In this document: in pieces, positions 1 to 64,000 of the stretch
Layout: every line of letters starts with the position of its first letter
Numbering within the stretch: position 1 is the stretch's first letter
NCBI GenBank assembly: GCA_037893245.1
Contig: JBAIAA010000535.1
Coordinates: 39,890 to 103,889 of the forward strand
Direction: 5' to 3'
From: Crossaster papposus
Lineage: Eukaryota; Echinodermata; Asteroidea; Velatida; Solasteridae
DNA length: 64,000 bases
The notes under the pieces: generated by a model
Databases searched by the model: none
What the model saw: the letters and a program-made list of their open reading frames with translations, nothing else
What the model was told of the DNA's origin: nothing
Program-made: the position numbers and the translations under genes

Positions 1-1293
1 CGTATTCCAGGAATTCTAAGACACGTATCTTTAGGTCCCCCGTATGTGATTCTATATTCCCAAGACAGTGTAAAAATATATCATAATATTTCGTCAAGGG
101 ACATCATTTATTTAGATGCAACTGGGTCAATCATACGCAATAATTCAACTTTTTCTGGATCAAAAAAGTACCAATTATATGATCTTGTAATCAGGCATCC
201 ACTAATAGGTTCTCCCCCCTTTGTGCTTGCCTCCCTGCTGACAACTGAACACAATTCAGTTCTAATCGGATTCTTTATCCAATGTTTCCTGCACTCCGAG
301 CAGATGATTTATGGGCATAACGGGGTTAAACCACCTTTAATGTTGATGATAGATGGCAGCCCGGCGCTGTTGCTTGCCTCTCTAAAGGCTTTTACAAACG
401 AGTCAGTGTCCGATTATTTCCATAGATGCTATAGGATCGTAACCGGGGAAGCTAAAGAGAGTGATTTCCAAAAAACTATAGTTCACTGTTGTGCCAGCCA
501 CTTCATGAAAAATGCAGCCAAAATGTGCAGAAAATACTACCGATCAAACTTTCGTGATTCCATGTACTGGTTAGGGTTACTCCTAAAGTCTAGTAATCTA
601 AAAGAAATTGACGACATTGTGGAATCGATTACAGTTGTAACTAACTCTGAATTGTCCACAGATTATGTAAAAAAACACTACCACAAACTGAAAGGTAAAG
701 TTGAAATGATCGAAGATGATGAAATCGAACTGAATTTGTTTGAAGACGATGATGAAGATGAAACCGAAGTTGATTGTAAGCAAAGCACGCCACACAATGA
801 CATTAAAGATAATGATTTGAATATGTCCCAGGACGAATACGTAAGAAGAGCACCCAAGTCGCCATTTAAGCAGCATTTTCAACGGGTGGTCGATGATACA
901 ATATTAAAAATAAAACAAATAGAAATGAAAATAAAAGATCCGTCCAAAATAAACAAAAATGCATATTTTGGTAAACAATTTATGTCACATTTACTTGAGT
1001 ATTCCCTTCCCAGTATCGCAAATTGGTCGGCGTTACTACTACATGACACTGGCAGACATGGCATTTCAATATCTTATCAGAAACAATCCCACCTATACAA
1101 CAAGCTAAAGACGTCCAAATTACAAAATATAACTACAAATAATAGAACTCAAGGTATCATCGAAAAATCAATGCAAGAGGTAAAAAGATCAAAACTAATT
1201 TATAACAGATGTAGGAAGCTAGTTGATTTTGTTGAAATGTATGAAAGGGACATGCTCCCACTGCAACGAGAATTTTGTGAGGCTTTCTGCTAA
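1..1293 (+). CDS. DDE transposase, MULE/NOF-like, 3' part (truncated by window edge)
   Basis: The frame is open from base 1 to the TAA at 1291, so the N-terminus lies outside the window. Motifs seen: DATGS with its Asp at 115-117; IDGSPALL with its Asp at 352-354; a C-x-x-H motif (CCASH) near 486-500; and NNRTQGIIE with its Glu at 1162-1164. The order Asp, Asp, C/H pair, Glu is what Mutator-like (MULE) and NOF-type transposases show around their DDE site. It would cut and join transposon ends in the nucleus. An acidic low-complexity stretch (EDDEIELNLFEDDDEDE) lies near 708-765. The USP-ULP1 protein starts 14 bp downstream on the same strand, so the two belong to one element. The exact superfamily is an inference from motif spacing; a KDZ-type (Zisupton/Dileera/Kyakuja) relative is the alternative. 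Confidence 0.72.
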   Translation, partial: RIPGILRHVSLGPPYVILYSQDSVKIYHNISSRDIIYLDATGSIIRNNSTFSGSKKYQLYDLVIRHPLIGSPPFVLASLLTTEHNSVLIGFFIQCFLHSEQMIYGHNGVKPPLMLMIDGSPALLLASLKAFTNESVSDYFHRCYRIVTGEAKESDFQKTIVHCCASHFMKNAAKMCRKYYRSNFRDSMYWLGLLLKSSNLKEIDDIVESITVVTNSELSTDYVKKHYHKLKGKVEMIEDDEIELNLFEDDDEDETEVDCKQSTPHNDIKDNDLNMSQDEYVRRAPKSPFKQHFQRVVDDTILKIKQIEMKIKDPSKINKNAYFGKQFMSHLLEYSLPSIANWSALLLHDTGRHGISISYQKQSHLYNKLKTSKLQNITTNNRTQGIIEKSMQEVKRSKLIYNRCRKLVDFVEMYERDMLPLQREFCEAFC

Positions 1294-1306
1294 AAAAAAA
1301 ATATAA

Positions 1307-2962
1307 AAAAAACTTCCTAAAACTGTAAAGTTGTCTTCAGAAAAATGGAAAAAAAGGTTAAGAACCAGCACCCCCACCAAAAAAGGTGTTTACCTAACAC
1401 CGCCAGCAATCAAGTTAACATTTAAGGACAAACCGAAACGAAATCGATCTAGAAATACACAAGACATCAAACACACTGACAAAGACTCCTGTGCTTCACC
1501 TTCCCCTAAAAAGAGGTGTGAAAACCCAAAAGTAGATCGAAAAACAAAAACACCCATTCCCAAAAATCCCAAAGCAACAAAACACCTCCCACGAGGCATT
1601 CAAAACAACGCGGTATCTTGCTGGTGGATTTCAACTATACAAGCAATGAAGCCTTTCATTACATCTTCCAAATTAACCGAAACCAAATTCCAAGGAAGTG
1701 GCGTTTCTCTTTGGCGACAACTTCTACAAATTTTCCAAAGTTTAACATCAAATCAACAAAATGCAGTCTCCTTCGCTGCCGTTAAGAAAATAATAGAACA
1801 GTGTGCACTTGAAATGGGCATTAACTGCAAACAACAACAAGATGCAGCAGAATTTTATTCACAGATTATGGTGCCGTTTTTAGAAAGTTCGTGTTTGACA
1901 AATGAAATAGAAATTGCTAAAAGCGTTATGTGCCTTGATTGTGACGAAAGTGTGGTTGTTGAAAGTTCAACAATGGGTACCTTGTCTATTGCCGTTCAGG
2001 GAAGCAGTATAGAACAGTGCTTGCAGGTTTACTTTGAGGATGAAATGGTAAACGGGGGTGCGGAATGTCTTTATTGTAAGAAAAGTCGGCCAAAGAAACT
2101 GATCACTTCTCGTATTCTCAACTCCCCGTCATTATTAGTATTGCAATTATTACGATTTAGAGCTAACGAAGGACAAGGAGAAAAACTAACAACAGAGGTC
2201 ACTCCCAACATCATGATAAACTTGACAAGGTATTGCACCAACAACACTCCCTCACTATACCAACTACGGTCTGTAATTTCACACGAGGGTGGCTCGGTAA
2301 ACAGTGGGCATTACATAACTTTTGTGTACAACACAGACGACAAAACATTTACAATATTCAACGACCAAAACGTGCAAAAATCCAATATACACAATTTTGT
2401 TCAACAAACATCACAATCTGGCTACTTATTTTTCTACGATAAAATTGAGAATACAGAAAGCATGTGTCATTCAGAACCGTTTGTTAAGCAGGCAGTCCTT
2501 AATGTAACTGCGGAAGATGAAGAATTTGTGCGTCTTCTTTGGGCATCTTTCAATGAGAAGAATTTAGACTATGTTGCTGTGCGAGATGACCCAAGTCAAA
2601 ATTTTCTTTCATTTCACCATTTGGCAACAATCTGCAACAACCCAAAATCTGCACTTTTAAAGCGACTGAAAAATATATATTCAATGTATCAGCCTGGGTG
2701 GCTAAGTGAAGTTACAGTTAATTTTTACATCGGTCAATTATGTGAAATTGCGAATCGAAAATGTCCGAGTAAATTTGCAGTAGCTCATTGCAGCGACACA
2801 TTAAAAATTGTAAACAATCAGCAAACACCAGAAACATTCAAGATAATTTCCAAGAAATGTTTTGTCAACAAAAAAATATGTGGTTGCATATTTTTCCCCT
2901 TAATAGAAAACATGCACTCTGTACGTGATGGACAATGTCAGCAACCATATAACATGCTATGA
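1307..2962 (+). CDS. Transposon-encoded USP (peptidase C19) domain fused to the start of a ULP1 domain
   Basis: The open frame runs from 1307 and has no in-frame ATG until about 1646, so the true start probably comes from splicing or was lost by an indel. A basic, Ser/Thr-Pro-rich N-terminal tail (about 90 residues, several Lys/Arg clusters) precedes a full USP fold: Cys box QNNAVSCWW with catalytic Cys at 1619-1621; QQDAAEF box near 1835-1855; two zinc-binding CxxC pairs (CLDC near 1933, CLYC near 2068); and His box NSGHYITF with His at 2309-2311 followed by IFNDQNV. This is ubiquitin-hydrolase architecture with all key residues present. After about 2700 the protein enters a ULP1-like fold and reaches the putative catalytic His at 2915-2917. 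It then goes out of frame and stops at 2962, while the matching ULP1 C-terminal half continues in frame 3. It follows the transposase closely, so it is most likely an accessory protein of the element. Confidence 0.75.
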   Translation, partial: KKLPKTVKLSSEKWKKRLRTSTPTKKGVYLTPPAIKLTFKDKPKRNRSRNTQDIKHTDKDSCASPSPKKRCENPKVDRKTKTPIPKNPKATKHLPRGIQNNAVSCWWISTIQAMKPFITSSKLTETKFQGSGVSLWRQLLQIFQSLTSNQQNAVSFAAVKKIIEQCALEMGINCKQQQDAAEFYSQIMVPFLESSCLTNEIEIAKSVMCLDCDESVVVESSTMGTLSIAVQGSSIEQCLQVYFEDEMVNGGAECLYCKKSRPKKLITSRILNSPSLLVLQLLRFRANEGQGEKLTTEVTPNIMINLTRYCTNNTPSLYQLRSVISHEGGSVNSGHYITFVYNTDDKTFTIFNDQNVQKSNIHNFVQQTSQSGYLFFYDKIENTESMCHSEPFVKQAVLNVTAEDEEFVRLLWASFNEKNLDYVAVRDDPSQNFLSFHHLATICNNPKSALLKRLKNIYSMYQPGWLSEVTVNFYIGQLCEIANRKCPSKFAVAHCSDTLKIVNNQQTPETFKIISKKCFVNKKICGCIFFPLIENMHSVRDGQCQQPYNML

Positions 2963-3311
2963 CTCATTAAGTTGCAGCAGGGACAATCGACAAAAACTGA
3001 TCATACATGGGAATGCCTTTTTCCGGTTTTTTCGCAATGGTAAAATGAATAGATACTGGAGTGAAATGCCTGGAGTCTTCCGTGACAACCAATCAGTTCC
3101 AATTAAACAAGCAAAGTGCCCTCAGCAGAAAGACGCATCCAGCTGTGGAGTATTCGCATGTCTCTATGCAGAAATGATATGCCTCAACGATCATACAATT
3201 AAAGACAATTCGGAGGCTTATAGAATATACCTCACGCTTCAAATACTAAAAAGATCTCGTATAATAGATCCTAATTTGCGAAATCTGTTTGAAGCTTACA
3301 ATACTGAATAA
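2925..3311 (+). CDS. C-terminal half of ULP1/SENP-type cysteine protease (frameshifted continuation)
   Basis: This frame continues the preceding protein after a frameshift at about 2917-2921. It carries CYDSL (catalytic Asp at 2961-2963) and CPQQKDASSCGVFAC, with the oxyanion Gln near 3123-3128 and catalytic Cys at 3144-3146. With the His at 2915 in the other frame, this completes the His-Asp-Gln-Cys order of ULP1 (peptidase C48). The family removes SUMO or similar modifiers. The frame opens with GTG at 2925 and has no promoter or ATG context of its own, so it is the broken second half of one gene. The coding sequence ends at TGAATAA, with AATAAA at 3307. A tiny unannotated intron cannot be excluded, but no GT/AG pair restores the frame neatly. 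Confidence 0.7.
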   Translation: MMDNVSNHITCYDSLSCSRDNRQKLIIHGNAFFRFFRNGKMNRYWSEMPGVFRDNQSVPIKQAKCPQQKDASSCGVFACLYAEMICLNDHTIKDNSEAYRIYLTLQILKRSRIIDPNLRNLFEAYNTE

Positions 3312-3312
3312 A
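3307..3312 (+). terminator. Possible poly(A) signal of the transposon gene
   Basis: AATAAA overlaps the stop codon of the ULP1 frame. The sequence alone cannot show that it is used. Confidence 0.3.
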
Positions 3313-3457
3313 AATACAACAGTATTATGTGCATTGCCGTCAATTTTTGTCAACATCCCCAAGCAAAAGAAGTACGACTTCGCCATCTGAACGGCTAGAT
3401 ATTACAGTTTTTCTCAATCGCGTTAACTGCAACAAAACTGACGATAAAGGGTTCATT

Positions 3458-4249
3458 AACAGGTCAAAAGAAATAAGTCCCCCCCTGGGAAATGTGCATT
3501 TTTCTGGAAAACAGTTAGGCTCCTTTCCCTGTTACAAAAATTTAAAATGTAGTCTGAAATGTTACACATTATTGTGCAATAAAGTTTCACCCAACAGTTA
3601 ACCTTCGCCTTGAAATGCTGCCATTTATTAAATGTGATGACCAATAAAAAAATGACACTTTCTTGCATAGGGATTGGACAAATGGAGAAAATCATGTTTT
3701 ACAAAACAAAATTATCTTCTTTCCTCACTTCAATTAATTTTCCTAAAGTGTACAAATGTACACATGCATTTAATGTTTTTGTTTTTGTTTTAAATTTTCT
3801 AAATTTACGAAGTACAGTAAATTAGAGTCACCCAAGCAAAACAATTTGTTTAAAGCATAAAGGTTTGTAGAAATGGAAAGTTTTTTTTGTTGGTCCTTTC
3901 GTTTCAGTAATGAAATTAAAAACAAAAACAAAAACATTAAATGCATGTTTACATTTGTACACTTGAAAATTAATTGAAGTGAGTAAAGAATATTAAAACA
4001 TTCTGTAAAAACATGATTTTCTCGATTTGTCCAATCCCTATGCAAGAAAGTGTCATTTCTTTATTGGTCATCACATTCAATAAATGGCAGCATTTCAAGG
4101 CGAAGGTTAACTGTATGGTGAAACTTTATTGCACAATAAATGTGTAACATTTCAGACTACATTTTACATTTTTGTAACAGGTTAAGGAGCCTAACTGTCT
4201 TCCAGAAAATGCCCATTTCCCAGGGGGGACTTATTTCTTTTGACCTGTT
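3458..4249. repeat. Large foldback (inverted repeat), about 340-bp arms
   Basis: The left arm (3458 to about 3800) begins AACAGGTCAAAAGAAATAAG and returns as its reverse complement at about 3914 to 4249. Blocks such as GGCAAATAT-free AT-rich sequence, the AGTTAGGCTCC block (3513 / 4192) and CATGCATTTAATGTTTTTG (3763 / 3930) match with few differences. The spacer is about 115 bp. It starts about 150 bp after the transposon gene, so it may be a long terminal inverted repeat plus an inverted second copy, or a separate foldback element. It contains no coding sequence. Confidence 0.85.
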
Positions 4250-5633
4250 TAGTTGCATTGTCTTCAAATCATTAATGTTGCTTTTCAGAAAAGTTTCTTA
4301 TCCTTTCTAGAGTTGCTCGTGCGACAAAACACCTAGAGAATACCAGTAGTGATAAAAAAATTTAAAAAATGGCCTCTAATCCCTTACATCTGACCCGCAA
4401 AACATAAAATGATTTCTATCCATAAATACCACCGTCCAAAATAATACGCAAAATGCGCTGTAAACACTGATCTCTATATTAGACTGAATAGGTCATCTAG
4501 TCCAGTCAATTTACGTTAAGACCTAGAACAGAATAAAAAACGTTCAAGCGTCAAAGAACTTAAAATAAATAAACAAACAACATCTGAACAATCTAATGTT
4601 TTCTATGTTTTCAAGACATAACTTTATTCACGGTCCTAGTCACTTTTGACAGAGTTGATGACTTTCACCCGACAGTGCGCAAGTCATAGATGAAATACGT
4701 TTATTATTTTTCAAAAATTGACATTTTCAGTGAAAGATTTTAACCCGGCCCGATTTTTTTTCATTAAGGCTTTTGGCGTAAACGTTATTTTGTGTACGTT
4801 AAGAACGTTAATTTATCTGGGAAAAAACACACGAGGTTTCTTGATTTCGGATATATTCCAAAATTGGACTCAAAGTTACGTGCATGGACACCTAAGTTTA
4901 ACTTCAAATGGGTCACTTCATGGACATCATAAATGTCTTCCCCTGTTTTAATTTGACCTATTTCTGCAAAAACATTCTAAAACAAATGGTTTATTAGACA
5001 TGGGGTGATTTATTTTAAAAGACTAATATTTTTGACAGCCAAAACTATCCGAAATCCTGACCGTTTTCAAGAAAATAACTATTATTGTGTGGCAAGGTAG
5101 CAGTACATGTATTAGGTAAATTGGTAGAAAAGGTCGTCTGCTTGTGACAAGTCTAGTTTCGCGCTGTCGCATGCGTGATGTGAACGAATTTGTTAACGGT
5201 TAACATACAGACGCAAAAGATGAACGACACTTTTCCACTCATTGGGGGACATTAGATTTTTAGTATGTAAAAGGGTGACACTTCCCCTTCGTGACAGTGT
5301 TAACATGAATTATATTGAATTTACTTTCAGGTTCCTATTTTGATGTAAATTGACCGCACTAATCCCCGTGCAGTGCTATCCATATCTGAATGTTTTTGTT
5401 GACCAGTACTTCCGGGGTCCTTCCAAAATTATCATGCCCTGTTTTAATCTGAATGTTTAACTTACCATGTTATTACCTTTTTTTAAGTAATAGTACATGT
5501 ATGACAATTCTTTGCCGAAATTTGAATTGTTTTTGAAAGACACCGCACATTCAAGGTGTGCATTTTTGAACAAACATCCAGATCTACAATTTCCTGAGTC
5601 TCAATCCGAATTAAAAATAAATTGCGTTCTGTA
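4250..5633. other. Intergenic DNA, nothing recognised
   Basis: AT-rich sequence with many short stops in all frames. No conserved motif, long inverted repeat or tandem array was seen. Confidence 0.5.
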
Positions 5634-6006
5634 TTAAAGGTAGTATACACCATTGGTAATTGCTTGAATTATCATGAATGTGTAGATTTGGGGGGTTTGT
5701 ATTCTGACTTTTCAGAAGTTTTACAATCATGGATGCCGAGAAAAGCACGAAAAACAGCGTTTGTTTTCAACCGGGGTCGAGCAGTTATTCTTATGTTATC
5801 TTTGTTTTTTCGCGCTCGCCGTCCGTCGATTGCGAATTTTTCTTTATAATTTTTTTTTGGGGAATAATTACAGGATATCGAGCGCAATCCTTTTGCTGGA
5901 TGCCTAGAATCATTATTTACTTTCAATTGAGTAAGGTATTTCTTAATAATTCGGTAGTAAATATTTTCGATATCTGCAAATGGTGTAGGCCCTATACTAC
6001 CTTTAA
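5634..6006 (+). mobile_element. MITE, TTAA-flanked family A, copy 1
   Basis: Begins TTAAAGGTAGTATACACCAT and ends in the inverted form ...ATGGTGTAGGCCCTATACTACCTTTAA, so it has about 25-bp imperfect inverted ends with TTAA at both borders. Near-identical copies lie at 53744-54078 and 55873-56229. No coding capacity. TTAA target use is known for piggyBac and Kolobok elements; which one mobilised this family is not visible. A 38-bp tandem duplication of its right end follows at 6007-6050. Confidence 0.85.
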
Positions 6007-6407
6007 TACAAACTATTATTATGGTGTAGGCCCTATACTACCTATAATACAAACTATTATTTTGACCGAGGCATTGGCCTGACACCTCCACCCCCCCCCT
6101 TCCCATGTTTGAAAAGGGGCTTATGTCTCGTCCACAGTTCTCGTTTCAGTTTTAGGTCCCGCTGATTTCTAATTTTAGTAAAATCAACCTGTCTTATCAA
6201 TAATTTCTCTCCCTATTTTTTTTCTTGAGAAGAAAACAGATGGGGGGGGGGGGGGGGGGGGGGGGGGGGTGCCCCCCTCCCCCCGCTTCTGGCATCAGGC
6301 AACCGGCAATTGCGCTTAGCCTCAGGAGGCTCAGTCCATCACAGCCATCGCATCACACACGGGGCGTCCAGCCTGCAGCTTCGACATGGACACCCCATCC
6401 TATCGTC
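6007..6407. other. Intergenic DNA with a 28-nt poly-G tract (6242-6269)
   Basis: No gene. G28 at 6242-6269 is followed by a C-rich run. The rest is unremarkable. Confidence 0.7.
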
Positions 6408-9400
6408 AGCGTTTTCACGAAGAGACGAATTTGGCCATGGGGAGTTGCACATTGGTTTTGAGAAAATCAGGTTTTAAGTTGGTCACTTTTTGAAAAAGAG
6501 ATTTCGCCTATTTGCAAAGCACATATTAACTTATATTTGGTACGTACAGAGAGCTAAGATCTAACACTATAACAATATACCTATTACATAACACTAACAA
6601 ACTTAATTGACGAGCAATTAATGTAGATATGAATTTGTCTGTTCGTGAAAATTCCAAATCTACGGTGGTGGCTTGTTTGCCCATAGCGCACGAATTCGTC
6701 TCTTCGTGAAAACTTAAAAACTGGTTTTGCCCAAATTTGTCTCTTCGTGGATGTATATACAATGTATATACATTGTACGCGCGTTGTTTTTGCACTCGGA
6801 GCAACGTTATTTCTATCTACACAGGGACAAAATACAATTTGGCTGTTCGTGAAAATTCACAAATTATATTTCGTCTGTTCGTGAAAATTCCAAATCTACG
6901 GTGGTCGCTTTTTTGCCCATAGCGCACGAATTTGTCTCTTCGTGAAAACTTAAAAACTTGTTTTGACGATATCTGTCTCTTCGTGAAGCTTCTGCCGATG
7001 GCACAGCTTCAGAAGCCGCATTTTTGTGTGTAAAGAAGTAACTTAGTACCTGGAGAGTTATGAAAAAAGACTGACACGTGTAAATAACATGAAATTGGTG
7101 TATGAAAATCAATGCCACGACGCGACCAGCGCGGCGAAGGCGAATACAACCGATTTTGTACTACATGTATTACTAATGCCTGGTCGGAGTTGTGTCGTCG
7201 TGTGTCGCATTATTTTTTCCACACGGGAGTTGCCACGGTCTGCAGCGAAAAGGAATTATTTGGAAAGTAAGAAAAAACAAGGAATGTAGCTATACATGTA
7301 GTATTATATTAACAAATATATTTGTCGTATTTTAGGCAAGGCTTTTTTTTATTTTAATTATTTTGAAATCGGTTCCCGATTTTGCAAGGTGCCAAAGAAC
7401 ACACGGCATCATCAACAACACCAATGCATCAGCACAGTGGTTCGCAATACTTACCATAACCACAGAAGAATCCACCCAAAACTGTTAACCACCAAAGATG
7501 GAAATGCCATTTTATTGCAAAGTATGGGGGAAGGGTCAGGCAGGGGATGTTTATACTCCTACTATGGTGCCTTATGTTATATAGTTCTAGCACTATCGTG
7601 ATATTTATTTGCCATTGGTGATTTGTATTGATATTTTTAGGCAACAACGTAGTAGCTATCTGATTCCCTGAAAATGACAATACTCTGGACCTTAAGTTAC
7701 TCTTGGAACCTGGCTAATATCAACCAGTGCGGTTCCAAGATCGATATCAAAATATTATTGTCAATGTGTCGGCCTGGGTATGTCTGGGAATCAGCTCGTC
7801 AACTGCCGTAGGCACTAACGATAGCCACTGCGTTTTACAGGCAAGTTAAATGGCAATCAGAAATTCTCTTCTGATTAGAATATCTTTCTTGATGTACAAA
7901 TTACAGTTTTTGTTTTTATTTATTTTTTACAGCATATCTTCTGGATCAATGGATGAAAATTTCAATCTGGAATTGGAGCAGCTCTTCAGTGCAGTACTTG
8001 ACTGTACCGACAGCACCAATTTTATTTACCGGATGATGACACAGGAATAGACCCCATCTGAACAATTATATGTAGCTGTAAATAAACTGAATGTTCATTA
8101 TTTTGTGCGAGTCACACAATGGTGTTTTGTATAAGCTGTGGTATTGGTCAGTTTACTCCAACTGCAACATTATGATAGAATTGTTTACTTGAGAATAAAA
8201 GCATGTATTTTGGCACAAATTCAGAGTGTGTTATAAGAAAAATATTTGGCTCTCCGCTCTCGGGCCATCGTAGTTTTGACTTTAGGAAAAATATCTAAGT
8301 AGAATAACATGCAATGGTAGCCATTTATAATTTGTTTTAAATGCCTGTTATATTTTTTTCAAGGGGCAAATGTAGGATGGCCCTATACATTTATATTCTA
8401 AAGACATACTATTTTGATTGTGTGACAAATTCCATGCTTTTATCATTTTTACCATGTTTGTTTCAACAATCTGCCTGACTTAACAGCAAGACTCCAATTT
8501 ATGTATGCCAGTAGGCAGTATAGTATAGTCCTGAATTGGCATGATGTATATTATTGCTACTGCCGACCACCTGTAGGGAGTACAATTGCCAATAAAGTAT
8601 CCCATATATAGCATAATATCAACCGAAAATAGTTTTTTGGAAAATTGTTGGTAAACTGAAATATTAATCTACCCTCTTTTACAGGCTTCATATGAAAATC
8701 ATGACTAACTATAGGTTCAAAGAAGTGCCAATTAGACCAGACTATATTGAATGCAAAAATAAGTTACATGAAATTTTTTGGAAAAGCCAACTGTCATTTT
8801 TACATTTAGGACAGATACTTCCATTTAGAACTCGTGTTGGGCGCAATTCAGTCTTTCTGCGCGGCGCGAACTGCTGATCTGCACGAACTGCTAATCTGCG
8901 CGAACCGTCCATTGCGTGCGCTGCTGTGATCATGGGGAGGTACAGGTAGGCCCGAATCGGATCGCGCTGCATTCGTTGTCGGTTGATCGTGCCTCAATTG
9001 GCCGATCGTGCCACCACCAGTCGATTGCCTTCTATTTAGCACTTCCATTTAGTTCCAATGCATGAGTACTTTGGGGGTTGTTCTGCAAAAGAGAATTAAA
9101 AACTGAGAAATAGGCTGACGGTACTTGTGCAAATGCATTTTTGATAGCGCAGATTTAGAGACTGCGCCCAAAATTCTGATTTTGGACCCCCAAAAGTAGG
9201 TTATGTTCCATTCCCTGCAACCGACAACATTGATTTTCGGATTCAGGACATCAAACTGAGTAGAATCACACAATTTGTTTTTTGTTCCCAAACTGGTACC
9301 ACTGATTTTTTTTCGGAGCATATTTTTGGGTCACGTAACACGGCCTAAATGTATATACAATCATTGTACGCGCGTTGTTTTTGCACTCAGAGCAACGTTA

Positions 9401-9633
9401 TTTTTTATCTACGCTGGGAAAAAAATACAATTTGGCTGTTCGTGAAAACTGAAAATTCGATTTGGGTGAAATTTCCCCCTGTATGATTTTCGTAATCTTA
9501 ATGATTCAGACTGATTTTGACAATAATAACATCGCCAGAATGTTCGTTGCTATCCACTTAATCGATTTCGGCAAAAAAACGAATTTTGAAAAAATAATGA
9601 TTTTGGCCAAATTCGTCTCTTCGTGAAAACGCT
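6408..9633. mobile_element. 3.2-kb element with 30-bp perfect terminal inverted repeats
   Basis: Bases 6408-6437, starting AGCGTTTTCACGAAGAGACG, are the exact reverse complement of 9604-9633. Inside are eight more partial copies of the same end module (about 6641, 6698, 6734, 6840, 6870, 6929, 6968, 9430), mostly in inverse orientation, which implies nested or repeated insertions. A 21-bp block (TTGTACGCGCGTTGTTTTTGC) recurs at 6774 and 9364. Exon-like segments preceded by pyrimidine-AG occur at 7933-8050 and about 8688-8875, without recognisable domains. No transposase was recognised, so this looks non-autonomous. Confidence 0.65.
7933..8050 (+). CDS. Candidate terminal exon of an unrecognised gene
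   Basis: A strong acceptor (TTTATTTTTTACAG, ending 7932) is followed by a 118-bp open segment encoding an acidic peptide that includes GSMDENFNLELEQLF and ends at TAG 8048-8050. AATAAA lies 31 bp downstream at 8081. This has the form of a last exon, but I recognise no domain and cannot identify the upstream exons. It lies inside the 6408-9633 element, so it could be a piece of a transposon gene or of captured host sequence. Confidence 0.25.
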
Positions 9634-11189
9634 TACGCTGTGAATCAAGCGGATGAGTGCCGTCTCTAGAGTTTGGCGGCGGGTCTGGGGGACAAACTAT
9701 AGAAACACCTGAGCCAACCTCTCTAAAATCGTAAGCTGTCGGACTGTGGCCGATTTATTTATGGCGGTTCTCTAGGAGATGGACAGGTGTCGAGTTTGAT
9801 TGGCACATTATGAGTACCTAGGCATCGGGTCTGTTTCCGCGTCTGTACCTTTACTTTTATATTTTGCAGTTAATAAGGATGACAGAGAAAAATGTGGGCA
9901 AACGAATTTGTAGAATTTGGCTTGTTGCTTCATCTCTGTCAAGCTTTACCCAGCAAGATATGGTTTCAGAAGGAAAACAAGGTTGAACTTAAAATAGGAA
10001 GACTTGCAGTGCCCTTCCAAAACTTGCGGCTAGAAACTGTTTGTGTATAAAGCCCAATGGATTAGTTCCTAAATAAAAACAAACAGCCTGTGGGGCATTT
10101 TTAATCAATCACCATTGGGCCAAATAAAAAAAAAAGAGAGTTGTTGATCACCTTAGTCGTGATCAGTTCAAATCACAAAATGGTATACCAGATTGCTATG
10201 CAACGGTCAAGTACGCATCAAACAGATGATGCAATTACATTTTTAGCATAACGTCTGCGTTCAAAATGTTTACAGTTCATTTAAGTGATCACAACCTGTT
10301 TGGCCTTTCTCTGTAGAAAACTAGCGAAAAACATTTTAAAAGATAGGTCAAATTAGTTCTAAATTAATACATTAGTTTCATGAGAAATTGTGACTCATCG
10401 TGGACTCTTTAGACTCCCGAGGCATATTTTAATCGAAGCTCCGAAATGCCACCAATTGCGCTGACGATGTTATAACTTGGTTGCCACTGTATTAAGTGGA
10501 GCCGGATGGGAATTTCCCCTTTTTTTTCCTCAAAAGGTTTTTTGTTTGTGGGTTTTCGCCCATCCCGTAAATCAGAATTGGCCTTAAACAATACTGTTTT
10601 AAAAGTTAAAGTACAGGGTATCTGTGCTTTTTTATATATATATATAATTTTTTCGAAAGAATTTGGAAGGAAGATAGTACTCAAATTATTAATTCAATTT
10701 GATTTTTTTGAGGGAGGATGCAACACCCCTAAAAGCACACTATCTATAATGTACAGACTTAATACCTCATGATAAGGTTTTGTTTTCCTGTAAGTATCCT
10801 TGTATACGTCTGTAAATAATATGCTTGTATTTTTGTGTAAAATGTTGTTAATAATAAATATTTAAAACAAATAGTCAATTCTTATAGCGCTAAATCCCTC
10901 AAAAATTGACGCTCAAGGCGCTTTACATTAAAACATGTTCATTTAAAACCCGTATTTATATATTTTTTCCTGGCGATTTTAAACATACATTTAATCAATT
11001 TAATACCCGGCTCATTCAATTTCATTTGAAAATAAATGCTTCGTTGCACCAGCATTACACATTCAAAAGAAGTAGGCCTAGGCCTAATTCCATTTCAGCA
11101 GTTAAGCATAGTGTTATGCCGATTCTTCCATTTAATAATTTGCATATGACTGCTCTTTACCTGTTGAGAAATTGACGAGTCTGAGCAAC
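9634..11189. other. Intergenic DNA, no gene recognised
   Basis: AT-rich, stops in all frames. A segment near 10880-10930 (TTATAGCGCTAAATCC...GGCGCTTTACAT) resembles a SINE/LINE tail in reverse orientation. Nothing else is supported. Confidence 0.5.
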
Positions 11190-11550
11190 AGTGCCGTGGC
11201 CTCGTGATACGGTCTGGAGCATTACATTTGTAATCTGTAGGTAAAGCTACAGGTTGTGGGTTCGAGTCCGGCCTGGGACTATGGTTCGTGTGCCCTTGGG
11301 CAAGGCACTTTGTCACTCATTGCTTCTCTCTACCCAGGAGTAAATGGGTACGAGTGAGGGCAGAGATGGTTGTTGTTGTTGATTTAGCTGCTTTGCGCCG
11401 AAATGGCAGCATCGAGCTGTATACTCCCAGAGAGCTGAGATGGTATTTGGAATGTTTCATGGGCCCAATGACCGGGGAAATCTCAGCGCTAAGAAACACT
11501 TGTATTAAGCGCTATATAAATGTTATTTATTATTTAATAATATTATTATT
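11190..11550 (+). repeat. tRNA-derived SINE
   Basis: The head has a degenerate tRNA-like region with a clear B box (GGTTCGAGTCC, 11256-11266). A body with CTTGGGCAAGGCACTTTGTC and ACCCAGGAGTAAATGGGTAC follows, then a tail GCGCTATATAAATGTTATTT leading into a TTATTA-rich stretch. Head, body and AT-rich tail in this order are typical of RNA polymerase III-transcribed SINEs. No coding capacity. Confidence 0.8.
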
Positions 11551-11578
11551 AATGGATCATTGCCGCACATGCGCAATA

Positions 11579-11936
11579 TCGTCACCGTCACCACCAAGTA
11601 ACACTAATGTCACGTGATACGCGCGACCCCTTTCTGGCGTTTTCACGAAGTAACGCAAAGCCCATAGCTAATACACACGGATAGCGTCACTTCGTGAAAA
11701 CTCACAAATCAGATACGCCGTTTACGGGTTTTCACGAAGTGACGCTATCCGTGTGTATTAGCTATGGGCTTTGTGTTACTACTTCGTGAAAACGCCAGAA
11801 ATGGCCCCGCGTATTGAGTTTTCACGAAGTGACGCTATCCGTGTGTACTAGCTATGGGCTTTGCGTTACTTAGTGAAAACGCCAGAAAGGGGTCGCGCGT
11901 ATCACTATCATTAGTACTTCGTGGTGACGGTGACGA
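11579..11936. mobile_element. 358-bp near-perfect palindromic element
   Basis: The left arm GTCACCGTCACCAC (11581) returns as GTGGTGACGGTGAC (11921-11934), and TACGCGCGACCCCTTTCTGG (11618) returns inverted at 11883-11902. The interior holds three alternating copies of a 60-bp unit, itself bounded by TTTTCACGAAGT and ACTTCGTGAAAA around CGCTATCCGTGTGTATTAGC. The element is thus a palindrome built of smaller palindromes, using the same end module as the neighbouring elements. Non-coding. Confidence 0.85.
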
Positions 11937-12924
11937 CTTGTACACGTGCGACTAATGCTACTTTATTTAATTACCTAGTGCTTTTATAACGTCCTGGTTA
12001 TACAAAGAAGTGTAAAATGATTTGTAATGTAATGAACATGTAAATGAAATGTAAATGTGCACGACGATGGAGAAAGGAATCCTGCCTAGACGTTGTGTAA
12101 TATAGTTCTATTCATATTGTAGCGGCTGTGTATTTTGTTGTTGTAATAAATGTTACATGCGTCTGCAGACACAAAAGAATACTAATTTTTGAGCATTTCA
12201 GTGTGTTCAGCTTGTATGGTATTTTATTACCGTCAGTCATTGCCTGCAATTCTCCAGGTACTAGGAGTGCCGGTGTCGCTGGTTCCCGCTGACTTCCGAG
12301 ATCCCTGGTGCCTCTCACATGCCAATGCCCTGGGGACTTTTGTATCCCTGAGAATTATTAAGGTCTGTTTTCCTTCCTCCATGGTCTGAACGATAATAAC
12401 ACACTGGCCAAATAAGATCATTCAAATTCAAGAGGTCGCAAAGATCACTCACTTTTTTAAAACCAAGCAGCAAGAGACCGGTGAACCCTTTATTTTCATC
12501 AATTAACATGTTTCAAAATGTTCACACTCAAATTAGTTTTTATGGTACATGTATGTGCTTTTTGATTTCGTATGTGCCCATTACCGTTTTCACAAAGAAT
12601 TGAATTTTAACTTTCACGTTCTAAACAAACAATATAGAAAAACGCGTGTAAACGTTGGTCCCTTTTTCACAATTTAAAACGTACATAATAGAATGTGCAA
12701 GATTCAGTTATCAGGAGAAAGAACAGATTCTAATCAGCATAAAATGTAGCAAATTTTGAAAAAAACACGTAGGCCTAATTAGTTTTGCACAAGAAGCGCC
12801 TTTTCGTGACAAAAGAAAAAAATAATTAGCAAATTTGACCTGTGGCTTAAATTTTAAATGTGAATATTTTTCACGCTACGCATGCGCCCCAAATTCACCT
12901 CTATGTGAAAACGCTAAAAGCAAG
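11937..12924. other. Intergenic DNA, nothing firm
   Basis: No gene recognised. Single degenerate copies of the GTTTTCACGAAG module lie at about 12583 and 12893. Confidence 0.5.
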
Positions 12925-13480
12925 TACCGTAATTTCCTACGGTAAAGCCGCACGGCGGATAAGGCGCAGGTCCCTAAAATCACCCAAAAAAAATTCAAAC
13001 GTCAACAGATAAAGCGCACTGCCGAATAAGGCGCATGCTTGAACGCACCCAAAAGAACACCAGGCGCCACCCGGTGTAGGTACATCGCCACAAAGGGGTC
13101 ATTTTGTTGCCTTAGAAGGATCCCACTATTCCAAGCAAGAATTTGCTGAGTACTTGAGTTTATCTGGCACGCAAACAATGTATGAAAACTTCAAACCAGT
13201 AGTCACAATATCGCACGAGGTTTGCCGATACATATCATGTATCACTGCAGTATAAACTGCATGCACATGTACATATCACATGCATGTGATCGCGTGCATG
13301 GTATCCCTAATTGTGACACCCCCTAGTCTTTTTTCCAGTCGTTGTGAATGCTCCGCGCTGTGTAGTTCGGATGGTGAATTGCATGAAGCCGGAACGTAGA
13401 CGAAAAAAACGTTTAGAAAAAGGCCACATAGTACGGGCCAGCTTTTTATCGCTGTTGTACGCGTCATGCAGCGCACGCTG

Positions 13481-13616
13481 TAGTCTTGTTTGCAAGACGA
13501 TCTTAATCGCGGTATATGCAGCGCGTGTAGGCCGCCGATGCGGTAATTCGCGCGTGGTCTACGGCGTACGTTAGAGGGCGCCCCGCATCGCGAAAAACGT
13601 CTTGCAAACAAGACTA
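13481..13616. mobile_element. Short MITE with TAGTCTTGTTTGCAAGACG inverted ends
   Basis: TAGTCTTGTTTGCAAGACG at 13481 returns exactly inverted, ending at 13616. A partial relative (CGTCTTGCAAACAAGACTA with CGTACGTTAGAGGG) lies at about 42360-42450 in MAO intron 3. Non-coding. Confidence 0.75.
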
Positions 13617-13935
13617 CGCACGCTGCCGAGTGCTAAATCACATACATTAGCCTCTGTCATGACCTTTCTAAAAGGTCAACGCGAGGAAAATTGTCAAAAT
13701 GGCGGCGCTTACCAACAGCAACACGTGTGTCGTCGATGTCAGAACTTTATGGCTTACGACGGAGCTCTAAAGGCTGTGGTTATTTCGAAAGGATAAATCG
13801 TAGGCATAAGGCTAAATGTCATCCAAAACCGTAAAATTACGAAAGAGAAAGAAACAGCGACTGAAAAAATGGTCAGTTTGTGAAAGCGTGCTGCGCTATA
13901 TACGTACGTGCGTAGCTAGCAGATGTCAGACAAGT

Positions 13936-13993
13936 CGACCGTTGAGACAACTCGCCCGTTGAGACAACTCGCCCGTTGAGACAACTCGACCTT
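13936..13993. repeat. Short tandem repeat, 18-bp unit
   Basis: About three copies of CGTTGAGACAACTCGCCC. Confidence 0.85.
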
Positions 13994-14541
13994 TGGGAGA
14001 GCTATAGCTGTACTTCGACGTTTACATTGTTTATAAACAGTTAATGTTGGGCCGACTTTCCTCATGCAATGTTGCCATACTTCTTTGTTGACAAACTGCA
14101 AATTCATTGTACCTTTACCATGTTAATGTTATTAATGCTTGCTATTTATCCTCTGTTAACAATTTAGGTGTAAGCTTAGTCCGAAAAAAACACCAAAACG
14201 GTGGCGTCCAGAAATTGTGCACACAATCGACCGAGTGCTCCCTAATTGGTCGTGGCGCAATTGAATAATTCTTGAAAAATTCAAGTTTAATATTTACGAA
14301 GTTCTTTTAATGTCAGGCTTCAGTCAATAAAAGGGTAAAATATTACTAGATTTCACAGGCGTCTGTACATTTAATGTGACAGTATTTAAAACTGGTTTTT
14401 AAATTAACATTGCAGGATTAGGAATGTTGAGGTTTAACGTCCAGTAATTATGTGAACCAAGTGCTTGTGTGTAAAGCCCCAAATTTATATTTGATGTCAA
14501 AAAATAATTAAAAATACAAAAATAATATTGCTTGTACATGT

Positions 14542-15342
14542 CGTCACCGTTTTCACGAAGAGGCGAATTTCATGAAAAATCGTCTATTTATCGAAATTAT
14601 TTTTTTTGATGAAAACGATTAAATATTGCAATTTCTACAACCTGGTGAAGTTATACATCCACAAAATCATTAAAATCACAATTAACCTAATTAACTAATG
14701 GGCGAATTGGTCCTCAAGTGCCCTTTTGCGTTTTCACGAAGAGGCAAATTCGAAATAGCGTTGACTTCAACGTGTTTATGAAGGGCACTTTGGTGCGCGT
14801 AGTCACTTTAGCGTTTTCACGAAGAGGCGAATTGGGCGAATTGGTCGCGAAGTGGCTTTTAGCGTTTTCACGAAGAGGCAAATTCGAAATAGCGTTGACT
14901 TCAACGTGTTTATGAAGGGCACTTTGGTGCGCTTAGTCACTTTAGCGTTTTCACGAAGAGGCGAATTGGGCGAATTGGTCGCGAAGTGGCTTTTAGCGTT
15001 TTCACGAAGAGACAAATTGGGGGCGCAATGGGGAAATGTATACATTCTGACTCTCACAGCCACGGGCGAATTTGCTAATGTATCTTTTTTTTCGTTTTCA
15101 CGAAGAGGCAATTCTATTAATTGATTAATTCTGCAAAACTAATCACCTATTTTTCTTAACGTTTGCTATATTTAAGAAGATTGAAATCTCTTCTTTCCCA
15201 TGATACCTTAATCTTGTATATTCTATGGATATTTATGTTTCAAACTGCCAAACGAAAAAAGGACAAACTTTACAAGCGATTATCTCGAAAGTTTGTTCAG
15301 ACCGTGAAAGGCTCAATTTGCCTCTTCGTGAAAACGGTGACG
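14542..15342. mobile_element. 800-bp MITE with internal 134-bp tandem duplication
   Basis: CGTCACCGTTTTCACGAAG at 14542 returns inverted at 15315-15342 (about 28-bp ends). Flanks ATGT|CGTCAC and GTGACG|ATGT suggest a 4-bp target duplication. The interior carries the end module at 14728, 14862 and 14996, exactly 134 bp apart, defining a 134-bp tandem repeat that contains the module in forward orientation. No coding capacity. Confidence 0.8.
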
Positions 15343-16061
15343 ATGTATCAAGTTGTATGAATTGGCCCCAGAATTTGTTTACTGTTTGGCATTCAAATAT
15401 GGCTTCAGTTCAGTGCCACTGAATTTTTTGTTTTGTTTAAATGTTAATTGGGCCTAACCGGTTTTCTAAGGAGCATAAATACACGGCGGGTCTTTTCAAG
15501 TGCAGGAAAGAAAATCTAGTTTTATGATTGGCCATTTTTTATTAAGTATTTCCCCGCAATTCACTAACTATCTGTTGTCTTTCCTCCATGGTATAGCTAC
15601 TTACGTTAGTTTTACGCGCGAGCTCGGAAGCCATATTGACAAATTTCCTCAAAACGCCCTCTTCGGTTGATTTTCGTCATTTCATGACAGAGGCTAATGT
15701 ACGGTCGTAGGGGGATCAACACATCGCGGCATTGTTAATGGAAACACGGTCACAATGTCCGGAGAGTTGGGCTAATTGGTTGACCGCATTATTGAGTAAG
15801 ATTGCGGCGTTCAAAGAATTCTTCACACAAAGACCGTCACTTTGAAATCAAGCGACATCATATAAGGCGCACCGAAAGATAAGGCGCGGCGATGTTTTTG
15901 TGGTCTAGAAAGTCAGATAAGCCGCGGCTTTACCGCAGGAAATTACGGTAGGCCTATGCGCACCAAAGCGCCAACTTCGACTCTTTGTGAAAACGCTAAC
16001 GTCAGTACACGCACCAAAGCGCCCCCCCCCCCCCCAACCCTTGTTTTTGTTTTACGTGAGG

Positions 16062-19000
16062 GGGATTTGGTTTAAAGACGTCTTTACACTCCGTGCACAA
16101 TATTAAAGCATAAATGGGGAAATTATGTCATTTTGGTGAGGCTGAAAATAATTATTATAGTTGACTGATTTAGGCTTTAATATCCAAAATTAAGTGTGCC
16201 CTGTAGCATGATCTTTCAGGATCTGCAATAAAAAATATTACTTTTACAATTTTGGGAGGGATAATTTTTTTAAAGACGTCTTCAAACTTTGTGCACAAAG
16301 TCTATGGAGAAAAGTGTAATTTTGAGTTGTCGAGGATGGACATTATTATTGGACCGATTCACCCTTATCCAAAATTAAGTGTGCCCTGTAGCATGATCTT
16401 TCAGATTCTGCAATAAAAAAATCTACTTTGAAGATTTTGGGAGGGATACTTTTTTTTAAAGACGTCTTTAAACTCTGTGCACAATGTCTATGGAGAAAAG
16501 TGTAATTTTGAGTTGTCGAGGATGGACATTATTAGTTGCCCGATTCAGCCTTATCCAAAATTAAGTGTGCCCTGTAGCATGATCTTTCAGATTCTGCAAT
16601 AAAAAAATCTACTTTGAAGATTTTGGGAGGGATACTTTTTTTTAAAGACGTCTTTAAACTCTGTGCACAATGTCTATGGAGAAAAGTGTAATTTTGAGTT
16701 GTCGAGGATGGACATTATTAGTTGCCCGATTCAGCCTTATCCAAAATTAAGTGTGCCCTGTAGCATGATCTTTCAGATTCTGCAATAAAAAAATCTACTT
16801 TGAAGATTTTGGGAGGGATACTTTTTTTTAAAGACGTCTTTAAACTCTGTGCACAAAGTCTATGGAGAAAAGTGTAATTTTGAGTTGTCGAGGATGGACA
16901 TTATTAGTTGCCATGCCCGATTCAGCCTTATCCAAAATTAAGTGTGCCCTGTAGCATGATCTTTCAGATTCTGCAATAAAAAAATCTACTTTGAAGATTT
17001 TGGGAGGGATACTTTTTTTTAAAGACGTCTCTGTGCACAAAGTCTATGGAGAAAAGTGTAATTTTGAGTTGTCGAGGATGGACATTATTAGTTGATGCCC
17101 GATTCAGCCTTATCCAAAATTAAGTGTGCCCTGTAGCATGATCTTTCAGATTCTGCAATAAAAAAATCTACTTTGAAGATTTTGGGAGGGATACTTTTTT
17201 TTAAAGACGTCTTTAAACTCTGTGCACAAAGTCTATGGAGAAAAGTGTAATTTGGAGTTGTCGAGGATGGACATTATTAGTTGCCCGATTCAGCCTTATC
17301 CAAAATTAAGTGTGCCCTGTAGCATGATCTTTCAGATTCTGCAATAAAAAAATCTACTTTGAAGATTTTGGGAGGGATACTTTTTTTTTAAAGACGTCTT
17401 TAAACTCTGTGCACAAAGTCTATGGAGAAAAGTGTAATTTTGAGTTGTCGAGGATGGACATTATTAGTTGCCCGATTCAGCCTTATCCAAAATTAAGTGT
17501 GCCCTGTAGCATGATCTTTCAGATTCTGCAATAAAAAAATCTACTTTGAAGATTTTGGGAGGGATACTTTTTTTAAAGACGTCTTTAAACTCTGTGCACA
17601 AAGTCTATGGAGAAAAGTGTAATTTTGAGTTGTCGAGGATGGACATTATTAGTTGCCCGATTCAGCCTTATCCAAAATTAAGTGTGCCCTGTAGCATGAT
17701 CTTTCAGATTCTGCAATAAAAAAATCTACTTTGAAGATTTTGGGAGGGATACTTTTTTTTAAAGACGTCTTTAAACTCTGTGCACAATGTCTATGGAGAA
17801 AAGTGTAATTTTGAGTTGTCGAGGATGGACATTATTAGTTGCCCGATTCAGCCTTATCCAAAATTAAGTGTGCCCTGTAGCATGATCTTTCAGATTCTGC
17901 AATAAAAAAATCTACTTTGAAGATTTTGGGAGGGATACTTTTTTTTAAAGACGTCTGTGCACAATGTCTATGGAGAAAAGTGTAATTTTGAGTTGTCGAG
18001 GATGGACATTATTAGTTGCCCGATTCAGCCTTATCCAAAATTAAGTGTGCCCTGTAGCATGATCTTTCAGATTCTGCAATAAAAAAATCTACTTTGAAAA
18101 TTTTGGGAGGGATACTTTTTTTTAAAGACGTCTTTAAACTCTGTGCACAAAGTCTATGGAGAAAAGTGTAATTTTGAGTTGTCGAGGATGGACATTATTA
18201 GTTGCCATGCCCGATTCAGCCTTATCCAAAATTAAGTGTGCCCTGTAGCATGATCTTTCAGATTCTGCAATAAAAAAATCTACTTTGAAGATTTTGGGAG
18301 GGATACTTTTTTTTAAAGACGTCTCTGTGCACAAAGTCTATGGAGAAAAGTGTAATTTTGAGTTGTCGAGGATGGACATTATTAGTTGATGCCCGATTCA
18401 GCCTTATCCAAAATTAAGTGTGCCCTGTAGCATGATCTTTCAGATTCTGCAATAAAAAAATCTACTTTGAAGATTTTGGGAGGGATACTTTTTTTTAAAG
18501 ACGTCTTTAAACTCTGTGCACAAAGTCTATGGAGAAAAGTGTAATTTTGAGTTGTCGAGGATGGACATTATTAGTTGCCCGATTCAGCCTTATCCAAAAT
18601 TAAGTGTGCCCTGTAGCATGATCTTTCAGATTCTGCAATAAAAAAATCTACTTTGAAGATTTTGGGAGGGATACTTTTTTTTAAAGACGTCTTTAAACTC
18701 TGTGCACAAAGGCTATGGAGAAAAGTGTAATTTTGAGTTGTCGAGGATGGACATTATTAGTTGCCCGATTCAGCCTTATCCAAAATTAAGTGTGCCCTGT
18801 AGCATGATCTTTCAGATTCTGCAATAAAAAAATCTACTTTGAAGATTTTGGGAGGGATACTTTTTTTTAAAGACGTCTTTAAACTCTGTGCACAATGTCT
18901 ATGGAGAAAAGTGTAATTTTGAGTTGTCGAGGATGGACATTATTAGTTGCCCGATTCAGCCTTATCCAAAATTAAGTGTGCCCTGTAGCATGATCTTTCA

Positions 19001-22000
19001 GATTCTGCAATAAAAAAATCTACTTTGAAGATTTTGGGAGGGATACTTTTTTTTAAAGACGTCTGTGCACAATGTCTATGGAGAAAAGTGTAATTTTGAG
19101 TTGTCGAGGATGGACATTATTAGTTGCCCGATTCAGCCTTATCCAAAATTAAGTGTGCCCTGTAGCATGATCTTTCAGATTCTGCAATAAAAAAATCTAC
19201 TTTGAAGATTTTGGGAGGGATACTTTTTTTTAAAGACGTCTCTGTGCACAAAGTCTATGGAGAAAAGTGTAATTTTGAGTTGTCGAGGATGGACATTATT
19301 AGTTGATGCCCGATTCAGCCTTATCCAAAATTAAGTGTGCCCTGTAGCATGATCTTTCAGATTCTGCAATAAAAAAATCTACTTTGAAGATTTTGGGAGG
19401 GATACTTTTTTTTAAAGACGTCTTTAAACTTTGTGCACAAAGTCTATGGAGAAAAGTGTAATTTTGAGTTGTCGAGGATGGACATTATTAGTGGCCCGAT
19501 TCAGCCTTATCCAAAATTAGGTGTGCCCTGTAGCATGATCTTTCAGATTCTGCAATAAAAAAATCTACTTTGAAGATTTTGGGAGGGATACTTTTTTTTA
19601 AAGACGTCTTTAAACTCTGTGCACAATGTCTATGGAGAAAAGTGTAATTTTGAGTTGTCGAGGATGGACATTATTAGTTGCCCGATTCAGCCTTATCCAA
19701 AATTAAGTGTGCCCTGTAGCATGATCTTTCAGATTCTGCAATAAAAAAATCTACTTTGAAGATTTTGGGAGGGATACTTTTTTTTAAAGACGTCTTTAAA
19801 CTCTGTGCACAAAGTCTATGGAGAAAAGTGTAATTTTGAGTTGTCGAGGATGGACATTATTAGTTGCCCGATTCAGCCTTATCCAAAATTAAGTGTGCCC
19901 TGTAGCATGATCTTTCAGATTCTGCAATAAAAAAATCTACTTTGAAGATTTTGGGAGGGATACTTTTTTTTAAAGACGTCTCTGTGCACAAAGTCTATGG
20001 AGAAAAGTGTAATTTTGAGTTGTCGAGGATGGACATTATTAGTTGATGCCCGATTCAGCCTTATCCAAAATTAAGTGTGCCCTGTAGCATGATCTTTCAG
20101 ATTCTGCAATAAAAAAATCTACTTTGAAGATTTTGGGAGGGATACTTTTTTTTAAAGACGTCTTTAAACTCTGTGCACAAAGTCTATGGAGAAAAGTGTA
20201 ATTTTGAGTTGTCGAGGATGGACATTATTAGTTGCCCGATTCAGCCTTATCCAAAATTAAGTGTGCCCTGTAGCATGATCTTTCAGATTCTGCAATAAAA
20301 AAATCTACTTTGAAGATTTTGGGAGAGATACTTTTTTTTAAAGACGTCTTTAAACTCTGTGCACAAAGTCTATGGAGAAAAGTGTAATTTTGAGTTGTCG
20401 AGGATGGACATTATTAGTTGCCCGATTCAGCCTTATCCAAAATTAAGTGTGCCCTGTAGCATGATCTTTCAGATTCTGCAATAAAAAAATCTACTTTGAA
20501 GATTTTGGGAGGGATACTTTTTTTTAAAGACGTCTTTAAACTCTGTGCACAAAGTCTATGGAGAAAAGTGTAATTTTGAGTTGTCGAGGATGGACATTAT
20601 TAGTTGCCCGATTCAGCCTTATCCAAAATTAAGTGTGCCCTGTAGCATGATCTTTCAGATTCTGCAATAAAAAAATCTACTTTGAAGATTTTGGGAGGGA
20701 TACTTTTTTTTAAAGACGTCTTTAAACTCTGTGCACAAAGTCTATGGAGAAAAGTGTAATTTTGAGTTGTCGAGGATGGACATTATTAGTTGCCCGATTC
20801 AGCCTTATCCAAAATTAAGTGTGCCCTGTAGCATGATCTTTCAGATTCTGCAATAAAAAAATCTACTTTGAAGATTTTGGGAGGGATACTTTTTTTTAAA
20901 GACGTCTCTGTGCACAAAGTCTATGGAGAAAAGTGTAATTTTGAGTTGTCGAGGATGGACATTATTAGTTGATGCCCGATTCAGCCTTATCCAAAATTAA
21001 GTGTGCCCTGTAGCATGATCTTTCAGATTCTGCAATAAAAAAATCTACTTTGAAGATTTTGGGAGGGATACTTTTTTTTAAAGACGTCTTTAAACTCTGT
21101 GCACAAAGTCTATGGAGAAAAGTGTAATTTTGAGTTGTCGAGGATGGACATTATTAGTTGCCCGATTCAGCCTTATCCAAAATTAAGTGTGCCCTGTAGC
21201 ATGATCTTTCAGATTCTGCAATAAAAAAATCTACTTTGAAGATTTTGGGAGGGATACTTTTTTTTAAAGACGTCTTTAAACTCTGTGCACAAAGTCTATG
21301 GAGAAAAGTGTAATTTTGAGTTGTCGAGGATGGACATTATTAGTTGCCCGATTCAGCCTTATCCAAAATTAAGTGTGCCCTGTAGCATGATCTTTCAGAT
21401 TCTGCAATAAAAAAATCTACTTTGAAGATTTTGGGAGGGATACTTTTTTTTAAAGACGTCTTTAAACTCTGTGCACAAAGTCTATGGAGAAAAGTGTAAT
21501 TTTGAGTTGTCGAGGATGGACATTATTAGTTGCCCGATTCAGCCTTATCCAAAATTAAGTGTGCCCTGTAGCATGATCTTTCAGATTCTGCAATAAAAAA
21601 ATCTACTTTGAAGATTTTGGGAGGGATACTTTTTTTTAAAGACGTCTCTGTGCACAAAGTCTATGGAGAAAAGTGTAATTTTGAGTTGTCGAGGATGGAC
21701 ATTATTAGTTGATGCCCGATTCAGCCTTATCCAAAATTAAGTGTGCCCTGTAGCATGATCTTTCAGATTCTGCAATAAAAAAATCTACTTTGAAGATTTT
21801 GGGAGGGATACTTTTTTTTAAAGACGGCTTTAAACTCTGTGCACAAAGTCTATGGAGAAAGGTGTAATTTTGAGTTGTCGAGGATGGACATTATTAGTTG
21901 CCCGATTCAGCCTTATCCAAAATTAAGTGTGCCCTGTAGCATGATCTTTCAGATTCTGCAATAAAAAAATCTACTTTGAAGATTTTGGGAGGGATACTAA

Positions 22001-25000
22001 TTTTTAAAGACGTCTTTAAACTCTGTGCACAAAGTCTATGGAGAAAAGTGTAATTTTGAGTTGTCGAGGATGGACATTATTAGTTGCCCGATTCAGCCTT
22101 ATCCAAAATTAAGTGTGCCCTGTAGCATGATCTTTCAGATTCTGCAATAAAAAAATCTACTTTGAAGATTTTGGGAGGGATACTTTTTTTTAAAGACGTC
22201 TTTAAACTCTGTGCACAAAGTCTATGGAGAAAAGTGTAATTTTGAGTTGTCGAGGATGGACATTATTAGTTGCCCGATTCAGCCTTATCCAAAATTAAGT
22301 GTGCCCTGTAGCATGATCTTTCAGATTCTGCAATAAAAAAATCTACTTTGAAGATTTTGGGAGGGGTACTTTTTTTTAAAGACGTCTTTAAACTCTGTGC
22401 ACAATGTCTATGGAGAAAAGTGTAATTTTGAGTTGTCGAGGATGGACATTATTAGTTGCCCGATTCAGCCTTATCCAAAATTAAGTGTGCCCTGTAGCAT
22501 GATCTTTCAGATTCTGCAATAAAAAAATCTACTTTGAAGATTTTGGGAGGGATACTTTTTTTTAAAGACGTCTGTGCACAATGTCTATGGAGAAAAGTGT
22601 AATTTTGAGTTGTCGAGGATGGACATTATTAGTTGCCCGATTCAGCCTTATTTAAAGACGTCTTTAAACTCTGTGCACAAAGTCTATGGAGAAAAGTGTA
22701 ATTTTGAGTTGTCGAGGATGGACATTATTAGTGGCCCGATTCAGCCTTATCCAAAATTAAGTGTGCCCTGTAGCATGATCTTTCAGATTCTGCAATAAAA
22801 AAATCTACTTTGAAGATTTTGGGAGGGATCTTTCAGATTCTGATCTTTCAGATTCTGCAATAAAAAAATCTACTTTGAAGATTTTGGGAGGGATACTTTT
22901 TTTTAAAGACGTCTGTGCACAATGTCTATGGAGAAAAGTGTAATTTTGAGTTGTCGAGGATGGACATTATTAGTTGCCCGATTCAGCCTTATTTAAAGAC
23001 GTCTTTAAACTCTGTGCACAAAGTCTATGGAGAAAAGTGTAATTTTGAGTTGTCGAGGATGGACATTATTAGTGGCCCGATTCAGCCTTATCCAAAATTA
23101 AGTGTGCCCTGTAGCATGATCTTTCAGATTCTGCAATAAAAAAATCTACTTTGAAGATTTTGGGAGGGGTACTTTTTTTTAAAGACGTCTTTAAACTCTG
23201 TGCACAATGTCTATGGAGAAAAGTGTAATTTTGAGTTGTCGAGGATGGACATTATTAGTTGCCCGATTCAGCCTTATCCAAAATTAAGTGTGCCCTGTAG
23301 CATGATCTTTCAGATTCTGCAATAAAAAAATCTACTTTGAAGATTTTGGGAGGGATACTTTTTTTTAAAGACGTCTGTGCACAATGTCTATGGAGAAAAG
23401 TGTAATTTTGAGTTGTCGAGGATGGACATTATTAGTTGCCCGATTCAGCCTTATCCAAAATTAAGTGTGCCCTGTAGCATGATCTTTCAGATTCTGCAAT
23501 AAAAAAAATCTACTTTGAAGATTTTGGGAGGGATACCTTTTTTTAAAGACGTCTTTAAACTCTGTGCACAAAGTCTATGGAGAAAAGTGTAATTTTGAGT
23601 TGTCGAGGATGGACATTATTAGTTGCCATGCCCGATTCAGCCTTATCCAAAATTAAGTGTGCCCTGTAGCATGATCTTTCAGATTCTGCAATAAAAAAAT
23701 CTACTTTGAAGATTTTGGGAGGGATACTTTTTTTTAAAGACGTCTCTGTGCACAAAGTCTATGGAGAAAAGTGTAATTTTGAGTTGTCGAGGTTGGACAT
23801 TATTAGTTGATGCCCGATTCAGCCTTATCCAAAATTAAGTGTGCCCTGTAGCATGATCTTTCAGATTCTGCAATAAAAAAATCTACTTTGAAGATTTTGG
23901 GAGGGATACTTTTTTTTAAAGACGTCTTTAAACTCTGTGCACAAAGTCTATGGAGAAAAGTGTAATTTTGAGTTGTCGAGGATGGACATTATTAGTTGCC
24001 CGATTCAGCCTTATCCAAAATTAAGTGTGCCCTGTAGCATGATCTTTCAGATTCTGCAATAAAAAAATCTACTTTGAAGATTTTGGGAGGGATACTTTTT
24101 TTTAAAGACGTCTTTAAACTCTGTGCACAAAGTCTATGGAGAAAAGTGTAATTTTGAGTTGTCGAGGATGGACATTATTAGTTGCCCGATTCAGCCTTAT
24201 CCAAAATTAAGTGTGCCCTGTAGCATGATCTTTCAGATTCTGCAATAAAAAAATCTACTTTGAAGATTTTGGGAGGGATACTTTTTTTTAAAGACGTCTT
24301 TAAACTCTGTGCACAAAGTCTATGGAGAAAAGTGTAATTTTGAGTTGTCGAGGATGGACATTATTAGTTGCCCGATTCAGCCTTATCCAAAATTAAGTGT
24401 GCCCTGTAGCATGATCTTTCAGATTCTGCAATAAAAAAATCTACTTTGAAGATTTTGGGAGGGATACTTTTTTTTAAAGACGTCTTTAAACTCTGTGCAC
24501 AATGTCTATGGAGAAAAGTGTAATTTTGAGTTGTCGAGGATGGACATTATTAGTTGCCCGATTCAGCCTTATCCAAAATTAAGTGTGCCCTGTAGCATGA
24601 TCTTTCAGATTCTGCAATAAAAAAATCTACTTTGAAGATTTTGGGAGGGATACTTTTTTTTAAAGACGTCTCTGTGCACAAAGTCTATGGAGAAAAGTGT
24701 AATTTTGAGTTGTCGAGGATGGACATTATTAGTTGATGCCCGATTCAGCCTTATCCAAAATTAAGTGTGCCCTGTAGCATGATCTTTCAGATTCTGCAAT
24801 AAAAAAATCTACTTTGAAGATTTTGGGAGGGATACTTTTTTTTAAAGACGTCTTTAAACTCTGTGCACAAAGTCTATGGAGAAAAGTGTAATTTTGAGTT
24901 GTCGAGGATGGACATTATTAGTTGCCCGATTCAGCCTTATCCAAAATTAAGTGTGCCCTGTAGCATGATCTTTCAGATTCTGCATGCAATAAAAAAATCT

Positions 25001-26355
25001 ACTTTGAAGATTTTGGGAGGGATACTTTTTTTTAAAGACGTCTTTAAACTCTGTGCACAAAGTCTATGGAGAAAAGTGTAATTTTGAGTTGTCGAGGATG
25101 GACATTATTAGTTGTCCGATTCAGCCTTATCCAAAATTAAGTGTGCCCTGTAGCATGATCTTTCAGATTCTGCAATAAAAAAATCTACTTTGAAGATTTT
25201 GGGAGGGATACTTTTTTTTAAAGACGTCTTTAAACTCTGTGCACAAAGTCTATGGAGAAAAGTGTAATTTTGAGTTGTCGAGGATGGACATTATTAGTTG
25301 CCCGATTCAGCCTTATCCAAAATTAAGTGTGCCCTGTAGCATGATCTTTCAGATTCTGCAATAAAAAAATCTACTTTGAAGATTTTGGGAGGGATACTTT
25401 TTTTTAAAGACGTCTTTAAACTCTGTGCACAATGTCTATGGAGAAAAGTGTAATTTTGAGTTGTCGAGGATGGACATTATTAGTTGCCCGATTCAGCCTT
25501 ATCCAAAATTAAGTGTGCCCTGTAGCATGATCTTTCAGATTCTGCAATAAAAAAATCTACTTTGAAGATTTTGGGAGGGATACTTTTTTTTAAAGACGTC
25601 TTTAAACTTTGTGCACAAAGTCTATGGAGAAAAGTGTAATTTTGAGTTGTCGAGGATGGACATTATTAGTTGCCCGATTCAGCCTTATCCAAAATTAAGT
25701 GTGCCCTGTAGCATGATCTTTCAGATTCTGCAATAAAAAAATCTACTTTGAAGATTTTGGGAGGGATACTTTTTTTTAAAGACGTCTTTAAACTCTGTGC
25801 ACAATGTCTATGGAGAAAAGTGTAATTTTGAGTTGTCGAGGATGGACATTATTAGTTGCCCGATTCAGCCTTATCCAAAATTAAGTGTGCCCTGTAGCAT
25901 GATCTTTCAGATTCTGCAATAAAAAAATCTACTTTGAAGATTTTGGGAGGGATACTTTTTTTTAAAGACGTCTTTAAACTTTGTGCACAAAGTCTATGGA
26001 GAAAAGTGTAATTTTGAGTTGTCGAGGATGGACATTATTAGTGGCCCGATTCAGCCTTATCCAAAATTAAGTGTGCCCTGTAGCATGATCTTTCAGATTC
26101 TGCAATAAAAAAATATACTTTGAAGATTTTGGGAGGGATACTTTTTTTTAAAGACGTCTTTAAACTCTGTGCACAATGTCTATGGAGAAAAGTGTGATTT
26201 TGAGTTGTCGAGGATGGACATTATTAGTTGCCCGATTCAGCCTTATCCAAAATTAAGTGTGCCCTGTAGCATGATCTTTCAGATTCTGCAATAAAAAAAT
26301 CTACTTTGAAGATTTTGGGAGTAGAGGGAGAATCTTGTTTAAAGACGTCTTAAAA
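16062..26355 (+). repeat. Satellite array, about 55 units of roughly 186 bp
   Basis: Each full unit runs from TTTAAAGACGTCTTTAAACT through GTGCAC, GGAGAAAAGTGTAATTTTGA, GTTGTCGAGGATGGACATTA, ATTCAGCCTTATCC, AATTAAGTGTGCCCTGTAGC and TCTGCAATAAAAAAATC to TTTTGGGAGGGATAC. Spacing in clean stretches is 186 bp. The first two units (16062-16440) and the last (26300-26355) are the most diverged, as expected at array edges. Variants lose TTAAACT beside GACGTC or insert GATG/CCATG before CCCGATT, and these variants recur in fixed order. No plausible coding sequence: the short frames inside change with every indel. Confidence 0.97.
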
Positions 26356-26393
26356 TTTTAAAAATCGTAAGACTGATTGGGCAGCTTGCGATC

Positions 26394-27824
26394 GCGCGCG
26401 CAGATAGCCTTGGTCAAGGCGTTCATCGTTACCCGTACGTACGTACAGCGCAGCGGTAATCTGAGCTCAAACAACGACCTCACGCGGCCACTATTATATG
26501 CAAACTAACTGAGGCTACTTGAACGCCTTGGATCATTAGGTTTTGGGGGCGGTGCTCATTATGCTAATAGATTAAGCTGACCTTTATAGTCGTTTTCTTA
26601 TTGGTCGATCGTTGCGTAGAAACTGCATAATTTGAGCTAGCGGTGAAAGGTCATAGCTAGCTCGCAAGTGTTTACGAACACCGCCATCGTTGACATATTT
26701 TATCGGAGAAAGTTGAGTGATTTGTACGAAGGCTTGTAGGAATTACACATGAAGATTTGAACTGTCTTGCTTGATTGGTGAGGGTCGCAGTTATTTTCGC
26801 TCGTTTTGCTGGGTATTTTCTTGAATGTTGACAATGTTATGGTCAAAACTAGTTGTGTTTAGCTGCTTAGTTTTAAGTTTTCAACCGCGGTGACTGGAGA
26901 AGGCCGCGACTCTATTGAAACGTGTCGAACTCGGCCCTACATTATGTCGCACACATCTAATCCAGCTGATCTGAAAACCGTGGCTCGGTAAAACGCGGAA
27001 CTCTGATAATTAAATGCCTTGCCGGCTGAATTTTGCCAAGAAAATAATCTAAGGAGTTATTGGGGATATAAGACACTTGTCCCTGTTTAAATTACGATAT
27101 TGCGATCACTTTGAAGGTTGGTTCTGCAGCCGTAAACATGCCCCCTCCCCACAGCGTTGGACCATGCTTGGACCACAATGTGGCGATACCGCACAGACCA
27201 GCATGCCGGTTAATGCCGATTATGCGGCGATAAGAAACTGACCGAACACGCTGAAAACTGACGCTGAGTACCTGGCCGTACGTACGTACGTGCGAGCTCC
27301 GAGCAAAATGGGGCTCCGCCAGGCTGCCTGAAAAATGACGGATTTCCCATAACCTGTCGGCAAATTCACAAAGACCACGAAGAAAGGATTCTAATGGCCT
27401 TTCGCTGCTCGGGTCTAAAATCTTCGAGGGATAATATTTGCGCTGCAAAATTCAAACAACACGACAGATCTTCGGACGAAAGACGACGCTGAATATCTGC
27501 CATTTTGTCTTAAATGTCATGCTGCATCAAATTTGATGACGTCGGGTTTCAACCGCGTTGTGATTGGACACTTCACATTTTAGCCCCGCCTATACTTATC
27601 TGTATTCGCATACGAGGTCATGCGCCACAAATGTGGCGCAAAATATAGGAAAAACATAAGATTTCAAAAACCCAATGATCCAAGGCGAAAAAGTAGCCTC
27701 AGTTGATTTGCATAAATAGTGGCCGTATGAGGTCGCTGTTCGCGCTGTATCTTTGCACGTGTATTTCTGGACGGAAAACGACGGACGGATAACGACGAAC
27801 TCGCCTTGACCAAGGAGGGCGCGC
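26394..27824 (-). mobile_element. Element with about 170-bp inverted ends around a RecQ-helicase exon relic
   Basis: The left end (26394-26560) and right end (about 27662-27824) are diverged inverted copies. Shared blocks include CCTTGGTCAAGGCG, CGACCTCA..CGGCCACTAT, ACTGAGGCTACTT and CGCCTTGGATCATT. The decayed helicase exon lies near the right end on the minus strand. A solo copy of the same end sequence is at 41868-41990. It could be a DNA transposon that encodes or captured a RecQ-like helicase. Confidence 0.7.
27300..27503 (-). pseudogene. RecQ-like DNA helicase, first-exon relic with frameshifts
   Basis: Reading the minus strand, ATG at 27503-27501 starts a peptide beginning MADIQRRLSSEDL and leading to LEDFRPEQRKAI, the motif-0 region of RecQ helicases. 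The frame then shifts; ESFLRG follows in a second frame, and LPTGYGKSVIFQAAW, the Walker A/motif I region, in a third. The order and spacing match the N-terminal core of RecQ helicases, which unwind DNA 3'-5' using ATP. At least two indels and a stop break the reading frame, and no later helicase motifs were found. A GTACGTAC run downstream may mark the old splice donor. Confidence 0.7.
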
Positions 27825-28122
27825 AGACGACGTATTTTTGGACCTCCTTTTGATGCATGTGTTTTATATTTCAGGAGTTCGAGGATGAGTTCGCGGATGA
27901 GTTCGAGGATGGAAATCGCGGATAGCTTTGGTCAGGTCTGTTTTCGGGAGCAGTTTGGGTGCTACTGCATTTTGTGTACAGACGCCGCGCTAGTGATTCC
28001 CCGAGACCGTATCCACAACCTCTATATTTATTTGACCACGTTTTAGAGAACGACCAGGTCGAAGATTAGGTGAGTGCTAGTGACCTCGGTCTCGGAGATT
28101 GGGAGCTGAGTAGTTTAGCCCA

Positions 28123-28381
28123 GGGGCCAATTTCATAGAGCTGCTAAGTGCTAAGCACACAAATTTGCTTAGCACAAAAAAGTCTTGCTCAATAAAAACA
28201 GGTTACCAGCCAAAATTATACGTGTTTTTCATGCTAAGCAAAAGAACAGCTGATTATCAATCCAGAACAATAAAGATCAGGTGAAAATTTGGTCTGTAAC
28301 CTTGTTTTTGCCAAGGACAAATTGTCATGCTAAGCAAATTTTGGTGCTTAGCACTACTAGCCGCTCTATGAAATTGGCCCC
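28123..28381. mobile_element. MITE, 259 bp, GGGGCCAATTTCATAGAG ends
   Basis: GGGGCCAATTTCATAGAG at 28123 returns inverted as CTCTATGAAATTGGCCCC ending 28381. Subterminal TGCTAAGC words are also inverted. A degenerate start (GATTTCATAGCGCTGCTAA) is at 40257. Non-coding. Confidence 0.88.
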
Positions 28382-28570
28382 AGGTTGGACTCCTCCGTTG
28401 TGTACAACGCGACGGAGTCCAGGGTAATCAATGTTTCCCGCCATAGGCATAGCGAAACATTTTACAACAACATTTTTTTATATTTTTACCTAAAGAAGGT
28501 AGTCAAAATCTCGCTTTTGTATTCCTTGTCTTAAACTACAGATCGTATGGGTTATTAAAAGTGATTGTGT

Positions 28571-28807
28571 CTTTAGGCAACTTATTTACAGAAAATAAAT
28601 TGCAAATCCACGCTTTTTGACGTGAACATCATGTACGAACTTTCTACGTGCGTGCGCGTGCATGCGAGGCGCGATGCCGGCTCATTAGTCGTACGTACGG
28701 GGAGCGGCTGCCGGGTACGTGCGCACGCACGTAGGAAGTTCGTACATGATGTTTACGTCGAAAAGCGTGGATTTGCAATTTATTTTCTGTAAATAAGTTG
28801 CCTAAAG
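28571..28807. repeat. 237-bp palindromic element
   Basis: CTTTAGGCAACTTATTTACA at 28571 returns inverted at 28788-28807. The arms are about 100 bp, including AAATTGCAAATCCACGCTTT and TCATGTACGAACTT, with a GC-rich centre. Non-coding hairpin-type MITE. Confidence 0.88.
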
Positions 28808-28921
28808 TCACATTATGACGTCAGTCGTAATGCAATGAAGAACGTCGTCCAACGCAACCAGGGCTAGTATTTGACTTGTGGACAAGCCGTTAAATGTTTG
28901 TCGCGGTGATACTAGCGTTCA

Positions 28922-28923
<2 letters not shown>

Positions 28924-28977
<54 letters not shown>
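28924..28977 (+). repeat. Poly-C tract, 54 nt
   Basis: Uninterrupted run of C, the longest of several G/C homopolymers in the window. Length in the assembly may be unreliable. Confidence 0.9.
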
Positions 28978-28978
<1 letters not shown>

Positions 28979-29820
28979 TGAATTCCTCGCGCCAGGGGCG
29001 ACGTAAGACTACTGCTCTCTGTGCTGCACGGCTTCGGTCTCATTTAACTCATTTAACGACTTGTACAACCCGACAGCGGTTTGTGAATGGCCTATGGTCA
29101 ATTCAGCCGATTTCGTATGGACGCATCTAATTGGCCAATTTGGTTAAATCTATGAATATTTAAACGCATCGGTTTTAAGGACTGGAACGGATCAATAACC
29201 ATTCACAGAAGGCATCGTTCATTTTTATGAGGCAACACACACATTTTAAACAGATATAAGTTTACATTATTTATTTATTCAGTAAACTAATAAAGCAGTT
29301 AACACACAAAAACACACTTTACAGTTGCTCTCCAGTACAAGCATTCAGTACATTTACAGTAACTGAAATTATTACTACCCTCAGATAAAATGGACTAGTC
29401 TCAATGATCGTCTCTATGACAACCGCAATGTATATCGCGTTTGTGCTCGAATATATGAATACGTACAGCATTCGGGTTTCACAAGTCGTTAATGGGGAAG
29501 TATAGTCAGGAGCCAGCAGCCTATCGCGCACCGCGACTCGACTATATGCACCGCAACTCGACTATCAGCAGCCACGACAATCATTAACGTCTTGTCTACA
29601 AGTCTAGGATAGCATTAGCCTATGGCCAAGCCGCATACAGGTTGCACTACATGTAGCCCTAGTCTATGGCCCCGCACTGGTACACTCTGTGCTATAGGCC
29701 ATACGTCCATCAGTGCAAAAACCCGGTTTTTTTTCTTCATTTATTTCATGGAAATTGTTCGGTCTCAATCTCGGCATGCAGGTTCATTTATTATGGCGCA
29801 ACGATATTTCACAAGAATGA
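28978..29820. other. Intergenic DNA, nothing recognised
   Basis: No gene, no long inverted repeat. ATTTATTTATTC near 29268 and other AT runs only. Confidence 0.5.
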
Positions 29821-30095
29821 GGACTTTTCCGAGGTTCCGTCTGATGTAATTTGTCTCTAAATCTGCGCTATAAAGTTTCCAAAAAATTTGCGATAAACGC
29901 AAAACATAATGGCGGATCAAGTCTGCACAAGCGTGCACAGCTCGCCGCTGTTGTTCAGTGCGACGAGCTTTGCACGCCGCGCCTGCGCCTGCGCAGACTT
30001 GTTCCGCCATATTGTTTTGCGTTTATCACAAATTTTTGGGAAACTTTATAACGCAGATTTAGAAATTACACCAGATGGAACCGCGGAAAAGTCCT
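29821..30095. repeat. 275-bp palindromic element bordering the minisatellite
   Basis: GGACTTTTCCGAGGTTCC at 29821 returns as GGAACCGCGGAAAAGTCC ending 30094. The inner blocks CTATAAAGTTTCC, CGCAAAACATAATGGCGGA and CAAGTCTGC are also mirrored (29870-29927 against 29994-30056). It ends directly where the 11-bp minisatellite starts. Confidence 0.85.
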
Positions 30096-31000
30096 AACAC
30101 GCCGACAACACGCCGACAACACGCCGACAACACGCCGACGACACGCCGACGACACGCCGACGACACGCAGACGACACGCAGACGACACGCAGACGACACG
30201 CAGACGACACGCAGACGACACGCAGACGACACGCAGACGACACGCAGACGACACGCAGACGACACGCAGACGACACGCAGACGACACGCAGACGACACGC
30301 AGACGACACGCAGACGACACGCAGACGACACGCAGACGACACGCAGACGACACGCAGACGACACGCAGACGACACGCAGACGACACGCAGACGACACGCA
30401 GACGACACGCAGACGACACGCAGACGACACGCAGACGACACGCAGACGACACGCAGACGACACGCAGACGACACGCAGACGACACGCAGACGACACGCAG
30501 ACGACACGCCGACGACACGCCGACGACACGCCGACGACACGCCGACGACACGCCGACGACACGCCGACGACACGCCGACGACACGCCGACGACACGCCGA
30601 CGACACGCCGACGACACGCCGACGACACGCAGACGACACGCCGACGACACGCCGACGACACGCAGACGACACGCCGACGACACGCCGTCGGCGGTGCCGT
30701 CGGCGGTGCCGTCGGCGGTGCCGTCGGCGGTGCCGTCGGCGGTGCCGTCGGCGGTGCCGTCGGCGGTGCCGTCGGCGGTGCCGTCGGCGGTGCCGTCGGC
30801 GGTGCCGTCGGCGGTGCCGTCGGCGGTGCCGTCGGCGGTGCCGTCGGCGGTGCCGTCGGCGGTGCCGTCGGCGGTGCCGTCGGCGGTGCCGTCGGCGGTA
30901 CCGTCGGCGGTGTTGTCGGCGGTGTTGTCGGCGGTGTTGTCGGCGGTGTTGTCGGCGGTGTTGTCGGCGGTGTTGTCGGCGGTGTTGTCGGCGGTGTTGT
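30096..31000 (+). repeat. Compound head-to-head minisatellite (11-bp then 12-bp units)
   Basis: From 30096 to about 30686 there are about 53 units of 11 bp, first ACACGCCGACA, then mainly ACACGCAGACG, then ACACGCCGACG. At about 30688 the polarity flips to about 26 units of 12 bp, GTGCCGTCGGCG then GTGTTGTCGGCG. The right half is the reverse complement theme of the left half, so the array is a long imperfect inverted repeat. Both strands read open in several frames, which is a by-product of the unit sequence. Confidence 0.95.
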
Positions 31001-31850
31001 CTTTGTTGTTTCTTTGTTTCAATGACCGATAATACAAGATACCTTTTATTTTAATCTTTTGTACTGGAAATGGGTAGAATTATCTGAATGGTGTGTTTTT
31101 ATTATGAGCATTTAAAAGAAAACGTGAAAAACGAATGATGACAGAAGAAGAGAAAATACAAATCAGCAGAAAAAGCGAAAAAATTAACGGGTTAATATTT
31201 TAGACTGGAAATGAAAAAAAAAAAAAATGGTACTCCCCATCGGGATTCAAACCCGGGCTCATATCCCTGAGAAAAAAAAGACCAAGCGCCTAACCAATAG
31301 ACCTAACGCAGACACAGACGACACACAGACGACACACAGACGACACACAGACGACACACAGACGACACACTCTAGCCCGGCCGGCCTTGCAAAAATTTGC
31401 TGTCAATACAATAAAAAAGGAACGGAACTAAATTACAACGTGCATTACATTTTCTCTTTTTTCTTTTGCGGTAACTGCACGAATGATGTACCGGTACTTC
31501 ACATGACAAAATATATTAGATTACCGCTGTCAGTTGGGCAGGACCCGTAGTCTATTGGTTAGGCGCTTGGTCTTTTTTTTTCAGGGATATGAGCCCGGGT
31601 TTGAATCCCGATGGGGAGTACCATTTTTTTTTTTTCATTTCCAGTCTAAAATATTAACCCGTTCATTTTTTCGCTTTTTCTGCTGATTTGTATTTTCTCT
31701 TCTTCTGTCATCGTTCGTTTTTCACGTTTTTCTTTTAAATGCTCATAATAAAAACACACCATTCAGATAATTCTACCCATTTCCAGTACAAAATATTAAA
31801 ATAAAAGGTATCTTGTATTATCGGTCATTGAAAACAAGAAACAACAAAGA
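31001..31850. repeat. 850-bp palindrome with about 300-bp arms carrying tRNA-like sequence
   Basis: The left arm 31001-31303 and right arm 31548-31850 are nearly identical inverted copies (only a handful of differences). Each arm contains the tRNA-like segment with GGTTTGAATCCCG and TAGTCTATTGG. The 240-bp centre includes about five copies of ACAGACGACAC (31312-31370), the same 11-bp motif as the adjacent minisatellite, and a unique stretch. Confidence 0.93.
31541..31624 (+). repeat. tRNA-like (SINE head or tRNA pseudogene)
   Basis: A-box-like TAGTCTATTGG and B-box-like GGTTTGAATCC are correctly spaced, but the anticodon arm is a T-run and the acceptor ends do not pair, so it is not a working tRNA gene. 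The inverted second copy lies at about 31228-31303 on the minus strand. Confidence 0.65.
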
Positions 31851-32135
31851 CTCGGGACCTATTTTTGTCCTTGTTATAATATAAGCATGGTGTGGTATTA
31901 ACAGTGCTCTTATTATTGGGGTTCGACTGTACTTTTGTGATTTTCAGTGAAGTGAAAAAATACTTTGTACACTGTACAAAACCTCTTTTTGTCTCAGATG
32001 ATTTTGTGATTTTTAGTGGAGTGAAAAATACATCGTTCACTGCTCGTGAACACAAACAGATCAGTGGACTTTATTTCCCCTTCTAAAAACATCCTCCCAA
32101 GCCACGAATACATTTTACAAACAACCCAAACTTAT

Positions 32136-32169
<34 letters not shown>

Positions 32170-32475
32170 AGGCTGCAATTGTGTGATATTGTTATGTTAA
32201 TTTCCGGAAGGCTTTTGATTAAGCTGATGTAATGAGAGCTATGGTAGGTTGATGGTGCCATTAAGGTGATAAAAACATGTTGTCTGGGAGGGTGCACTTT
32301 AATGTAGCCGCCATGTGTTCGAAAGGTTATGGGCGTTTTTGGCTTTAAGGTGTTAGCCATCCTTTTGTCATAAACTTACTCACTTCCCCCCCCCCCAAGA
32401 CTCAAATTGTTCAACGATTCGGGAACTCAATTTATTCTACACATTAATGAAGAGCACATTGCATGAAGAAAGGTT
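31851..32475. other. Intergenic DNA with a 33-nt poly-C tract (32137-32169)
   Basis: A degenerate duplication (TTTTGTGATTTTCAGTGAAG at 31933, TTTTGTGATTTTTAGTGGAG at 32003) precedes the C-run. No gene. Confidence 0.6.
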
Positions 32476-33505
32476 TTGAATTGGGTGCGTCTTGCAATAG
32501 CACACGTAATAATATTTGGATACATGTATAAACGCAAATGTAATTTTGGAGTACAGTGCGGAGAAACTGCAGAGCATCGTGATAGGGCCACACAAATTGA
32601 ACGATTTCCTGCGACTTACCAAAGAGCTGCTGGAGAACACAATTTCGTAATGTATGACGATCTACTTCGTGAAGCTCTTTGAAACAAAGATGTGACATTA
32701 GAGTGGTGTAAAGTGAATAAACTCATCGCCTCATCGCGGGACTGTAGTAATTGCAATTCACCCATGGAACTACATGTAGTGGATACAGAGGATCGCCTTG
32801 ATGGTTGCAAGTGGGAATGCCGTCAACAAATTCAAGGCAAGTGGCACAAAGTGACATTGTCCATCCAAAATGGGTCGTGGTTTGTGAAGAAACAGTCTCC
32901 TCGATTGTCGATATTGTAATCAAAACGATGATAGAGTCCTAGGCAAAACAAAAGGTGAACAATACTATAAAGTGTGAATGTGCCCGAGGAAACATAATAC
33001 AATATGGCAATAAAACTAAGAAAGTTAGAACTTGCAAAACTAAGTCAAACTGGCATCCCCAGAACTTAGAAAAACTAAACAACTTCGAACAGGCCCACGT
33101 ATGATGTGTAGAGGGGCAGTGGGTCTCGGAGGGATTGAGGAGGATTCTAGGAACTGCTTCATCCAGTGTGTGGAGAAACGTGATAAAGACACTCCAATTC
33201 CTTTAATTAGGAAATGGATTCTACCTGGCACACTAATAAATTCAGATTGTTGGAAGTCCTATGATTGTCTTGCATCACTTGGATACAGCCACGAGTCAGT
33301 AAATCACTCGCAGGAGTTTGTAAACTACACAAACAAAATCGAAGGACATTGGCATCAAATGAAGGCGAGACTTCCAACCCACAGTAGGCGAAAACACCAC
33401 TATGTATCATACCTAGCGGAGTTCCTCTACCGATACAAGCATCGAGACGAAGACCTGTTCACGGCGTTCATGATACAGGACATTTCCGAAGTATACTCTC
33501 CCTGA
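32476..33505 (+). pseudogene. Merlin (IS1595/ISXO2-like) transposase relic
   Basis: Two matching parts remain. At about 32690-32919 a zinc-ribbon-like N-terminal region reads CSNCNSPMEL ... GCKWECRQ ... NGSWFVKK. At about 33101-33505 the ISXO2-like transposase domain reads LGGIEEDSRNCFIQ, LINSDCWKSYD (second catalytic Asp near 33245), VNHSQEFV and NKIEGHWHQMKARL (catalytic Glu near 33341), ending at TGA 33503. The middle, including the first Asp segment, is deleted, and a frameshift lies at the GQWV/LGGIE junction near 33118-33128. Merlin transposases cut and paste using a DDE site and resemble bacterial IS1016/IS1595. The relic is inactive. Confidence 0.8.
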
Positions 33506-34987
33506 TTTATCAGGGTGATGGAGACTAGAGTGAGGCGAGTTTCTATATACCATTAAGTATCGACACATTTCAGGAGTACCCTCCCTAAAAGCAGCTATTG
33601 TTCGTTTTGTGTTGCACCGTTCTCAACACGCGGTCACCATTGACTGCCTCTATATCGTAGCCGCGCCAATCGTAGCCACCCCCAATCGTAGCCACCAACG
33701 GGAGACTCACTTTGGACTTAGGTTTTTTTTCAACGGCCTCTATTCGTTTTGTGTTGCACTGTTCTCTAGCACTGACTCGTACATGTACGTTATAGGTAGG
33801 GATATAGTTAAGGTAAAAAACACCACTAAATCAATTGTAGTATATACAGCAGGTGATGTTTACTACATTAAGCATAGATAACATGGACACCACAGTGTCC
33901 TAGTTATGTACGTTAGAAACCCATTGTAATCTCCCAAAAAATTTATACAAAAAAAACCAACCGACTTTATTTTTATTGAGTTTTTACAATCATAGTTTTC
34001 AAGAAATGTGGGCGACTGAGGCAAGAAAACTTTCTTTCACTTTCTGCTTTTGTTCATAACTCGCGGACACGATGGTGGACACGCAACAATCCAGTGGTAC
34101 CGGTACTAAACTTAATATAACCAATGGCTGCCAATCTTGGTCATTACACGAAAAAGATTGACACCCAACATGCTATTAGTTTGTAAAAAGGAGTCTCCTG
34201 ACAACCGTGTGTTGGCAACGTGCGAAGACTTGCATACATATGTACATGTAACTAATGGAGACAAAATCCAAGCCACAAGGAAATGAATACATAACGTGTA
34301 CATGTACATGTAGTTCACCAGCATTCTGAGACCCTCTATAGCACTGATATTTTGAAAGTAATGTTCATTGCACATGATGTACTGCGTACATGGGTGCCAG
34401 GTGTAACTGCGTTTTCACTTCCGATGAATTGGCATGAGAACAGTGGCACAACTTGGTGGACACCAAGAGTTACATACTTTTTGTACAACATTTTAACATT
34501 TTATTTCATGAGAAAAATAAGCATACTACCGGTATGTGGACAAATGTTGGACCATACATGTACAATGATTAAAGGGTAAGTATGGTAGGCTTGTGACTGA
34601 TTTTTGTTTAAACAAAATTTACTCTGTGGATAAACATAAATAATTTACACAAAAATACATTGCCCTGAATGTAACACAGACATTTTGTTTCAGGCAGCCT
34701 TTTTTTGTCTGCTTACAAATGTAGTTGCATAAAATAAAAACTTGCAGTAATGCTTTCCTGTAAGGTACCGGTACATTGTACCGGTACCCCCTACCAGTAG
34801 GTTTCTTAAAGGGTCCTAGAAATGTGTTTTTTATTAGTTTAAATGAAAGATTATAACTAATTGAGTGATTTTCAGTTTATAAAAGTTTTATTTTTGGGTA
34901 ATTAATATGAGAAAAAAAATAATAAAGTGCTTTGGGGGACCGGCCCCGCCCCTAGAATGGTACATGTAGCTTATTAACATGTAAAAT
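33506..34987. other. Intergenic DNA, minor repeats
   Basis: Three copies of about CCAATCGTAGCCACC at 33653-33695 and a duplicated TATTCGTTTTGTGTTGCAC (33599 region and 33744). Several TACATGTA words. No gene supported. Confidence 0.55.
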
Positions 34988-35389
34988 TTGCATAATTGTG
35001 ACGTATGTTTGGGAAGACTTCGACGTCGCGACCAGCGTGCCCGTGCATGCATGCATCGTGTGCCACGCGTATCGATGCAAAATCATTCAGTCGATGGTCG
35101 ACTCAAGTTATTGTCAAAGGAATTGTCAAGTGGAATATCTTCTTCAGATGTAGGACCTGATGATACTGCGGATATTTCGTCCGATTCTGTGGAATATGCG
35201 CTCCCCTACCCCGAACTGTCGTCTTCACTCGCCATGTCTGAACAAAATCTGCTGCGTGCGTACCCGCGTGAATGGCATCTCTTTTTGGGGGGTTGCCGAA
35301 TGTTCGTCACGAACAGCGCCACCATTTGTCAGTGTTTGAACATGTTAATGAGGGGGCCAATTACATTTACGGTGATTAACCCCAATTAA
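34988..35389 (+). CDS. Hypothetical 133-codon reading frame, weak
   Basis: The frame starts with a non-ATG codon and ends at TAA 35387. It has a basic Arg-rich start, a Ser/Asp-rich middle (SSGISSSDVGPDDT) and a Cys pair near the end. I recognise no family, no splice signals clearly frame it, and chance occurrence is likely. It lies 0.8 kb upstream of the MAO start. Confidence 0.12.
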   Translation: MHNCDVCLGRLRRRDQRARACMHRVPRVSMQNHSVDGRLKLLSKELSSGISSSDVGPDDTADISSDSVEYALPYPELSSSLAMSEQNLLRAYPREWHLFLGGCRMFVTNSATICQCLNMLMRGPITFTVINPN

Positions 35390-36153
35390 TGTCATTTTAT
35401 ACCATTTTATCACCCCTGGTCTTGTTACTTACACACCAAGGCACATTTTAAATTATTAAACAGCAATTCTCCTCTGAAGGTCTGCTTAGAACCTTTAAGT
35501 TAAAAACCTTAATATTAACCTGTTTTCATTGCAATTTCAATGCCTGTAACTAAAATAAATGCAAGTTATTGAGTCATTTTCATATGATAAAATGTGCCGT
35601 GTATTGTATCCCTGTATAACAAATAACCTAAATCCTCATTTGAATACCAGGTAACCGCAATCCAGCAGTAGTTTAGGCCTTATGACCTGGACTCTGCATT
35701 ATCCTCCAGTGGGAAAAAACCCAAATGCCCTCAATCCTGCAAAATCCTGGGGATTTGGGATATGATTAGGGTTATATGGATGGACAAAAATGTTATAAAA
35801 TTGTGACAAAATCTTCGAGAAATTTCAGAGACCTAATCTCAGACACCTTGGCTGAAGTGTTATACTCAGGATCTGACTCCAAACAACCAACTTTTATGAG
35901 TCCGCTGTCATTGCGAAAATCTTGCAAAAATCAGCATTTCCAGTTTTGTGAGGAATTACTTTGAAAATATTCTTGACTCTCCCTGAATTTTGAAATCTCA
36001 AATTTTCTCTACCACTGGACTCCACTTGACTTTTTCACGTGGCTCCTATGATTGTACTGATTCTATTTTTTTTTTTTATAATTGCGTTTGTTTGTTTGTT
36101 TGCTTTATATTTGCGCCCAGGGTCTTGGATTTATTCAAGAGAGCACAGCAGAC
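35390..36153 (+). promoter_or_regulatory. MAO upstream region with a possible 5'-UTR splice acceptor
   Basis: A pyrimidine-rich tract (TTTGTTTGTTTGCTTTATAT) ends in GCGCCCAG at 36120, 33 bp before the MAO start codon. It could be the acceptor of a 5'-UTR exon, with the promoter further upstream. No TATA box or initiator could be assigned. Confidence 0.3.
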
Positions 36154-36298
36154 ATGGCAGCTACCGGTAGCTCCGGCGCCACATCACCACCAGACTGGGA
36201 TGTAATCATTGTAGGGGCGGGCATCGCAGGGCTAACCGCTGCCTACCGGCTGCAGCAACAGAAGCCAGGAATCAAGGTTCTAGTTCTAGAGGCAAAAG
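36154..36298 (+). CDS. mao: mao exon 1
   Basis: Encodes residues 1-48: a short Ala/Ser/Gly leader, then the beta-alpha-beta ADP-binding fold with VGAGIAGL. The donor GGCAAAAG|gtttgt leaves phase 1. Confidence 0.95.
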
Positions 36299-39200
36299 GT
36301 TTGTGCAATTGAGTCTGTGTAACCCCCCCTCGCCGTCCCATCCCAGTATTTCACTATTAAACTAGCCCTATAAATGTGGCTCAAATAATATTGGACTTCC
36401 TCTGTTTTTAAAGCTACATGCTAGGGAGAATTTCTTACATTCCTGCAATGACCTATTGGCCATCAGAAAGCGATAATGTCATGAAAAGTCAAATTTAACA
36501 AAAATTCATAAACAGATTAGCCATTCCCATTGTTCTAGAGCTTGTCACGTGGCCGGTATTGTACTGATGATAAAGACATGGCTGGCTGGTCTTAAACATT
36601 TTTCCAGTGTCACGTAAAATCAGGGTTGCTAAATTTAAATCACAATTTTTATTTTGTTTAAATCGCCAATTCAAATTAATTTTTTTAATCCCTTATTTAA
36701 AATTTGTAATACTGTATCAATTTAATATAACCAACTGGATCATACTAACATTTTTGCACCGATTGGCCTTTTATTGAGATGATATAAATATATGAAGGAA
36801 CAAAAGTGGCCTCACTGAGGTTGCAACACTCTTTCCTGCTCATAGCTGACAAAATTTGAAAGATTGTTGCATTCTGACTAAACTTTTGTTCATCATTTAT
36901 ACTTGACTGTCAACAGACTTCAACAGCCAAGTTTAAAATCTCAAATCAATTTTTAAAGGAAATTTTTGGTTGAAAATTGTTTTTAAAGGCAGATCTTTTC
37001 AGTAGTCAGACTGGTACCACATGATTCTTTTGACACGACTCGGTACTAGTGCACCTATCAATTGCCTTCCCCCACCCCCCCCCCAGCCCCTACTAACAGA
37101 AATATAAAAAAAATACGTCTCTAAATTGCATTTTTGGAAATGGCATTCTTTAACTCTTGCTCTTGTTTACATTCCAACACCCTTGCCCCTAAAATTGCCC
37201 ACAGGTGTATCATACGTTATACACTTAAATTCTCTAATGCATACAGTACAGCTGGAGTGCATTGGCATGTACCACTGGTATGCAATAAAAAACTCTCATA
37301 GAGCAAGGGTTAATTATTTTCTTCAAAAATCAGAGTTTTTAAGTACGTTTTTGATGAATAATTCGGTTGGTTTACTTTTTGGATAAAGCTCAGCAAATGG
37401 TATACTTTAGATTTAAACCTATCTAACCCCTTGAAGTGTTAAACAATTGGTATTGAAATAGATAGATTCAGCACTTGAAGGGAACTTTTATAATATCGTT
37501 GTTCAGACCGTGTTGGGGGTCGGACATACACAACTGAGCTAGAGGGTGCTCATGGGAAGGATGTCTGGGACTTGGGCGGACAGTGGGTCGGAAGGTAAAA
37601 CAATCAATTTATTATTCAATATTGGGTTTTTCCCATCACCGACCTTTTTTGTCAACACTGTACGTATACTCAGTGTTGTCCTGGGAAATTATTTGAAAAA
37701 AATCACTCGGTGGGACTCGGGACCGACTACCTGCTGCTTTCTAGTGCAAATGGCTTACCACTCAACCTCCGAGCCATGCAGCCGTGGTTGGCTGGTTGTT
37801 TTGAAATATGAATACAGCAGGTACATGTACGTATCGGTGATTAAGGGCAAAACCCAATGTACATCATCCCAACGCAAAATTCCATCTTTAAAGTATTCAT
37901 CATGTTCATTAACAAACAAAAATACTGCGACTATCGCGATCCCCCTAGCCTGCTGGCAGTACAATGAGTTATTAAGAGGGCACGCCTCATAAAGTAAACA
38001 GAATTCAACAATGCCCTTATTTGACTTTTATATGACCTTTGACCTCAAATGCTGCAATCATCCTGCGAGCTATCTAAAGTCCGACCCGACCCAAAGATTA
38101 GTGTAAAAAAGTTTGTTTGTGATTGATGTCTGACTTCTCATATGACAGCACTAAACAGTTAACTGACTTCATTTGACCTTTGACCTTAAATGTCTGAGGT
38201 CATTATTAGAAGTTCCTCTACCCAAAGATTACTGCCACCAAGTTTGGTCGATATCAAAGTCTTTTCACATGACGGCACTAAACAGTTGACATTAATAGGC
38301 CTAAAAAAAGAATATGACATTTTATTGTATTAATTTTTTTTTAAAGGTGTAAATGAGTGTGAGAAACTGGCATTTTTGAGAGAAGTTTTATCGTAAGAAG
38401 TTTGTAAGTTCAACCATACCAGGGTACCGGGTACAGCAAGGTTTGTCAGGTTGGCCTTTTGTGCTATCATTGAAAAATCGTCATCAACTTCGACATTATT
38501 TTTCACACACTAGCTCTCTTAATGTCTTTTTTTTCACTGAAATAATTGTCATTTTTGTTTTATAAAAATGTTCACAAGTTCTCTGAAGCAAAATACATGT
38601 GAAGTCCATATGGCAGTCATTTTGAGCTAATGTTACATGCGCACACTGCCAAGTATATGTATTCGGGTGCAACCGTACGAACATGTACGATTATGGGTAT
38701 TAAGGAACACTATATGCTATTTCACGTAAAGAGCTGTTCTATGTGGAGACTGGGTGAAAACATTTCTACAACGTGAATTTTTTTTTTTTGGGGGGGGGGG
38801 GGGTGGGTTGGTTTATTGGCTTCTTTTATATCAATATTTTCATAATTTATTTACACAAATATTAATATTATTAATAAAGATTATAAAACAAACCTTTTTT
38901 TCTTTTCTTTTTCTTTTTGCACTTGCTGTGTTTTAAAGGGCTGTACATGTATCTCTGAAGGCACTCCCGTTAATTTGTACTATATGATTATGCAAAAATC
39001 GGTATCTCCAGAATGCAACATGCTACAGGGTTCAAACCTATACCAAATTGAAGCTTATAATGCAACCAATCCAGCTGTGTACAGTATGTAACTCATTTAA
39101 AAAAATTGTCCCATAATACCCATTTTTGTGGAGCTGGTCACATACAAACTAACGTTAGATCACCGTTTTTACTTGGAAAAATAATGGCTATAAATTTGTT

Positions 39201-42200
39201 TGGCAGCCGTCGATTTTGACCAGTAATGATCAGAAGTTGGTATGGTACATGTAATTTTTGTTTTTATCCAAAAACCAATACAATTTTGTGGAGTCGCATT
39301 TTATTGCTTTCAAAAATAGGGTCGGTCAGGTGACCCGAAACAAAGGTATTTTGTTTGTTTGGCCTTATAGAACTAAAATATAACAGCACTATGTACATTA
39401 ACCCTCCTATATATAGTGCATTTACCATAGAGCTGTCAGACCTTTCAAAACCTTTCAAAACCTTTCAAAACATTCTGAAGTTTCCTGGACTAAAGGGTTT
39501 TGAAAGGTGAGAAAGCTGTCTGACAAAAGGAACCAATGAAAGATTTTGAAAGGTAAAACAACTCTCTGAACAAACTGGTGTGAGAAAAACAATACCTTTC
39601 AAGTTTCTGGACTGAAGGGTTTTGAAAGGTGAGAAAACTGTCTGACAAAAGGAACCTATGAAAGATTTCGAAAGGTAAAACAACTCTCTAAACAAATTTT
39701 TGTGAAAAAAAAATACCTTTCAAAAGGTTTTGAAAGGTGTAGTAGTGCAGTAGCAACAAATTCTGGAGCGTTTTGAAAGGTTCATACTTATTGATAGCCA
39801 TTTTGCCCATTAACCAGTTCGCGCCGGGATTATTTTAACATCGCCGAGCCGACGGACGGGATTATTTGTAACGAAACTCGATCCGAAGCGTGTTCAGGCT
39901 GATAGTGCCGGGAAGCACACCCACGCATTTCCGGCCTTGCGCGCTGCTGACATACATTTCCGAACTTGAACTTGGCGTGTTTATGCGTCATCCGTTTTGA
40001 ATTTGGGGGAATTTTTGCGTTTATATACGTCATCCGGCGCGAACTGGTTAAGCAGATTTTGAAAGGTTTTAAAAGGTAAAACCATAAGAGGGTTGACAAA
40101 TGTCCTGAGTCCAGTCTTTTGCATGTGCTAACCTATTAACTATTTAACTACCAAATTAACTGCCAACAAATCGCATGAAAATTGCATCTCTAATGATCCA
40201 TGACCCATAACATTGTGCACAGAAACTACATGCATGCAGTTTTAATTCTAGGGCACGATTTCATAGCGCTGCTAATTAACAGCCAATTCTATGCTCCATG
40301 CCTCGGTCACACCTTTGCGTATGCTAACACAGCTTCTGTCATTTCATTATCAGTAAACACATGAAGAACAAATTGCGACGAATACAAAAATAAAGTTTAT
40401 GACTAAAATCTATTTTGTGATATCCTGTGGAGACCAAATAATCTATTGAAATATTTCATGTGGATACCTTTTCACTCCCATTGTCCCCATTGTGCTCGGG
40501 TCTCCACAGGGTACCGAATTTAGAATCTTGGTCACAAAGCAAAAGCTAAAATATTAAAATCTTGACTTTACCCCACCCATCCTTTTACATGTAGCTCTCA
40601 GTATCACATCATATGGCTGCTGAACGAGCTGGGCCTGGAGAAGTACCCACAATACACCACGGGCAAGAAGATGATGTTGCTAGGCAACAAGGGAATCCGG
40701 ACCTACAAGGCCAGCATCCCGTCCATGTCGTTCCTGTCGTTGTTGGATCTGCAGCGATTCCTGACCGCCGTATGTTTTCTAGCGTAAATAAATTTACGCT
40801 AGGACCTAAACTCCGGTTCATAATTTGATGCAAGTGTCTGTATTATATAGACCATGTGCCCTCTGTTTACATCTGTATTCAAATGTGCCCGGCAATATGA
40901 GCACGCATCATGTTTTACATAAATTTGGTTGAGAGATTACATCAGAGGTCACATAATTCAAAGGCATTCTGACCTGCGATGTCACTCTTTAAGCAAATTT
41001 TATGTAAAACATTTATGTTGGCGCATCACTGCCGGGCACATTTGAATACAGATGTACATTGTAAACATGTGAAGTCAGAGGGCACATCGTCTATAGCCAC
41101 TTTCCATTGACTTGAACAAAAGAATGTTATTCCCAAACGTAGCCAAGTATCCGGTCGCAACCGTACAAAGCATATTTGCCAAACTACATGTAGTTTAACC
41201 CTCCTATGGTTTCACCTTTTAAAACCTTTTAAAATCTGCTTACTGGGCAAAATGGATATAAAAAAGTATGAACCTTTCAAAACGCTCCATAATTTGTTGC
41301 TACTGCACTACCACACCTTTCAATACCTTTTGAAAGGAATTGAAAGGTAGAAAAACTGGGCTATGGTATACCCTATGATAAAGGTATGGGAAGTCTATCA
41401 GAAACTGGCCAGACCTTCCAAAACCTTGCGAAAGAAAATGAAAGGTGGAGCTATTGCTTAACCAAATATCAGTACAGTTGCTATGCATACATGGTTTGAC
41501 CTTTCAAAACCTTTTGAAATGTTTTGAAAGGTAGATATATAGAATATCTCTCACAGAAAACAGCTAAACATTTCAAAACATTTCAACTTTTATTTGGTAT
41601 GGTATGCCCCTATGATAAAGGTCTGGGAAGTCTATCAGAAAACGGCCAGACTTTCCAAAACCTCACACCAGTTTGTTAAGAGAGTTGTTTTACCTTTCAA
41701 AATCTTTCATAGGTTTCTTTTGTCAGACAGCTTTCTCACCTTTCAAAACCCTTTAGTCCAGGAAACTTGAAAGGTCTGACAGCTCTATGGTAACTGCACG
41801 GTATATAAGAGGGTTAAATGTGAAAACTTGTCTGAAATGTGAAACTTGCCCGAACGTCACAAATCTGCAAGCCTTGGCCAAGGCCATCGTCATTTATTTG
41901 TCTGAAATCCACCCGCGTGCTGCAGTTTAACAGTTTAGCATGCACAGTGCAAAAAGAACTCGCGAACAGCGACCTACGTACGCGGCCACTATACAAAACA
42001 ACCTAAATGCAACGCGCGTGCAAGTAGAACAGACGCAAACAACTTTACGCGGGTCATGTCAGTCACGGCAAAGTCAACTGCAGCGCGTGGATACGCACGC
42101 GCATTTGCAATGTTCGGCGCTCATTTGCTGATCTTGTGTTTTGATTTTGGGAGTATCGGCTTCGGTAACGCACTGTATAGAATACAAACGCATAAATGCA

Positions 42201-45200
42201 AATAGCCGTACAAAACCTGTACAAAATGTTGAGGTTTCCATAGGTTTGTGCACAAACATGGATGCGCCCAGCTCGCATCACTTTGTACATTGAGCCAGCT
42301 CTCTAGTAATTTAATATACATGTAGCTCTATGGTACAAGACGATTTTATCGAAGGTCATGGCGTGGTCTGCGTACGTTAGAGGGTGACTGCATCAGTGGC
42401 CTACGTGCGCTGCGTACCGCGATTAGGTCGTCTTGCAAACAAGACTAGCCATAACCAAGCAATAAAGCCCTACATGTATTGATGACATCACCCAGTGTGT
42501 ACCACATGACATTGCGTTTTTTAGTGGGATTATACCTCTCGATGCTCGCTATTTATTTACACGCCAAATGCCAACATACGATCGGTTTTTCACCCCCCAA
42601 AAATAAAATGTGCCATTTCTGCCCTGAGTCAGAAAACTTGCGAAGATGATTAATGCGCAAAGGATTTACCTCGGGAACCACATACCAGTATAGTCAGAAA
42701 AATTAGCATGGAAAGTGCTACTGTAGTGTACAGGTACGTATATTTGGTATACATGTACGAACTGCGGCAGTAGTGTCCCCTACTTTTCCCATGATGCACT
42801 GCCAATAAACATTGTGTAACATCAATTCATCTAGGGCCATTCGGATGTGGCCTAAGCAAAACTTGGCCGAGTACCAGTAATAAGTAATACTTTTTGCACA
42901 ATTTTTGGCTGGTAAACTAGTTCTTGCTCAGCAAATAACTCCATGCATACTTATTAGCAGACTGTTTACTCCTTTGTACAGACGGACAAAATGGCTGCAA
43001 GTATTTCTGTACACAATCCTATGGATGCTCCAGATGCTGATATCTTAGACAGCATGACACTGGGAACAATCCTACGCCAGACTACGTGGACACATGGTAA
43101 TAGTTACAAATTCATCACTCGGACTAAGTTTTGACCTGAACCTCCCAAAAGAACTTAATTTGCCGTCAAATTTCCTCTCAGCTCAGAAAAGGGTTGAAGC
43201 GTGTTGTAGAAATTGCAGGAAAGGTTCTGTTTTTCCTTCAAGAGTTAAATTTCAGAAATTAGCCAGTACATGTAGATCACGTTTAGATTATTTTGACATT
43301 GACCAGGCCTAGGTGCGGGATTGGTTTTTTTTTAACCTCGATTCGAGACGGGTTCAGACCAGCATCTGTGATGGGAACCACACCCTGATTTATCCCGCCT
43401 CACTTGCTGCGAGCTGGTCGATGACAGATATTTACAGCCTTGCTTGTGACATATTTATCTGTTAATATCCATTTAGATTTTGTGTTTTGTATACAGGTAC
43501 CGGTATGTATACACGTACTCCGACACAAAACTGGGGGGGGGGGGGGGGGGGGGGGGGAGATGTGTTCTACAATATGGTATAGTCTGTAATGGCTGGTCTT
43601 AATCCTGCATTCATAAATACCTACAGTTTACCTATTCCTATTAGTCAAGAGCCCGTCATGTGGGTGGTTTCAAACCTACATGTAAGATAAAACACCGGCT
43701 GGTTTTAAACACTATCTTCCTGTGACACCACAGCGCGCAACATTGCACAGCATACATGTGCGACGTATGTGCGACGGTATTACACAGACAAGACACATAC
43801 CATAGACATGGCCAGAGGTAAAATTGCTAAACAAAATCATTGAAAAATATAAATTTATCATTTGTTTTTACTTTTTGACCGAATGTCATGGATACAAATA
43901 GGTTTTTAGGGCACTTTGTCCGTTTCAAAAACCTCAATTTTGTTGACCCTCAGCTTCCAATATTGTGGTTAAACAGTTTAGATTTTTTTTGGTCCTGAAA
44001 ATTTGCAGAGGCTCGGGACACCATTGATGCTGCCATCAACCAGATCTTTGGCGCCCAGCCACGCATGTTGTCAGCCTTGTTTTTCTATTATTACGTCAGC
44101 TCGGCCGGCAACGTTAGAATGCTAAATGAGACCATGAATGGAGCTAACCAGGAGTTCAGAATCAAGGTACATGTACCATGCGATGAAGCTCTCTGAGAAA
44201 CACTTTCTGTCTATTTATCTTCACCTCGGGATTCCTTGACGCCGGTATTTTTTCCTAACTTGCCATATTTTACGCATGAGGTTTTTACAGCCTCTGTCCA
44301 GTAGCTGCACTACACAATGGACCCGAGCGTACACCCGTCACATAGGTTGTGTGTGTTATGGCATACGGTAGCACAGCTGACAACTGCATTCTGGATGGAG
44401 TGTGCCGCAACCATAGCTGCATGATCTCATAGCCACTCCCGTAACTGCTCCCATAGCCGCTCCCATAGCTGCTCCCATAGCCGCTCCCGCTCCCGTAACT
44501 GCTCCCATAGCCGCTCCCATAGCCGCTTTCGCTCCCGGTCTGCTCCCATAGCCGCTTCTATAGCCACTCTCTTAGTCGCTCCTTCGTGTCAAGGAGTTAA
44601 ATGTATGAAAACAATTTGACCTTTCTTTTTGGTTGATGTTATAAAACAAGTGCTCTTCCTTAATTCCTTGACGCCGGTATTAATTCCTTACTTACCGGAT
44701 TACATGTCTGCACAGCTGCCTTTGTCCAGCAGCTGCAATTCACAAGAGACCCACGCGCGTACACCCATCACACACGCCGTGTGCTACAGCGTAGCACAGC
44801 TAACAACAGCATTTCGGACATATGTGACCGGCTCTAAAAAAAAAAAGGGTATTAAGTCGCGCTGTGCATTATCACGTAATGGCCTACTCAAAGTTGAGAG
44901 GGTAAACATTTCATCAAAATGTGATTTACATTTTGTGTCATGAATGACATCTTTAATACCTACAGTTTCAGGTTCATTCACAGAAATGTTGATTTTTCAA
45001 AGCCTGTTTTCTCAAGGGGATGGGGGGGGGGGGGGGGTGGGGCTTAGGGCTATGGAGCTCTATTATATACCAAATGAAAGCTGTGGGCTTTCCAACCATA
45101 ACTCAATTTCACTGTTTTGTGACATAATACCCATTTTGGTGGAGTTGGTCACATGGCCGCTCCCAAGGGCCAAGGAGTTAAAGAAGAAAAATATACCTTT

Positions 45201-48200
45201 TGCAGCTATCAAAATATGTAACCAACCAAAATACTGTTAAAAAGCTTATGTAAAGATATTGATGACACTAAACTCCCTGTGAAATTATTTCTTCTGGCAA
45301 ACTTTAGAAAGGGTCATACTATCACCAGGGCAGACTATACACTGATCTTCCAAAACAGCTATGGAGAAAACATTAAAAATGAGTGTGGGAAGCTGACGAG
45401 AGATGGTTTTGTTGTGCTTTTGCCTATGCCCTGTTTGGGGCAATGTGTACCGGCAAAGACTTTGTACTTATTTTTGTACTTACTATTTACTTGTATTTAG
45501 GGTGGTACCCAGCAAATATCAACCATCTTAGCAGACAGGATAGGCCAGAAGCGGGTGTTAATTGACCACCCTGTAGATCACATAGACCAGCAGGAGGCTG
45601 ACAAGGTCACTGTGGTGACTGAAGCGGGTCAACAGTTCACCAGTCACTATGTGATTGTCGCAACTCCTCTACATTGCTCCAGTAAGAAACCATTCCTAGT
45701 GCTATTTTAAATGTGACAAATATTTGTTTAGCAAGAGGTCGCGGTTTCGAGTCCCATCTGAGTGATTTTTGTCTCGTCTCGGCGGTAGCCGACATTCAAC
45801 ATCACCGGCCGGCACTCGGGGTAAAAATGAAGCTTGCCGGCCGGCACAAATTTTGCTGAATTACATCGCGATTTTGTATTTTTTGCTGCATCGCATCGCA
45901 ATTTTGTACATATCCATTTGTATGCTGCATGCTGCAATCGCTGATGCACACTCGCAGGTTTTTCCGGTTCTCAGACCAAAATATTCTGACAAATTTCTGG
46001 TTCATTAGGTCAGGGGACCAGACTATCCGACGTCACGTCGTTTTGTTTTATTTAATCATAGAGGGCATGCTATCATCCAACTGGCCAGCCGGCGATGTAA
46101 GTAACGTACATACATGTACGTACACGTACGTATAAATTAATCAGTTGACCCGCGAGAGGGTGCGCTCCTCGTTCTTGCAGCTAAATGAGCCGATACGTCC
46201 GCACGGCTCTCAGCCCGAAAACAGCCGGCACTAAAAAATTTCTAGCTACAACCCTGTCCACATCGAACCTTTGGACTATCGAACCCTTTGGACTATCGAA
46301 CCCTTTGGACTATCGAACCCTTTGGACTATCGAACCCTTTGGACTATCGAACCCTTTGGACTATCGAACCCTTTGGACTATCGAACCCTTTGGACTATCG
46401 AACCCTTTGGACTATCGAACCCTTTGGACTATCGAACCCTTTGGACTATCGAACCCTTTGGACTATCGAACCCTTTGGACTATCGAACCCTTTGGACTAT
46501 CGAACCCTTTGGACTATCGAACCCTTTGGACTATCGAACCCTTTGGACTATCGAAATCTTTGGACTATCGAACCCTTTGGACTATCGAACCCTTTGGACT
46601 ATCGAACCCTTTGGACTATCGAACCCTTTGGACTATCGAACCCTTTGGACTATCGAACCCTTTGGACTATCGAACCCTTTGGACTATCGAACCCTTTGGA
46701 CTATCGAACCCTTTGGACTATCGAACCCTTTGGACTATCGAACCCTTTGGACTATCGAACCCTTTGGACTATCGAACCCTTTGGACTATCGAACCCTTTG
46801 GACTATCGAACCCTTTGGACTATCGAACCCTTTGGACTATCGAACCCTTTGGACTATCGAACCCTTTGGACTATCGAACCCTTTGGACTATCGAACCCTT
46901 TGGACTATCGAACCCTTTGGACTATCGAACCCTTTGGACTATCGAACCCTTTGGACTATCGAACCCTTTGGACTATCGAACCCTTTGGACTATCGAACCC
47001 TTTGGACTATCGAACCCTTTGGACTATCGAACCCTTTGGACTATCGAACCCTTTGGACTATCGAACCCTTTGGACTATCGAACCCTTTGGACTATCGAAC
47101 CCTTTGGACTATCGAACCCTTTGGACTATCGAACCCTTTGGACTATCGAACCCTTTGGACTATCGAACCCTTTGGACTATCGAACCCTTTGGACTATCGA
47201 ACCCTTTGGACTATCGAACCCTTTGGACTATCGAACCCTTTGGACTATCGAACCCTTTGGACTATCGAACCCTTTGGACTATCGAACCCTTTGGACTATC
47301 GAACCCTTTGGACTATCGAACCCTTTGGACTATCGAACCCTTTGGACTATCGAACCCTTTGGACTATCGAACCCTTTGGACTATCGAACCCTTAGGACTA
47401 TCGAACCCTTTGGACTATCGAACCCTTTGGACTATCGAACCCTTTGGACTATCGAACCCTTTGGACTATCGAACCCTTTGGACTATCGAACCCTTTGGAC
47501 TATCGAACCCTTTGGACTATCGAACCCTTTGGACTATCGAACCCTTTGGACTATCGAAATCTTTGGACTATCGAAATCTTTGGACTATCGAAATCTTTGG
47601 ACTATCGAAATCTTTGGACTATCGAAATCTTTGGACTATCGAACCCTTTGGACTATCGAACCCTTTGGACTATCGAACCCTTTGGACTATCGAACCCTTT
47701 GGACTATCGAACCCTTTGGACTATCGAACCCTTTGGACTATCGAACCCTTTGGACTATCGAACCCTTTGGACTATCGAACCCTTTGGACTATCGAACCCT
47801 TTGGACTATCGAACCCTTTGGACTATCGAACCCTTTGGACTATCGAACCCTTTGGACTATCGAACCCTTTGGACTATCGAACCCTTTGGACTATCGAACC
47901 CTTTGGACTATCGAACCCTTTGGACTATCGAACCCTTTGGACTATCGAACCCTTTGGACTATCGAACCCTTTGGACTATCGAAATCTTTGGACTATCGAA
48001 ATCTTTGGACTATCGAAATCTTTGGACTATCGAAATCTTTGGACTATCGAACCCTTTGGACTATCGAACCCTTTGGACTATCGAACCCTTTGGACTATCG
48101 AACCCTTTGGACTATCGAACCCTTTGGACTATCGAACCCTTTGGACTATCGAACCCTTTGGACTATCGAACCCTTTGGACTATCGAACCCTTTGGACTAT

Positions 48201-51200
48201 CGAACCCTTTGGACTATCGAACCCTTTGGACTATCGAACCCTTTGGACTATCGAACCCTTTGGACTATCGAACCCTTTGGACTATCGAACCCTTTGGACT
48301 ATCGAACCCTTTGGACTATCGAACCCTTTGGACTATCGAACCCTTTGGACTATCGAACCCTTTGGACTATCGAACCCTTTGGACTATCGAACCCTTTGGA
48401 CTATCGAACCCTTTGGACTATCGAACCCTTTGGACTATCGAACCCTTTGGACTATCGAACCCTTTGGACTATCGAACCCTTTGGACTATCGAACCCTTTG
48501 GACTATCGAACCCTTTGGACTATCGAACCCTTTGGACTATCGAACCCTTTGGACTATCGAACCCTTTGGACTATCGAACCCTTTGGACTATCGAACCCTT
48601 TGGACTATCGAACCCTTTGGACTATCGAACCCTTTGGACTATCGAACCCTTTGGACTATCGAACCCTTTGGACTATCGAACCCTTTGGACTATCGAACCC
48701 TTTGGACTATCGAACCCTTTGGACTATCGAACCCTTTGGACTATCGAACCCTTTGGACTATCGAACCCTTTGGACTATCGAACCCTTTGGACTATCGAAC
48801 CCTTTGGACTATCGAACCCTTTGGACTATCGAACCCTTTGGACTATCGAACCCTTTGGACTATCGAACCCTTTGGACTATCGAACCCTTTGGACTATCGA
48901 ACCCTTTGGACTATCGAACCCTTTGGACTATCGAACCCTTTGGACTATCGAACCCTTTGGACTATCGAACCCTTTGGACTATCGAACCCTTTGGACTATC
49001 GAACCCTTTGGACTATCGAACCCTTTGGACTATCGAACCCTTTGGACTATCGAACCCTTTGGACTATCGAACCCTTTGGACTATCGAACCCTTTGGACTA
49101 TCGAACCCTTTGGACTATCGAACCCTTTGGACTATCGAACCCTTTGGACTATCGAACCCTTTGGACTATCGAACCCTTTGGACTATCGAACCCTTTGGAC
49201 TATCGAACCCTTTGGACTATCGAACCCTTTGGACTATCGAACCCTTTGGACTATCGAACCCTTTGGACTATCGAACCCTTTGGACTATCGAACCCTTTGG
49301 ACTATCGAACCCTTTGGACTATCGAACCCTTTGGACTATCGAACCCTTTGGACTATCGAACCCTTTGGACTATCGAACCCTTTGGACTATCGAACCCTTT
49401 GGACTATCGAACCCTTTGGACTATCGAACCCTTTGGACTATCGAACCCTTTGGACTATCGAACCCTTTGGACTATCGAACCCTTTGGACTATCGAACCCT
49501 TTGGACTATCGAACCCTTTGGACTATCGAACCCTTTGGACTATCGAACCCTTTGGACTATCGAACCTTTGGACTATCGAACCTTTGGACTATCGAACCTT
49601 TGGACTATCGAACCTTTGGACTATCGAACCTTTGGACTATCGAACCTTTGGACTATCGAACCTTTGGACTATCGAACCTTTGGACTATCGAACCTTTGGA
49701 CTATCGAACCTTTGGACTATCGAACCTTCAGAACAAACTGCTGTTTGTTTGTAAAGAGAATTTATCCACTTTTCTAATACCTGAAAACCCTCATTTCAAC
49801 CTCTGCCCAGTTCCTTCTCATTTCGCAGGAACCCCTCATATATATTATTTTTTTAAGTTCATGAATTGTTAATTTTTCAGCCAACATTGAATACATACCT
49901 GTGTTACCCCTTGAGAGGATCAGCCTAGCCCGCCACTCGCCCATGGCTCATCTCTTGAAGTTTATTGTCACCTATAAAACAGTAAGATTTACATTTCCTT
50001 TTTTACTTTGTAGATGTCCTTTGCCGTTATTTTTAGATTTACTGAATACTCTTTATAGTCGTCGGCAACAATAGATATGGTCAAACTTTGCTGGGTCTAC
50101 ACTCTAAAGTACAGCCGAGTGTGCTTTACTGACTCAACGATAATGATTTGCTTTTTTGACAACTTTGTGACCTTCCTATTAAATGGCATCTCCAGGTCAT
50201 TCCACCAAGTTTGAACACAGTGTCCTTGTTGCGCCCAGAACCTGTTGTGAGACAATTTCAGTACTTCTGCATATTTACATAGTTTTGCTATGCATGTTTA
50301 AGTACAACATGTAATATACATGTAGTACTCTTACCTGAAATACAAGTGCATCAGTAGCAGTGATGTACATTTAATACACAAATACACCGCAAGGGAGACT
50401 GATTAGGTAAATTTGTATACATTTCAAAGTGAACAAAGAAATTGCCAAGGCAAAACTCGAACCTGCGACCTCCGGAATACCAGACCACCGGACCACCAAC
50501 TGAGCTGCATGTATCTTGCCCTATGTTGGCGGTCTCCCAAACTGTCAGTATCTTTGTTCGAGGGCGCTAGTCAGAAGCCATAAAAACCAGAATGTCGTGT
50601 AGCCAGGGATCACAGCCAATTTTTACAATACAACCTGAAAAGCGACATTGTGGAGGATCGAACACTCAATGAGGAAACGACTTTTTATATCTTATAATAC
50701 ACAAATAAACCACAAGGAAGACCGCCAACATATGTGACCCACTCCACAAAAATGGGTATTATGTCACAAAATAGTAAAAATTAGTTATATACATGGTTGG
50801 AAAGCCCACAGGATAAGCTTTCAGTTGGTATATAATAGAGCTCGATAGCCACTCCAGTTCTGGAGATATGACATGTTTGCATATTGATTACTTCCTTGGA
50901 GTTCAAATTACACAAATGAGAAAACAGGCTTTGAAAAAGCCGGCTCTGTTGTAAAACAACAAAACGATGCACACAAAATGGGCGTGTTTTCCACTTTAAT
51001 CATCAAAATCAACATTTCTTTGAATGAAAACTGAAAATATTGGTGTTAAAGATGTCATTAATGGCAAAAAATGTAAATCACATTTTGATGAAATGTTTAC
51101 CCTCTCCACGTTGAGTAGGCCATTACTGTACATTATAGTGCACAGCGCGACTTAATACCCTTTTTTGTAGAGCCGGTCACATATGGCAAGATACTTGTAC

Positions 51201-54200
51201 CGGTATGATGTACATGTAGCTCAGTTGGTAGAGCGCCGGTCTGATGTTAGGAGGTTGCAGGTTTGAGTCCCGCCTTGCTAATTTCGTTGTTCACTTTGAA
51301 ATATAAACACTTGTTACTTTGACAAATATTTTTAAACATATCCCTTGTATTTTATCTACATGTACAATTTAACCTTATAAAAATAAAAGCATGGTTCCAT
51401 TTTGTGGTGCAGAAAGGATTTGTACAATAAATCTTGCAACACGACAAACAGGAAAAAAAGACACGATGTCCTTGTTACACCAAAGTCCAAAATTTTGTCA
51501 TGAAATATCAAATTTCTCAGGAAACGATTAGTACAAAAATGTACATAACTTGCCCAAATCTGTTCAACACCCAAGACCAATAATACAAATAAATATTCAA
51601 TTTCAAAGTAAACAAAGAAATTGTAATCCGGAGGTCGCAGGTTCGAGTCCCGCCTTGCCAATTTCTTTGTTCACTTTGAAATTCATGCAAACTTACCTAG
51701 TCAGTTTCCCTTGTGGTGTATTTGTTCAAATAATTGAGTTGATAGATGGCATGTACAGTATTGTAACAAATATCACACTTTGTGTCCCAGTCTGATGGAA
51801 TGACAGATATATTTACCAAGACAATTAGTCTGGCGGTTATTTCAGCCACAAGTATTTTAGGGTGGCATGGGTGGCAAGTGTATAAAGCACTCGTCTCCTG
51901 GCTCTGACCATATCTGAGTAGAGTTGTGCATGGATTCTTTTCTGTGCCACAAGGGATATCATCCCTCTACATTTAAATCAACATTTGTGATCTTTAGCTG
52001 TGTTCAGTGGTGAGGTATAGGCAGAGTTGCAACGGTTAACTGTTTTTTTGTGACTTGACTTAAGTCATTTTAAAGAAGTGAGTCAAGTCATTGGGTCCAG
52101 AAGATTGAGCCGAGTCAGTGTGTAGTCGAGTCGAGTATTTAGTATTTATCTAAATTTGAACACTATACAATAAATAAACACATGCTATAGAAACCACAAG
52201 ATGCGAGTCAATGACATCGGTGTATGTTTGTTGTTTCATATGGAGAAAGGAAAACAGACGGCCGATAGATATCTTGTACATGTATGTACGTACAAAATTA
52301 TTCTCAAACATAAACGTGACATAAGCATAAACCTGCACCAGCGTACCGGTACAAGTCATTGCAGATATTTTCTGCAAAGTTTTGCTCAAATTTTGGATAC
52401 TCGAGTCTTATAGCCTTCACTCGAGTCATTCTAATGAGGGACTCGAGTCGAGTCATTCACCCATCGGGACTTGAGTCGAGTTGCAAACAAATGTGACTCT
52501 AGTCAGTCGAGTCATTACAGCTCTGGGTATGGGTCATATGGCGGCAGCATGAGGTGCCTTTACATGCTATCTACCACACCATGTTGTAGCTGCGCCCTTT
52601 GCAATTTAGCATCCGAGCTGCGAGTATCAGTAAGAATGATTAATCCCCCAAATTGTTTGTTTAGGCTTTTTGGAGAGAGGATGGTTTTTCGGGCGAAATT
52701 ATCAGCACCGGCGGTAAGTCCACCATCGAAGGTCTCAGCTCTGGCCCGCTGCAGCTGACTTTTGACTGTACAACTTCCAATGGCAGTCCAGCGCTGGTGG
52801 GATTCTACTGCAACAGTAGAGAATGGAGTCAGATTGAAGTAAGCTAAACCATTGAATTCAAAACTCTCTATTCAATAGCTCTTGGTAGAATATTGGTATG
52901 GTGTTCTGAAAGTCACTGGTTCACATCCCGCTCCAATCAACTTCGGCCTTTTTAACCAGTTAGCGTCGGATGCTGTAAATACACGCAAAGTTTTTCTGGG
53001 ATTATAAAAGGATAATGGATAAACACGTCACGAGTAAACGGCCTGAAATATCTGTCAGCGACCAGCTCGATACGAGCAAGGCCGGAAATATCAGGGTGTG
53101 CATCCCACAGATGCCGGTCTGAACCCACCTTGGATCAAGTATGTGAATCTGGCGCCTGGGGCTCGTCAATGTACACTTAATCCCGCCGCAAACTGAAAAT
53201 TTGTAAAAAAAGTGACGTGGCTAAAAAGTGGAAAATTTACACTGTCTTTCAAACTACAAGCATCATGTATCACTGTTTTTGTATCACTGTGGAGACATGA
53301 TTTTGTTCTCGTGTACAAAATGGTTAGAAAGTCGAGCACGTTTTTCAAAATGCTCCCATTTTAACCACAATTATTTTCCTGGGTTGAAATTTCGAACCAA
53401 TATACCCTATATTATACCCTAACCCAAACACTAACCCTAACCCACATTCAAACCCTAGTTTTTGAGTAATTTGAGTACAATCCAACAATCTAATTCGCGA
53501 AATTCCTAATGGAGACCTATTCATCTAAAGAAATTACCCTTTGGATACCTTTTCACTCCCATTGTCCCCATTGTGTTCGCGTCTCCAGAGGGTACCGTAT
53601 TTTGCACCACAACTACAAACATGGTGTCAAATTAAAGGGAACAATAAGATTTTTGATTTGAGGGATGTTCCTGTCAGATGGAATGTAGTTGTGGAATTTA
53701 TGGTCTAAAAATGAATTTAAGGTAATTAGTTTAGTACCTTGTTTTAAAGGTAAAATACACCAATTATAATTGCTTGACTTATCATGAATAGGTGGATTTG
53801 GGGGGTTGTAATTTATAGTAAATAAATCGTTTAACTGGCCTGTCCGACAGTTTACAATATGGATGCTGAGAAAAGCAAAAAAAACGGCATTCGTTTTTCA
53901 ACCGGTGTCAGGCAGTGGTCCTTATGTTGTTCTCTTTGTTTTGTTATAAAAATTCAATTTTAGGGAAACATTAACAGGACATCTAAAATCATTATTTACT
54001 TTCAAATAAGCAAGATATTTCCTACAAATTCGGTAGTAAATATTTTCAATATCTGTAAATGGTGTATCCTACTCTTAACATGCAAAATGCAAGTGATATT
54101 GGTTCATATATATTCTATGCCAAACAAGTTCTTTTGATTGATTCTTATTTTCTTCAAACCGTAACATAAAGTTACTTACGTAAGTTACAATTACAAAAGT

Positions 54201-57200
54201 TGCCACCATTTTAGGGTGTGTGGCCAAAATCGAAATTGAGATTTCATTAATTACCCCAACGAATAATTAGTTTAGTGGTAACATTCACTACTCTTTTCAA
54301 TGAATGTTCAATATGAGAGTCGTCAGTCAGTCCGCAGCGCACTGAAAAGCCGTTCATTTTATGTGCGCTTTATGCATGGCACTTTGTGCGTGACCTCGTT
54401 TTTGAATACTTAATGAGCTGGCGACGACGCCTGGAATTTGGTCCGAAACATATGTTTTATTTACCGACTGTCAATATTATGTATATTTTCTTTTGGATAA
54501 GAAAACATTCTTGTATATTATACAATTATATTGAAAATTATATGACATTTAGAGGGTGAAATTTATAACGTAAAAAAAGCTTCCGAACCAACAAATTGAC
54601 AACGAGATTTTCCCATTTTCTGGCGGTGCGGCCACAACCCAATTTCACACTGATGTTAAAGATAATTTCATATTCTATCAAAAAACTGTCGATTTGGGGT
54701 TGATTTTAACTTAGTCCAGTCAGGGGGCAGAAGATTCTAACGTTTACAAGAAAGTAACGAACGGAACATCCCGCCATGACAGTCCATAGTCTTCCTGCGC
54801 CCTCATTGGTCGAAAATGACGTCATTGAAAAGGGCTACGTGATAACGTGTAGTTCATGCACATTACAATACGCAGTTGCTCTTCGAGGACAAGAGCTTTT
54901 CCTTCGGCCTTACGTAGAGGCTCCCGACATGCTAGCGATGGCCGCGGTGGGTATGGCGGTGGGCATGGCCATGGTGGTGGACGGCATGACCTACATGTAC
55001 TACCTAGTACAAAAAACATATTGGAAGACAGAAAAGGGAACTATGAAGTTTAGCAGTAACTATTAAACAAGTTTTATAATTTTGAACAAAACATAAGCCT
55101 AAGTCGTTTTTATACAAGACAAATCAATTTTGTATGCATGACATGAAGGCAGAAACCTAACTTGAGCATATAAATAAGCCACACAAAACAAAACAATTTA
55201 CATGTACATGTACTGTACATGTGCCTGCGTGAATAATGAAACACACGCTCTGCGTAAGTTAAAGCCAAAAGACATGGCCGAAAAAGTTGAAATCGCGCGC
55301 ACGGAAATCGTCGCAGAATACATGAGAAACATGTCGCCACAGGCTAAATTGTATATCAAACGAAAGATCATTGCTTCCTTTATTGATGTGTAGTGTTCAT
55401 TTTTGGCAATATTTGTTAGTCCAGTCAGGGCGCAGAAACTAAACACACGACCAAAATTTTCCTTAAAATCATACCCTAACTTCTGCCAAAAACATACTGA
55501 ATCTCGTCATATTTTATATCATTCGATTCAGTAAAACGTTCGTTTTCCACTTACCACGCCATCTTGAAGAATAACTGCTTCGTTTGCAACGTGTAGTTCG
55601 TTAAAACAAAGCTGCCGAACTCTCGCAATTACTTGCGTAAATCTCGTGGCTGATTTGCGACGCCGGTCGTGCAAATAAAGTTCGGGATATGACCTCATTA
55701 ACGCGTGCGCTGCGGACTGACTGTCGTTTTTAAATCAAGACCTTAAAAAGGTTTTGCATGTCCTTTTAATGTTACGAAAGAAGAAAACATTTGGCAGTTT
55801 GTATCCATATTTTCAAACGGACTATGTGCCAGTGTTTAAATGCAAAAAAATCTGACAGTTAAAACCAATGCCTTAAAGGTAGGATACACCATTGGTAATT
55901 GCTTGAATTATCATGAATGGGTAGATTTGGGGGGTTGTATTTTATAGTAAATACCGTTTTACTGAGCTGTTCAAAGCTTTACAGTCATTGATGCCGAGAA
56001 AATCACGGAAAAACGGCGTTTGTTTTCAAACGGCGTCGAGCAGTTATTCTTATGTTATCTTGAATTTTTCTTTATAAAGTTAATTTTTTTGGAATAATTA
56101 CAGGATATCTAGCGCAATCATTTTGCTGGATGCCTAGAATAATTATTTACTTTCAAATGAGTAAGATATTTCTCAAAAATTCGGTAGTAAATATTTTCGA
56201 TATCTGCAAATGGTGTAAACTACCTTTAAGTTGTGAGGCTCTGGTAGGTGTGCTCTTACATGGTTTTACGATAGAGGATCGAAACACAAAAAGAAACCAA
56301 AGGCACGAAGAAGCACTAGACGATAGTTTCTTCGTCAACATTTGCACTCAGTCGTTCGGGTAACGTTAGGTTGATGGGGGTTAGGTAATAGCACAGAAAT
56401 AAAGGAAACACAATAGGGTATCCTCGGTCAGAAGTGGTTCACGACTGTGTGTGTGTGTGTGTGCGAGTTGATTCCAACAAATCAGTGACCCGAATCAGTT
56501 CTCCCCTCTGATATATTTGATGTAGTCATTTGATATGTTGTTTTATTTAAGCCCGAGGTGCGGCAGGCTGCTATACTGGATGCCCTGGCTGAGTTCTTTG
56601 GGCCCAAGGCTAAGAAACCACTGGACTACAGGGAAAAGGTGAGTCTCATTGCTGGACAATTTATAAAACAGGCAATTCACAACCAAGAGCCAACCATATA
56701 CATGTAAGTCTCCACCGGTCACACATGTGCGCCGTTAGGATGAAAAAATCCATAAAGAAGCGGAGTGACCATAAAGCAGAACAAGTACGTCAAAGACATA
56801 TTAAATTACTAGAGCGCTGGATCGATGTACAAAGTGATGCCTGCTGGGCGCATGCATGTTTGTGCGCATGCATGTTTGTGCGCATGCATGTTTGTGCGCA
56901 TGCATGTTTGTGCGCATGCATGTTTGTGCGCATGCATGTTTGTGCGCATGCATGTTTGTGCGCATGCTTGTTTGTGCGCATGCATGTTTGTGCGCATGCA
57001 TGTTTGTGCACATGCATGTTTGTGCACATGCATGTTTGTGCACATGCATGTTTGTGCACATGCATGTTTGTGCACATGCATGTTTGTGCACATCCATGTT
57101 TGTGCACATCCATGTTTGTGCACATCCATGTTTGTGCACAAATCTATGTACGGCTTTTGTAGGGCTATTTAAATATCTGCATTTGTATTCTATACAGTGC

Positions 57201-59686
57201 GTTACCGAAGCCGATACGCCCAAAACTGAAATGCACGATCAGCGAATGAGTGTTTTATTGTTTTTATCTGCGCAAACAGCGCAAATCATCCGCGTGCGTG
57301 TACGTATCCGCTGCAGATGATTTTGTCGTGGCTTTTTTTTTTTTAACTGGCATGATGCACGTAAATTGTTTGCGTCTGTTCTACTTGCACTCTTGTTGCA
57401 TTTAGAGTACACTGTCAACATTCAATCCATTTATTTTTATTATCTATTGTACTATTTTTATTCTGTTCTACAACACGCACATGAATTCACAATGTCTGCG
57501 TACAGGATATATTCAAAGTCTCTTCGCGCGTGAAAATGAGGAGTTAGCGCTCTAGTAATTTAATATAGCTCTATGGTCAAAGAGTACTTGTGAGTGAAAA
57601 TGGGATGGTCTTTGAATGGATGGGATGTATCATAGGTGCACACATACACACAGTGATGTGCCCTTATGTTTCCTGTGTCTTGGAATATCATTTCAAATAG
57701 TTTACTGACCTTTTTTGTGTTATTAAAGGACTGGGCACTGGAGCCTTATAACGGCGGCTGTCCCGTTAATATCATGACCCCTGGGGCAATGACCTACTTC
57801 TATGGAGGCCTCCGAACGCCATTTGACAGGTAAAACATCTTGCAAATTAACATTGTAATTGAAAGTTGCAGTATTGTGACCTTTATACGTGTATAAGGTA
57901 TACTGTAGCTATCCAAACAGTAACCGACCATAATACTCTTGAGAAGCTTGCTTGTTGTAAAGATATTAATGAGACTTCAAAATCTCTGTGAAATTATTTC
58001 TTCGGGCATGCTGTCATTTTGAAGAAAACGATGAAAAGATGTCATTTCCAAAGATAGTACGTGCTTGGGTGCTGTATTGGTCAATTCAGTGTGTGACTTT
58101 TGCGAAGCTGCATTCGGGTGAATGAGAATGCGCCTAAATTCGGATTGTCATGATCGCAATTCAAATTTTGAATTAAAATCTAAATCTTAGAATATTATTT
58201 CCCTGGGAATACACAGCATTCACAGAGCTAAAACTTTGTCAGGTTAGTTGTCAAGCACCATTCTTTATATTTTAAGAAACTTTTGCTGCTTTAAACGATA
58301 AAAATGCACAAGTTACAAATGGTATACTATAACTTTAAACCTATAACACTTCCTTAGTCCTTCAAAATTTGTAAATGATGATGAAGTCGGAGATAAAGCT
58401 GAGACCAAGCCTCAATTTCAAAATCCTCTTCATAATACACGGGTTTACACTTCGAAAGGTGCACATGCGAGAAAAAGCCTCGTTTTGAAGTTTCGATCAA
58501 AAGTTTCAAAATGGCGGTGACGTGTGAGCAAAGTAAATGTAAACACTGTCATTAATTTTGCATGTTATTTCCTCAGCAAATCGGAAAAGATCAAATGTTT
58601 GTGTCCTCGCATAGGCTGATACTATGTATATTGAATCTTATTTTTCGATCATTTCAATATTAAAATCTATTAGTTTTTTTTTTTCCTAATCATTCTTGAA
58701 TCAGTCAACTGGCTAAGGTTGACCTTTGAACGTACGTGGCCGTATTTATAATGGCCACGCTGAGCTTTACGTTGAGAATTCCATTGCTCCATAAAAGACA
58801 CGTGTCAATTCCTGTGGAATAATTATTTGTTAGTATTTTCTTGTTCGGTACTTACACATATCTCCATAAGCACAGCACCTGCAAGGAGTGGTGAAAATAC
58901 TCAATTCAGTGATTACAACCATGCATTGGCACGAGTGACGTTACGATTTTCATCGCAACTTGAGAACGAGGCTAAGATGTCCGCCGAATTGTAAACCCGT
59001 ATGTGGAGGAAGTCACTTAAAACTAACCAGTGTAGCGGTTCTTGGTTTTTTTTCAAGGCACTTACATGTTTGTACCCTAACCCGGTTTTCCCCTCAACCT
59101 TGTTCTATGGTTAAAATAACCCATAAGAAAAAAATTGTCAAAGAAAAAGACAAACGTTAAAGATGGTCGGATTCGAACCACAGACCCTTCGATCCATAGC
59201 TCTCCTCTTTACCAACTATGCTATATTGACGAGTTGCTTGAGGAAGCCGTTCTTTATAATTTTTTTAGTAAAGTTTTTAATGTATATGAGTTGCCATTGC
59301 TCTTTCTCATGAATATACATTCACGCACCACCCAGTTCCTAAACAAAAATATTGCAAACCGCTACACCGGTTTAGTTTTAAGTGTCTTTCATGTATTTTC
59401 CATCATTTGTCCAATCCGCAGGGTGCACTGGGCTGGCACTGAGTCGGCCACTCATCACTGTGGCTACCTGAGCGGGGCGGTGCAAACCGGGATGCGAGCC
59501 GCCAGCGAGGTATTGGGCCGACTGGACCCCAAGTACATCCGGGACGAAATTATGACCGCACTGGACGACCGACGCGATTACACACAGGGGGAGAAAGAGG
59601 AATCGACATGGGGTTGGGCGCTCGGGGGATTGATTGGGGTAGCAGCCCTGAGTGCACTGGTAGTACGTAAACTCTGGTTTGATTGA
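36154..59686 (+). CDS. mao: Monoamine oxidase (flavin-containing amine oxidase, MAO-A/B-like), 11 coding exons
   Basis: The exons listed below join to 1590 bp, 529 codons plus stop (human MAO-A 527, MAO-B 520). The enzyme oxidatively deaminates amines using covalently bound FAD on the mitochondrial outer membrane. Domains: N-terminal FAD-binding Rossmann region with VGAGIAGL (residues 20-27), EAKDRVGGRT (46-55) and GGQWVG (72-77); substrate domain (about 80-290); active-site Lys314 in LLKFIV, matching Lys296/305 of MAO-B/A; NGGC with FAD-attaching Cys419; [10 protein letters not shown] (444-453); cage Tyr457 in CGYLSGA; and a hydrophobic tail of about 18 residues (506-523) followed by RK as C-terminal anchor. 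The residue after Cys419 is Pro420, where human MAOs have the second cage Tyr. Start: first ATG in GACATGG context. All boundaries are GT/AG and phases agree. Introns total about 22 kb, mostly repeats. Confidence 0.95.
37507..37594 (+). CDS. mao: mao exon 2
   Basis: Residues 49-77. Acceptor TTGTTCAG. Carries DRVGGRT and WDLGGQWVG, both FAD-contact motifs. The donor GGAAG|gtaaaa leaves phase 2. This exon is only 88 bp. Confidence 0.94.
39398..40096 (+). mobile_element. TTAA-flanked element family B, copy L (MAO intron 2)
   Basis: Starts TTAACCCTCCTAT and ends ATAAGAGGGTTGA. Filled with CCTTTCAAAAC / GTTTTGAAAGG repeats and a roughly 175-bp internal duplication. CCC...GGG ends next to TTAA are typical of piggyBac-type elements; no transposase. 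An unrelated MITE is nested inside at 39810-40051. The inverted sister copy is 41195-41817. Confidence 0.8.
39810..40051. mobile_element. Nested TTAA MITE, 18-bp perfect inverted ends
   Basis: TTAACCAGTTCGCGCCGG at the left is exactly inverted at the right. The sister copy at 41195-41817 lacks it and reads GCCCAGTAAGCAG (inverted) at the same place, giving the empty site. Diverged relatives lie near 52953. Confidence 0.85.
40595..40769 (+). CDS. mao: mao exon 3
   Basis: Residues 78-136, with [13 protein letters not shown] matching the helix after the FAD motif in MAOs. Acceptor ACATGTAG (short pyrimidine tract), donor GACCGCC|gtatgt, phase 0. Flanked by inverted copies of one repeat (39398-40096 and 41195-41817). 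Confidence 0.93.
40846..41095. mobile_element. MITE, 250 bp, TATAGACCATGTGCCCTCTG ends
   Basis: Arms of about 85 bp are inverted around the centre (ATTCAAATGTGCCCGGCA and TGCCGGGCACATTTGAAT). Located 77 bp after mao exon 3. Confidence 0.85.
41195..41817 (-). mobile_element. TTAA-flanked element family B, copy R (MAO intron 3)
   Basis: TTAACCCTCCTATGG ... TATAAGAGGGTTAA, with intact TTAA on both sides. It is the reverse-orientation relative of 39398-40096; the outer 180 bp and 150 bp match well and the middles differ by duplications. Confidence 0.82.
41868..41990 (+). repeat. Solo end of the RecQ-carrying element
   Basis: GCCTTGGCCAAGGC, GCGAACAGCGACCT and CGCGGCCACTATA align in order with the inverted ends of 26394-27824. 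No helicase sequence follows. Confidence 0.6.
41995..42316 (-). repeat. Inverted relative of the intron-9 element, with unexpanded minisatellite
   Basis: Shares GTAGAACAGACGCAAACAA, GTAACGCACTGTATAGAATA, ATCACTTTGTACAT and CTCTAGTAATTTAATATA with 56797-57566 in reverse. Here the GTTTGTGCACAAACATGG region exists once only. Confidence 0.78.
42317..42981. other. Rest of MAO intron 3
   Basis: Contains the partial TTGCAAACAAGACTA MITE end (42425-42445). No coding sequence. Confidence 0.5.
42982..43096 (+). CDS. mao: mao exon 4
   Basis: Residues 137-174, a substrate-domain segment ending [15 protein letters not shown], comparable to the MAO region ending in LCWTE. Acceptor TTTGTACAG, donor ACATG|gtaata, phase 1. 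Confidence 0.93.
43320..43490 (-). repeat. Dispersed repeat, inverted relative of 53000-53140
   Basis: GGGTTCAGACC..CATCTGTG, CACACCCTGAT, GAGCTGGTCG and GACAGATATTT occur in reverse order and orientation at 53000-53140. Both lie in MAO introns (4 and 8). Confidence 0.7.
43533..43557 (+). repeat. Poly-G tract, 25 nt
   Basis: Homopolymer in MAO intron 4. Confidence 0.9.
44009..44166 (+). CDS. mao: mao exon 5
   Basis: Residues 175-227, including [15 protein letters not shown], which parallels the VSALWFLWYVKQCGG entrance/substrate segment of human MAO. Acceptor ATTTGCAG, donor ATCAAG|gtacat, phase 0. Confidence 0.93.
44230..44600 (+). mobile_element. Element family C, copy 1 (MAO intron 5)
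   Basis: Left ATTCCTTGACGCCGGTATT, right CGTGTCAAGGAGTTAA (inverted). Its first 165 bp are repeated at 44660-44825. The right part holds a degenerate minisatellite of about GCTCCCATAGCC (44436-44575). Confidence 0.7.
44660..45181 (+). mobile_element. Element family C, copy 2, with nested MITE (44820-45155)
   Basis: TTAATTCCTTGACGCCGG ... GGCCAAGGAGTTAA. The nested MITE begins ATATGTGACCGGCTCT and ends GAGTTGGTCACATGG; a longer relative is at 50729-51185. A G16 tract is at 45022-45037. Confidence 0.72.
45501..45681 (+). CDS. mao: mao exon 6
   Basis: Residues 228-287, with [15 protein letters not shown] and YVIVATP (second FAD-domain portion). Acceptor TTGTATTTAG, donor GCTCCA|gtaaga, phase 1. 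It precedes the 4.2-kb intron that holds the 17-bp satellite. Confidence 0.94.
45682..46265. other. MAO intron 6, left part
   Basis: Contains a B-box-like GGTTTCGAGTCCC (45742-45754) of a possible SINE fragment. No coding sequence. Confidence 0.4.
46266..49729 (+). repeat. 17-bp satellite (GAACCCTTTGGACTATC), about 200 copies, inside MAO intron 6
   Basis: The unit is almost invariant over 3.4 kb. Variants are clustered: GAAATCTTTGGACTATC once near 46553, five in a row at 47557-47641 and four at 47981-48045. The distal 170 bp (49561-49729) switch to a 16-bp unit lacking one C. The unit has no stop codon in any forward frame and its length is not a multiple of 3, so all three forward frames stay open for over 1000 codons. 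It is in an intron between exons of a well-defined gene and is not coding. Confidence 0.97.
49881..49981 (+). CDS. mao: mao exon 7
   Basis: Residues 288-321. Contains the active-site Lys314 in [10 protein letters not shown]. Acceptor AATTTTTCAG, donor AAAACA|gtaaga, phase 0. Begins about 150 bp after the end of the satellite. Confidence 0.94.
50360..50545 (-). repeat. tRNA-derived SINE, minus strand (MAO intron 7)
   Basis: On the minus strand, A box CAGCTCAGTTGG and B box GGTTCGAGTTT are followed by AATTTCTTTGTTCACTTTGA. Sister copies are at 51205-51310 and 51610-51740 on the + strand. Confidence 0.75.
50729..51185. mobile_element. MITE with TA borders and TGTGACC/GGTCACA ends (MAO intron 7)
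   Basis: Inserted in a SINE-linked sequence: GACCGCCAACATA|...|TATGGCAAGATAC against the intact GACCGCCAACATAGGGCAAGATAC (minus strand, 50510-50535). Contains a region related to 44820-45155 in reverse orientation. Confidence 0.78.
51205..51310 (+). repeat. tRNA-derived SINE, plus strand (MAO intron 7)
   Basis: TAGCTCAGTTGGTAGAGC (A box) and GGTTTGAGTCCCGCC (B box), followed by TTCGTTGTTCACTTTGAAAT. Acceptor ends do not pair, so it is not a tRNA gene. A further partial copy with GGTTCGAGTCCCGCCTTG is at 51610-51740. Confidence 0.78.
51741..52664. other. Rest of MAO intron 7
   Basis: Degenerate GAGTCGAGTC-type short repeats at 52075-52135 and 52400-52520. No coding sequence. Confidence 0.5.
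52665..52838 (+). CDS. mao: mao exon 8
   Basis: Residues 322-379, starting [11 protein letters not shown] (human PFWR...GT). Acceptor TTGTTTAG, donor ATTGAA|gtaagc, phase 0. Confidence 0.94.
53744..54078 (+). mobile_element. MITE, TTAA-flanked family A, copy 2 (MAO intron 8)
   Basis: TTAAAGGTAAAATACACCAA ... ATGGTGTATCCTACTCTTAA. The most diverged of the three copies. Confidence 0.8.
54321..55726. mobile_element. 1.4-kb element with 22-bp inverted ends and possible coding relics (MAO intron 8)
   Basis: CGTCAGTCAGTCCGCAGCGC (54321) returns inverted at 55705-55726 with one mismatch. Inside, a Gly-rich segment ([18 protein letters not shown]) lies at about 54933-55005 (+), and a Lys/Glu-rich, probably helical segment ([17 protein letters not shown]) at 55202-55393 (+) ending at TAG. 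A MADF/BESS-like accessory protein of a Harbinger-type element is one guess; I cannot confirm it. Confidence 0.5.
55873..56229 (+). mobile_element. MITE, TTAA-flanked family A, copy 3 (MAO intron 8)
   Basis: TTAAAGGTAGGATACACCAT ... ATGGTGTAAACTACCTTTAA, with exact TTAA at both borders. Closest to copy 1. A (GT)n run follows at 56446-56462. Confidence 0.87.
56552..56638 (+). CDS. mao: mao exon 9
   Basis: Residues 380-408, helix [12 protein letters not shown] and LDYREK, matching the L..L...YA.VLGS...P..Y.EK region of MAOs. Acceptor TTTTATTTAAG, donor GAAAAG|gtgagt, phase 0. Confidence 0.94.
56797..57566 (+). mobile_element. Element with ATATTAAATTACTAGAGCGC ends (MAO intron 9)
   Basis: The left end near 56798 is inverted at 57546-57566. 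It carries the 16-bp minisatellite at its left part. Relative at 41995-42316. Confidence 0.75.
56846..57139 (+). repeat. 16-bp minisatellite, about 18 units
   Basis: The unit TGTTTGTGCGCATGCA changes stepwise along the array to ...GCACATGCA (from about 57006) and then ...GCACATCCA (last three). Alternating purine-pyrimidine sequence. Frames on both strands are open only because 16 is not a multiple of 3. Confidence 0.95.
57729..57829 (+). CDS. mao: mao exon 10
   Basis: Residues 409-441, [19 protein letters not shown]. Cys419 is the expected 8-alpha-S-cysteinyl-FAD residue; the next residue is Pro rather than Tyr. Acceptor TTATTAAAG, donor GACAG|gtaaaa, phase 2. Confidence 0.95.
57830..59160. 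other. MAO intron 10, left part
   Basis: No gene. A segment at 57935-58010 resembles 45235-45300 of intron 5 (TGTAAAGATATTRATGA, TGTGAAATTATTTCTTC), a low-copy repeat. Confidence 0.5.
59161..59232 (-). repeat. tRNA-like sequence (MAO intron 10)
   Basis: The minus strand has TAGCATAGTTGG (A-box-like) and GGTTCGAATCC (B box) at tRNA spacing. Stems are poor. Probably a SINE head or tRNA pseudogene. Confidence 0.5.
59422..59686 (+). CDS. mao: mao exon 11
   Basis: Residues 442-529: [19 protein letters not shown] (last FAD motif), helix [10 protein letters not shown], an acidic linker, the hydrophobic tail and a basic RK before LWFD-stop (TGA 59684). Acceptor CCAATCCGCAG. The tail predicts insertion in the mitochondrial outer membrane as in human MAOs. 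Confidence 0.95.
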
Positions 59687-62600
59687 TGGTGTAGGGCTAT
59701 AGCGTGAGCGGAGCTTGAGCTGTCAAAGGGGGAATTTGGTCAGGAAACTTGCTATGGACAGTAGAAATTTTGTAAATTAGTGCTGATAAATTGACAATCA
59801 ACTAGTCTAGTCTGAAATTTCCTGACGTTAGGTATTAGCCATTACCTTGAAAACATTTAATAGACCATGACACACTACAGGCAGCGCATCTACATGTATG
59901 CTGCAACATTTAAAAAAAAAAAAAAATTGTTTTCTAAAAAGGGGCATTTTGTTTGACAGTGTTGTTTTTCGCTTGTGCAAGCTTTGATTTATAAATGCAA
60001 AACTGAAAATCGTCTTTTTGTTGTTTGACAGTTTATACTCCTAGAAACACTCGACCATCGTGAATGTTAATGGAATGTATTTGGAAAACTGTTTTGGATA
60101 CGGGAGAAATTCCTCCTGTTTTGGTTGCGTGATATTGGCGGCTACCTGCAGACCTAAGATTCATCACAAACAGTCGGGATCTTTTGTTCTTGGAACCAGA
60201 CTAATGACCAACCGTTTATACAGTGCACTAGGTTTGAGTAACTCGGCCCTAGAATCGAGTTAAGGAATCCAGCATTGGTACTAAACGATTGAGGGTGCCT
60301 GACTCATGCTTTTAATTTTATTTTATTTCCCCCTAGATTGGTTTTGTATTTTGCTCCAACTTTTCTAAGTGTTTCAGGGGTGGGATTGGACAGGATTTTT
60401 TCCAGGATTTCAGAATAATAAGGAATCTCTTCTGCAATCTGGAATACCTGAGGTTTTGTCTTAAAGCTGTTTTACCTGTAAAAATTGATATACATGGATA
60501 TTTCAAGGGGGTACCTTTAGGCAAATACAAACTATTATGTTGATCTGGGGTATTCGTGGATTTCAAATTTATCATTTTTGGCCAATCTCACCCCTGGTGT
60601 TTACACACTATCATGTTTAAATCACACAATGACGAAGGGCTTGGGCTTTTGTGGGTACTGCAACTGGACTTTGTTTTTATGGGGATGTAAGACAAGTGAT
60701 TTTTTTTTAACTACCAACATTTATATTCATTAAACTTCATATTCAATGAACGTATGTTTTATAATTAAATGAGGTATCCAAATTTTGATCTTTGCGAAGT
60801 TACAATTTTTATTGGCAATCAGTTAAGTCTACATGTGTACATAGTGCTTTTGCCATAATTTGCTCTGCTCTGCTGCGTATGTATTGACCGCCAATCGTGG
60901 TCGTCAGACAAAAGAATTTGGTACGTCCACGATTGACAAAACGTTCAGGATTTCAAATTGTGTACAAATCCTATGGAGGTCATCCGAAAAGTACAAACAA
61001 GGGAAGACGATTGGCGGTGTTTACCAACCTGTGTGGACTTGAAATGAACCCAATAATTGGCAAATGTTTGTATATTTTTTTCAGTAAAAAACACAATCAT
61101 TTCATACAATTTTAAAAATATTTTACTCACCTATCGTTATACTTAACAATAAATCAATTCAAATTGTAAAAAATGCGTGTACTAGCAAATGCGTTTAAAG
61201 AAACAGCACGCAATAATGCGAGGTCTGTAACAACATTTTGTGAAAAGCATGAAAAGACTAGGGATGTGCATTTACGGGTAGTTTGGGAACCGGGTACCCG
61301 ATTACAAAAAAACCAAAAAAAACACTGGTACCCGTTGATGAAATAAAATCCCAATATTTTAAATCCCAGAACTACCGTTTCAGCTTGTTCCTGAAGGTCT
61401 GCAGTATAATACTGCCACATCAGTGAGTTAACACAGCATGATATAATTTTTTACAGTGAGCTTTGCTATAAACTGAAAGTTTGTCATCAATTTACTTTTT
61501 CTATGTAGTCTCGTATAATTTTGAAAATTCCCAACAAATGACAATCGAAACCTTTTGTTTTCATCGTCTGAAAAGTTACTGCTGCATGTAGTTTGTGAAG
61601 TTTGCTACGGGTACTCGATTCCATTAATATAGAATCGGTTCCTGACATCAACAGTCGGGTAATTGAGTAGACAAAGTGCGCCTTTTGGCAATTTTTTTGG
61701 TGGCGGTTCCTTGGGGATTGGGCGAACAAAACTTTGCGCGTCAAAATATACCAATAAAGTAAACGGGGTGCAGATGCAGGATTTCGAGTTTACGAAGACA
61801 TCTATGTCGGTACAGAAAATACTTGACGGGAATGAGGTAGTTGTACCAGTAGATAAGGTATAATTTGACGATACAAATTTGTTTTAAAGCATGTACATGT
61901 ACTAGCAAATGCGTTTAAAGAAACTGCATGCAACAATGCGAGGTGTGTAACAACATTTTGTAAACAGATGGTATACATTCTTGCTATTTGTAATTTATCA
62001 CGTAATTGTAACTTTAATAGCAGTTGTTTTAATGGAATTAAACATTTCTGTACATATAGGCAACCAATGAATTATATAACTTTTTAATAAAACGCAAAAC
62101 AAATTTGAAGAATGGTTTCTTCCAATGTCTTTATTTCGAAATGATTCGGTTATTTACAGAAATATTCTTCTTAAGTCCTGTATAGGAGCGTACATTAAAC
62201 CAATTATATACAAATACTTGAGCTGTGCTATAAAGACCTATTCCTATGTACAAACAAACCCCATTTTTCTAAATTTCCAGAAAAGTAGAGACTAAGTAAA
62301 GCAATAAATAAATGTATTTGTCTACTAAAATTTTGCCAGGAAGCCTGACTGAACAATTTGACCAACTCGACATTTCTCAAAGATCGGGAAATTCTTTTCA
62401 TTGTTATTCAGTGTAAACGTTCAATTGCCATGTACATGACTTTGTGTGGCTACTGTGCCGCTTTTATTTAAAATCCACAGAAGAATGTTTGGAAAGTATG
62501 TTGCAGCTTTTTTTTTTAGGGTTATTCTTTTTCCACCATGCATTATCTCCATAAAGGTCAGTCATTGCATAGATTTTTTCTTCCCATTTTTGTTAGAAAA

Positions 62601-63314
62601 TACTTTGAAATTGACTATCCACAGACTTTGTACACAGCCAAAGAAGTGGGGCAGGATACTACATGAATGTTTCAGCTGTGCTGATATTACACTTTTCGAA
62701 AAAAAACAGTGCACAACCTTTTGATCACGAAGCAATTTTATCAGTAAAACACTATTCCAAAAATTGGTCTACTGACATCTTTGGAAATCATCTGCCTTTT
62801 TACGTATACAGCAAGCCATTCTGAATATTTTCAGTGTTTAATAGGTTCTTTGATGTTTAGTCTGATCTGAAAATTCAAGTAAGCATTTGATAGCAATTCG
62901 GAAAAATACTATCGGATAAATGCCTTTAACCACGAGACAAAAATAACTGCACACAATCGGTATTCTGAAGTAAACTGGACCCATATAAACTGCACACTTA
63001 GCACATAACACTGACACATGGTTGAATAAAATGTCTTAGTTAGTTTGGGCCCTTGGGTTTCCCCTGAATATATATTTTTAAAAGTGCACACAGACAAATG
63101 AGTGTGTCTAAATCTATGCGACAAAGTCAAGCAACTTATCGTGCAACCTTTTAAAATCAAATTGATTTGGTTGTGCAATACAAAACGTCACATAGACCAT
63201 GCACCTGAAAAAAAAGTGCTACCCATCGTGTATTTGCTCCCATGAGAATCTACGATATTGCCACGCAATACAGTTGTCAAAATCGCGAATGTGTAATTAG
63301 GCCTTTACCCTCCC
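59687..63314 (+). other. MAO 3' flank / possible 3' UTR, no further gene recognised
   Basis: Several AATAAA words (61149, 61753, 62084, 62303) could end the mao transcript, but none can be chosen. A 65-bp block at 61179-61243 is repeated directly at 61899-61963. Short inverted words ACCGCCAATCGT / ACGATTGGCGGT lie at 60890 and 61008. Confidence 0.45.
61179..61243 (+). repeat. 65-bp direct repeat, first copy (second at 61899-61963)
   Basis: TACTAGCAAATGCGTTTAAA ... TGTAACAACATTTTGT, offset exactly 720 bp with about five differences. Confidence 0.85.
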
Positions 63315-63897
63315 TAATGCTATGGTCACAACCCCCAAAATTAGCCGGCTCGGCGGCAAGTTTTTAGCCAATTTCGCCCGGTCAGCGAGCGGCGGCCGCC
63401 CTGGCACCGCTGGTTTTTAGGGCATCGCTCCGTTGTTTAAGAAGTTTCAGCGCAGAGTTACGAATCTGGCGGCGCCTGCCCACTTTTCACTCCCCGCCCA
63501 AAATATGCTCGGTGAACGGGCGGTCGACGCCCTAATCGAGCAGTCGCCAACGAGCGATTTAGGTCAAAGCCGCTAGATCAAAGGCTGTTGAACGGTTTGC
63601 CGCCCAGTTGCCGTTTGGAGCTCGGTCGGTCACCGGGCGACGAGTTCAAAATCGGCTGGTGGCCGGTGGGAAACCGCCCAGGAATCGGTGGTTCATCAGT
63701 CGGTTGCTGCCCAGACGCAGCACAGAGAAGCTCCCCCAATTTTGTGTAGTTTTGACCTAAAATCGACAGGGCATCTCTGGGGCTTTACAGCCCGCTAGAC
63801 TTCACCATAAAATTGTTAGGCGATGCCTTAATTCCAGCGGCGCCCGGGCAGGCTACAAATCGGTCGGTTGCTGCTCTGATTTGTGACCATAGCATTA
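63315..63897. mobile_element. GC-rich MITE, TAATGCTATGGTCACAA ends
   Basis: 17-bp perfect inverted ends at 63315-63331 and 63881-63897, with flanking CCC on both sides (possible 3-bp target duplication). The interior is rich in CGGTCGG, GGCGGC and CGCCC words and is clearly more GC-rich than its surroundings. No coding capacity. Confidence 0.85.
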
Positions 63898-64000
63898 CCC
63901 ACCAGAAGATTTTGCCAAGCCACACAAGCCTTTTGGTTTACACAGTGTTAGATTTTACAAGATCACTGAAAGGTTCCGGAAATGTCCATGGAGTTCTTCT
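63898..64000. other. Right edge of window, nothing recognised
   Basis: About 100 bases without a recognisable feature. Confidence 0.5.

Follow-up and report, generated by a model that had tools for sequence, protein, structure and literature searches.

The opening of the window, a 64,000-nt stretch of Crossaster papposus DNA on contig C535 (window position 1 = C535:39890), raises the question of whether a USP and a ULP1 protease can be parts of one transposon protein, and what they would do for the transposon. A first-pass annotation placed a transposase gene here, followed by a separate protein carrying both protease sites; the five catalytic positions it named (His 2915 of the ULP1 site and the four listed in Table 1) were confirmed on reading, and both domains are matched by their Pfam profiles. 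The transposase frame of the window copy spans C535:36626-41179 (1518 codons); it is not a separate gene, because it starts upstream of the window and is one with USP-ULP1 elsewhere. In other copies the USP is joined with the transposase in one frame, whereas in the window copy two breaks interrupt it, one at the DDE/USP junction and one within ULP1; the C-terminal half of ULP1 lies in another frame because this second break directly follows the catalytic His at 2915. Given these breaks, the window copy either transposed while still intact, was mobilized in trans, or includes errors of assembly. An Rfam scan of the window gave no match.

Other loci of the same assembly (C7, C838, C603 and similar designations denote their contigs or loci) provide the uninterrupted form. 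The single frame of an uninterrupted copy is about 1470-2090 codons long and encodes, in this order, a PHD finger (seen in the three copies that were read completely, of 2024, 1807 and 2088 aa), a Cys/His-rich region, DDE transposase, USP and ULP1; the C7 copy carries both proteases in its single frame (UCH 1.8e-28, C48 8.4e-10). One open frame covers DDE, USP and ULP1 at six loci, and the DDE-USP-ULP1 order is kept in 24 of the 50 hit clusters of the assembly, which is more than chance; the copy numbers are minimum values, with probable allelic contigs counted among them. Separate USP and ULP1 genes, joined only in the window, are ruled out by the clusters with the same order, and the first-pass annotation's refuting condition, absence of the USP-ULP1 order from every other copy, did not hold. 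Many element copies in this genome are broken. The Cys/His-rich region upstream of the DDE domain is probably a DNA-binding region, and a C2H2-like zinc-finger exon probably precedes the big frame, as judged from a junction that resembles a splice site and from 25 residues matched in a single other subfamily (E 0.004).

Two further candidates were rejected. A THAP-domain frame inside the left end (C535:22209) was considered as a transposase exon; it has no match in other element copies among the 150 matches listed of 1444 candidates, with identity down to about 83%. Loci in which USP and ULP1 parts lie 6 kb apart were considered as domesticated genes, and C592 (9.2 kb examined) proved to be a degraded copy with inserted sequence; two places on C445 have the same USP-ULP1 spacing as C592. 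At C463 and C772 the DDE part is 25-30% identical and ULP1 lies close downstream with no USP match, both copies being broken. These two loci hint that ULP1 may have been acquired first and USP later placed between DDE and ULP1.

The USP part is a predicted ubiquitin protease and the ULP1 part a predicted SUMO protease. PF00443 is matched in four proteins (E 5e-25 to 6.7e-29) and PF02902 in three subfamilies (E 8.4e-10, 4.9e-5 and 5.3e-6); profile matches to solved chains reach 4e-19 for USP8/USP2 over the USP part and 1e-11 for SENP1 over the ULP1 part. A fold search matched USPs at E 3.9e-20; the 50 fold matches listed are USPs, with no ULP1 entry among them. Among four subfamily representatives whose USP-ULP1 identity falls to 31%, the Cys, QQD, His and Asp of the USP are invariant together with both of its zinc-ribbon CxxC pairs, as are the His, Asp, Gln and Cys of ULP1. 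Comparison of USP-ULP1 from C7 with that of C96, C64b and C360 gives pN of 0.31-0.47 against a saturated pS of 0.77-0.81, as expected with purifying selection keeping the proteases; very recent pairs have high ratios (C64b-C871, dN/dS 0.95; C489-C871, 1.83 in the DDE part), as dead copies would give.

MULE and IS256-like transposases have a DDE triad with C/D(x2)H between the second D and the E, and MULE target site duplications are 8-11 bp long. The element's D235, D314, C360-H363 and E584 are invariant in all four subfamily sequences and correspond to the DDE triad plus C(x2)H; in L004 and L007, which are distant relatives, an Asp aligns with the motif Cys. The transposase is indirectly supported as MULE/IS256-like by this motif, the foldback ends, the 8-bp duplication and a weak fold match of IS256 type; to this extent the earlier MULE/NOF-like label stands, but the MULE profile PF10551 is absent, as is every other Pfam family at E<=5 for the window transposase and at E<=1 for that of C7. 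Pfam contains models for KDZ (Kyakuja-Dileera-Zisupton) transposases, and none of these matched. A PDB sequence search with the transposase gave nothing meaningful (best E 0.061), and NCBIfam matched the 2024-aa frame with a Rad50 model alone (0.018), over its tandem-repeat part. The structure model of the transposase is of modest confidence, with a mean pLDDT of 57, values of 65-90 in most core blocks and of about 50 in some; its top five PDB fold matches are ISCth4, of the IS256 family, at E 1.1e-3 to 8.9e-3 and with TM-scores of 0.14-0.20 by query length, followed by Hermes. In the viral library the same fold search gave one match below 1e-3, the bracovirus protein O92526 (E 2.3e-6).

The element is a foldback-type DNA transposon far longer than the coding region. 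The first-pass annotation ended it at 3311; its true right end is window position 27937, and the left inverted repeat expected outside the window was located, the left end being C535:15966, so that the element measures 51.9 kb and its 3' part lies in the window. End-to-end lengths of two further protein-coding copies are 34.0 and 42.6 kb. Both ends carry mutually inverted arrays of 186-bp tandem units, the longest blastn matches of left against right being 96-98% identical (TRF, blastn). Mobility is marked by inverted termini, the 8-bp duplication and an empty site: the termini are common to five elements excised in silico at both ends and are carried by a 1.5-kb element as well, and the empty site for the window insertion lies on contig C603, which the host flank of C535 continues. 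Target duplications were checked in six elements; a perfect 8-bp duplication is present in C535, C7 and C596 and absent in C164 and C904, while that of C362 is ambiguous (7/8 if the right end is taken without its last two bases). Near the ORF of three other subfamilies, inverted repeats were short pairs alone, none flanking the ORF. The anatomy described here is held with high confidence.

Table 1. Features of the element copy in the window (window positions)
Feature	Position	Strand	Remarks
DDE transposase, C-terminal 430 codons	1..1290	+	Frame begins upstream of the window, where the PHD finger is located
USP domain and N-terminal half of ULP1	1331..2959	+	PF00443 over residues 89-369 of this frame, E 6.7e-29; Cys 1619, His 2309
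ULP1 (Peptidase_C48), C-terminal half	2907..3308	+	PF02902, E 1.4e-7; Asp 2961, Cys 3144
Long imperfect palindrome directly 3' of the stop codon	3458..4249	.	Also in C7, C838, C617, C146 and C594
Nested insertion, 2.36-kb high-copy repeat, foreign to the element	6986..9347	.	Many places match this stretch alone, mostly at 91-97%
Nested insertion, very high-copy near-identical repeat, foreign to the element	12925..15700	.	Right edge approximate
Right terminal inverted repeat, inner part, 186-bp tandem units	16181..26321	.	Inverted copy of C535:16125-21683; TRF, blastn
Nested insertion in the right terminal inverted repeat	26405..27818	.	Beyond it the inverted repeat picks up again, overlapping by 9 bp (C535:16076-16084, matched on either side)
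Right terminal inverted repeat, outer 119 bp	27819..27937	.	99.2% identical to C535:15966-16084; 27937 is the last element base
8-bp target site duplication, right copy	27938..27945	.	Followed by host flank continuing the empty site

These findings suggest that the element edits ubiquitin and SUMO tags itself when moving. In the proposed mechanism, the DNA-binding region would dock on the 186-bp arrays and the DDE part would then cut at the ACCTGTCC/GGACAGGT termini; the PHD finger would tether the complex to histone H3 tails, and the USP and ULP1 parts, acting in cis, would clear the transposase and the chromatin around it of ubiquitin and SUMO. SUMO-targeted ubiquitin ligases of the host take SUMO-tagged proteins as substrates and add ubiquitin to them, so a protein with both activities would be protected from this route to destruction and silencing. 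The mechanism as a whole, with cutting, tethering and the stripping of ubiquitin and SUMO in cis, is considered plausible though a little short of probable; the best explanation blending anatomy and mechanism is considered moderately probable. It is more tentatively hypothesized that the protein is a self-protecting transposase, in which DDE and PHD parts are joined in cis to two enzymes that dismantle mixed SUMO-ubiquitin chains, evading SUMO-targeted ligases and SUMO-dependent silencing, and that the element also serves as autonomous master to a giant foldback lineage of echinoderms, in which the short members are non-coding.

Other roles for the proteases have to be weighed. ULP1-fold proteases process proteins in adenoviruses and perhaps in Maverick/Polinton elements, cleaving after Gly-Gly or similar sites; the ULP1 part could likewise split the long product into transposase and USP pieces, leaving the USP alone to act on host ubiquitin. 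All domains do lie on one very long frame, and the three completely read copies preserve a GGG motif close to where the big exon starts; this role is nevertheless improbable, as the top profile matches of the ULP1 part are the SUMO proteases SENP1 and SENP2 (best 60 of 105 solved-chain matches) and the element protein alignment, judged by eye, has no conserved Gly-Gly in the DDE-USP or USP-ULP1 linkers. Alternatively, excision leaves double-strand breaks, and the proteases may alter ubiquitin and SUMO marks on host repair factors there so as to direct repair instead of shielding the transposase; such a role was suggested for the Ulp1 and OTU domains of Ginger elements in PMC2836005, and the enzyme classes here are the same, but the fusion in cis fits self-protection equally, and this reading is rated as rather unlikely.

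Explanations that deny the proteases a role, or the locus its mobility, fare worse. Mutator-like transposons readily take up pieces of genes (Pack-MULEs, PMC6431247), and with so many copies broken the USP and ULP1 could be captured passengers with no function in transposition; the single frame, the order shared by nearly half the clusters, the lack of variation at catalytic residues across four subfamily representatives and the pN far below pS between subfamilies make this very improbable. That the loci are segmental duplications of an ordinary host gene is scarcely credible: full copies are indeed long (34-52 kb) and few, and the target duplication is absent in two of six elements and ambiguous in one, but the inverted termini of five elements, the perfect duplications in three, the empty site and the 1.5-kb element with the same termini all speak for a transposon.

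Foldback elements, which include FB/NOF and sea urchin TU, have long inverted ends of tandem repeats. Such ends, with target duplications of similar length (8-10 bp in Tetris, mostly 9 bp in Tm1; PMC4079207, PMC3169594), are shared by the present element; unlike it, Tetris copies are without conserved frames and Tm1-A encodes a 496-aa MULE transposase, with no protease mentioned in the available text. MULE transposons with a Ulp1 domain, some also with a PHD finger, are known from plants, hydra and lancelet (PMC2836005); they share with the element a DDE transposase with C(x2)H, a duplication in the 8-11 bp range and a SUMO-protease-type domain downstream, whereas the element has a USP, none being noted for them in the available part of that source, no PF10551 match, and foldback-type size and ends. 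The same host has a Ulp1-MULE family of its own (L002, L008) with weak PF10551, C48 and PHD; its PHD finger is C-terminal, in contrast to the N-terminal one of the element. Ginger1 elements, tabulated at 2.6-7.1 kb, carry a C-terminal Ulp1 or OTU domain, and one family a PHD finger (PMC2836005); they resemble the element in placing a ubiquitin/SUMO-type protease at the C-terminus of the transposase protein, but the transposase is Gypsy-integrase-like and, as described there, Ulp1 and OTU occur singly, while the element has a different transposase with USP and ULP1 together.

Helitrons that carry the deubiquitinase domains VTD and OTU likewise combine two deconjugase domains in a single transposon protein; the zebrafish VTDs react with ubiquitin and, in two of three cases, with NEDD8 as well, and those tested gave no reaction with SUMO probes (PMC9741609). 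Helitrons differ from the element in being rolling-circle transposons without a DDE transposase, and both of their domains are of deubiquitinase classes. The transposase_11 domain is of IS4/IS5 type. A Trichomonas protein fuses it to Peptidase C19 (PMC2836005) and is thereby like the element in joining a USP-class domain to a transposase; it comes from a protist, its transposase is of another class, and no ULP1 is mentioned in the available text.

Transposases with a single protease are already known, while a DDE transposase frame that includes both USP and ULP1 was absent from the open-access literature searched. Relatives in viral contigs (profiles A3 and A4) and in prokaryotic genome contigs (A3) are pattern matches, none confirmed, and say little on eukaryotes. 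Eukaryotic transposons with an internal coding region are counted as giant above 20 kb (PMC6431247); the present element is a protein-coding foldback transposon of 34-52 kb. Ubiquitin/SUMO-type proteases occur on several unrelated transposons (PMC2836005, PMC9741609), which raises the question of why transposons carry them; in this element, several diverged subfamilies pair two such classes with a DDE transposase. The question becomes testable here because natural uninterrupted frames, together with an insertion that has an empty site, would let each activity be removed separately and the stability and movement of the transposase be scored.

The DDE-USP-ULP1 element is real, conserved and mobile, its architecture, conservation and insertion being demonstrated. 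In the window copy the five catalytic residues (USP Cys 1619 and His 2309; ULP1 His 2915, Asp 2961 and Cys 3144) were found on re-reading of the sequence where the first-pass annotation had placed them, and both protease domains are recognized by their Pfam models. This copy has two frame breaks, one between transposase and USP and one within ULP1; its transposase frame extends upstream past the window edge, where it includes a tandem repeat of DPDITDA type as well as a PHD-like stretch, and the PHD of the copy on contig C7 scores E 2.2e-7 in Pfam. A palindrome of ~790 bp, common to near-identical copies, lies immediately 3' of the stop codon. A frame with a C2H2-like stretch followed by a GT donor is perhaps an upstream exon; upstream of the big exon the C360 copy has a 25-residue match (52%, E 0.004) and the C96 copy has none, and Pfam returns only zf-Di19 at 0.023, under the cut-off.

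Features of the element and its surroundings (assembly of 1.02 Gb; window, G000:C535:39890-103889; C, contigs; L, excised loci of the same genome)
Feature	Location	Details
Left end	C535:15966	
Left array	C535:16125-21683	20.6 copies within scanned part
THAP-domain-like frame	L046:2210-2548 / C535:22209	by eye
C2H2-like frame and GT donor	about C535:36060-36230	
Transposase frame, upstream extent	C535:36626	
USP frame	window 1331-2959	UCH E 6.7e-29
ULP1 frame	window 2907-3308	Peptidase_C48 E 1.4e-7
Palindrome	window 3458-4249	
Nested insertion	window 6986-9347	
Nested insertion (repeat)	window 12925-15700	
Right array	window 16181-26321	186-bp tandem array; TRF 35.0 and 17.9 copies
Nested insertion	window 26405-27818	
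Right end	window 27937	
Tandem array	window 30052-31079	open in several frames, both strands
Merlin-like frame	window 33044-33505	
Tandem array	window 46185-49872	more than one frame open for ~1200 codons
Short element	G000:C596:419324-420848	1,525 bp
Distant relatives	L004:1-1917; L007:1480-3344	
Separate MULE-type family	L002:1141-3519; L008:1129-3405	
Uninterrupted cox1	G000:C8:5208663 (L064)	standard code, 682-codon frame

Genome searches, whose counts are lower bounds, returned at least 72 matches to the USP-ULP1 query (543 residues; 80 of 86 candidates scored) and at least 66 to the transposase query (430 residues). All 72 of the former and the best 42 of the 66 latter were grouped into 50 clusters under domain thresholds of 60, 90 and 60 residues; 24 hold DDE, USP and ULP1 (C146 and C594 with a DDE of only 69 residues), and the remainder hold USP and ULP1 only (8), DDE only (8), USP only (5), ULP1 only (3) or DDE with ULP1 (1), with one below thresholds. 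The USP-ULP1 order proposed from the window recurs elsewhere, as the listed coordinates, read by eye, give DDE, USP, ULP1 in 24/24 three-domain clusters; these do not equal independent insertions, because some are probably allelic contigs (C146/C594 and C96/C364). A single open frame is common to the DDE and USP-ULP1 matches at six loci (C7, 2024 aa; C96 and C364, 1807 aa each; C360, 2088 aa; C643, 1482 aa; C245, 1468 aa), the C48 model itself being placed in that frame at C7, C360, C643 and C245. The C7, C96 and C360 copies were read end to end, and their frames match UCH (5e-25 to 1.8e-28), C48 (8.4e-10 to 4.9e-5) and PHD (5.4e-6 to 1.4e-13); the C489 copy, also read, has a broken USP. A GGGRK/GGGKS motif near the start of the big exon and a linker motif, TSTPxxKGxY, ahead of USP are kept in the C7, C96 and C360 copies.

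Alignments were built from 17 of 43 rows for the transposase and 16 of 57 for USP-ULP1, most of the rest being repeat views of one locus or fragments; for C360 the row was extended to the full domain pair. Relative to C7, the other subfamily representatives share 50, 46 and 31% identity in USP-ULP1 and 64, 61 and 49% in DDE, the third of the four representatives being C489 for DDE and C64b for USP-ULP1 (C871 is nearly identical to both C489 and C64b). Invariant in all four, in first-sequence numbering, are C83, Q155-Q156-D157, H313, D331, C187/C190 and C232/C235 of USP; H515, D532, Q586-Q587 and C593 of ULP1; and D235, D314, C360-H363 and E584 of the transposase. Between subfamilies pN is 0.31 (C7-C96), 0.35 (C7-C64b) and 0.47 (C7-C360) with pS of 0.78, 0.81 and 0.77, for which no ratio is given because pS is saturated; the DDE part has pN 0.23-0.33 and pS 0.81-0.85. 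Closer pairs have dN/dS of 0.35 (C7-C64a) and 0.34 (C96-C762); very recent pairs reach 0.67 (C96-C584) and 0.95 (C64b-C871), and C489-C871 gives 1.83 in the DDE part on few changes.

The USP-ULP1 profile matches solved chains of USP8/USP2 (4e-19) and SENP1 (1.1e-11); its predicted structure (mean pLDDT 74) matches the folds of USP30, USP14 and USP2 (best E 3.9e-20), with no ULP1 entry among the 50 matches listed. The transposase profile has no relevant match among solved chains (best E 0.061), and its model (mean pLDDT 57, with 65-90 in most core blocks) has no PDB fold match reaching 1e-3; ISCth4 transposase fills the top five places (E 1.1e-3 to 8.9e-3, with low TM-scores), followed by Hermes. 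ISCth4 belongs to the IS256 family, the bacterial kin of MULE.

The ends were traced by DNA searches moving outward from copies, and the 5' inverted repeat expected beyond the window was located: the sequence from the left end is an inverted match to the element's right end in the window and recurs, inverted, at the opposite end of the C7, C362 and C146 copies. The outermost 119 bp of both ends are 99.2% identical, and the longest alignments between the left array and its right inverted partner are at 96-98% identity. The C535 element begins ACCTGTCC... and ends ...GGTCAGGT, measures 51,861 bp with nested insertions included, and is flanked on both sides by CTGTTTTC; contig C603, an empty site, matches its left flank at 98.0% over 808 bp (about 100% farther from the insertion point) and its right flank at 99.4% over 1003 bp, and has CTGTTTTC a single time. 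The terminal 124 bp have at least 40 matches in the genome (40 of 65 candidates scored), and the right-end sequence GGACAGGT occurs in C7, C596, C164 and C904. Both ends were excised for these four elements and for C535: the C7 element (42,628 bp) duplicates TTTACGCT; the C596 element, which shares these termini and has CAATGTGC as a perfect 8-bp duplication, is probably a non-autonomous passenger; C164 and C904 gave no target duplication at their excised ends. The flanks of the C362 element (34,015 bp) agree at 7/8 bases if its right end is taken without the last two bases, an ambiguous case; perfect 8-bp duplications are present in three of six elements. The nested repeat at window 12925-15700, of which dozens of the copies scored are 97-100% identical and a few 86-96%, is a recently active element inserted into the transposon's right half. 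The THAP-domain-like frame belongs to an unrelated high-copy repeat within the transposon's left part.

Two tandem arrays lie elsewhere in the window, with a frame that we liken by eye to an IS1595/Merlin-type transposase. On contig C1841 a mitochondrial cox1 gives a sensible protein when AAA is translated as Asn, for example in the conserved GGFGNWL, as in the echinoderm/flatworm code; the invertebrate code would put Lys at these positions. The host is therefore probably an echinoderm. The contig of more than 5 Mb with an uninterrupted cox1 (C8) is probably a bacterial chromosome within the assembly.

Distant relatives at two loci (L004, L007) have a transposase 25-30% identical, then ULP1, with no USP match; they may show the state preceding USP addition. 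A separate family in the same genome (L002, L008) joins a MULE-type transposase to ULP1; it differs from the present element in being of a more ordinary MULE type, with a C-terminal PHD, and PF10551 scores 1.6e-4 and 0.008 on it, under the model's cut-off. The TU foldback elements of sea urchins, cited in PMC4079207, may be short relatives. A transposase with one ubiquitin- or SUMO-type protease is already known: PMC2836005 describes Ginger1 carrying either OTU or Ulp1 (in one case together with PHD), Mutator elements carrying Ulp1, and a Trichomonas transposase_11 joined to Peptidase C19. PMC9741609 describes Helitrons that encode VTD, of which 121 encode OTU as well; the zebrafish VTDs tested there are reactive to ubiquitin, two also to NEDD8, and not to SUMO probes. 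The literature search found no report of USP together with ULP1 on one transposase; as far as it reached, this pairing on one DDE frame and the giant foldback body are new.

The SUMO-targeted ubiquitin ligase route of the host uses both tags, SUMO and ubiquitin, in order. It is proposed that USP would strip ubiquitin, and ULP1 SUMO, in cis, together protecting the transposase against these ligases; this reading is favoured on two grounds, the ordered use of both tags by that route and the expectation that enzymes joined to the transposase would act first on their nearest targets. A live rival is that the two proteases act in DNA repair rather than in transposase protection, a role put forward for Ginger in PMC2836005. 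Self-protection of the transposase and a role in DNA repair may both be true.
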